Positions 1 through 35,556 of a DNA stretch of 35,556 nucleotides are shown here, in pieces (positions within the stretch are counted from its first letter, which is position 1; every line of letters starts with the position of its first letter). The position numbers and the translations under genes are program-made. A model generated the notes under the pieces. That model was not told where the DNA came from and ran no database searches. It saw only the letters and a list, made by a program, of their open reading frames with translations. The stretch is taken from NCBI GenBank assembly GCA_035691305.1, contig DASSJF010000078.1, positions 1 through 35,556 on the forward strand, in the 5' to 3' direction. The stretch is from a bacterium. Lineage in GTDB: Bacteria > Sysuimicrobiota > Sysuimicrobiia > Sysuimicrobiales > Segetimicrobiaceae.

Positions 1-956
1 TGCCGCGCCTCCTTGAGCAGGTCCGTGTAGAGCTCCCCCGGGTCGGGCATTGGGCTGCGCTCGGCGAACTCGAAGGCCTCGCGGATCTCCGCCAGCACCC
101 CCTGTTCGATCGCCTCGCGCTCCCGCGGCGGCACCAGCTGCGCGAGCCGCGTCACCTGATCGGCCGCGACCCACGGCTCGAGGTCGCGCTTTGAGCGGTA
201 GCCCTTGTCGTAGTCTTCGTTCGGGCCGACATGCTCCCGCCACCGGTACGTCACGCACTCCAGGAAGCGCGGGCCGGGCCGGCCGCCGCGCAGGCCGGCC
301 GCCGCGCGCTGCGTCCACTCGTAGATCTTGAACACGTCCATGTCCTCGATCCGCTCGGCCGGCACGCCGTACGCGCGCACCCGCTCGCAGAAGCTCGGGG
401 CCGGCTGCCGCGCGTTGATGTGGCTGTGGATCGCGTAGGAGTTGTTTTCGCAGACGAACAGCACGGGCAGCTTCTTGAGCGAGGCGAAACTGATCGCCTC
501 GGGCACCGAGCCCTCTTCCCAGGCGCCGTCGCCCGTGAAGGACGCGACGACGCCGTCCTTCCCTTGGATCTTGAGCGCCCAAGCGTAGCCGACCGCCTGC
601 GGGTCGTTCACGCCCATGATGGCCGCGGTGCTCATCACGCCGGCGTCGAGGTCGATGAGGTGCATCGAACCGCCCTTGCCTTTGGCGCAGCCGGTCGCCT
701 TGCCGTAGAGCTCGGCGATCATCTTCTTGAGATCGCCGCCCTTGGCGAGGTACATCGCGTGGCCGCGCAGGGTGCCGAAGACGATGTCGTCGCGCCGCAG
801 CGCGCGGCAGACGCCGACAGACACCGCCTCCTGGCCGATCGAGAGGTGGATCGGGCTCTTGATCTTGTCGGTGGGATAGACGCGGGCGACTTCCTCTTCG
901 ACCCGGCGGATCCGGAAGAGTGCCCGGTAGAATTCCCTGGTGCGATCGTTGTGCAT
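1..956 (-). CDS. Thiamine-diphosphate-dependent dehydrogenase E1 component, alpha subunit (3' end outside window)
   Basis: E1-alpha subunits bind ThDP and, with a beta subunit, decarboxylate 2-oxo acids. About 318 residues are visible, close to the family's usual 320-330, so only the last few codons are missing. Seen: the SIGQEAVSVG substrate-channel region (residues 39-48), the ThDP/Mg motif starting GDGAWEEGS (142-150) and closing at CENN (169-172), and a phosphorylation-loop-like segment reading RWREHVGP (238-245). The last differs from the RGHS form of pyruvate dehydrogenases. The start is the ATG at 956-954, with GGAGGG six bases upstream. It lies 28 bases after a GT2 gene and downstream of a GDP-sugar-4,6-dehydratase-like gene. 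A beta subunit would be expected just beyond the left edge. A role in sugar branching rather than central metabolism is inferred from context only. The family call is confident; the substrate is unknown. Confidence 0.9.
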   Translation of the reverse strand, partial: MHNDRTREFYRALFRIRRVEEEVARVYPTDKIKSPIHLSIGQEAVSVGVCRALRRDDIVFGTLRGHAMYLAKGGDLKKMIAELYGKATGCAKGKGGSMHLIDLDAGVMSTAAIMGVNDPQAVGYAWALKIQGKDGVVASFTGDGAWEEGSVPEAISFASLKKLPVLFVCENNSYAIHSHINARQPAPSFCERVRAYGVPAERIEDMDVFKIYEWTQRAAAGLRGGRPGPRFLECVTYRWREHVGPNEDYDKGYRSKRDLEPWVAADQVTRLAQLVPPREREAIEQGVLAEIREAFEFAERSPMPDPGELYTDLLKEAR

Positions 957-962
957 GCGTCG

Positions 963-968
963 CCCTCC
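963..968 (-). promoter_or_regulatory. Ribosome binding site of the E1-alpha gene
   Basis: On the minus strand this reads GGAGGG, with six bases before the ATG at 956-954. It fixes the start of the E1-alpha gene and is one of the strongest Shine-Dalgarno matches in the window. Confidence 0.7.
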
Positions 969-984
969 GTACGTGTCCGTGGCC

Positions 985-1686
985 CTAGCGCCAAAAGAAC
1001 AGCTCCCGCCCGATCTCCACGATGTAGGCGAAGCCCCACTGCACGTGCAGCTTCTTCCGGCCGCCGATCCGCACCGGTTCGCTGCCCGGGATGTCCGCCG
1101 TCCGGAGGCGCCGCTTCGCCGCCCGGATGCTCAGCAGCGGCTCGAGGCCGACCCGCTTGCGAAACAACGCCTCCTCCGGCCAGTAGGACCGGTCCTTGTC
1201 GAGGTCGAGCTCCTCCAGCAAGGTCCGGCGGTATCCCCGGAACATCACCATAGCGTCAGTATAACGTGCCCGGAATAACAAGTTGATAGTCTTCGTGAAC
1301 ACCCGGTTCGCGAGGCCGGACATGAAGTCGTCGTCGTCGCTGCGCGCGCCGCCCGTGTACCGTGAGACGATGACCATGTCGTAGCCGTCCCGCATCCTGG
1401 CGACCAGCGCGGGGATCACCTCGGGCAGCGAGTTGCCCTCCGGGCTGAACGTGATGACCACGTCGCCCCGGATGGACGGCAACGCGTCGAGGTAGGCGAA
1501 GCGCAACCCCGGCCGCCGCTGCGTCACGACCTCGTAGCCGCGCTCCTGAAAGTACTCCAGGGTGCCGTCGGTGGAGCCGCCGTCGACGACCAGCAGCTGG
1601 TCGCACCACTCGCGGTTGATCCGCGGCATGATCTCCCGCACTCCCTGGATCTCGTTGAGCACGGGCAGCAGCAGCGTCACCTTCAC
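985..1686 (-). CDS. Glycosyltransferase family 2, DPM/DPG-synthase-like
   Basis: A 233-residue GT-A fold glycosyltransferase without membrane segments. The N-terminus has the nucleotide-binding LLLPVLNE strand (residues 5-12) and VVDGGSTDGT (33-42), as in dolichyl-phosphate-mannose-synthase-like GT2 enzymes. The site where relatives usually show a D-x-D metal motif reads FSPEGNSLPE (80-89), so the metal ligand is not obvious. The start is GTG at 1686-1684, which overlaps the TGA of the preceding dehydratase gene by four bases (GTGA), implying translational coupling. It probably transfers an activated sugar to a lipid carrier or growing glycan in the cytoplasm. Donor and acceptor cannot be read from the sequence. 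Confidence 0.88.
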   Translation of the reverse strand: MKVTLLLPVLNEIQGVREIMPRINREWCDQLLVVDGGSTDGTLEYFQERGYEVVTQRRPGLRFAYLDALPSIRGDVVITFSPEGNSLPEVIPALVARMRDGYDMVIVSRYTGGARSDDDDFMSGLANRVFTKTINLLFRARYTDAMVMFRGYRRTLLEELDLDKDRSYWPEEALFRKRVGLEPLLSIRAAKRRLRTADIPGSEPVRIGGRKKLHVQWGFAYIVEIGRELFFWR

Positions 1687-2720
1687 GGCGACGGCGGCGC
1701 AGGCCGCGCGGCGGCCGCGTCCGTCCCGCGGGCGTGCCGCGCCTCGCGCCGCCAGTGGTCGAGCAGGTGCCGCAGGCTGTCTTCGAAGCTGATGCGGGGC
1801 GCCCAGCCGGTCGCCTGGATGAACTTGTCGACGGACGGAATCTGCAGCGTGACGTCTTTAGGCCGGACGAGGGCGGGGTCGCGGCGAGTGGGAATCGGCA
1901 CCCGGGCCATCGCGACGAGGCGCTCGAGGCATTCGCCGACGGTCATCGTGGTCGTGCCGCCGATGTTGTAGACTTCGCCGGGCCGGCAGTGAACGAGGGC
2001 GTCCCAGTAGGCGCGCATCGCGTCCCGCACGTCGATGAACGTACGCACCGACTCGAGGTTGCCGTGCGCCAGTTCGGACGCGAGCCCTGCCTCGATCCAG
2101 GCGATCTGCCGGGCAAAGGCGGTCGCAAAGAGATCGGTCCGCCGCGGGTTGAGATACGTAAACATGCGCGTGCGGACGATCCGCATGCCGTAGGTCGTGA
2201 AGTACGCGAACCCGAGCAGATCCTGCGCGGCCTTCGAGACGGCGTAAGGGCTGACCGGTCGAAGCGGCGCGTCCTCGCGGATCGGCACGTCCGTGGGATT
2301 GACTTGGCCGTAGACTTCCGACGTGCTGCAGAGCTGAATCAGCGGGTCGAGCTTCGCCTGCCGGATCGTCTCGAAGAGGTTGCTGGTGGCGAGGATGTTG
2401 TTCTCGAGGACGACGCCCGGGATATCGAACGACGCCCGCACGTTGGCGTGCGCGGCGAGGTGAAAGACGCCGTCCGGCCGCGCGCGCTCGACCGCCCGCA
2501 GCACCGAGCCGTAGTCCAGCAGGTCGCACTCGTGGATCGCGACCCGGCCGCCGAACAGATCCCGGTGCCGCGCGGCGCTGTGCCAGCGCGCGATGCCGTG
2601 GACCTCGACCTCGGGATGGTTCCGGAGGACGTATTCGGCCAGATAGCTTCCGCCGGAACCGGCGACGCCGGTGATGAGGACGCGGCGCAAGGACGGCGGG
2701 GCGCCGCGCCCGGTGTCCAT
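1683..2720 (-). CDS. GDP-mannose-4,6-dehydratase-like SDR (possible GDP-heptose 4,6-dehydratase)
   Basis: A 345-residue extended SDR. The NAD(P) loop TGVAGSGGSYLAEYVL (residues 17-32) matches the GITGQDGSYLAE form of GDP-mannose 4,6-dehydratases. Residues T133, E135, Y159 and K163 (in CSTSEVYG and SPYAVSK) align by eye with the Thr/Glu/Tyr/Lys set of E. coli Gmd. The C-terminal YNIGGTTTMTVGE and RPKDVTLQ segments also resemble Gmd. Known members make GDP-4-keto-6-deoxymannose or the heptose equivalent (DmhA/DdahA type). It sits directly downstream of heptose kinase and isomerase genes, with ATGA overlap at 2717-2722, so a GDP-heptose substrate is plausible but inferred. The reaction class is fairly sure; the sugar is not. 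Confidence 0.85.
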   Translation of the reverse strand: MDTGRGAPPSLRRVLITGVAGSGGSYLAEYVLRNHPEVEVHGIARWHSAARHRDLFGGRVAIHECDLLDYGSVLRAVERARPDGVFHLAAHANVRASFDIPGVVLENNILATSNLFETIRQAKLDPLIQLCSTSEVYGQVNPTDVPIREDAPLRPVSPYAVSKAAQDLLGFAYFTTYGMRIVRTRMFTYLNPRRTDLFATAFARQIAWIEAGLASELAHGNLESVRTFIDVRDAMRAYWDALVHCRPGEVYNIGGTTTMTVGECLERLVAMARVPIPTRRDPALVRPKDVTLQIPSVDKFIQATGWAPRISFEDSLRHLLDHWRREARHARGTDAAAARPAPPSP

Positions 2721-3796
2721 CAGCTGCCGCCGGCCCGCTTGACCGCCGTGGACTCACGGAACGGCCGCAGGACGCGGCCGGCCCGGTCCTGTTCTTCCGC
2801 CGAATAATCCTGCTCCGGCTCGAAGAAGACGACCTGACTGCCCCCGAACGAGAACCGGAACGGCACGTGCAGCAGACTGTTCAGGCGCTCGCGCACCCGC
2901 CGCCGGTTGTGCGGCTCGACGAACAGCAGCATGAAGCCGCCGCCGCCGGCGCCGGTCAGCTTGCCGCCGATCGCGCCCGCGGCGCGGGCCGCGTCGTACA
3001 GGTCGTCGATCTCCCGGCTCGACACGCTCGTGCTGAGGCTGCGCTTGGCCTTCCACGCCTCGTCGAGGAGCCGGCCGAACCGCGCCAGATCCCGACCGTC
3101 GTTGAGAATCGCGAGCCCCTCCTCGACCATCCCGCCGAGCGCCTGCATGTGATGCTCGTTCGTTTCGGTCCGCTGGATGTAGCTCTCCGCGACCTCCGAG
3201 GCCGTCCGCGTGATCCCGGTATAGAACAGCATCAGGTGGCCGCTCAGCTGCTGCGCCAGGTCTTGGCTGAGCGTGACCGGGTTGACCAGGATGTCACCGT
3301 CCCGGCCGAACACCACGTGGTTGAGCCCGCCGTGCGCGGCAAGCACCTGGTCCTGCGACCCTACGGACTCCTTGAGCACTTCCTGTTCGATGAAGACACT
3401 TTCCGAGGCGAGCCGCCCCTTGCTCGGCATCTGTCCCTTCAGCGCGTACAACGCGTGCAGCAGGCCGACGGTGAAGGAGGAACTGGAGCCCATGCCGCTG
3501 CGGGCCGGCAGGTCGCCGTCGTGGTGGATCTCGACCCCGCGGTCGATCCCGAGGTGCCGCAGCACCTCGCGCACGGCGGGGTGCTGAATTTCGTCGACCG
3601 TCTGGCACATCTCGATCTTGGACCATACGACCCGCAGACGGTGCTCGAAGAACGGCGGCAGGTAGCGGCACGAGAGATAGCAGTACTTGTCGATCGTAGC
3701 CGCCAGGACCGCGCCGCCGTGTTCGCGGTACCACACGGGGTAGTCGGTGCCGCCGCCGAAAAACGAAATTCGGTACGGCGTCCGGGTGACGATCAC
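2720..3796 (-). CDS. hddA: GHMP kinase, D-glycero-alpha-D-manno-heptose-7-phosphate kinase-like
   Basis: A 358-residue GHMP kinase predicted to phosphorylate D-glycero-alpha-D-manno-heptose 7-phosphate at O-1. Seen: the HddA-type N-terminus RTPYRISFFGGGTDYPVW (residues 5-22), the ATP-binding GHMP motif PARSGMGSSSS (97-107) and the C-terminal glycine-rich motif GKLTGAGGGGF. The start is GTG at 3796-3794, because this places the FGGGTD motif at its normal distance and overlaps the upstream stop as GTGA. An in-frame reading extending to 4249 is antisense-like noise and was discarded. It follows gmhA directly, which supports the heptose assignment over fucokinase or mevalonate kinase. A second, divergent paralogue lies at 27911-28900. 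Confidence 0.9.
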   Translation of the reverse strand: MIVTRTPYRISFFGGGTDYPVWYREHGGAVLAATIDKYCYLSCRYLPPFFEHRLRVVWSKIEMCQTVDEIQHPAVREVLRHLGIDRGVEIHHDGDLPARSGMGSSSSFTVGLLHALYALKGQMPSKGRLASESVFIEQEVLKESVGSQDQVLAAHGGLNHVVFGRDGDILVNPVTLSQDLAQQLSGHLMLFYTGITRTASEVAESYIQRTETNEHHMQALGGMVEEGLAILNDGRDLARFGRLLDEAWKAKRSLSTSVSSREIDDLYDAARAAGAIGGKLTGAGGGGFMLLFVEPHNRRRVRERLNSLLHVPFRFSFGGSQVVFFEPEQDYSAEEQDRAGRVLRPFRESTAVKRAGGS

Positions 3797-4419
3797 GGCG
3801 TGCGGGCTCCCGGCTCGTCGAAGAGAGCGCGCTCGACCAGGTCGCACAAAATGTGCTCGATCGCAAGGTGCGCCTCTTGAATATGCTGCACCTGGTCGCT
3901 CGGCACCTCGAGGCCCACCGTGGCGACCCGGGCCACGCGGCCGGCGCGGCCCGTCAGCGCGATCGTCCGGAGGCCGGCCGCGTGGGCGGCCTCGACCGCC
4001 CGGAGCACGTTGGGCGACGTTCCGCTTGCGCTGATCGCGACGAGGACGTCGCCGGGCCTGCCGAGCGACTGCACCTGCCGCGCGAAGATCTCGCCGGCCC
4101 CCGTGTCGTTTGCCACCGCGGTGAGCACGGAGGCATCGGTCGTCAGCGCGATGGCCGGCAGGCCGGGGCGCTCGAACTCGCGCGTCAGCCGGTTCACAAA
4201 CTCGGCCGCGAGGTGCTGGCAGTCCGCCGCGCTGCCGCCGTTGCCGCAAAGCAGCAGTTTGCCCCCGGCACGGAAGGCCGCCGCGATGAGATCGGCCGCG
4301 GCGAGGATCGACGGGATCAGGTGCTCGGCGACGGCGCGCCGGACGTCCGCGCCGGACGTCAAATGCGCCCGTACCCGCGCGGCGCGGTCCACGGCCGTCG
4401 CGGCGGCGCGCTTAGACAT
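3793..4419 (-). CDS. gmhA: Sedoheptulose-7-phosphate isomerase (SIS domain)
   Basis: A 208-residue SIS-domain isomerase, the usual GmhA length, predicted to convert sedoheptulose 7-phosphate to D-glycero-D-manno-heptose 7-phosphate. Seen: CGNGGSAADCQHLAAEF, where the second-shell glutamate aligns with catalytic Glu65 of E. coli GmhA; the phosphate-binding ISASGTSPNV loop; and HIQEAHLAIEH, supplying the equivalents of Gln172 and His180. The start is ATG at 4419-4417, overlapping the end of the upstream SDR gene by eight bases. A 13-base tandem duplication lies in the 5' part (4335-4360). All key residues are present, unlike the paralogue at 30055-30660. It forms an operon with the HddA-like kinase (GTGA overlap). 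Confidence 0.92.
   Translation of the reverse strand: MSKRAAATAVDRAARVRAHLTSGADVRRAVAEHLIPSILAAADLIAAAFRAGGKLLLCGNGGSAADCQHLAAEFVNRLTREFERPGLPAIALTTDASVLTAVANDTGAGEIFARQVQSLGRPGDVLVAISASGTSPNVLRAVEAAHAAGLRTIALTGRAGRVARVATVGLEVPSDQVQHIQEAHLAIEHILCDLVERALFDEPGARTP
4335..4360. repeat. Perfect 13-base tandem duplication inside gmhA
   Basis: CGCGCCGGACGTC occurs twice head to tail (4335-4347 and 4348-4360). The period is not a multiple of three, so the copies encode different residues near the GmhA N-terminus. This is probably a replication-slippage product or chance in GC-rich DNA. Confidence 0.75.
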
Positions 4420-5350
4420 TCTCGAACGGACCCCAGGCCAGCATCCGGTAGCCTTTGAGCAACTCGCCGATCCCCTCCTCCAGCGAGCGCCGCGCCTCGA
4501 AGCCGGCGTCGCGCAGGCGCTGATTGGAGACAATGTAGTCGCGCTTGTCCGGATCCTGCCCGATCGCCGCGAACTCGATGTCGAAGTCGGGCACCTGTTC
4601 CTTCACTTTCAACGCCAGCTGCTCTTTGGTCAGGTTCGCCGAATCCAGACCGACATTATAGCATCGCCCGGCCATGGCGTCCGCGTGCCGGACGCAGTAG
4701 ATCATACAGTCGGCGACGTCGCGGATATGGACGAAATTGCGCCGGAAGTGCTTCTCGAAGATGACGAGATACCGGTCCTTGACCGCGGCGTAGACGAAGT
4801 GGTTCACGAGCAGGTCGACGCGCATCCGCGGCGACATCCCGAAGACCGTCGCGAGCCGCAGCGAGATCGCGTTCCGCGAGCCGAGGAGCTCCGCTTCGGC
4901 GTCGGCCTTGGTCCGGCCGTAGAGCGAGATCGGCTCGAGCGGCGTGTCCTCGGTGCAGTACGCCGCGCCCGGCTTCATCCCGTAGCCGCTGTTCGTGGTC
5001 GGGAAGACGACCAGCTGGTTCGGGCTGCGCAGCCGGTTGAGCATTTTGACGGCATCGAGGTTGAGCGCCTTGGCCAGCCACGGATCGCGGTCGCAGGCCG
5101 GGGCGCCGACCACCGCGGCGAGCGGAATGACAACGTCGGCGGCGGCGAGCAGGCGCCGTACCACGCCCTCGTCCCGCGCGTCGCCGTACTCGAAGGTGAA
5201 CGCCGGGTTCGCGCAGAGGTGAAAAAGAGAGTGCTGGCGGTGCGCAAGATTGTCCAGCACCGTGATCCGGCACCCGGCGTCGAGAAGATGCTCGCACAGC
5301 ACAGATCCGAGGTACCCCGCGCCGCCGGTGACGAGCACCCGTGACTCCAT
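4412..5350 (-). CDS. NAD-dependent nucleotide-sugar epimerase/dehydratase (extended SDR)
   Basis: A 312-residue extended SDR that binds NAD(P) through TGGAGYLG (residues 8-15). The active-site Tyr/Lys pair is in SLYGRTK (Y144, K148), and the serine/threonine region reads PTTNSGYG (117-124). The tail is typical of sugar-nucleotide epimerases. The substrate cannot be named. Because its stop overlaps gmhA and hddA and the Gmd-like gene follow, a role in epimerising a heptose-derived nucleotide sugar is reasonable. The start is ATG at 5350-5348; the Shine-Dalgarno is weak. It is separated by 61 bases from the Nudix gene. Confidence 0.87.
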   Translation of the reverse strand: MESRVLVTGGAGYLGSVLCEHLLDAGCRITVLDNLAHRQHSLFHLCANPAFTFEYGDARDEGVVRRLLAAADVVIPLAAVVGAPACDRDPWLAKALNLDAVKMLNRLRSPNQLVVFPTTNSGYGMKPGAAYCTEDTPLEPISLYGRTKADAEAELLGSRNAISLRLATVFGMSPRMRVDLLVNHFVYAAVKDRYLVIFEKHFRRNFVHIRDVADCMIYCVRHADAMAGRCYNVGLDSANLTKEQLALKVKEQVPDFDIEFAAIGQDPDKRDYIVSNQRLRDAGFEARRSLEEGIGELLKGYRMLAWGPFENV

Positions 5351-5411
5351 TACGGGACGAGATACTTTCCGCGCTCGCCGAGGTTCTTCCTCCGGGCCCG
5401 CCGAAGCGCCG

Positions 5412-5993
5412 TCACCCCGGCGCTTCCCGGACGAATCGATAGCCCAGGTGCGGCAGCGCCCGAAACGTCGTGGCCACGGCGGACGGCGACACCAACTCCT
5501 CCAGGCACAGACGGATCCAGTCGTCGACGGAAAACGTCCGGCTCACCAGATCCTCGTGCTCGTCAAACGAGGGTTCGGCAACGCGGCGGCAGCCCGTCGC
5601 CAGAAACTGGTGGTACTTGGTCCACGAATTGCGCGCGTTCATGAACAGCGGCGGTCCGACCGGTGTCACCCGCTCAGGCCGGTACCCCGTCTCTTCCATC
5701 AATTCGCGAGTCACGGCGGCGACCGGGTCCGCGTCGCCGGGTTCTGCCATTCCGCCGGGCAGCTCCGTGACGATCCGATCGCATCCCTGTTTGTACTGGC
5801 GCACGGCAATGACAAGGCCGTCCTCGGTCACGGGCAGGACGGTCGCCCAATCGGCGTGGCCGAAGAGCAGGTACTCCGCGTCGATCCCGGTTCGGGGATT
5901 CCGAAATATCTGAGTCAGAATCGACTTGCCGAACTTCTCGACCAACACCGTCGGCGGCCCGACCTTCGCCCACGGGCGAACGGATTCTGACAT
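5412..5993 (-). CDS. Nudix hydrolase
   Basis: A 193-residue Nudix-domain protein of the ADP-ribose/GDP-mannose pyrophosphatase size class. The core of the Nudix box is intact (RELMEETGY). The upstream half (PGGMAEPGDADPVAA) carries one extra residue and an aspartate where the consensus glutamate sits, a variation compatible with activity. The start is ATG at 5993-5991, four bases after GGAGGG. A longer reading to 6038 adds 15 residues with no better start signal. In a glycan locus it may hydrolyse nucleotide sugars or clear side products, but this is inference. Nothing in the sequence separates nucleotide-sugar from ADP-ribose specificity. Confidence 0.85.
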   Translation of the reverse strand: MSESVRPWAKVGPPTVLVEKFGKSILTQIFRNPRTGIDAEYLLFGHADWATVLPVTEDGLVIAVRQYKQGCDRIVTELPGGMAEPGDADPVAAVTRELMEETGYRPERVTPVGPPLFMNARNSWTKYHQFLATGCRRVAEPSFDEHEDLVSRTFSVDDWIRLCLEELVSPSAVATTFRALPHLGYRFVREAPG

Positions 5994-5997
5994 CCCA

Positions 5998-6003
5998 CCC
6001 TCC
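5998..6003 (-). promoter_or_regulatory. Ribosome binding site of the Nudix gene
   Basis: It reads GGAGGG on the minus strand, four bases before the ATG at 5993-5991. It decides the start in favour of the shorter 193-residue product. Confidence 0.65.
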
Positions 6004-6056
6004 CTACTCCCTGCCTCAGCGCGTCGTTGATACGGCAAGATCAGCCGGACCGCGGA

Positions 6057-7658
6057 TCAGAACCCGATTCCGGCCTTCCAGATGAGCACGAGGTATGGAC
6101 CCACGATAGCCTGACCGTCGGGCGGACCGAACGTCGCCGCCGCCACGGCGGCGGACACGTTGCTGTCGTCCGAGCCCGGATTCACGTTGAACCGGTTGAA
6201 GACGACGAAGTGCGCCCGAGCCGGCGCCGCATACCAGTCGGGGCGGCCGATGAACTGCATCGGCACGAGACGGCGCCCATCGGCCTTCACCGGCCGCACT
6301 GCCACGCTGCCTTTTGTCGTCGCCGTGATGACCGGAGCATCGAGCCAGTCGCCGTACCCCTCGTTCAGGTCATGCTTCTCGAGCCAGGACCCCACGAAGG
6401 CGGCGGGGGACGGCGCCGGCCCCAGGTCGAGCCGGCCCACCGGCGCCACGGCATAGCAGACGACAGCGGCGCACAACCCCGGGACGACCCAGGAGCGCGC
6501 GGCCCGCGGCCACGCCCAGGTGGCGATCTCGCGGCCCATCACGACCGAGGCGAAGACGGCCACCGGGATGAGATACCGCAGGGGGCCGATGCCCCAAAGG
6601 ACATAGCCGGCCAGCACGATGACGCTTCCGACCGACAGCACGAGCGACAGCCAGTCCACGCGCCGCCTCCGCAGCCAGTTCACCGGAACACGCCACAGGA
6701 AGTACAAGGAGATGCCGAACACGACGACCCGTATATCGGTCGAGGAGTTGGGCGGCACGGTCCACGCGGCCGGTACCGCGGGGTTGCCGTTGCTCAGGCT
6801 GATGAGGCCGCGCACGAGCGAGCGCAGCGCAAAGGCGAAATGCGGCGGCCGCACCTGAAGGACGACCGGCGCGATGTCGATCCCACCCGAGTGTACCGCG
6901 AGCCGGCGAAGAAGCGCGGCGGCGCCCACGGCGGCGATCGCCACCAACGCGGCGGCGGCACAGCGGCGGCGCATCTGCGCCCGCTCGTCCGGAGCGGTGC
7001 GGAGGACCCCTGCCGCGACGAGAAGGACGGGGAGCACTGCGATGGCAAGCGCAGTGGTGTCTCCGACGACGGCCAGGGTGAGGAGCACAAAGGCGAGCGC
7101 GACCAAGGCGAGGGTGTGCCGCGTGACCGGCGTATCCGAACGGGCGGCCGCTTCGAGCGCCAGCAGGGCGGCGAGCGACGCGGCGATCGCGCTGATGTGG
7201 TTGCTCCCGATGAGACCGAGGTAGCCGAGGATGTGCGAGGGCAGGGCGAGCGGGATCACGGCGGCGATCACCCCAAGCAGCCGCCGCGCCGGCGTGGCCG
7301 GCGCAGGCGACGCCGCGACCGCCACGCCGACGATCAGGATCAGCCCGACGTAGAGGACCGTCGGGACCGTGTGCAGCGGCGCGGGCCCGACGCCTGCGAG
7401 CGCGACGCCGGCCGCGTAGAGCGGCAGGTCAAACGGTCGCAAGTCGAACGAGACGTAGGGGTCGGCCGGCAGCGTCCAGCCCCGCAGCGTCACGTTGCCG
7501 CGGGTGACGTCCTGCGCGGCCAGCATGATCGATGCGCTGTCCGGATCGGGAGGATAGGTCCAGGAGAGATCGATGAGAAACAGGTACAGCACCAAGCCGG
7601 CGAGCGCCAGAAGCGCGAGGCGTTGCGCGAAGGGCGCCGTCCGCTCTCCGTTCACCAA
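6057..7658 (-). CDS. Polytopic membrane protein, GT-C glycosyltransferase-like
   Basis: About 533 residues with many hydrophobic segments. The first extracytoplasmic loop begins YPPDPDSASIMLAAQDVTRG and continues to GNVTLRGW. An acidic motif in the first large loop, followed by a GN..L.GW pattern, is how many GT-C superfamily membrane glycosyltransferases begin. Such enzymes use polyprenyl-phosphate sugars outside the membrane. The family is recognised only at superfamily level; a plain hypothetical membrane protein is the alternative. The start is uncertain: TTG at 7658-7656, with AAGGA 11 bases upstream, or the adjacent GTG at 7655-7653. It lies between a GT4 gene (81-base gap) and the Nudix gene (63-base gap). 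Confidence 0.7.
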   Translation of the reverse strand: MVNGERTAPFAQRLALLALAGLVLYLFLIDLSWTYPPDPDSASIMLAAQDVTRGNVTLRGWTLPADPYVSFDLRPFDLPLYAAGVALAGVGPAPLHTVPTVLYVGLILIVGVAVAASPAPATPARRLLGVIAAVIPLALPSHILGYLGLIGSNHISAIAASLAALLALEAAARSDTPVTRHTLALVALAFVLLTLAVVGDTTALAIAVLPVLLVAAGVLRTAPDERAQMRRRCAAAALVAIAAVGAAALLRRLAVHSGGIDIAPVVLQVRPPHFAFALRSLVRGLISLSNGNPAVPAAWTVPPNSSTDIRVVVFGISLYFLWRVPVNWLRRRRVDWLSLVLSVGSVIVLAGYVLWGIGPLRYLIPVAVFASVVMGREIATWAWPRAARSWVVPGLCAAVVCYAVAPVGRLDLGPAPSPAAFVGSWLEKHDLNEGYGDWLDAPVITATTKGSVAVRPVKADGRRLVPMQFIGRPDWYAAPARAHFVVFNRFNVNPGSDDSNVSAAVAAATFGPPDGQAIVGPYLVLIWKAGIGF

Positions 7659-7739
7659 TCTATTGCTGTCCTTCGCCGGAACCCGCTCCGGTCCTGTCCG
7701 TCCGTGCCGCCGGTCGGCACCGGGGTCGCTCCGGACCGT

Positions 7740-8867
7740 CTAGCGCGCGTCGCGTACCGCGGCGTCGAGCACACCGTCCACATCGGTCACAAACCGGTCG
7801 AAGGTGAACCCCTCGTCCACCCAGGCCCGTCCGGCCGCGCCCATGCGCGCGCGAAGCACGGGGTCCTTGATGAGACGCACCAGCGTCGCGGCGACGGCGC
7901 CCGCGTCGCGGCCGTCGACGACGTAACCTGTCACGCCGTCCTGAACCGCCTCCGGCGCGCCGCCGCCGTTTCCCGTGACTACGGGCAGCTCGAACGCGGA
8001 CGCCTCGATGTAGACGATGCCAAAACCTTCGCCGGTCCAGCCGCCGTCTCGCCGCTCGGCGACCGACGGCATGACGAAGATGTCGCCCGCGCCGTACAGC
8101 GCGGGAAGTCCGGCGCGCTGGACGGCGCCGACAAAGTCGACGGCCTCCGCCACCCCGCGTTCCTCGGCCAGCGCACGGAGCCGCGGAAGGTCGTCCCCGT
8201 CGCCGGCGACGACGTAGCGAACGCCGCCCGGCTCGGCAAGAATCGAGGGCAGCGCCGCTATCACCGTGTCGACGCCTTTGTATCGCTCCTGGGCGGACAG
8301 GCGAGCGACCGACAACAGCGTCACGTCGCCGTCGTGCGGCCGTCGAGGGACCGCGGCGGACGCTGCGCGCAGCAGCACCGGATCGACGGCGGGATGGACG
8401 ACGGCAAGCCGGGAAGCGGCTACTCCGTGGACCGACTCGATCTGACGCGCCGTGAAACGGCTCAGCGCGACGACGCGCGCGGCGCGCCGAAGCGCCGTTT
8501 GTCTGCGCGGTCCGAGCGGCCCCCACACGTCGATCCCGTATCCGATGACGACGTAGGGCACGCGATAGAGCCGCAGCAGCGTGTGGCCGATCGGTCCCAG
8601 CGCCACGTGGCTGCATACCACGAGGTCGCGGCTGCGCGCGTGGCGTACGGCTTGAGCCACGAACCGCGCCTGCGACAGCGGCGTCGACCGCCGGCCCTGG
8701 TCGCCGAGGTAACGCCCCGGGTGCGTGCGGTCGACCGCCTCGCCGTCCAGGAGGGAGAGCTCGTCGACGTGATTGCCGTTCGCGGCCGCGGCTTCGGCGA
8801 ACATCCGCGTGTACGCTTCCGCCCCGCCCAGCCCAAAATACTTGGTCGCGAGGACCAGGACGTTCAC
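7740..8867 (-). CDS. Glycosyltransferase family 4
   Basis: A 375-residue GT-B retaining glycosyltransferase. The N-terminus LVLATKYFGLGGAEAYTRMF (residues 4-23) has the glycine-rich loop of GT4 enzymes. The C-terminal donor domain shows the LLSVARLSAQERYKGVD strand and the E-x7-E region around FGIVYIEASAFELPVV. It probably adds one sugar of the repeat unit from a nucleotide-sugar donor on the cytoplasmic side. The start is GTG at 8867-8865, ten bases after the stop of the upstream epimerase gene, with no clear Shine-Dalgarno, so coupling is likely. The sugar is not predictable. Confidence 0.88.
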   Translation of the reverse strand: MNVLVLATKYFGLGGAEAYTRMFAEAAAANGNHVDELSLLDGEAVDRTHPGRYLGDQGRRSTPLSQARFVAQAVRHARSRDLVVCSHVALGPIGHTLLRLYRVPYVVIGYGIDVWGPLGPRRQTALRRAARVVALSRFTARQIESVHGVAASRLAVVHPAVDPVLLRAASAAVPRRPHDGDVTLLSVARLSAQERYKGVDTVIAALPSILAEPGGVRYVVAGDGDDLPRLRALAEERGVAEAVDFVGAVQRAGLPALYGAGDIFVMPSVAERRDGGWTGEGFGIVYIEASAFELPVVTGNGGGAPEAVQDGVTGYVVDGRDAGAVAATLVRLIKDPVLRARMGAAGRAWVDEGFTFDRFVTDVDGVLDAAVRDAR

Positions 8868-8877
8868 GCGGCGGGCT

Positions 8878-9909
8878 TCAGGCGCGGGGACTGGCGGCGA
8901 ACAGGTCGCGGTGGCTCTGCACCCAGCCGAGGAGGCGCCGAACGCCGTCGGCCGGTGCGACCTCCGGCTTCCATCCGAGCGCGCGACGAACCAGCGCCGT
9001 ATCGGAGACGTAGACCCGCTGATCGGACGGACGCCACTCCTCGAACGTCACGGCCGGACCGTGCCCGGTTTCCCGCTCGAGAATCTCGAGCAGCTCGAGT
9101 AGCGACAGGGTAAAGGCCGAGCCGCCGCCCGTGTTGTAGGCGCGTCCCCACGCGGCCGGGTCGTCGACCTCCAGAAAGCGCGCGTACAGCCGCACCAAGT
9201 CGTCGATAAACAGAACGTCCCGCACCTGTTTGCCGTCGCCGTAGATGGACAGCGGACGGCCGAGCACCGCCGCGATGACAAAATGGGCGACCCAGCCCTG
9301 ATCCTCGGTCCCGAACTGGCGCGGCCCGTACACGCAGGACAGGCGCAGCACCGCGGTGCGGAAGCCGTACATCCGGCCGTAGTCCTGCACATACTGGTCC
9401 GCGGCGCCTTTGCTGCAGCCGTACGGTGTGTGAAACTCGATCGGGTGCGCCTCTGAAACCCCGTCGCCGCGGGCGAAGACGTAGCGCCTGCCGCGCTCGA
9501 CGATCTCGAGGTCGTCCAATCCGCCGTACACTTTGTTCGTCGAGGCGAAGACAACCCTCGGCCCGCGCGGCGACCGGCGGGCGGCTTCCAAGACGTTGAG
9601 CGTGCCGAGCGCGTTGACGTCGAAGTCCTCGCGCGGGGCGGTCACCGAAGTGGTGACCGCGGTCTGCGCGGCGAGGTGGTAGATCGCGTCGATCCCGCCG
9701 GCGGCGGCCGCGACGGCCGCGGCGTCGCGGACATCGCCATGGACGAACTCGACCCGGCGGCCCGCCTCGGAGCGCAGCCACTCCGCGTTTGCGCGGACGC
9801 CGGCGCGGGAGAGATTGTCGAAGACCACGCAGTCGCAGCCGAGACCGGCGAGATGCCGGACGAGATTGCTGCCCATGAACCCGGCGCCGCCGGTCACCAG
9901 AATCTTCAT
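8878..9909 (-). CDS. NAD-dependent epimerase, CDP-paratose/tyvelose 2-epimerase-like
   Basis: A 343-residue extended SDR. TGGAGFMG (residues 6-13) binds NAD. ASTNKVYGG (122-130), TPYGCSKGAADQYVQDYG (161-178, Y163/K167) and the long insert VYGPRQFGTEDQGW (193-206) are the signature of the CDP-tyvelose-epimerase-like group, which inverts C-2 of deoxy-hexose nucleotides. The actual substrate here may differ, because no CDP-glucose synthetase or dehydratase partner is visible. The start is ATG at 9909-9907; readings that extend to 10518 cross the divergent PAP2 gene antisense and were rejected. It heads a minus-strand segment, separated by 105 bases from the divergent gene at 10015. Confidence 0.88.
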   Translation of the reverse strand: MKILVTGGAGFMGSNLVRHLAGLGCDCVVFDNLSRAGVRANAEWLRSEAGRRVEFVHGDVRDAAAVAAAAGGIDAIYHLAAQTAVTTSVTAPREDFDVNALGTLNVLEAARRSPRGPRVVFASTNKVYGGLDDLEIVERGRRYVFARGDGVSEAHPIEFHTPYGCSKGAADQYVQDYGRMYGFRTAVLRLSCVYGPRQFGTEDQGWVAHFVIAAVLGRPLSIYGDGKQVRDVLFIDDLVRLYARFLEVDDPAAWGRAYNTGGGSAFTLSLLELLEILERETGHGPAVTFEEWRPSDQRVYVSDTALVRRALGWKPEVAPADGVRRLLGWVQSHRDLFAASPRA

Positions 9910-10014
9910 GTCGGCGCGACGATTACGCTGCCGCGCGGCTCCGCTCCTCTGTGGCCGGACCCCGCGGGACGCCGGCGGGAGGAACGAGGACGCTGGGACC
10001 GTGAACCGACGAGT

Positions 10015-10599
10015 ATGAGCATCCCGCGATTCACGGCCGCGCTGGCGCTGTTTCTCGCGGTCGGGACCGGCACGTTCGCCCTCCCGTCGCACGCGTGGGA
10101 TCTGGACGTAACGAGGTGGCTGCAGCGCGCGGCGCCGGGACCGGATCTCCCCGCCGCGATCTTCGTATTTCTTGGGGACGCCGAGGTGCTCATCCCCGCG
10201 GTCGCGCTCGCGGCGGTGCTGCTGTGGCGGCGCGCCCCGGCCCGGGCGTGGACCGCGGTGTGGCTCGCCTGCGGTCTGACCGCCGTCAGTCTGCTCGCCC
10301 TGGCGCTCAAGTTCACGATCCCCCATCCGGGCCCGCCCCCGGAGTTCCAACGCGCCGTCCAGCGGGTCGGACTGAGCGTGCAGCAGCCCTACAGTTTCCC
10401 GTCGGGCCACACGACGCGCACCACGTTCTTCGCGATCGCCGCGCTCGGGCGCACGCCGGCTGCCGGCGCGGCGCTGATCGTGGTCATGATGGCCGCCCTC
10501 GTGTACATCGGCGACCACTGGACGTCCGACGTGTTGGGCGGGCTGTGTCTCGGCTGGGCGTGCGCGGAGGCGGCCCGGCTCGTTCGGCCGCGCGGCTAG
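10015..10599 (+). CDS. PAP2-family membrane phosphatase with altered active-site motifs
   Basis: A 194-residue protein with several membrane segments and a PAP2 core. PSGH (residues 129-132) and H168-x3-D172 (in GDHWTSDV) are present, as is K99. Motif 1 (K-x6-RP) has G106 where arginine is expected, and motif 3 (SR-x5-H) has A161-L162 instead of SR, so both phosphate-binding arginines are missing. Canonical relatives dephosphorylate undecaprenyl pyrophosphate or lipid phosphates at the outer face of the membrane, which would suit a Wzx/Wzy locus. Activity here is uncertain. It is one of only two plus-strand genes. Its TAG stop overlaps the TAG of the opposing nucleotidyltransferase gene in the four bases CTAG. 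Confidence 0.82.
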   Translation: MSIPRFTAALALFLAVGTGTFALPSHAWDLDVTRWLQRAAPGPDLPAAIFVFLGDAEVLIPAVALAAVLLWRRAPARAWTAVWLACGLTAVSLLALALKFTIPHPGPPPEFQRAVQRVGLSVQQPYSFPSGHTTRTTFFAIAALGRTPAAGAALIVVMMAALVYIGDHWTSDVLGGLCLGWACAEAARLVRPRG

Positions 10600-11588
10600 G
10601 CCAGCTCGATTTCGGAACTATCGCCGATGTTGATGCGGACCTGCCGGCCTTTCACGCTGGCCCGCTCGCCGATGATCGATTCCTCGAGGACGACCCGTTC
10701 GACGCGGGCGTGCGCGTTGACGATGCTCTCCCGCAGCACCGAGTTCACGACCTGCGCTCCCTCGGCGATCGTCACGTACGGGCCGATCACCGACCCCTCG
10801 ACGATCGCGGAATCGGCGATCGAGGACGGCGGGATGACGAAGGTTCCGTCGATGCGGCGGGGGTTGGGCGCGGAAGCGAGCAGCGCGTGGTTGGCGCGGA
10901 GCAGCGCCTCCGGCGTACCGCAGTCGTACCAGTGGGGGACGGGGAACGTCCTGAGACGCGCCCCGCGGTCGACGAAGATCTGCAGCGCGTCGGCGAGCCA
11001 GTACTCGCCCCGCGCGGTGCGCCGCAGGGCCACCATCTCTTCGAGGGCCGCGCGAAACGGCGGCGCCTCCTGGATCACGTACACCCCGACCACGGCGAGG
11101 TCGGGGATGTGCGACAGCCCGACCGGCGGCTGCTCCGGCTTCTCCCACAAACGCCGGACGAAGCCGTCGCCGTCGACCTCGACGACGCCGAAGGCGCCCG
11201 GGTTCTCGACGCGGTGGACGCCGATCGCCGAGTGGGGCAGGCGCATCGCGCTGCGGAGATCGGCCTCCACGATCGTGTCCCCGAACACGATCAGGGTCGG
11301 CCCCGTGAGATGTTCGCGCGCCAAGTAGATCGCATGACCGTTGCCGAGCGCCTCCTCCTGGTGCACGAAGTGCGCGTCGAACCGGTAGCGTTCGCGCACG
11401 TAGTCTTCCACCTGCTCGGCCAGGTGCCCGACGACGAACGTAATCTCCTCGATGCCGAGGCCGCCCAGTTCGTCGAGAATATGGGCGAGGATCGGCTTGC
11501 CGGCCACGTTCATCAACACTTTCGGCTGGGTGTGCGTGTGCGGCCGCAGGCGCGTGCCGCGTCCGGCCACCGGGATGATGGCCTTCAC
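10596..11588 (-). CDS. Sugar-phosphate nucleotidyltransferase with C-terminal left-handed beta-helix domain
   Basis: A 330-residue nucleotidyltransferase. The N-terminal catalytic domain shows the signature VAGRGTRLRPHTHTQPKVL (residues 7-25) and the EKPEQPP loop. Roughly the last 75 residues contain isoleucine/valine-spaced hexapeptide turns (IADSAIVEGSVIGPYVTI), a left-handed beta-helix. This layout fits long glucose-1-phosphate thymidylyltransferase or mannose-1-phosphate guanylyltransferase relatives; the nucleotide is not decided by sequence. The start is GTG at 11588-11586 in a GTGA overlap with the gene upstream, which is also a nucleotidyltransferase. It ends convergently with the PAP2 gene in a shared CTAG. 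Confidence 0.9.
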   Translation of the reverse strand: MKAIIPVAGRGTRLRPHTHTQPKVLMNVAGKPILAHILDELGGLGIEEITFVVGHLAEQVEDYVRERYRFDAHFVHQEEALGNGHAIYLAREHLTGPTLIVFGDTIVEADLRSAMRLPHSAIGVHRVENPGAFGVVEVDGDGFVRRLWEKPEQPPVGLSHIPDLAVVGVYVIQEAPPFRAALEEMVALRRTARGEYWLADALQIFVDRGARLRTFPVPHWYDCGTPEALLRANHALLASAPNPRRIDGTFVIPPSSIADSAIVEGSVIGPYVTIAEGAQVVNSVLRESIVNAHARVERVVLEESIIGERASVKGRQVRINIGDSSEIELA

Positions 11589-12301
11589 GTCTGTTCCTCG
11601 CGCAGCACGCCGAACAACCGACGCTGGAACTCGGCGGCCACTTCGTTCACATCCTTGATCGTGTCGACGCCCCGCCAGTACGCCCGCGACCGGTAGGCGC
11701 CGAGCCGGCCGTCGCGGGCGAGCTCCGGAAACGTGGTCGTCTCGTGGTCTCCCTGCGCCGGCAGCAGGCCGCGGACCGACGGGGAGAGCGCGTACACGCC
11801 CGCGTTGATCCAGTACGGCAGCTCCGGCTTTTCGCGGAACCGCGTCACGCGATCGTGATCGTCCAGCTCGACGATGCCGTAGGGGCTCACAAAGGGCGTG
11901 AGCACGACGGTCGCGACCGCGTGTCCGGCGCGGTGGGCCGCCAGCAGCGGGGCGAGGGCGAAGTTCGTGATCACGTCGCCGTTGGTCGCGATGACGACGT
12001 CCTCCCCGGGGGGTACGTGCCCGAGCGCGGCGCGCAGGCCGCCGCCGCGTCCCAAGGGCTCGTCCTCGATGGCGTGTGTGATGCGGACGCCGAGGCGCTG
12101 GCCGTCACCGAAGTAGCTTTCGATCACCTCGTGCCGGTAGCCGGACGCGATGACGAGATCCGTGATGCCCTGGGTCTGAAGCCAGTGAATCTGGTAGCCC
12201 AGGATGGGCACCCCCATGATCTCCACCATAGCCTTCGGCCGGTCCTCGGTGAACGGCCTGAGCCGTTCTCCCTTTCCCCCCGCGAGCACGATGGCGTACA
12301 T
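11585..12301 (-). CDS. Sugar-phosphate nucleotidyltransferase, HddC/GDP-mannose-pyrophosphorylase-like
   Basis: A 238-residue single-domain nucleotidyltransferase with the signature VLAGGKGERLRPFTEDRPKA (residues 5-24), ATNGDVITN and REKPELPYW. The length and lack of a beta-helix tail match HddC, the D-glycero-alpha-D-manno-heptose-1-phosphate guanylyltransferase. This makes it a candidate for the last step of GDP-heptose synthesis with gmhA and hddA at 2.7-4.4 kb. The gene at 32725-33462 competes for that role. The start is ATG at 12301-12299, with GGAGG four bases upstream; an in-frame extension to 12391 has no such support. It is followed in a GTGA overlap by the second nucleotidyltransferase. 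Confidence 0.87.
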   Translation of the reverse strand: MYAIVLAGGKGERLRPFTEDRPKAMVEIMGVPILGYQIHWLQTQGITDLVIASGYRHEVIESYFGDGQRLGVRITHAIEDEPLGRGGGLRAALGHVPPGEDVVIATNGDVITNFALAPLLAAHRAGHAVATVVLTPFVSPYGIVELDDHDRVTRFREKPELPYWINAGVYALSPSVRGLLPAQGDHETTTFPELARDGRLGAYRSRAYWRGVDTIKDVNEVAAEFQRRLFGVLREEQT

Positions 12302-12314
12302 ACGACCTCCGGCG

Positions 12315-13310
12315 TCAGAACCGTGCGTCCCGAGCGATCTGGTCCCGGTGCTGCATGAACCATTCAAACGTCCGCCGCGCGCCCGTGTCAAAGTCGGTCG
12401 ACGGCCGGTAACCCAGCAGGCGGCCGGCCTTTTCCACCGCCGCGCACCGCCGCACGATGTTGTCCCAGGGGCGGCGCGGGACGTACCGAACGCCGGCCGG
12501 GTTGCCGGTCATTTCGTTGATCAGCCCCGCCAGATACGCGACCGTCGTTTCCTTCCCCGACGCCAGGTTCATCGCCTCGCCGACGGCCTCGTTCGCCACA
12601 CCGGCGGCAAGCAGCCCTTCGACGATGTCCCCGACGTAGGTGAAGTCGCGCGTCTCCTCGCCGGTCCCCATGATCGGCAGCGGTTCTCTCCGCAGGGCCC
12701 AATAGATGAAGTTGGGGATCACGTTCCGGTACCGGCCCGGGATTTCTCCGGGTCCATATACATTAAAGAAGCGCGCGCGCACGACGGGCACCTTGTAGTA
12801 GTGAAAGAAAAAGTTGCAGTAGAGCTCGCCGAGCAGTTTGGTGATCTGATACGGCGTGTCGAGATCGATAGACACGAAATCTTCTCGCAGCGGCAGCGGG
12901 GCCGCGCTGCCGTACACCGAACAGCCGGACGACGCGTAGACGAACCGCCGGACCGCGGCGAGCCGCGCGAACTGCAGGACTTTGAGCGTGCCGAGGCCGT
13001 TGACCATCAAATCCTGCTCGGGATGATCAATCGAGTTCTGATTCGCGAACAGCGCCGCCAGATGAAACACGTAGTCCGGCTTCTGCGCGAACGCGGTGTG
13101 CAGCGCTTCGTCGTCGAGCACGCTCCCCTGCTGGAAGCGCACCGCCGGATCGTCGGGAACGTTCCAGCGGCTGGCGGATGACAGGTCGTCGAGCACGACG
13201 ATCTGCGCGGCGCCGTGCGCCGCCAGCGCGCGGACGAGGCTGGCGCCGATGCAGCCGGCGCCGCCCGTCACCACAACGGTGCTGTCGGCATAGGCTTGGT
13301 CCAACGTCAT
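12315..13310 (-). CDS. NAD-dependent nucleotide-sugar epimerase (extended SDR)
   Basis: A 331-residue extended SDR with TGGAGCIG (residues 15-22) for NAD, an active-site segment SSGCSVYG, and TPYQITK providing the Tyr/Lys pair. MGTGEETRDFTYVGD is typical of UDP-glucose 4-epimerase-like and dTDP-glucose-dehydratase-like families. The reaction is probably epimerisation; the substrate is unknown. Two starts are possible: ATG at 13310-13308, with AAGGGAG seven bases upstream, or GTG at 13316-13314, only one base from that site. The ATG is preferred on spacing. The gene sits between the bi-domain oxidoreductase (12 bases upstream) and the HddC-like nucleotidyltransferase (13 bases downstream), in one operon. 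Confidence 0.88.
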   Translation of the reverse strand: MTLDQAYADSTVVVTGGAGCIGASLVRALAAHGAAQIVVLDDLSSASRWNVPDDPAVRFQQGSVLDDEALHTAFAQKPDYVFHLAALFANQNSIDHPEQDLMVNGLGTLKVLQFARLAAVRRFVYASSGCSVYGSAAPLPLREDFVSIDLDTPYQITKLLGELYCNFFFHYYKVPVVRARFFNVYGPGEIPGRYRNVIPNFIYWALRREPLPIMGTGEETRDFTYVGDIVEGLLAAGVANEAVGEAMNLASGKETTVAYLAGLINEMTGNPAGVRYVPRRPWDNIVRRCAAVEKAGRLLGYRPSTDFDTGARRTFEWFMQHRDQIARDARF

Positions 13311-13317
13311 CGCCACG

Positions 13318-13324
13318 CTCCCTT
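13318..13324 (-). promoter_or_regulatory. Ribosome binding site that decides the SDR start at 13310
   Basis: It reads AAGGGAG on the minus strand, seven bases before ATG 13310-13308 but only one base before the alternative GTG 13316-13314. The spacing favours the ATG. Confidence 0.55.
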
Positions 13325-15431
13325 ATGCGCTTCTCTGGGCCGGAAGAACGGCCGCGGCGTCCACCGCGACGGGTTTGCCCGTGCGGACCGACTCGAGGAC
13401 GGCCAGGCAGGCCAGCGTGTTGGCCGCGTACGCGGACGCGGCCACCGGCGCCGCGGTCTCTCCGCGAACGGCCGCGATCCACGCGCGCAGTTCCTCGTCG
13501 AATCCCTTCGCCGTCTCCGAGCGGTGAATCCGGCGTGCCCGTCCGCCGCGGACGAGCGTCAGATGCCGGAAGTCGTCGAGGGTCGCGGCGAACCCGGCGC
13601 CGAAGGCCTCGAGCCGCTCGCGCGATTCCGCCCGGTCGGCGCCGTCCGCGTAGACGACCGAGGCCGTGGACCCGTCGCCAAACGCGGCGGTGACGACAAG
13701 CGTCGCCCCGCCGGCACGCGCAAACACCTCGATCGGATCGGCCTCGGTCAAATACTGCAGCAAGTCGATGAAGTGCCCCCCCTCGGCGAGCCACCGTCCC
13801 CCGCCTTCCTTGGGATCATACACCCAATGATCCGGGGGGATCGCCCCGGCGTTCACGCGATACGTGAGCGCGAGAGGACGTTGGCCGGCCAGAAACTCCT
13901 TGAGCAACCCGGCCAAGCCGGAGTAGCGACGGTTGAATCCGACCATCAAGACGCGCGATGACGCGGCGTGGGCTTCGAGCACCCCGCGGGTCTGCTCCGC
14001 CGTCAGCGCCAACGGCTTCTCGACGAAGACGTGCTTTCCGCTGCGAAGGGCGTCGATCGCGAGCGGCGCGTGCAGATCGTGGCGGGTGGCGACGACGACC
14101 GCCTTGATCTCGGGGGCGTTCATGATCTCGCGGACGTCGGTGGTGCAGCGCTCGAACCCGAGGCGGTCCCCGGCGTGACGGGCCGACAACCCGCTCCGCG
14201 TGGCGATCGTGTGCAGGCGCACGCCGGGTAGGCCGCGCAGCGCCGGGAGGAGCACCGTCTGGGCGAATAGGCCGCCGCCGATCACTCCAACCGCGACCGG
14301 TTCGGCCGCGGGAGACGGGGTCGCGGCCGTCCCCGGGCGGGCGGCCGGACGCAGCGTCTGCGTCCGGCCGCCCGCGTCGCGCTCCGGATAGACCAATACC
14401 ACGCCGAGGTGCGGCTCTCGGACACGCCCGCGGATCAGCGCGTACGCCTCCCCGGCCCGCTCGATCGGAAACCGATGAGTGATCAACGGCTCGACCCGGA
14501 CACTGCCGCGCCCAAGCGCCGCCACGAAGTCGGCGTTGTCCTGGGGCAGCGCCGATCGCGAGAGGAGCAACGACAGTTCCTTCTGCCAGTATGGACGCCG
14601 CGGGATGTCCATGCCCGTCACGCCGACCATCACGACGGTGCCGCCCGACCGTGCCAGCTCCGCCGCCAACTCGACAGGTCCGTTGCTGGTCGTCGCGGCG
14701 GTGATGATCACCGCGTCCGCGCCGGCGCCACCGGAAAGCCGTCCCGCGTCGGCCTGCGCCTCGTCCGCGCTCGTGGCCGCGGCATCGGCGCCGAGATCTC
14801 GAGCGAGGGCCGCGCGCGCAGGGGCGATGTCCTGCCCCAGCACCCGGCAGCCCAGGCCTTTCAGAAGCTGGACGGTCAGCTGGCCGAGGAGTCCCAAGCC
14901 GATCACGGCCACGACGTTTCCGGCACCGGCGCCGGACCGCCGGATGCCGTGCAGCGCGATGCCACCCAGCATCGCAAACGCCCCGGCCTCCCACGACACG
15001 CCCGCGGGAAGGGGGACGCACTGCTGCTCGGGCACGACCACCATTTCGGCGTGAAGCGCCCAATCGGCGCCGGTGCAGGCGACGCGATCTCCGGGCCGCG
15101 CGCCGGTCACGCCGGCGCCGGTGTCCGCTACCAGACCCGCGCAGCTGTAGCCCAACGGAAACGGCCGGTCCAGACGCAAAAATCCCTCGCGGATCGTCGT
15201 ACGCAGGCCGTCCCGACGCACCTTATTGAGCGCCTCGCGCACCAGGTCCGGCCGGGCCCGCGCCTTGCCGAGCAGACTCTTGCCCGCGAGTTCGATCACG
15301 AGCCGCTCGGTGCCCGCGCTGACGACGGACGCGGCGTTGCGAACGAGTACCGTGTCTCGGCGTACCTGCGGCACCGGAACGTCCGCCACACGCAGCGCCC
15401 CGGTGCGGGGGCTCAATACCACCTGCTTCAT
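13323..15431 (-). CDS. Bi-domain oxidoreductase: MDR alcohol-dehydrogenase domain fused to Gfo/Idh/MocA domain
   Basis: A 702-residue fusion. Residues 1-350 are a medium-chain dehydrogenase (substrate fold, then Rossmann motif VIGLGLLG at 176-183). Residues 351-378 are a Pro/Ala-rich linker. Residues 379-702 are a Gfo/Idh/MocA oxidoreductase with VGVIGGGLFA (381-390) and the hallmark EKP (471-473). Such fusions recur in bacterial exopolysaccharide loci, and both halves are NAD(P)-dependent sugar oxidoreductases in other settings. The joint reaction is not established. The start is ATG at 15431-15429, in ATGA overlap with the GT2 gene upstream; a reading to 15491 lacks support. The linker is encoded by a perfect 18-bp inverted repeat (14337-14375), which may mark an old gene fusion. 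Confidence 0.9.
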   Translation of the reverse strand: MKQVVLSPRTGALRVADVPVPQVRRDTVLVRNAASVVSAGTERLVIELAGKSLLGKARARPDLVREALNKVRRDGLRTTIREGFLRLDRPFPLGYSCAGLVADTGAGVTGARPGDRVACTGADWALHAEMVVVPEQQCVPLPAGVSWEAGAFAMLGGIALHGIRRSGAGAGNVVAVIGLGLLGQLTVQLLKGLGCRVLGQDIAPARAALARDLGADAAATSADEAQADAGRLSGGAGADAVIITAATTSNGPVELAAELARSGGTVVMVGVTGMDIPRRPYWQKELSLLLSRSALPQDNADFVAALGRGSVRVEPLITHRFPIERAGEAYALIRGRVREPHLGVVLVYPERDAGGRTQTLRPAARPGTAATPSPAAEPVAVGVIGGGLFAQTVLLPALRGLPGVRLHTIATRSGLSARHAGDRLGFERCTTDVREIMNAPEIKAVVVATRHDLHAPLAIDALRSGKHVFVEKPLALTAEQTRGVLEAHAASSRVLMVGFNRRYSGLAGLLKEFLAGQRPLALTYRVNAGAIPPDHWVYDPKEGGGRWLAEGGHFIDLLQYLTEADPIEVFARAGGATLVVTAAFGDGSTASVVYADGADRAESRERLEAFGAGFAATLDDFRHLTLVRGGRARRIHRSETAKGFDEELRAWIAAVRGETAAPVAASAYAANTLACLAVLESVRTGKPVAVDAAAVLPAQRSA
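14337..14375. repeat. Perfect 18-bp inverted repeat with 3-base loop in the interdomain linker of the bi-domain oxidoreductase
   Basis: Left arm 14337-14354 reads GCGGGCGGCCGGACGCAG. The right arm 14358-14375 is its exact reverse complement, and the loop is CGT. It encodes residues 353-365, exactly the linker between the MDR and Gfo/Idh/MocA domains. No T-tract follows on either strand, so it is not a canonical terminator. Confidence 0.93.
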
Positions 15432-16324
15432 CTCATCCCGCCCCTCACCCGGGCATCGAGCAGCATCGCGTCGATCAGGAGCCGGTACCAAAGCGCCTGC
15501 AGGGAATGGTAGATAAACCCTTCCCGACCGTCAAGAAAACCGCCGCGAAGCAGATAGCGGTAGAGGAAATACAGGAGGGCGCGCAGGCCCGCCGGCGTCC
15601 GGCGGTAGACGCGCGTGTACCACCACCGCGACCGCTCCGCGGGCACGGCGCTGCCCCAGCGCGCCGGCAGCCCGGCGGCATCGTGACGCAGCAACTCCTC
15701 GGCGTTCAGCCGCGCGTAGCGTGTGTGCCGCTCGATCCAGCGCTCTAGCGGCCGCCGATCCTCGTGCAGCAGGTCGCCGTGCAGACGGGCCGTCGGTCCG
15801 TCGACGAGGAGGTGCTCGTCGACGCCGCGGTCCTCGCACCGCGCCACGCGGTGGCGAACGACGCGGAGAAGCCACACGGGGTAGTAACCGCCGTGACGGA
15901 GCCAGCGGCCCAAAAACACGAACCGCCGCTTCACCTGAAACCCGGCGATGCCGGCCGGCGGCGCCGCAAGCACCGCGGTGAGCTCCGCCCGCAACTCCGG
16001 CGTTACGGCTTCGTCGGCGTCCAAGAACAACACCCACTCCGGTCCCAGCGGCAGCGACCGAAGGGCCCAGTTGCGCTGCGCGGCGTACCCAGGAAACTCG
16101 CGCGGGACGACGCGCGCGCCCGCGTCGCGGGCAAGCGCGGCCGTCCGGTCGGTGCTTAGCGAATCGACGACCCAGACTTCCGCCGCCCAGCCCACGACGC
16201 CGGCGAGGGCGTGCGGCAGATTGTCCTCTTCGTTCCGAGCCAGAATAATGACCGCGAGCGGGACGGGGCCGGTCCGTGCGGACGTCTCCGGGGTGGGCGC
16301 CGGCGCGGGCTGCGACCCGGTCAC
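15428..16324 (-). CDS. Glycosyltransferase family 2, WaaE-like
   Basis: A 298-residue GT2 enzyme. After a Pro-rich N-terminal stretch come VIILARNEEDNLPHAL, VVDSLSTDRT, FPGYAAQRNWAL and the metal-binding FLDADE motif. These resemble WaaE/KdtX-type LPS-core glucosyltransferases and related enzymes. The C-terminal third is rich in aromatic and hydrophobic residues (LLYFLYRYLLRGGFLDGREG) and could attach to the membrane. The start is GTG at 16324-16322, in GTGA overlap with the sugar-transferase gene; a longer reading to 16933 runs antisense-like through that gene. Predicted to add an early sugar after the initiating transferase. Sugar not determined. Confidence 0.88.
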   Translation of the reverse strand: MTGSQPAPAPTPETSARTGPVPLAVIILARNEEDNLPHALAGVVGWAAEVWVVDSLSTDRTAALARDAGARVVPREFPGYAAQRNWALRSLPLGPEWVLFLDADEAVTPELRAELTAVLAAPPAGIAGFQVKRRFVFLGRWLRHGGYYPVWLLRVVRHRVARCEDRGVDEHLLVDGPTARLHGDLLHEDRRPLERWIERHTRYARLNAEELLRHDAAGLPARWGSAVPAERSRWWYTRVYRRTPAGLRALLYFLYRYLLRGGFLDGREGFIYHSLQALWYRLLIDAMLLDARVRGGMR

Positions 16325-17037
16325 CCGTTCCGCCGCTGCCACGCGTGGCGGCCGCGCCGCGGCCAGCGCCCCGCCAGGCTGATGAAAATCGAGAGCGCGA
16401 TCAGACGCAGATCCAGCCACAGGCTCATCCGGCGCACGTACAGTGCGTCGTACTTGAACTTCCGCTGACGGCTGATGTCCCGCGGCGCGTAGACCTGGGC
16501 CAGTCCGGTCAGCCCGGGCGTGACCACGATCCGCACGTGGTAGTTGGGGACCTCCTCGATCCGATGATATCGCGACCGGGGATCGACCTCGATCTCCTGG
16601 GGCAGCAGCGCCCGCGGCCCCACGAAGCTCATCTCCCCGCGTACGACGTTCAGCAGCTGCGGGATTTCGTCGAGCGCGGTCGCCCGCAGCACGCGGCCGA
16701 CCCTGGTGATCCGGTTGTCGACCACCGTCGCCTGCCGGTGTACGTCGCGATGCACGACGGGATGCATCGTGCGGAACTTGATGACGCCGAAAGGCACCCC
16801 GCCCCGGCCCACCCGGATTTGGCGGATGAAGATCGGGCGGCGATCGTCGAGCCAGATGGCCGCCGCAATGACGAGACAGATTGGGGAGAGCACGAACAGG
16901 CCGGCTACCGCCAGCGCGGCCTCGAGCGGCCACTTCAACGCGTAGCCCGGCTTGAGGGTCGGTGGAGCGGCGGGGACGGTGGGTGTTTCGGCGGCACGCG
17001 ATTCCGCGTCCGTTCCCGCGAGGTTGATCAGCGTCAC
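16321..17037 (-). CDS. Initiating phosphoglycosyltransferase (bacterial sugar transferase, WbaP/WcaJ family)
   Basis: A 238-residue monotopic phosphoglycosyltransferase that transfers sugar-1-phosphate to undecaprenyl phosphate and so starts repeat-unit assembly. Seen: one hydrophobic re-entrant segment (residues 37-63), FGVIKFRTM (83-91), TRVGRVLRATALDEIPQLLN (111-130) with the catalytic Asp-Glu pair, and GEMSFVGPRAL (134-144). The short form lacks the N-terminal four-helix domain of full WbaP. The start is taken as GTG at 17037-17035, 13 bases downstream of the preceding gene's stop, with GAGG 11 bases upstream; this choice is moderately sure. It marks this operon as a lipid-carrier-dependent pathway. 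Confidence 0.92.
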   Translation of the reverse strand: MTLINLAGTDAESRAAETPTVPAAPPTLKPGYALKWPLEAALAVAGLFVLSPICLVIAAAIWLDDRRPIFIRQIRVGRGGVPFGVIKFRTMHPVVHRDVHRQATVVDNRITRVGRVLRATALDEIPQLLNVVRGEMSFVGPRALLPQEIEVDPRSRYHRIEEVPNYHVRIVVTPGLTGLAQVYAPRDISRQRKFKYDALYVRRMSLWLDLRLIALSIFISLAGRWPRRGRHAWQRRNG

Positions 17038-17050
17038 GAGAACAACAGCC

Positions 17051-18304
17051 TCATGGTCGCTTAGGGGAGTTGGCCGCGCCCGCACCCATTCCTGCCCTCG
17101 CGGGCGCAACGAGACGTTCCACGAGCGCCGCGTACGCGGCGGTCGACGCGCGCCGCGAGAAATGCGCCTCGACGTACCGGCGGCCGGCGCCGCCCATCGC
17201 GCGCCGGCGCGCGGGGTCCGCCGCGAGTTCATGGATCGCCCCGGCCAGCGCCGCGGCGTCCCCGGGATCGACGCACACTCCGCCACCGGACGCGTCGACG
17301 ATCTCGCGAGCATCGCCCGGCGGCAGCGCGGCCACAAGGGGCCGGGACTGGCCGAGAATACCGGCGATTTTGGACGGAACCACCGGCGTCGCGACCGACG
17401 CCTCGAGGGTCACGAGACAGCAATCGGCGGCGGCGACGAGCGTCGGATACCGTTCGATCGGCTGGAACGGCAGAAAGCGGACGTTGGTCAGGCCGCGCTC
17501 GCGAACGAGCGCCTCGGCCTCCGCGCGGCGCACCCCGTCCCCCGCGAGAAGGAAGACGATCGTGGGATCATCGCGCAAAACCCGGGCCGCCTCCACGATA
17601 ACGGACATGTCTTGAGCGTACCCCATCACCCCCGCAAAGAGGACCACGGTCCGCTCCCCGAGGTCCAGCTCGACACGGTAGGGGTTGGGATCCGGAGGGG
17701 CCGCGTCGTCCAGGTCGACCCAATTCGGAATGACGAGAATCTTGCCGGGATCAACGCCGCGTGCGACGAGCAGGCGCCGGTTTCCGTCGGAGTGCACCGT
17801 CAGCGCGGCGGCGCGGCGATACGCCCGGCTTTCCAGCCACCGCAGCACGGCGAGGACGACCGGATTGCGCGCCAGACCGAGATCGATCAGAGCCTGCGGG
17901 TAGATGTCCTGCACGTTGACCACGAGCGGCACGCGCCGGCGCCGCGCGAGGACTTCCGCCGCGAGGGCGAGCGGCAGCGGCGGCGAGTACACAAGGACCG
18001 CGTCGTGGCGGCCGGCGCGCAGCCCCGACCAGACCATCGACGCCGCCAGGGTGACGTGCGTGACCGCCCGCACCGCGCGCGGCACCTTGACGAACGGCAG
18101 CGCCGCGACGCGGATTACGCGCACGCTGTCGGGAGGCACGCGGGACGGCCGCGCCGGCGCCTCGTCGACGTGCGACGGCGGGTACGGGGCCAGCACCGTC
18201 ACCGCGTGCCCCCGCGCGGCAAGGTCTTCGGCCAGTTGCGACATGAGGACGGAAACGCTTCGGATCTCCGGCGGGTAGTGCGGCGTGACAAGCAGCACCT
18301 TCAT
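17051..18304 (-). CDS. Glycosyltransferase family 4, WbuB/WcaI-like
   Basis: A 417-residue GT-B glycosyltransferase. The N-terminus LLVTPHYPPEIRSVSVLMSQ (residues 4-23), the NVQDIYPQALIDLG segment and the donor-domain VLFAGVMGYAQDMSVIVEAA stretch are typical of WcaI/WbuB-type GT4 enzymes (fucosyl or N-acetylaminosugar transferases). The C-terminus ends in a low-complexity Ala/Gly tail. The start is ATG at 18304-18302, overlapping the upstream GT4 stop as ATGA. Together with the following sugar transferase and GT2 it forms a tightly coupled assembly block. The acceptor and sugar are not known. Confidence 0.9.
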   Translation of the reverse strand: MKVLLVTPHYPPEIRSVSVLMSQLAEDLAARGHAVTVLAPYPPSHVDEAPARPSRVPPDSVRVIRVAALPFVKVPRAVRAVTHVTLAASMVWSGLRAGRHDAVLVYSPPLPLALAAEVLARRRRVPLVVNVQDIYPQALIDLGLARNPVVLAVLRWLESRAYRRAAALTVHSDGNRRLLVARGVDPGKILVIPNWVDLDDAAPPDPNPYRVELDLGERTVVLFAGVMGYAQDMSVIVEAARVLRDDPTIVFLLAGDGVRRAEAEALVRERGLTNVRFLPFQPIERYPTLVAAADCCLVTLEASVATPVVPSKIAGILGQSRPLVAALPPGDAREIVDASGGGVCVDPGDAAALAGAIHELAADPARRRAMGGAGRRYVEAHFSRRASTAAYAALVERLVAPARAGMGAGAANSPKRP

Positions 18305-19458
18305 GTTGGGCTCGACGCGGCCGGCGTCGCGAGGCGTGAGTACGCCGCGACGGCGCGATCCCCGTAGGCGTCCCAGGTCCACGCGCGCGCCGTCTCCGCG
18401 GCGGCCGCCGCCATCGCGGATCGCTTCTGCTCGTCCTCGAACAGCTCCCGCAGGGCGCGCTCGAGCGCGGCGGCGTCCGCTACCGGAACGATCAACCCCT
18501 CGCGGCCGTGGGTAATGATATCGTCGGCCCCGGTGTTCGGCGTCACGACTACCGGCACCCCGCTCGCCAGCGCCTCGAGGACGGACAGCGCCATCCCTTC
18601 CTCCAACGAGGGAAGCACAAACGCGGACGCGGTTCGATAGAGCGCGGCGAGATCCGCATGCGACAACGCCCCCATCACGCGGACCCGCGCCCGGCTCCCG
18701 CGGAGAATCGGCGCGAGGTCGGGAGCCACGGCGCCGGCCAGACAGAATTCGATCTCGAGCGCCTGGCGGTCCTCAATCACCCCGAGGCGTTCTGCCGCCT
18801 CCAGCAGGTACGGCGTACCCTTGCGGAGGCTGAGCCCTACGGCGACGACGCGAAACGGACGCCGCGGCGGCGCGCCCGGGGAGAACAGCCGCGTGTCGAC
18901 GCCGTACGGAATGTGCAGCAACCGGTCCCCGGGGAACCCGCGATCGAGAAAACTCCGTACCACGAACCGGCTCGGCACCGAGATATGCTCGGCCTCGTCG
19001 TACTCGCGCAGCTGGCGGGTCACCATTCGAGGATCCACCGGAGGAACCGGACAGCGCCACCGCCGGTACTCCTCGGCGACGAGCGCCTGTTGCGTCAGAA
19101 TGTGGGTCGATCCGCGTTCAAGCACCGTCCGGGCGCTCCGGCGCGCGGCGCGCTGCGCAAAGAGTGAGAAGCCGGCGAACCCGACCCAGACATCGCATCC
19201 TGCGACGCGCCGCGCCGCCCAGCGGTCAAAGATCACGGACTTGAGATAGTCCCCGCCCCCCCAGCGTAGACCGAGCACCCGAGGGCCGCGCATCGCGATC
19301 TCGGGCCACGGGTTCGCGTCGATACGGTCGGCCGGAATCCGTTCGCCGCGCAGCGGCCGGTGCGTCGTGACGAGACGGTGGAGCATCCCGCGCGCCTGCA
19401 GTTGTTCGGCGAGGCGGAACGCGTGAAACGTCCCGCCGACAGACACGGTGACCCTCAC
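18301..19458 (-). CDS. Glycosyltransferase family 4
   Basis: A 385-residue GT-B retaining glycosyltransferase. It has an acceptor domain starting VTVSVGGTFHAFRLAEQL, a linker region with ISVPSRFVVRSFLDRGF, and a donor domain with VVAVGLSLRKGTPYLLEAA and FVLPSLEEGMALSVLEALAS, which carries the E-x7-E pair. The start is GTG at 19458-19456, in GTGA overlap with the flippase gene. A continuous reading up to 21093 exists in this frame but crosses the flippase out of frame and is not a protein. It adds one sugar of the repeat unit on the cytoplasmic side; specificity is unknown. Confidence 0.89.
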   Translation of the reverse strand: MRVTVSVGGTFHAFRLAEQLQARGMLHRLVTTHRPLRGERIPADRIDANPWPEIAMRGPRVLGLRWGGGDYLKSVIFDRWAARRVAGCDVWVGFAGFSLFAQRAARRSARTVLERGSTHILTQQALVAEEYRRWRCPVPPVDPRMVTRQLREYDEAEHISVPSRFVVRSFLDRGFPGDRLLHIPYGVDTRLFSPGAPPRRPFRVVAVGLSLRKGTPYLLEAAERLGVIEDRQALEIEFCLAGAVAPDLAPILRGSRARVRVMGALSHADLAALYRTASAFVLPSLEEGMALSVLEALASGVPVVVTPNTGADDIITHGREGLIVPVADAAALERALRELFEDEQKRSAMAAAAAETARAWTWDAYGDRAVAAYSRLATPAASSPT

Positions 19459-21002
19459 CGCGAATCGTCCACCAACGGCAGGACGCGATCGTCCCGACCG
19501 TCGCCCTCCGCCGGGCCCGCGGCGCCGTTCGGCATGCCGTTCCACGCCGCGGGCGTCTCGCCGCGAAAACCCGCCAGTAGGCTCCACAAGTGTTCCTGCA
19601 GCTGTTGCCGATCGATGAGGGCCAGGCAGACGAGGTAGACGGCGGCGGCCGCGGCGAGGTTCGCCGCGTACCCGATCCGTCCTACCCAAGGTACGAGGTG
19701 AGCGGCCCGGAGGGCGGCGACGGACCCGCCGGCGATCACGGCGGCGAGCGCGGGCCGCCAGTATCCGTCGAGATACAGGCTCGTCACCTCGCGGCGGAGG
19801 GCACGGTAGCCCACGATCAGGCCCGCCAACTCGCTCAGGAACATCACCGCGCCCGCCGCGTACGGCCCGCCAACCTTGATCGCGGGCACGAGCAGCGGCA
19901 GGGCCACAAGCACCTGAACCAGGCGCATCCACACGGCGTCGCGCAGGCGCCCGATCCCGGTCAGCAGCACCTTGATGTTCTCGGCGACCGGGAAGATGAA
20001 ACCGAAGGCGGCCAGCCACGGCAGGATCGCCGCCGTCTCCGCCCAGCGGACCCCGGCGCCGTACAGCAGACCGACGATCTCGCGCGGGAAAAGCGCGAGC
20101 CAAATGAGCGCCGGGAACATCAGGCGGACCAGGAGCCCGTGGGACAACCGATAGGCGTACGTCAGCGCCTCCCGCCTGCCCGCGAGGCTCGCGTAGACCG
20201 GGAACGCGACCTGCACCGCGGCAAACGAGACGACGTAGTGGCCGAACTCGGCCAGGTACCGGCTGCGGTCGTAGAACCCAAGCGTGACCGTGCCTGCGAG
20301 GACGCCGAGGAGCGCCGTGTCCCCGCGATACCAGATCGTTTCCAGCGCCCGTGCCACGAACATCTGCCACCCGAACCGCCACAGTTCCCGCGCGGTCTCG
20401 AGGTTGTAGCCGCCCCGATACCGCCACCGGCTGACGACCCGGAACCCGACGAGCGTTACGCCGGATAGAATCAGTTCCCGGCCCAGCAGGCTCCACACGC
20501 CTGCCCCGGCTCGGGCGAGCGCCAGCGCGGCGACGATGGAGAGCACCACCGAGATGAGGCGCACGCGGGAAATCTGATTGTACTGAAACGTCCGCTCGAG
20601 CGTGGCCGAGTACACGTACGAAATCACGCTGAGATTCCGGACGACGAACAGCGCGAAGAACAGCGGGATGAAGATGCCCGGGAAATGCGGACGCAGCACG
20701 GCGGCCAGCACGGCCCCCCCGACTACCAGGGCCGCGTACAGGCGCACGCTCAGCACGTACGCCGTGTCCGCGACGCCCGGTGCATTCTGCATCTGGATGA
20801 TCGCCTGCGAAAAACTGAACCCGGTTGCGATGGAGAGGATCTCGGCCAGCGAGCCGGCAAGCGCAAACTGGCCGAAGTCCTTCGGGAAGAGAAGCCGCGC
20901 CAGCAGCAGATTGAGGCCGAAGTTCAGCACGAATGCGAAGTAGCCCGTGGCGCTCAGCCACACGACCCCCAGCAGGGCGCGCCGGATCGGAGCGGCCGTC
21001 AC
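19455..21002 (-). CDS. Oligosaccharide flippase (Wzx-type, MOP superfamily)
   Basis: A 515-residue polytopic membrane protein with about twelve hydrophobic segments, the size of Wzx/RfbX flippases. The first segments (LLGVVWLSATGYFAFVLNFG, then LLLARLLFPKDFGQFALAGS) have the characteristic F-G-x-F/Y pattern at the end of helix 1-2. SYVYSATLERTFQYNQIS matches the second repeat start. It is predicted to move the undecaprenyl-linked repeat unit across the cytoplasmic membrane. A hydrophilic C-terminal tail of about 35 residues follows the last helix. The start is GTG at 21002-21000, in GTGA overlap with a GT4 gene. A second candidate of this type may begin beyond the right edge (35325-35556). 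Confidence 0.91.
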   Translation of the reverse strand: MTAAPIRRALLGVVWLSATGYFAFVLNFGLNLLLARLLFPKDFGQFALAGSLAEILSIATGFSFSQAIIQMQNAPGVADTAYVLSVRLYAALVVGGAVLAAVLRPHFPGIFIPLFFALFVVRNLSVISYVYSATLERTFQYNQISRVRLISVVLSIVAALALARAGAGVWSLLGRELILSGVTLVGFRVVSRWRYRGGYNLETARELWRFGWQMFVARALETIWYRGDTALLGVLAGTVTLGFYDRSRYLAEFGHYVVSFAAVQVAFPVYASLAGRREALTYAYRLSHGLLVRLMFPALIWLALFPREIVGLLYGAGVRWAETAAILPWLAAFGFIFPVAENIKVLLTGIGRLRDAVWMRLVQVLVALPLLVPAIKVGGPYAAGAVMFLSELAGLIVGYRALRREVTSLYLDGYWRPALAAVIAGGSVAALRAAHLVPWVGRIGYAANLAAAAAVYLVCLALIDRQQLQEHLWSLLAGFRGETPAAWNGMPNGAAGPAEGDGRDDRVLPLVDDSR

Positions 21003-22204
21003 GAGGCCACTCCCGGGCGGCGCCGGGCGGCGACGCGATGGAGGGCTTCGAGGATCCCTTGGATGTCCGCGTCGTACGAGAAGGTCCGGACAATGTCGCG
21101 CGACCGCGCGCCCATCCGGGCGCGCGCGCCGGGATCGGCCAAGAGGCGCCGCAACGCGTCCGCGAGCGCGGGCACGTCGCCTACTGAGTAGACAAACCCG
21201 TTCTCCCCAACGCGCACGAGGTCGGGGGCGGCCCCGACGGCGTCGCTCGCAATGACCGGCAGGCCGAAGCACATCGCCTCGTTCAACACGAGTCCCCACG
21301 GCTCGTGACTGCTGGGAAGCACCAAGACGTCGGCGGCGGCATAGTACCGGCCGATCTCGCCCTGGTTCACGAATCCCGTAATGGACACACCGGAAAGCTT
21401 GCGCCGCGCGATCTCCGCCTCGAGGCGCGGACGTTCGGCCCCTTCCCCGAGAAACACGAGAGCCGCCGGGTGCTCCCCCACCACCCGAGCGTACGCGTCT
21501 AGCAGGTCTAGCGGCCGCTTGCGCCCGATGAGCTTGCCGACGTACAGCACCACCGGCAGATCCGGCGGGAGGCCGAGCTCCCCCCGCAGCTCGCGCCGCA
21601 GGGGCCGCCACCGGTCGGCCTCGACGCCGAAGGTCTCGTTGTCGACGGCGTACGGGACGGAGAAAATCCGGGCGTCGGGTACGCCCTGCGCCCGGTAGAA
21701 CTCGCGGTTGAGACGCCCGATCGCCAGCGCGGCCTCGACGCGCCGCAGGAGGCCGCGGAGCGCCCACCGCTTCGCCCCGGCGGCCCAGCCGCTCCGCCGT
21801 CCGAGCAGGGTCGATTCCCCGCGCAGCAGGATCGGCGTGCCGCTCCGGCGCGCGCCGAAGAACGCCAGCCAGTCCGTGGCGTGCGCGTATCCGTGCACGA
21901 TGAGCGCGTCGTAGCGTTCGCGCCCGAGCGTCGCGACAATTTCCGGGTGCACGAACCGGGCGAAATGATCCGCCCGCGGCCACGGCGAGCGGTTGTGAAG
22001 GACGGTCCAACGGTAGCCGTCCAGCAGCGGAACGTCCCACTGAAACGCGACGCCGAACTCCGCGTCGTGGTGGAGCCGGGCGCCCTGATCGTCCATGTAG
22101 TATACGTGCAGCGCGACCTCGGGGTGCGCGGCCAGGCGCCGCAGCAGCGGCGCCTGGTACTGAATCGGATGGGAAACGAGGTAGGCGACTCGATACGGCG
22201 TCAA
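20999..22204 (-). CDS. Glycosyltransferase family 4
   Basis: About 401 residues. The N-terminus RVAYLVSHPIQYQAPLLRRL is a well-marked GT4 subfamily start. The donor domain shows VLYVGKLIGRKRPLDLLDAY and VLPSSHEPWGLVLNEAMCFG with the E-x7-E motif. The start is uncertain. TTG at 22204-22202, preceded by GGGGGGAA, puts the conserved strand at residue 5 and is preferred. The upstream ATG at 22246-22244 would add 14 residues and overlap the start codon of the divergent CgeB-like gene. Transfer of one sugar during repeat-unit assembly is predicted; the donor is unknown. Confidence 0.88.
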   Translation of the reverse strand: MTPYRVAYLVSHPIQYQAPLLRRLAAHPEVALHVYYMDDQGARLHHDAEFGVAFQWDVPLLDGYRWTVLHNRSPWPRADHFARFVHPEIVATLGRERYDALIVHGYAHATDWLAFFGARRSGTPILLRGESTLLGRRSGWAAGAKRWALRGLLRRVEAALAIGRLNREFYRAQGVPDARIFSVPYAVDNETFGVEADRWRPLRRELRGELGLPPDLPVVLYVGKLIGRKRPLDLLDAYARVVGEHPAALVFLGEGAERPRLEAEIARRKLSGVSITGFVNQGEIGRYYAAADVLVLPSSHEPWGLVLNEAMCFGLPVIASDAVGAAPDLVRVGENGFVYSVGDVPALADALRRLLADPGARARMGARSRDIVRTFSYDADIQGILEALHRVAARRRPGVAS

Positions 22205-22244
22205 AAGGGCAATTCCCCCCGGGTGCGAATTCTGTTGCGCGCCC

Positions 22245-23279
22245 ATGAAGCGAGTGCTGCTCGTCGATACGACCCTTTACGCGCCGATGTCCCCTTTCTT
22301 CGTTCAGCCCGCCGCGGAACTCGGGTACGACGCGCTCTTCGTCGATGAGGCGCCGTATCTCCGGCCGCTCGAGACGTCACTCGTCCACAAAGTCGCCTAC
22401 CGCCTGCTGCACCGCCGGCCCGCGCTGCGCTGGCGCCTCAATCGGACACTCGTAGCAGCCGCGCGGCGGTTCCGGCCGGAACTCGTCGTCGCCGTCAAAG
22501 GCGCCTATATTATGCCTGCAACCCTCCGGCGGATCAAGGAAGAGACCGGCGCCGTGCTGGTCAATTACGCGACCGACGACCCGTTCAACGGCGCCAACGC
22601 CACTCCGGATCTCCTGCACGGGATTTCGGCCTACGACGTCTACGCCTGTACGAAGCGCGCGATCATGGACGACGTGAAGCGCGCCGGCGGCCGCATCGTC
22701 GTCCACACGATGTTCGGGTACAATCCGTCGGTGCATTTTCCCGAAGCGCCCGCGAACGACGCGGAGGCCCAGCGGTTCCAAAGCGACGTAGCGTTCGTCG
22801 GCGGCGCGGACCCCGATCGCTTCGCGGATCTCGAGCCCCTCCTCGCCGACGTCGACCTGTCGCCGGCGTTTTACGGCGGATACTGGTCCCGCGATCCACG
22901 CTTTGGCCGCCATGCCCGCGGATTCGCCGTCGGGCGCGACTACCGCCTCGCGCTCGGCGGCGCCAGGATCGTGCTCTGTCTGGTGCGGCGCGCCAATCGA
23001 GACGGACATGCCATGCGCAGCTTCGAGATTCCCGCGTGCGGCGCGTTCATGCTGGCCGAGCGCACCGACGAACATCTCGCGGTGTTTCGCGAGGACGTGG
23101 AGGCGGCCTTCTTCGAGTCGCGGGAGGAAATGATCGACAAGATCCGCTACTATCTGGCGCATGACGACGCGCGGCGGCGCATCGCCCGAGCGGGTTGCAC
23201 GCGCGTCATCGCCGGCGGGCACACGTATCGCGACCGCCTGCGCGAGATCGTGCGGACGGCGGAGGACGTCCGGTCCTAA
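22245..23279 (+). CDS. CgeB-like glycosyltransferase
   Basis: A 344-residue protein of the CgeB/DUF3880 type, a GT-B glycosyltransferase-like family first named from Bacillus spore maturation. Seen: VNYATDDPFNG (residues 106-116) between the domains, VAFVGGADPDR (182-192) starting the second domain, and the family hallmark HAMRSFEIPACGAFMLAERT (255-274). It is one of two plus-strand genes. Its ATG (22245-22247) shares two bases with a possible ATG of the divergent GT4 gene. Its TAA stop overlaps the TAG of the opposing polymerase candidate by three bases within CTAA. There is no clear Shine-Dalgarno. It is probably a sugar transferase or glycan-modifying enzyme with its own promoter. Confidence 0.86.
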   Translation: MKRVLLVDTTLYAPMSPFFVQPAAELGYDALFVDEAPYLRPLETSLVHKVAYRLLHRRPALRWRLNRTLVAAARRFRPELVVAVKGAYIMPATLRRIKEETGAVLVNYATDDPFNGANATPDLLHGISAYDVYACTKRAIMDDVKRAGGRIVVHTMFGYNPSVHFPEAPANDAEAQRFQSDVAFVGGADPDRFADLEPLLADVDLSPAFYGGYWSRDPRFGRHARGFAVGRDYRLALGGARIVLCLVRRANRDGHAMRSFEIPACGAFMLAERTDEHLAVFREDVEAAFFESREEMIDKIRYYLAHDDARRRIARAGCTRVIAGGHTYRDRLREIVRTAEDVRS

Positions 23280-24616
23280 AGGGTGCCGCGGTCCGGGTTC
23301 CGGCGCACCGCGGTCCGGTCCCACCAGGCGATCGCCGCGGTGAGCGCTCCGTACACCAGCAGCGCGTGCAGCACCCCGCCTAACACCAGACTGAGGTTCG
23401 ATTCAGCGTTGACGGCCGTCCCGACCACCGCCATCCCGAGCACCAGATTACCGGGCGCCGCGTCGGGTCCAATCCAGCGCGTCCAAATGACGCGCAGGAC
23501 CAGCCCAACCGCCGCGGCGGACAGCACAACGCCGACCCATCCTGCGTTCACCCAGCCTTCTGTCACCATCGGGAGATTGACGCTGTGCACCGTGTCGGGG
23601 AGATCGAGAAACGGATACCGGTGGCCGTAGAACTGGCCCGCCAGTTCTCGCGGCTTGTCCGGCCATAGGAATCGAGGCACGAACTTCGTCACGAGCGGCG
23701 CATACGTCGCGCCGCCGGCATACGGCACCGTCGCCGGGGTTGCCTGGATCACATAAGCGAGGTCGGCCAAGCGGTTGATGCGCAGGATCGCGCGTGACGC
23801 GGCGAACTGTGCGAGCAACACCAACCCGCTTGCGCGGTGGAAGCGCAGGCCAAGCGCCACAGGATCGAAGAAGGCGAGCCGCTGGCTGAAGGTAAGATGC
23901 ACCGGGGGAACCGATGAGGTCGCGGCGCCGGCACCGGCATGAACGCGCCGGTGAAAGGGATCCCCATTGTACACCTGCATCCGAAGATACTCCCGAAATG
24001 GAAACGCGACAACAATAAGCGGCACCAGCAGGAGGACGGCCGCGGCCTGGCGGCGCCATGATATTCCGACAATTCGAAGACCGTAGAGAATGGCGATCGC
24101 GCTGAAGACCGCGGGGCCGACCTTGGACAGCACGACCGGCACGAGCAGCGAGACTATGAGATCGACGATCAGCAGTCCCCGCACTGCGGTCGAACGGTTG
24201 CGCGCGACCCCACGGCGAAGGAGCCAGGCTCCGAGCACAAAGCCGATCGGCGGCGCCAAGGACAGCTGGTGGACGATTTCTTCGATCCCCGCGGGCAGGG
24301 CGTGAAAGGCGTGAAGCAGAGAGACGCCGCTCCCCGCCGATGAAAACGCAACGAAGGCCCACCATACCGCGTGAGCCGTCCATTCGCCGGATCGGGCCGG
24401 CCGGTCAGCCCGAACCGGCCAGACCACGAGTCCGGCCGCGATCGCAAACCAAACCAGGCAGACAACCAGCGCGGTGAGCGCGAACGGTGTAGGGACCGTG
24501 GCGAGACCACGGTTGATGGAGACGACCAACGGCAACCGCACGAACAGGAGCGGGAGGAAAAAGATCAGGAACATGGGGCCGAACACGTACAAAACGAAGA
24601 AGAGCCGCCCTTTCAC
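23276..24616 (-). CDS. Polysaccharide polymerase candidate (Wzy-like polytopic membrane protein)
   Basis: A 446-residue membrane protein with about ten hydrophobic segments and a large polar loop near the C-terminus. That loop contains FVPRFLWPDKPRELAG followed by VTEGWVNAGWVGVV, a pattern common in O-antigen/oligosaccharide repeat-unit polymerases of the Wzy type. With a Wzx flippase and an initiating transferase in the same operon, a polymerase is the expected missing component. Assignment rests on topology, loop motif and context, because Wzy sequences diverge strongly. The start is GTG at 24616-24614, in GTGA overlap with the AsnB gene; the upstream extension to 24886 is unsupported. It ends convergently with the CgeB-like gene. 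Confidence 0.75.
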   Translation of the reverse strand: MKGRLFFVLYVFGPMFLIFFLPLLFVRLPLVVSINRGLATVPTPFALTALVVCLVWFAIAAGLVVWPVRADRPARSGEWTAHAVWWAFVAFSSAGSGVSLLHAFHALPAGIEEIVHQLSLAPPIGFVLGAWLLRRGVARNRSTAVRGLLIVDLIVSLLVPVVLSKVGPAVFSAIAILYGLRIVGISWRRQAAAVLLLVPLIVVAFPFREYLRMQVYNGDPFHRRVHAGAGAATSSVPPVHLTFSQRLAFFDPVALGLRFHRASGLVLLAQFAASRAILRINRLADLAYVIQATPATVPYAGGATYAPLVTKFVPRFLWPDKPRELAGQFYGHRYPFLDLPDTVHSVNLPMVTEGWVNAGWVGVVLSAAAVGLVLRVIWTRWIGPDAAPGNLVLGMAVVGTAVNAESNLSLVLGGVLHALLVYGALTAAIAWWDRTAVRRNPDRGTL

Positions 24617-26493
24617 GGCATCTCCAACCCACCGGCGGCGCGAAGCCACAGGACGAGGACCACGGCGGCCCAGAGGCGCGACCAGTGTGTCCGTCCCTCG
24701 TCTACTCGAGCGTGCAGAGCCGCCACGGCCTCGGGCCGAAACAGACCCGAGCCGTCCCGCAGCGCCTGCTCGACCCGCGGCCTGAGCGGACCGCGCAACC
24801 ATTCCGCCATGGGAAAGCTGAAACCGCGCTTCCGGTGCCCGGCGTCGGGGGACAGACGGTCGCGGAGCGCCCGCCGGAGAAGCCATTTGGGAGGATGGCC
24901 GTTCGCGCGCACGCCGTCAGGCAGTCCGGCCGCGAACTCGACGAGCGGATGATCGAGGAACGGCACACGGACCTCGAGACCGTGCGCCATGCTCATCACG
25001 TCGGTGTCCCTTAGCAGCTGATTATGCATATACCCGCGCAGTTCCAGCATCGCCGTCGCCGCCACCGGTTCCGCGGGAAGCACCGGGACCAGGGCGCCGA
25101 GCGCGGCCGCCGCGTCCAGGCTCTGCGCGGCGTCGCGAAGCGACCCGGGCGCCAGCAGCTTCATGAGCTCGGCGCCGCTGAACAGGCTCCGAACGGCGAG
25201 GTAGGCCGTCTGCATCGTGGCCGCCTGCATCAACCCTTCCCGCACCTTATCGGACCGCAGCGGCGGCAGAGTCGACAGGACCGTCGCCAGCACCGGCCGG
25301 ACCGGCCCGAGCCGTTCTGCGACATGATGCAGGGCAAGCAGCCGGGGCGCCTGCCTGAACGACGGATATCCGCAGAACAGCTCGTCTCCGCCGAGGCCCG
25401 ACAGTGCCACGGTCGTGCCGGACCCCCGTGCCACGCGGGAGACGTAATACGTGTTCAGACCGTCAATCGTCGGCTGGTCCATCGCTGCGATCACCGCATC
25501 GAGGTCCGCGGCGACGGCTGCGCCCTGCACCTCGTACGCCGTGTGGTCGGTGCCGTAGCGGGCGGCCAGGCGGGCGGCCTCGGGGCCTTCGTCCATGTCG
25601 GATTCCGGGAAGGTGATCGAGAACGTACGGATCCGCTCGTGTCCCGCGTCCCGCATCATCGCGACGATGGCGCCGGAATCCACACCACCGCTCAAGAAGA
25701 CCCCGAACGGGACGTCGCTGATGAGGTGGCGGCTCACCGAGTCGCTCAAACGCGTACGAAGCTCGGCGATGGTGTCGTCCACGTTCCGTTTCTCCGAGCG
25801 CGGCGCAGGAATCTCCCAATAGCGGTCGAGCGCTCCCCGGCCGGCTCCGTCGACTGTGAGCGTGGTGGCGGGCGGCAGCTCGTGGACGCCCTCCAACACC
25901 GACATGGGACCGGGCACGGACCCGAGGCGCAGAAACGCGGCGAGCGCCGAGGGGTCCGGCCGCGCGGATATGACGCCGGACGCCCGGAGCGCCCGCAGCT
26001 CCGAGGCGAAGATCCATCGATCCGCGTCGTGCGCGTAGTACAGGGGCTTGATGCCGAGCCGATCGCGGGCGAGCAGGAGCGTGTGAGAACGCGCGTCCCA
26101 CAGCGCCAACGCGAACATCCCCCGCAGCCGCCGGCACATCTCCACGCCGTCCCGCAGGTAAAGGGCCAGGATGACTTCGGTGTCGGAATGCCCGCGGAAG
26201 GGATAGCCCGAGGCGGCGAGGTCCCGGCGCAGCTCCCGATAATTGTAGATCATGCCGTTATAGGTCAGGGCGACGCGGCCGCCGGGATCGATCATGGGCT
26301 GGTGACCCGCGGGAGAAACGTCGATGATCGCGAGCCGGCGATTGCCGAGGGTCAGCCGTCCCGCCGCGTCGGCCCAAACTCCTTCGTCATCGGGCCCCCG
26401 ATGCGCGAGGGCGGCTGTCATTCGGGCGGTCGCCGCCCGCAGCCGAGTCGGGTCGGCGGACGGTACGGCGTAGATTCCGCAAATCCCGCACAT
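24613..26493 (-). CDS. asnB: Asparagine synthase (glutamine-hydrolysing) family amidotransferase
   Basis: A 626-residue AsnB-type enzyme. The N-terminal class II glutaminase has catalytic Cys2 (MCGICGIY), RGPDDEG (32-38), YNGMIYNY (78-85) and HSDTE (102-106). The C-terminal synthetase domain has the ATP-pyrophosphatase loop SGGVDS (268-273). Family members make asparagine, but copies inside polysaccharide loci are thought to amidate sugar carboxylates or peptide-like substituents. No uronic-acid-forming dehydrogenase is visible in this window, so the acceptor is open. The start is ATG at 26493-26491, required to expose Cys2. A 101-base gap separates it from the transaldolase gene; no promoter is evident there. 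Confidence 0.93.
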   Translation of the reverse strand: MCGICGIYAVPSADPTRLRAATARMTAALAHRGPDDEGVWADAAGRLTLGNRRLAIIDVSPAGHQPMIDPGGRVALTYNGMIYNYRELRRDLAASGYPFRGHSDTEVILALYLRDGVEMCRRLRGMFALALWDARSHTLLLARDRLGIKPLYYAHDADRWIFASELRALRASGVISARPDPSALAAFLRLGSVPGPMSVLEGVHELPPATTLTVDGAGRGALDRYWEIPAPRSEKRNVDDTIAELRTRLSDSVSRHLISDVPFGVFLSGGVDSGAIVAMMRDAGHERIRTFSITFPESDMDEGPEAARLAARYGTDHTAYEVQGAAVAADLDAVIAAMDQPTIDGLNTYYVSRVARGSGTTVALSGLGGDELFCGYPSFRQAPRLLALHHVAERLGPVRPVLATVLSTLPPLRSDKVREGLMQAATMQTAYLAVRSLFSGAELMKLLAPGSLRDAAQSLDAAAALGALVPVLPAEPVAATAMLELRGYMHNQLLRDTDVMSMAHGLEVRVPFLDHPLVEFAAGLPDGVRANGHPPKWLLRRALRDRLSPDAGHRKRGFSFPMAEWLRGPLRPRVEQALRDGSGLFRPEAVAALHARVDEGRTHWSRLWAAVVLVLWLRAAGGLEMP

Positions 26494-26594
26494 CCTACGC
26501 TACGCGAGTTTTCCGGGCGGACATCCGGCGGCGGCACGGGGCAGGCGCGCGCACAGGCGTCGAGCCGTCCGCCGCGCGCACCCGCCTTCGTGCC

Positions 26595-27335
26595 CTATCC
26601 GACGCGTGCGGATACAGTGACGATGGAGTATCCCGCGGCGGCGGCGTCGCCGTGGAACATCTTGACCGTATGCAGCGAGTATTCCTCAAGATCGCGCCCC
26701 ACCAGCCCCAGCTTGCTCAGCACGCCGCTGGTCGCGGTGATGATATGACATCCGATTTCATCCGCCTGGAAGATGTTGAGCAATTCCCGGGGGCTCGCCC
26801 ACAAGAGCTCGGCGCGCGGCCGCGCCGCCATCGCCGCCACCGCCTCGCGCATGATCGGCACCGGGTCGACGCCGGTATCCGCGATGCGGCCGGCGAAGAC
26901 GGATACGATCGCCGGCGTCTCCGGGTCGAGGCAGTCCGCGACGCGGCGGACCTGCGTCGCGGTGAGAAGCGCCGTCACGTTGATGGGCACGCCGGCCCGG
27001 GAGAGTTCGCGAATGACCCCGCCGCTGAATTCCCCGCGCGTATTGGTTACCGGTATCTTCACGAACACGTTCCGGCCCCAAGAGGCGATCGTCTTCGCCT
27101 GGCGGATCATCTCGGGAAATTCGTCGGCGAAGACCTCGAACGACACCGGACGGTCGGGCACCGCCGCCAGCACCGTACGGGCGAACCCTTCGTAGTCGTC
27201 CACCCCCGCCTGCCGCATCAACGTGGGATTCGTCGTAAATCCCTTGATGATAGGATTGGCGTAGAGCTGGACGATGCCCGTCAGGTCGGCGCCGTCCGCG
27301 AAGATCTTGACGCGAAGATTCTCCAGCCGGTTCAT
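26595..27335 (-). CDS. Transaldolase (small TalC/FSA-like family)
   Basis: A 246-residue transaldolase-family enzyme. Seen: IFADGADL (residues 11-18), GFTTNPTLM (32-40), SFEVFADE (65-72) and the Schiff-base lysine K93 in VFVKIPVTN. The family transfers dihydroxyacetone units and can form sedoheptulose 7-phosphate from fructose 6-phosphate and erythrose 4-phosphate; some members are fructose-6-phosphate aldolases. It overlaps the GmhB-type phosphatase gene by four bases (ATGA at 27332-27335) and follows a heptose kinase. Local supply of the C7 ketose phosphate for the GmhA step is therefore the natural reading. That role is inferred from gene order. Confidence 0.92.
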   Translation of the reverse strand: MNRLENLRVKIFADGADLTGIVQLYANPIIKGFTTNPTLMRQAGVDDYEGFARTVLAAVPDRPVSFEVFADEFPEMIRQAKTIASWGRNVFVKIPVTNTRGEFSGGVIRELSRAGVPINVTALLTATQVRRVADCLDPETPAIVSVFAGRIADTGVDPVPIMREAVAAMAARPRAELLWASPRELLNIFQADEIGCHIITATSGVLSKLGLVGRDLEEYSLHTVKMFHGDAAAAGYSIVTVSARVG

Positions 27336-27886
27336 GACGTTGTCCCCCTCGCCAGGATCCAGTCCACGGCGGCAGGAAGCGACGCGACGATCAGATCGGG
27401 GGCCTCGGCCTTCGGTTCGCTGTACCCGCGGTCGACAAACACGGTACGGCACCCGGCGCGGCGGCCGGCCTCGATGTCTTTCCACCGGTCACCCACCATC
27501 ACGCTCCGGCCGAGATCGATATTCAACCGGCGCGCGGACGCCAACAGCAGACCAGGCTTTGGCTTGCGGCAGTCACAATCCTGCTCGTCCGCGTGCGGAC
27601 ACATTTCAACGGCATCGAGCGGCAGCCAGGCGCGAAGCCGCTGGTGCATCGCCTCGACCACGCCGGGGTCAACGAGCCCGTTCGCGATGTCGGGCTGGTT
27701 GGTCACGACGACCGCCAGAAATCCCGCCGCGCGGAGGCGCTCCACCGCTTCCCGGACGCCGGGGAGCAGACGGAAATCTTCCAAACGCCGGGGGGCGTAG
27801 GATTTCCCGTCCCGCTCTTCGCCATGGGTGAGCACGCCGTCGCGATCCAGAAACACCGCGGCCCGGCCCGGGGCGGCCCCGCTCAC
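27332..27886 (-). CDS. gmhB: D-glycero-D-manno-heptose-1,7-bisphosphate 7-phosphatase (HAD-IIIA)
   Basis: A 184-residue HAD phosphatase. Catalytic D14/D16 lie in FLDRDGVLT. Motif II is VVVTNQPDIA (around 59-68). The zinc loop has C96, H98, C104 and C106 (CPHADEQDCDC), followed by RKPKPG (107-112), and motif IV is MVGDRWKDIEAG with D133/D137. This is the GmhB arrangement, with a zinc loop about seven residues shorter than in E. coli. It removes the 7-phosphate from heptose 1,7-bisphosphate before nucleotide activation. It is the only such phosphatase seen here and would have to serve both heptose kinases. The start is GTG at 27886-27884, 24 bases after the kinase stop. Confidence 0.91.
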   Translation of the reverse strand: MSGAAPGRAAVFLDRDGVLTHGEERDGKSYAPRRLEDFRLLPGVREAVERLRAAGFLAVVVTNQPDIANGLVDPGVVEAMHQRLRAWLPLDAVEMCPHADEQDCDCRKPKPGLLLASARRLNIDLGRSVMVGDRWKDIEAGRRAGCRTVFVDRGYSEPKAEAPDLIVASLPAAVDWILARGTTS

Positions 27887-27910
27887 GCGGCCGAGGCCCG
27901 GCGCGGGGCG

Positions 27911-28900
27911 TCAGAAATTGACGACGACTTTCGCGCCCTCGAAGTCGAAATCGTAGTGCATCTCCCGCAGGCCCGCGTCTGCCAGCGCCCGGCGCAGCCC
28001 GGCCTTGTAGCTCTTGGGACAAACCAGCATGAGGAAGCCGCCGCCGCCGGCGCCCATCACCTTCCCGCCCAGGGCGCCCTGCCGCTTTGCCAGATCGTAC
28101 CACTCGTCGATGCGGGGGTCGGTGATCATTCGCGACCGGCGCTTCTTCGTCTGCCAGTGCTCGTCGAGGAGCAGGCCGAATCGCTCGATGTCACCGCCCG
28201 CCAGCGCGTCCCGGATGCGGTAGCCGATCTCCTTCGTGCGGTGGAGGCTCTCCAGGACGGCGGCGTTCCCTTCCTCGGTGTGCTTTTTCTGGTCGGCGAG
28301 AATGTCGTCGCTCGACCGGACGATCCCGGTGTAGAAGAGCAGCACGCTGTCGCGAAACTCCTCCTCCGTCCCCACAGCGATGTCGAGCAGGCTGGCTTTC
28401 ACGTGGCCGTCCCGACCGATCTCCAGGCACGAGACGCCCCCGAGGGCCGCGAGATAGTGGTCGTGCTTCCCGACCGGATGGCCGGCCAGATTCATCTCGA
28501 TGTGGCAGGCCTGTTCGGCCAGCGCCTGGGTCGGGATCTTCTCGCGTTTCAGCTCGTGCAGCGCGGTGAGCAATGCCACGGCGTAGGCACCGGACGAACC
28601 CAGCCCGGTGCCGGCCGGCACGTCCGCCATCGACGTGATCTCGAGACTACCGGACAAACCGAGCAGCCTCAACGCGGGCTTCACGAGGTCGTGCTGCACG
28701 TCGTCGACCGAGGTGACCTGCTCGTAGCGGGAGTACTTGACGCGGATGAAGTCGTCCGCCGCCGGGCGGTTGACGGCGATATAGACGTACTTGTTGATGG
28801 CGGCGCTGAGGATAAATCCTCCGAATTGCGAGTAATACGACGGCAGATCGGTTCCACCACCCCCCAGCGGTATGCGCATCGGCGCGCGGGCCAGAATCAT
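27911..28900 (-). CDS. GHMP kinase, heptose-7-phosphate kinase-like (second paralogue)
   Basis: A 329-residue GHMP kinase of the HddA group, with ARAPMRIPLGGGGTDLPSYY (residues 4-23), the ATP loop DVPAGTGLGSSGAYAVALL (about 92-110) and the C-terminal GGKVMGAGGGGFLML. It differs clearly from the kinase at 2720-3796, for example GGGGTDLP against FGGGTDYP and shorter by 29 residues. It is therefore an old paralogue rather than a recent duplicate. It starts the block kinase-GmhB-transaldolase, which marks its substrate as a C7 sugar phosphate. The start is ATG at 28900-28898 with a poor Shine-Dalgarno. The 247-base AT-richer region upstream may hold its promoter. Confidence 0.89.
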   Translation of the reverse strand: MILARAPMRIPLGGGGTDLPSYYSQFGGFILSAAINKYVYIAVNRPAADDFIRVKYSRYEQVTSVDDVQHDLVKPALRLLGLSGSLEITSMADVPAGTGLGSSGAYAVALLTALHELKREKIPTQALAEQACHIEMNLAGHPVGKHDHYLAALGGVSCLEIGRDGHVKASLLDIAVGTEEEFRDSVLLFYTGIVRSSDDILADQKKHTEEGNAAVLESLHRTKEIGYRIRDALAGGDIERFGLLLDEHWQTKKRRSRMITDPRIDEWYDLAKRQGALGGKVMGAGGGGFLMLVCPKSYKAGLRRALADAGLREMHYDFDFEGAKVVVNF

Positions 28901-29147
28901 TTAATGCGTCCGGCGCGACGACATCGCAAACACTTGATGTCGGCGGATCTTCGGGGCGGACATGCGGTGGCGGCGCAACGGCACGGCGCAATTATCGTCC
29001 TTGATTAATCGACCGGTACTCATGGCTGCGACGACTCATCGCGGCGATCCGAGATGGCGCCGATTATTCCATTGTGATGTTAAGAATTCCTTTACGACAC
29101 CCACCGAAACGGGCCCCGCGACGCTTGAACCGCCTGTCCCGACCTGG
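28901..29147. other. Intergenic region, the longest in the window, of lower GC
   Basis: It separates the FkbM gene's stop from the start of the heptose kinase block. Within 29041-29100, 29 of 60 bases are G or C, far below the neighbouring genes. It contains the 8-base palindrome GATTAATC (29003-29010). A short plus-strand reading (28962-29207) and a minus-strand reading show no family features or ribosome site. The likely content is promoter or regulatory DNA for the minus-strand block that follows. I see no terminator hairpin with a T-tract. Confidence 0.5.
28991..28996 (-). promoter_or_regulatory. Possible -10 element for the heptose kinase-GmhB-transaldolase block
   Basis: It reads GATAAT on the minus strand, about 90 bases before the kinase ATG and within an AT-rich patch. 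No convincing -35 box lies 17 bases upstream, so this is only a candidate. Confidence 0.25.
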
Positions 29148-30053
29148 CTATCGAGAAAACGACCGGTCAAGAATTCGCGGCAGTTCCGTTGTCGGCGGTT
29201 GAAATAGAATCTGCCCCTCGGTCGGGCCGCCCGCCGACCCCGCCAACCCCGAGCTGTGTGGCTCGTCGCTGATAAGGTAGGCGCGATCGTACCCAAAGGT
29301 TCGCATGAAATCGTACACCTCTCGTGGCGAGTGGCCGAACCTAACGGTGTAGGAGGACACCTCCAAGATAACCCACGGCCGCAGGTCGCCAAGCAGTTCG
29401 TGGGCGCCCTTGAGAACAGCCAGCTCCGCCCCTTCGACATCCACCTTGAGCAATCGCACGGAGCCTCCTCCAATCTTGTTGCGCAGATAGTCGACCGTGC
29501 TGGTGACAATGTCGCACGGTCCGCTTCTGTTCGTCTCGCAGACGACGGAGCTTGTTGTCTGTCGATAGAACGGCCGGCGCAGCGAAACGCGGCGGCCGAC
29601 CTCCTCGTATGCCGCCACGTTTGCGCTAAGCACGTTCACGAGGCGATTGCGATGCACGGTCTCCTGGAGATGGCGAAAGGCGTCGCGGTTCGGCTCGACC
29701 GCGAGCACCAACCCCGAGACACCGACGACGCGCGAGGCGATGCAGGCGAAATAACCCCAGTTCGCGCCTATGTCGACGTAGGTATCTCCCTGAACAAGCA
29801 GCGCACAGATGACCGAGGCGGTGCCCAAATCAAACTGGCCGCTCCTGACCATGACAAACTGTACGGGGTCGCCGAGATCGAACTCGATCGGTATCATCGC
29901 ATTTTCGGATGACAACGATAACCGAGCGCGCCGCCAGCCATGAGGTAACAGCCTGGTCAAGGGTGCGCCGACGATCCACGCTCCGCGAGTGTTCGGGACA
30001 ACGCGCAGGAGCCCCGCCGCGGCGGCGCACGAGTAGGTCAGAACGGGCCGCAT
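29148..30053 (-). CDS. FkbM-family SAM-dependent methyltransferase
   Basis: A 301-residue Rossmann methyltransferase. SAM motif I is YVDIGANWGYF (residues 92-102), the acidic loop is VEPNRDAF (119-126), and the FkbM hallmark LLKVDVEGAEL is at 201-211. The family O-methylates hydroxyls of sugars and polyketides, so a methylated glycan is likely. The start is ATG at 30053-30051, one base after the SIS gene's stop; a longer reading to 30107 would overlap that gene. Base composition is lower than in its neighbours (34 of 60 G/C at 29461-29520), and codons are less GC-biased. This suggests separate acquisition. Confidence 0.9.
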   Translation of the reverse strand: MRPVLTYSCAAAAGLLRVVPNTRGAWIVGAPLTRLLPHGWRRARLSLSSENAMIPIEFDLGDPVQFVMVRSGQFDLGTASVICALLVQGDTYVDIGANWGYFACIASRVVGVSGLVLAVEPNRDAFRHLQETVHRNRLVNVLSANVAAYEEVGRRVSLRRPFYRQTTSSVVCETNRSGPCDIVTSTVDYLRNKIGGGSVRLLKVDVEGAELAVLKGAHELLGDLRPWVILEVSSYTVRFGHSPREVYDFMRTFGYDRAYLISDEPHSSGLAGSAGGPTEGQILFQPPTTELPRILDRSFSR

Positions 30054-30054
30054 G

Positions 30055-30660
30055 TCACAGAAGCGATTCCCATTTGTTTTTCGCGCTCTGAAGAGCCGGG
30101 TGCGCAACCATGAGATGCCAGACGACGGCGTGGAACGTCTCGGTGTGAGGCGTCACGTGCTCGGGATTAACCGTGGGGACGATCACACACGCGTCGGCCA
30201 CCTGCGCGGTGTAGCCGCCTCGCCGTCCAACCACGCCGATAATGCGAGTCCCAACCTGTTTCGCGTAGGCGAGCGCGCGCACAAGATTGGGACTCACGTT
30301 GTGCTCTGAGTCGCCGCCGCCGACTGAAAAGACCAGCAGCAGATCGTTCGGTCGCAAGCGGCTTGTGCGAAGCCACTGCTCGAAGACAGTCTCCCATCCG
30401 TCGTCGTTCACGCGCGCGGTCAGTTCCGACACGTTGTCCGTTGGGGCGTAGGCCTCGAAGGCTGCGATCTTTCGGAAGTCGTTGACCGCGTGCGAGGCGT
30501 TCGCCGCGCTGCCGCCGACCCCGAGGACGAACAGGCGTCCTCCCCGGGCGCGCGTGTCGGCCAGCAGCGCGACGGCACGCTCGATCGCGTCGGCGTCGAT
30601 GTCTTCCAGGATGCGCCGCGTTTCGGCCAGGTACCGCTGCACGAAGCTCATCGTCGACAT
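30055..30660 (-). CDS. SIS-domain protein, divergent GmhA-like isomerase
   Basis: A 201-residue SIS protein related to GmhA. It has the GVGGSAANASHAVNDF segment and a C-terminal HTETFHAVVWHLM. By eye alignment the catalytic Glu65 of E. coli GmhA is aspartate here and Gln172 is glutamate, while His180 is kept. The phosphate loop reads FSVGGGDSEHNVSPNLVRAL, longer than the usual S-x-S-G-x-S form. It is therefore a paralogue with altered chemistry or substrate, perhaps another ketose phosphate. The start is ATG at 30660-30658, two bases after the GT2 stop; an internal ATG at 30651 is possible. It probably works with the nearby kinase, GmhB and transaldolase. Confidence 0.86.
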   Translation of the reverse strand: MSTMSFVQRYLAETRRILEDIDADAIERAVALLADTRARGGRLFVLGVGGSAANASHAVNDFRKIAAFEAYAPTDNVSELTARVNDDGWETVFEQWLRTSRLRPNDLLLVFSVGGGDSEHNVSPNLVRALAYAKQVGTRIIGVVGRRGGYTAQVADACVIVPTVNPEHVTPHTETFHAVVWHLMVAHPALQSAKNKWESLL

Positions 30661-30662
30661 CG

Positions 30663-31721
30663 CTAGCGCTCGGTCCACGCCCAAGACGACGCGGAGCGAC
30701 GCCGTTCGGCGAGACGCTTGAAAAATCCAAGGGCCCATCCGAAGTGCATGCAGGGAAATGCCGCGCACAGGAACGGCCAAAGCCCCGGCTTGCATGTCCG
30801 GCCGGCGATCACGGCGGACACGGCCAGATCGGAAACGACGTACAGCCCGAGCAGCGCGCAGAAGGCGAGCAAGGCCGCCCGGCTGAACAGCGACAGCGCC
30901 GCGAGTGACCCGAGCGTCAAGAGGAATGCGGCGGGAACCACCTGCCGCCAGGACGTCAGGTTGCCGTGCTTCAGCAGGTTTCCGGCTCGCGCACCGCCGT
31001 AGCGAAAGTAGAGTCGCCAGAGGCCGGCCAAGGACTCGCGCGGATAGTAGTTCACGATGATCCCCGCGTCCAGATACACGCCCCCGCCGCTCTGGCGGAT
31101 GCGCTGGTTGATGTCGGAGTCCTCGCTCAGGAGCGCGGATTCCTCGTCGAACAGACCGACCCGGTCAAACACCTGGCGCCGAAAGCAGCCAAGGTAGACG
31201 GTGTCGACAAACCCGCTCTTCTTTCCGATGCGAAACTGCGCGTTGCCGACGCCGAACGGGTGTGACATCGCCAGGCCGATCGCGTCCTGCACGGGTTCCC
31301 GGGCGACCGGCGCCTGAACGCCCCCGACGTTGTCGGCGCCGGTGGCCAGGAGGGAGCGTACGCACCGTTCGACATAGTCGGGCGGGACGAGAGTCCTGGC
31401 ATCAACCCGGGCAATCACCCCGCCGCGCGCCCGGCGAATCCCGGCATTGACGGCAGCCGGCCGTTGACGCCCCGGGGCGTCAACGAGATAAACCGGGGCC
31501 CGGCCGGCCATTGGGGGTCCGGCCTCGGCGGTGATGAACCGGCCCACGATGTCTCGGGTTCCATCCTCGCTCAGACCGTCGACGATCACGATCTCCAATC
31601 GTTCGGGGGGATACGTTTGTTTCAGCAGCCGTAAGATGCAGGCCTCAATATACCGAGCCTCGTTCCAGACGGGCACGACGACGGAGACGCTCGGCAGGTC
31701 GTCCGCTGCGGTCGGGGTCAT
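30663..31721 (-). CDS. Glycosyltransferase family 2, ExoA-like, with C-terminal membrane segments
   Basis: A 352-residue GT2 enzyme. The catalytic domain shows VSVVVPVWNEARYIEACI, VIVDGLSEDGTRD, a D-x-D-type RVDARTLVP and VDTVYLGCFRRQVFDRVGLF with LLSEDSDINQR, closely resembling succinoglycan ExoA. Two to four hydrophobic segments follow (VVPAAFLLTLGSLAALSLF, LLAFCALLGLYVVSDLAVSA), anchoring it to the membrane. The start is ATG at 31721-31719, in ATGA overlap with the upstream GT2. A 24-bp perfect palindrome (31462-31485) lies in the coding sequence. It probably extends the lipid-linked repeat unit. Confidence 0.9.
   Translation of the reverse strand: MTPTAADDLPSVSVVVPVWNEARYIEACILRLLKQTYPPERLEIVIVDGLSEDGTRDIVGRFITAEAGPPMAGRAPVYLVDAPGRQRPAAVNAGIRRARGGVIARVDARTLVPPDYVERCVRSLLATGADNVGGVQAPVAREPVQDAIGLAMSHPFGVGNAQFRIGKKSGFVDTVYLGCFRRQVFDRVGLFDEESALLSEDSDINQRIRQSGGGVYLDAGIIVNYYPRESLAGLWRLYFRYGGARAGNLLKHGNLTSWRQVVPAAFLLTLGSLAALSLFSRAALLAFCALLGLYVVSDLAVSAVIAGRTCKPGLWPFLCAAFPCMHFGWALGFFKRLAERRRSASSWAWTER
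31462..31485. repeat. 24-bp perfect palindrome inside the ExoA-like gene
   Basis: CGTTGACGCCCC is followed directly by its reverse complement GGGGCGTCAACG with no spacer. It lies in a conserved coding stretch (LVDAPGRQRPAAVN), so it may be incidental. Confidence 0.9.
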
Positions 31722-32728
31722 GCGTTCACCGGCCGGCCGGCGGACCGTTTGATCTCGCCGGGTGCGGCGGGCCGGCGGGAGAAGGACCGAACCTGGCGCC
31801 ATCGCCAGAGACGGTCCACGACGCGCCGGAGGGTTCTCGACGGCGTTGCGCGCACCACGGTCCGCAGCGCCCACGCGGCCGGCGCCGGCAATACCTCCGG
31901 GAGGATTTTCTCGAATTCCGCCTTGTCGGCGACGAGAAGATACGCGGCGGCAAGATTGATTTTGCACCGCCGCAGCACACGGTCCGCGCCGAAAACCGCG
32001 CGCTCCTCGTCGGACATGCCCGCGAAGAGACCTTCGAACATCCCCAGGGCATTCCTCTTCAAGATGCATTGGATCTCCATCGTCGTGTTGCTGTTCTCCC
32101 GGATTTCAACGACGACGAGATCTTCGTCTTGATAACCGAAGCGGACCCCGGCGCGGGCAAGACGTAGGCAGAGGTCCCACTCCTCGGGGTAGTAGCGCTC
32201 CTCGCAGAAGGTGAACCGGCCCCGCAAGACGCCGCCGCGGATCATCAACGTATTGGGGTTGACGAGCGAAGATCGCAGCAGCGCGGGGAAAATGTCACCC
32301 GGCTGGACGCCGGCGGATCGTCCGAGCAGGCGGTCGGGCGCCTTCGAGTAAAAGTGCACCGCGTTGCAGAAGCTCGCGCCGAATTCCGGATGAGCTTCCA
32401 GGAGCGTGACCTGCCGTTCGACCTTGTTGGGCCGATAGAAATCGTCCGCGTCGAGAAACGTGATGTAGGTCCCCGTGCTCGCCGCGATTCCTTTGTTGCG
32501 GGCGGGACCCTGCCCTTGGTTCGGCTGGTGGAGGTAGCGGACGCGCGGGTCTTCGCGGCTGCGAATCAGCGCGGCCGTGCGGTCCTGCGAACCGTCATCG
32601 ACGACGAGGATTTCCAGATTCGCGTACGTCTGGTGGAGCGCGCTCTCCAGGGCGCGATCGATGAAGCGTTCCGCGTTATACGCGGGCATGACGATGGAGA
32701 CCAACGGAGAGGGCGGAGACAGCGTCAT
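31718..32728 (-). CDS. Glycosyltransferase family 2
   Basis: A 336-residue GT2 enzyme with a standard GT-A domain: VSIVMPAYNAERFIDRALES, ILVVDDGSQDRTA, the metal-binding FLDADDFY, and ERYYPEEWDLCLRLA supplying the acidic catalytic region. No membrane segment is seen. The last 60 residues are Arg-rich. The start is ATG at 32728-32726, in ATGA overlap with the nucleotidyltransferase gene upstream. It is part of a coupled run of three GT2 genes and is predicted to add a sugar of the repeat unit. The donor is unknown. Confidence 0.9.
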   Translation of the reverse strand: MTLSPPSPLVSIVMPAYNAERFIDRALESALHQTYANLEILVVDDGSQDRTAALIRSREDPRVRYLHQPNQGQGPARNKGIAASTGTYITFLDADDFYRPNKVERQVTLLEAHPEFGASFCNAVHFYSKAPDRLLGRSAGVQPGDIFPALLRSSLVNPNTLMIRGGVLRGRFTFCEERYYPEEWDLCLRLARAGVRFGYQDEDLVVVEIRENSNTTMEIQCILKRNALGMFEGLFAGMSDEERAVFGADRVLRRCKINLAAAYLLVADKAEFEKILPEVLPAPAAWALRTVVRATPSRTLRRVVDRLWRWRQVRSFSRRPAAPGEIKRSAGRPVNA

Positions 32729-33462
32729 TTGAGGGTCGCGGGGCGGGCGCGCGCAAACGGGAGCGCGGGCCAGAGGTCCTCCAGCCGGCGGAGATCCTCC
32801 GGGCGATCGATCCACCACAACCCTTCATCGGGTTGCATACGGTAACCGTAAATCGGCTCGTCCCGGGCCAGCAGCTCCGGAAACACGTCCCGGCCGAAAT
32901 CGGCCGGCTCGCCGGCCTTGATCGTGTCGAGCGCACGAGGCTCAAGGACGAGAATGCCGGCACTGACCCATCGGCTGAACACCTGATCCGCGGAGGGTTT
33001 CTCGACAAACCGCGTCACCCTGCTGTTTTCGTCGAGCGCCGCGATGCCGCTTTGTGTCACGTCGTCTCGGTAAAATAGCGCGATTGTCGCCGCTCCTCCC
33101 GTTGCCCGGTGGAACGCCCACAGGCGATCGAGCCGGCAGGTGCTCAAGTTATCGCCGTACCACACCAGGGACGGCGATTCGCCGAAGAGCGACGCGGCGT
33201 TCTTGACGGCCCCCGCCGTGCCGAGCAACACCGGCTCCACAATGTAGGTGAGCCGCACGCCCCAGGCTGCGCCGTCGCCGAAGTGCTCCTTGACGACGTT
33301 CGGGAGGTGATGCAGGTTGATAACGACGTCCGTGACGCCATAGCGGCGAAGCCATTCGATCGTATACTGCAGCACGGGCTTGCCGCCCACTCTTATCATG
33401 CACTTGGGGATTTGCTCGCTGAGGGGCCGCAGGCGCGTCCCCAGTCCCGCTGCCAGGATCAT
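32725..33462 (-). CDS. Sugar-phosphate nucleotidyltransferase, HddC/GDP-mannose-pyrophosphorylase-like
   Basis: A 245-residue single-domain nucleotidyltransferase with MILAAGLGTRLRPLSEQIPK (residues 1-20), LVWYGDNLS for the metal-binding aspartate, and FVEKPSAD. It lacks a C-terminal beta-helix, as HddC does. It is the nucleotidyltransferase nearest to the second SIS, kinase and GmhB genes, and so is a candidate to activate the heptose 1-phosphate of that module. The gene at 11585-12301 is the competing HddC candidate. The start is ATG at 33462-33460, 22 bases after the GT2 stop; an upstream in-frame TTG is possible. Nucleotide specificity is not readable. Confidence 0.87.
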   Translation of the reverse strand: MILAAGLGTRLRPLSEQIPKCMIRVGGKPVLQYTIEWLRRYGVTDVVINLHHLPNVVKEHFGDGAAWGVRLTYIVEPVLLGTAGAVKNAASLFGESPSLVWYGDNLSTCRLDRLWAFHRATGGAATIALFYRDDVTQSGIAALDENSRVTRFVEKPSADQVFSRWVSAGILVLEPRALDTIKAGEPADFGRDVFPELLARDEPIYGYRMQPDEGLWWIDRPEDLRRLEDLWPALPFARARPATLK

Positions 33463-33484
33463 CGCCCGATCGGGAGCCGGCCGG

Positions 33485-34384
33485 TCAAGCAAGCCGCTTG
33501 TACCACGTGTGCACGCGCCGGTAGGCGCCGCCGCCGAGGAAGGACAGCCCGAATTGCGCGTACCCACCCGGGTTGAACGGGCTAGTCTTGACGGCCTCGA
33601 GGATGCGGCGGCGCCCTTCGCGCGTGCGCCCGCTCCGGCACAACTTGCCGCCGATCTTCCTCAGATAGAAGCCGCGGAGCCCAGGGGGCATCATCCGGCC
33701 GTACCGTTCGAGCACATGTTCCTCGAGCTTCCGGGCATCGTCGATCCGGTCGCCCAGCCGTGCTCCGGTGTGCCGGCGGATCCGCAGAACTACGTCGGGG
33801 ACGTACTTCACGTCGTACTGCTCCGCCAGCCTGAGGTAGAGTTCCCAGTCCTCGGAGGTCGTCAAGCCCTCGTCGTAGCCGCCAAGGCGGCGGACGATCG
33901 CGGTCCGCAGCACCGGGTTGGACGCGGATCCCGTAAACGCATCCTTCTGCCACAACAGCGGCAGCAGCACCCGGCCCTCCAGAACCGGTCGGTGCATCTC
34001 AAACTCCCGCCCGCGATCGTCGAACCTGACAAATCCGCCGTACACCAGCCCCAGCCGATCGTCGCCGCTCCGGAAGACGGCGGCCTGGTGGTGGAGCTTG
34101 TTAGGCAGCCACTCGTCGTCGTCGTCCAGGAACGCCAGCAGCCCGCCGGCCGCCTCCCGGACACCGATGTTCCTCGATCGCGAAATGTTGCACGGCGCGT
34201 GCCTGATGTGGCGAAGTCGCCGGTCCTGAATACTGCGAATCAGCTCGTCGGTCCCGTCCGTCGAGGAGTTATCGAGGATGAGCAGTTCGAAGTCCGCGAA
34301 CTCCTGGGCCAGGACGCTGCGGATCGCGCGTTCAAGGTACCGTGCCCGGTTGAACGTCGTAATCGCGACCGTGAGCGCCGGCAT
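33485..34384 (-). CDS. Glycosyltransferase family 2
   Basis: A 299-residue GT2 enzyme with LTVAITTFNRARYLERAI, LLILDNSSTDGTDELI, the metal motif LAFLDDDDEWLPNKL, and GYDEGLTTSEDWELYLRLA as the acidic region. No membrane segments are seen. The start is ATG at 34384-34382, two bases after the TGA of the epimerase gene upstream; a reading to 34453 would run deep into that gene. It is probably a cytoplasmic transferase for the same glycan. The sugar is unknown. Confidence 0.9.
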   Translation of the reverse strand: MPALTVAITTFNRARYLERAIRSVLAQEFADFELLILDNSSTDGTDELIRSIQDRRLRHIRHAPCNISRSRNIGVREAAGGLLAFLDDDDEWLPNKLHHQAAVFRSGDDRLGLVYGGFVRFDDRGREFEMHRPVLEGRVLLPLLWQKDAFTGSASNPVLRTAIVRRLGGYDEGLTTSEDWELYLRLAEQYDVKYVPDVVLRIRRHTGARLGDRIDDARKLEEHVLERYGRMMPPGLRGFYLRKIGGKLCRSGRTREGRRRILEAVKTSPFNPGGYAQFGLSFLGGGAYRRVHTWYKRLA

Positions 34385-34386
34385 CG

Positions 34387-35310
34387 TCAGTCGGGCCGAT
34401 ATCCGGCTACGGTGATCCGCAGCCCTGCATCGAGTTGATAGCGCGGCTGCCACCCAAGTTCTTTCTTTGCCTTGGTGTTGTCAAGACAATACCGGATTTG
34501 CTCGCCCGGCCGGTCCGGGTAATAGATCGGCCGCGGGTCCTTGCCGAGGATTCTCGCAATCCGCGCGTACAGGTCGTTCAGCGTGGTCTCGACGCCCGTG
34601 CCGATATTGAACACGGGATCGGGGTGATCCGGGCGCACGGCGAGGGCGAGCAGGTTGGCGTCCACCACGTCCTCGACAAAGACGTAATCCCGCGTCTTGC
34701 TGCCGTCGCCCCACATCTCCGCCTGCTCGTTCGACGCGAGTTTGCGGATGTAGTCGGCCATGGCGCCGGTCCGCTGCCGCGGCCCGTAGATCGCCGCGTA
34801 GCGCAGGATCACGTAGGGAATGCCGTAGGCGCGGCGGTAGAAACGCGCGTAATTCTCGACCGCCTGTTTCGAGACGACGTACGGCGAGGCGGGATCGATT
34901 GGGCACCGCTCGTCGCACGGCAGCGTCGCGGCGTTCCCGTAGAGAAAGCCGGACGAGCCGATGACGATCCGCCGGACGCCGAGGCCCTTGGCGGCCTGAA
35001 ACAGCCGGATCGAACCGACAATCACGTCCACGTCCAGCAGCGGGTTCTCGACCGAGTTGGGCACGAGCACATAGAAGGCCAGGTGATAGACGATATCGGG
35101 CCGTTCCCGGTTCATGACCTCGGTGAAGGCCTCGTCGGCGAGATTCAACTCGTAGAACTTCGCCCGCGGATTGACGTTCTGCCGCCTGCCCGTCGATAGA
35201 TTGTCGACTACGACGACGCGGGCGCCCCGCTCCACGAGGGCATCGACGGTGTGCGAACCGATGAACCCGGCGCCGCCGGTGACCAGCACAGTCGCGTTCT
35301 TCACATCCAC
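34387..35310 (-). CDS. NAD-dependent nucleotide-sugar epimerase (extended SDR, UDP-glucose 4-epimerase-like)
   Basis: A 307-residue extended SDR with TGGAGFIG (residues 11-18), the active-site serines in IGSSGFLYG (117-125), Y144/K148 in ASPYVVSK, and WGDGSKTRDYVFVEDVVDA. The pattern fits UDP-glucose 4-epimerase-like enzymes; the actual sugar is not decided. The start is GTG at 35310-35308, six bases after GGAG. Longer readings to 35415 would overlap the upstream membrane-protein gene, and a second GTG six bases downstream has poorer spacing. It opens the coupled run of glycosyltransferase genes on the right side. Confidence 0.89.
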   Translation of the reverse strand: MDVKNATVLVTGGAGFIGSHTVDALVERGARVVVVDNLSTGRRQNVNPRAKFYELNLADEAFTEVMNRERPDIVYHLAFYVLVPNSVENPLLDVDVIVGSIRLFQAAKGLGVRRIVIGSSGFLYGNAATLPCDERCPIDPASPYVVSKQAVENYARFYRRAYGIPYVILRYAAIYGPRQRTGAMADYIRKLASNEQAEMWGDGSKTRDYVFVEDVVDANLLALAVRPDHPDPVFNIGTGVETTLNDLYARIARILGKDPRPIYYPDRPGEQIRYCLDNTKAKKELGWQPRYQLDAGLRITVAGYRPD

Positions 35311-35316
35311 GGGTCT

Positions 35317-35320
35317 CTCC
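35317..35320 (-). promoter_or_regulatory. Ribosome binding site deciding the SDR start at 35310
   Basis: It reads GGAG on the minus strand (GGAGA in full), six bases before GTG 35310-35308. The downstream GTG at 35304-35302 would be 12 bases away. Confidence 0.5.
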
Positions 35321-35324
35321 ACGG

Positions 35325-35556
35325 TCAAGCGCTCGTTTGAGGCGCCACCGCGATCCGTCGCAAACCCAAGAAGCAGCACAGAAACGCGAGGCCCGCCGGC
35401 GGTATCGTCAACCACAGGCTGACGGTGGTGACCCGCACGATCAGATACGCCGGGACCCCCGACACCATGACGGCGAGGAACCCGGTCAGCAGTCCCGTGC
35501 TCACGGGCGCGAGCGGCGTGAACCGGCCCACGAACACATACAGGCCGCCGAGAAGC
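35325..35556 (-). CDS. C-terminal part of a polytopic membrane protein (5' end outside window)
   Basis: Only the last 77 residues or so are in the window. Two hydrophobic segments can be seen (around LLTGFLAVMVSGVPAYLIV and WLTIPPAGLAFLCCFLGL), ending in a short polar tail. The frame stays open to the window edge. It ends 14 bases before the SDR gene and so belongs to the same transcription unit. In this position a flippase, polymerase or ligase would be usual, but the fragment is too short to choose. Confidence 0.6.
   Translation of the reverse strand, partial: LLGGLYVFVGRFTPLAPVSTGLLTGFLAVMVSGVPAYLIVRVTTVSLWLTIPPAGLAFLCCFLGLRRIAVAPQTSA

Follow-up and report, generated by a model that had tools for sequence, protein, structure and literature searches.

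The described systems closest to the operon considered here are the pathways to nucleotide-activated heptoses and the octose pathway of the lincosamide antibiotics. The GDP-D-glycero-D-manno-heptose pathway relies on GmhA, HddA, GmhB and HddC and, to our knowledge, has in its classical form no dedicated transaldolase, and the ADP-heptose pathway relies on GmhA, HldE and GmhB. The nearest described transaldolase family, TIGR02134 (transald_staph), is named for a family thought to provide the housekeeping transaldolase in Staphylococcus. The lincosamide GDP-octose pathway of lincomycin and celesticetin comprises LmbR, LmbN, LmbP, LmbK and LmbO, followed by LmbM, LmbL, LmbZ and LmbS. According to two papers (PMC5854111, PMC4351081), LmbR makes octulose 8-phosphate from fructose 6-phosphate or sedoheptulose 7-phosphate (S7P) plus ribose 5-phosphate, and LmbN is the octulose 8-phosphate isomerase of the pathway, the two enzymes together yielding octose 8-phosphate via octulose 8-phosphate.

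The window analysed here is the whole 35,556-nucleotide stretch of DNA, and the end of the contig at 35556 bounds the readable part of its transaldolase operon. The genes of the operon that bear on the comparison are the following:

26595..27335, minus strand: transaldolase (TIGR02134) of 246 aa, with Schiff-base K93 and an E59/F131-type active site in FsaA numbering
27332..27886, minus strand: GmhB-like HAD-IIIA phosphatase, the presumed remover of the terminal phosphate, with an ATGA overlap with the transaldolase gene
27911..28900, minus strand: GHMP sugar kinase, presumed to be an anomeric (C1) kinase, which groups with the kinases of other transaldolase operons
29148..30107, minus strand: FkbM-family methyltransferase within the gene run, possibly for sugar O-methylation
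30055..30660, minus strand: LmbN-like SIS ketose/aldose phosphate isomerase, with its start inferred from alignment (open reading frame to 30795)
32725..33462, minus strand: sugar-1-phosphate nucleotidyltransferase, with its start inferred (open reading frame to 33567)
34387..35415, minus strand: SDR-family sugar epimerase/dehydratase, whose SDR counterparts in the transaldolase loci of relatives L131 and L133 share 67-70% identity with it

Upstream of the transaldolase, the same strand carries the GHMP kinase, FkbM, SIS, nucleotidyltransferase and SDR genes together with glycosyltransferases, two of which lie between the SIS and nucleotidyltransferase genes and another between the nucleotidyltransferase and SDR genes. 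The ATG of the transaldolase gene at 27335 shares its ATGA with the TGA of the GmhB-like gene. An earlier interpretation made from the DNA letters (the sequence-only reading) had described this overlap, the adjacent GHMP kinase and the upstream SIS and nucleotidyltransferase genes, and all of these were found, on the minus strand throughout; its gene order stands, with the correction that the FkbM methyltransferase and two glycosyltransferases intervene among the genes that it listed. Elsewhere, the window encodes an asparagine-synthase-like amidotransferase (24613-26493) that resembles XrtA/PEP-CTERM exopolysaccharide amidotransferases but scores below the model cut-off (452.5 against 816.9 bits), and a zinc alcohol dehydrogenase domain fused to a Gfo/Idh oxidoreductase domain, in a polysaccharide locus (13323-15491).

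By its active-site signature, the window gene encodes a true transaldolase in predicted activity. The protein scores 336.7 bits with TIGR02134, above the equivalog cut-off of 281.95, and 133.9 bits with Pfam TAL_FSA. Lysine 93, which the sequence-only reading had named as the Schiff-base residue, sits in the motif NVFVKIPVT and aligns with FsaA K85 in 92/92 TIGR02134-type sequences compared. All 92 carry D6, E59, K85, N107, T109, F131, R134, S166 and R168 (FsaA numbering), the transaldolase signature that is complete in the window protein. Escherichia coli FsaA has Q59 and Y131 and the lincosamide-type transaldolases have Q59, L131 and W132, whereas the window enzyme has E59, F131 and A132, as in ordinary transaldolases, and TIGR02134 and LmbR form separate clades in the tree (100/100 and 99/96). 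The E59/F131 signature (92/92) thus indicates a protein of the transaldolase type that is neither an FSA nor an LmbR orthologue. An identity as FSA was rejected on the TIGR00875 score (73.4 bits against a cut-off of 245.95) and on the presence of E59/F131 in place of Gln59/Tyr131, and direct LmbR orthology was rejected on the distinct clades and the different active-site residues. The window gene differs from the described family in its setting, which is a polysaccharide operon and not central or catabolic metabolism. The transaldolase of the celesticetin cluster (L126, 8547-10034), with Q59, L131 and W132, is unlike both FSA and ordinary transaldolase, which may reflect a C5 acceptor.

The window isomerase is assigned by its sequence to the LmbN type and not to GmhA. 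Position 65 of GmhA is the catalytic Glu and position 172 the metal-ligand Gln, and both are replaced in the window SIS. In an alignment to E. coli GmhA that included 73 further operon SIS proteins, D stands at 65 and, where the column is present, E at 172 in the window SIS and in nearly all of the others; T120 has become V, and the operon proteins carry two insertions relative to the E. coli enzyme. The same set of changes (E65D, Q172E, T120V and both insertions) is common to the window SIS and four LmbN-like SIS proteins of lincosamide-type clusters, and E65 and Q172 are kept in E. coli GmhA and in a second SIS of the window (3793-4533). In the tree, the LmbN-like and operon isomerases stand on one side and the GmhA types on the other (100/97), a split to be read with caution since long branches meet there.

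The lincosamide loci used for comparison were taken from 394 Streptomyces-group genomes, five of which gave a TIGR02134-like match (E <= 1e-6), all five in clusters with a nucleotidyltransferase and a GHMP kinase; SIS and GmhB were also present in four of these clusters. One of them (L126) is a celesticetin cluster because it holds CcbD (798 bits over 355 residues), and another (L127) resembles lincosamide clusters in several genes, among them one for an Erm-like methyltransferase. Three more (L128, L129 and L130) are Streptomyces-group clusters related to, and distinct from, those of lincomycin and celesticetin, with all five octose-type enzymes. The window shares with the lincosamide pathway the classes of transaldolase, LmbN-like SIS, GHMP kinase, GmhB-like phosphatase and nucleotidyltransferase, and putative counterparts of LmbL (a Cys-less dehydrogenase) and LmbZ (a Gfo/Idh protein) are encoded in related operons and also by this genome, on a separate contig. 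The two systems differ in that one is an antibiotic cluster whereas window-type loci are glycan loci with glycosyltransferases, in that the window transaldolase and kinase belong to clades other than those of LmbR and LmbP, and in that no LmbS-type aminotransferase is tied to the window system. In the kinase tree, the window enzyme groups with the operon kinases, nearer to HddA-like enzymes than to LmbP, which falls outside; LmbP orthology was rejected, as the tree gives no specific relationship. The window pathway is thus predicted to function like the lincosamide pathway without being a member of it.

In comparison with the GDP-heptose pathway, the likeness lies in the succession of ketose phosphate, aldose phosphate, C1 kinase, terminal phosphatase and nucleotidyltransferase, and the difference lies in the active site of the isomerase and in the equivalog cut-offs, all of which the window misses. 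The SIS protein scores 61.8 bits with gmhA (cut-off 209.45), the kinase 149.6 with HddA (600), the phosphatase 129.5 and 86.9 with GmhB models (178 and 149.6) and the nucleotidyltransferase 82.7 with HddC (300). The designations HddA-type, GmhB-type and heptose isomerase in the sequence-only reading therefore hold as superfamily resemblance and fail at the equivalog level, and its label of a GDP-heptose operon finds no support in these scores or in an isomerase that lacks E65 and Q172 of GmhA. The likeness to the ADP-heptose pathway is an HldE-like fusion of kinase and nucleotidyltransferase in most related transaldolase operons, whereas the window has a GHMP kinase and a separate nucleotidyltransferase. 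This fusion (12759-14330 in L034, and in 24 other well-flanked loci) has the reverse domain order, with the nucleotidyltransferase first and the kinase second, and scores 148 bits, well below the HldE cut-off of 521.

The pairing of transaldolase and GmhB is strongly conserved, more than expected by chance. TIGR02134 was found above its cut-off in 5/61 genomes sampled as relatives, and a scan of public genomes found 521 relatives, the best 80 of which were kept. GmhB adjoins the TIGR02134 transaldolase in 61 of 71 loci with enough flanking sequence, across many phyla, and a SIS gene lies near it in 49 of 61, compared with no GmhB/SIS pairing at 25 control TalC/FSA loci, whose flanks were shorter (about 1.5 kb); conservation of the gene pair, which the sequence-only reading had named as a point to check, is thus supported. 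Among 33 well-flanked loci, 25 have the HldE-like fusion and six a GHMP kinase with a nucleotidyltransferase. The record titles of the loci name Pseudomonadota, Chloroflexota, Nitrospirota, Acidobacteriota, Verrucomicrobiota, Myxococcota and others, several being metagenome bins with titles that are unreliable as species names. Three such bins (L034, L037 and L039) are titled Bordetella parapertussis, probably wrongly, and give no sign of the operon in that species. A plasmid of Rhizobium jaguaris carries a nine-gene run of SDR, NDP-sugar dehydrogenase, FabG-like SDR, Gfo/Idh, GHMP, nucleotidyltransferase, SIS, GmhB and transaldolase genes, and a Lawsonia plasmid carries a related gene set. 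On some plasmids TIGR02134 also occurs alone, in sugar-catabolic settings beside sugar-uptake genes of the PTS or ABC type, and the match on a plasmid of Streptomyces sp. 3211 (53% identical) has no comparable sugar operon around it.

Because this first set of loci had been collected through the transaldolase, the search was repeated with the isomerase alignment as the anchor, in 400 genomes from the single phylum to which an operon-bearing Anaerolineaceae genome belongs. It gave 16 matches at 304-370 bits and two more at 108-117 bits, and a transaldolase lay within about 2 kb in 11 of 15 new strong matches. These transaldolases all have E59/F131 and represent no fewer than four lineages (SVFAGR, SIFAGR, SIFGGR and SLFWGR types); in three relatives of the window genome, the transaldolase of the operon is of a further sequence type, which is related to SIFAGR. 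The repeated recruitment of different transaldolase lineages beside the isomerase suggests that the reaction is one of the pathway's own steps.

Further candidates for pathway enzymes are provided by the NDP-sugar dehydrogenases of the operons. By tree or motif, 37 of them stand apart from 28 ordinary UDP-glucose-dehydrogenase-type enzymes and together with LmbL (SH-aLRT 99 in a quick tree). The column of the catalytic Cys holds C in 28/28 ordinary enzymes, T in LmbL (4/4), in GHMP-type operons (6/6) and in the one enzyme on contig C14 of the window genome (1/1), and N in HldE-type operons (39/39); in place of GTGYVG, the Cys-less enzymes have a GLWHLG-like dinucleotide motif. With the Cys lost, oxidation is expected to go no further than the ketone, as would suit a substrate oxidized at a secondary alcohol, for example at C6 of a seven- or eight-carbon sugar; this one-step reading leans on the known mechanism of the UDP-glucose-dehydrogenase family. 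No LmbL-type dehydrogenase is present in the window. Contig C14 of the same genome (L266, G000:C14, 5606-11513) holds in a row an ordinary UDP-glucose dehydrogenase, an LmbZ-like Gfo/Idh protein, a FabG-like SDR, a Cys-less LmbL-like dehydrogenase and an SDR with orthologues that lie next to the transaldolase gene in relatives, and this row, on its separate contig, may belong to the same pathway as the window operon. The best matches of LmbZ are operon Gfo/Idh proteins, with a support of 53 for the joint clade.

The supply of S7P and a second set of sugar genes also bear on the product. The window genome has a second transaldolase beside a transketolase on contig C10, as the sequence-only reading had suggested looking for, and because of this separate housekeeping pair S7P is available without the operon. 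Another TAL/FSA match is present in 21/28 operon-bearing genomes, and the seven with only one include small, probably incomplete genomes. The earlier proposal that the locus carries its own enzyme for the ketose thus stands insofar as the pathway has a dedicated transaldolase, but not insofar as that enzyme would be needed to supply S7P. At 1683-5350, the window encodes a Gmd-like SDR, a GHMP kinase, the GmhA-type SIS (3793-4533; 206.9 bits with PRK13936, cut-off 276) and another SDR, and no transaldolase is present in this set. By its gene content it looks like a conventional heptose-type, GDP-6-deoxyheptose-like pathway, and the product of the transaldolase set is therefore probably a different one.

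From the gene content, conservation, active-site signatures and subfamily relationships observed here, we infer every reaction of the following route, together with its C8 chain length, step order and end use. The transaldolase would take three carbons from fructose 6-phosphate (or S7P) and add them to an aldose phosphate, for which ribose 5-phosphate is the likeliest candidate; the resulting octulose 8-phosphate would be converted by the LmbN-like SIS to the aldose 8-phosphate. The GHMP kinase would then phosphorylate C1, the GmhB-like enzyme would take off the terminal phosphate, and the nucleotidyltransferase would form an NDP-octose for a surface polysaccharide. The LmbL-like dehydrogenase and LmbZ-like oxidoreductase, encoded in related operons and on the other contig of the genome, may modify the C6 side chain. 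The best explanation, with a probability slightly above even, is therefore that the transaldolase is devoted to making a ketose phosphate, most probably octulose 8-phosphate, from which a lincosamide-like NDP-octose would be built for a surface glycan. A different ketose phosphate as precursor, which the sequence-only reading had offered as its alternative, has thus become the favoured reading, with C8 a likelier chain length than C7.

Several observations count against an octose and are shared in part by the main rival, in which the operon makes its own S7P for a gluco-type heptose. There, fructose 6-phosphate plus erythrose 4-phosphate would give S7P and then a heptose 7-phosphate differing at C2 from the manno form, and the end product would be an NDP-heptose, perhaps 6-keto or 6-modified. 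The transaldolase lies outside the LmbR clade and has an ordinary active site in 92/92 family members, its family bears the name of a housekeeping enzyme, the kinase is nearer to HddA-like enzymes than to LmbP, and the HldE-like partner in 25/33 well-flanked loci is a kinase-adenylyltransferase of a type known from heptose. A heptose, too, has a secondary hydroxyl at C6 and is compatible with LmbL-like dehydrogenases, and the LmbL- and LmbZ-like genes of the window genome are on a separate contig, with the low LmbZ support given above. However, the genome has another source of S7P, the window's own classical GmhA-type set does without a transaldolase, the isomerase is LmbN-like, and the recruitment of transaldolases on several occasions is hard to explain if the central pool is enough. 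We consider this heptose a real possibility, though one with a probability well short of even.

The main interpretation of the sequence-only reading, an ordinary GDP-D-glycero-D-manno-heptose operon whose transaldolase only raises the flux to S7P, draws on the superfamily-level match of the enzyme classes to GmhA, HddA, GmhB and HddC; it is improbable given that every heptose equivalog cut-off is missed and that the catalytic Glu and metal-ligand Gln of GmhA are replaced. The catabolic settings of TIGR02134 beside PTS or ABC uptake genes, which also count against the octose, would suit a hitch-hiking catabolic or housekeeping transaldolase with no role in the pathway, but the adjacency of GmhB and SIS across phyla and its lack at control loci, the gene overlap in the window and the occurrence of different transaldolase lineages beside one isomerase type make this very unlikely. 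We give still less credence to a fructose-6-phosphate aldolase-type enzyme making or splitting a sugar with free dihydroxyacetone or another donor: FSA-type enzymes are among the structural relatives and share the Pfam family TAL_FSA, whereas the TIGR00875 score and E59/F131, against Q59/Y131 of FsaA, speak against it.

The octose reading would account for the presence of a pentose-phosphate enzyme inside a polysaccharide operon. No description of this system was found in the open-access papers searched for a transaldolase in polysaccharide or heptose operons or for an octose with O-antigen biosynthesis, an absence that is weak evidence. We tentatively suggest, at somewhat less than an even chance, that lincosamine-type linear octoses made via octulose 8-phosphate are widespread in the surface glycans of many phyla, and that the sugar pathway of the lincosamides is derived from that older glycan route or shares its origin. 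The LmbN-like isomerase with D/E at 65/172, the Cys-less dehydrogenase and the adjacent transaldolase may serve as sequence markers for new higher-carbon sugars, and they point also to cultured bacteria such as Rhizobium jaguaris. If the octose reading is true, the GDP- or ADP-heptose names that databases give to such operons would be predictably wrong, and a type of sugar chemistry so far known from the lincosamide antibiotics only would be common in bacterial surface glycans.
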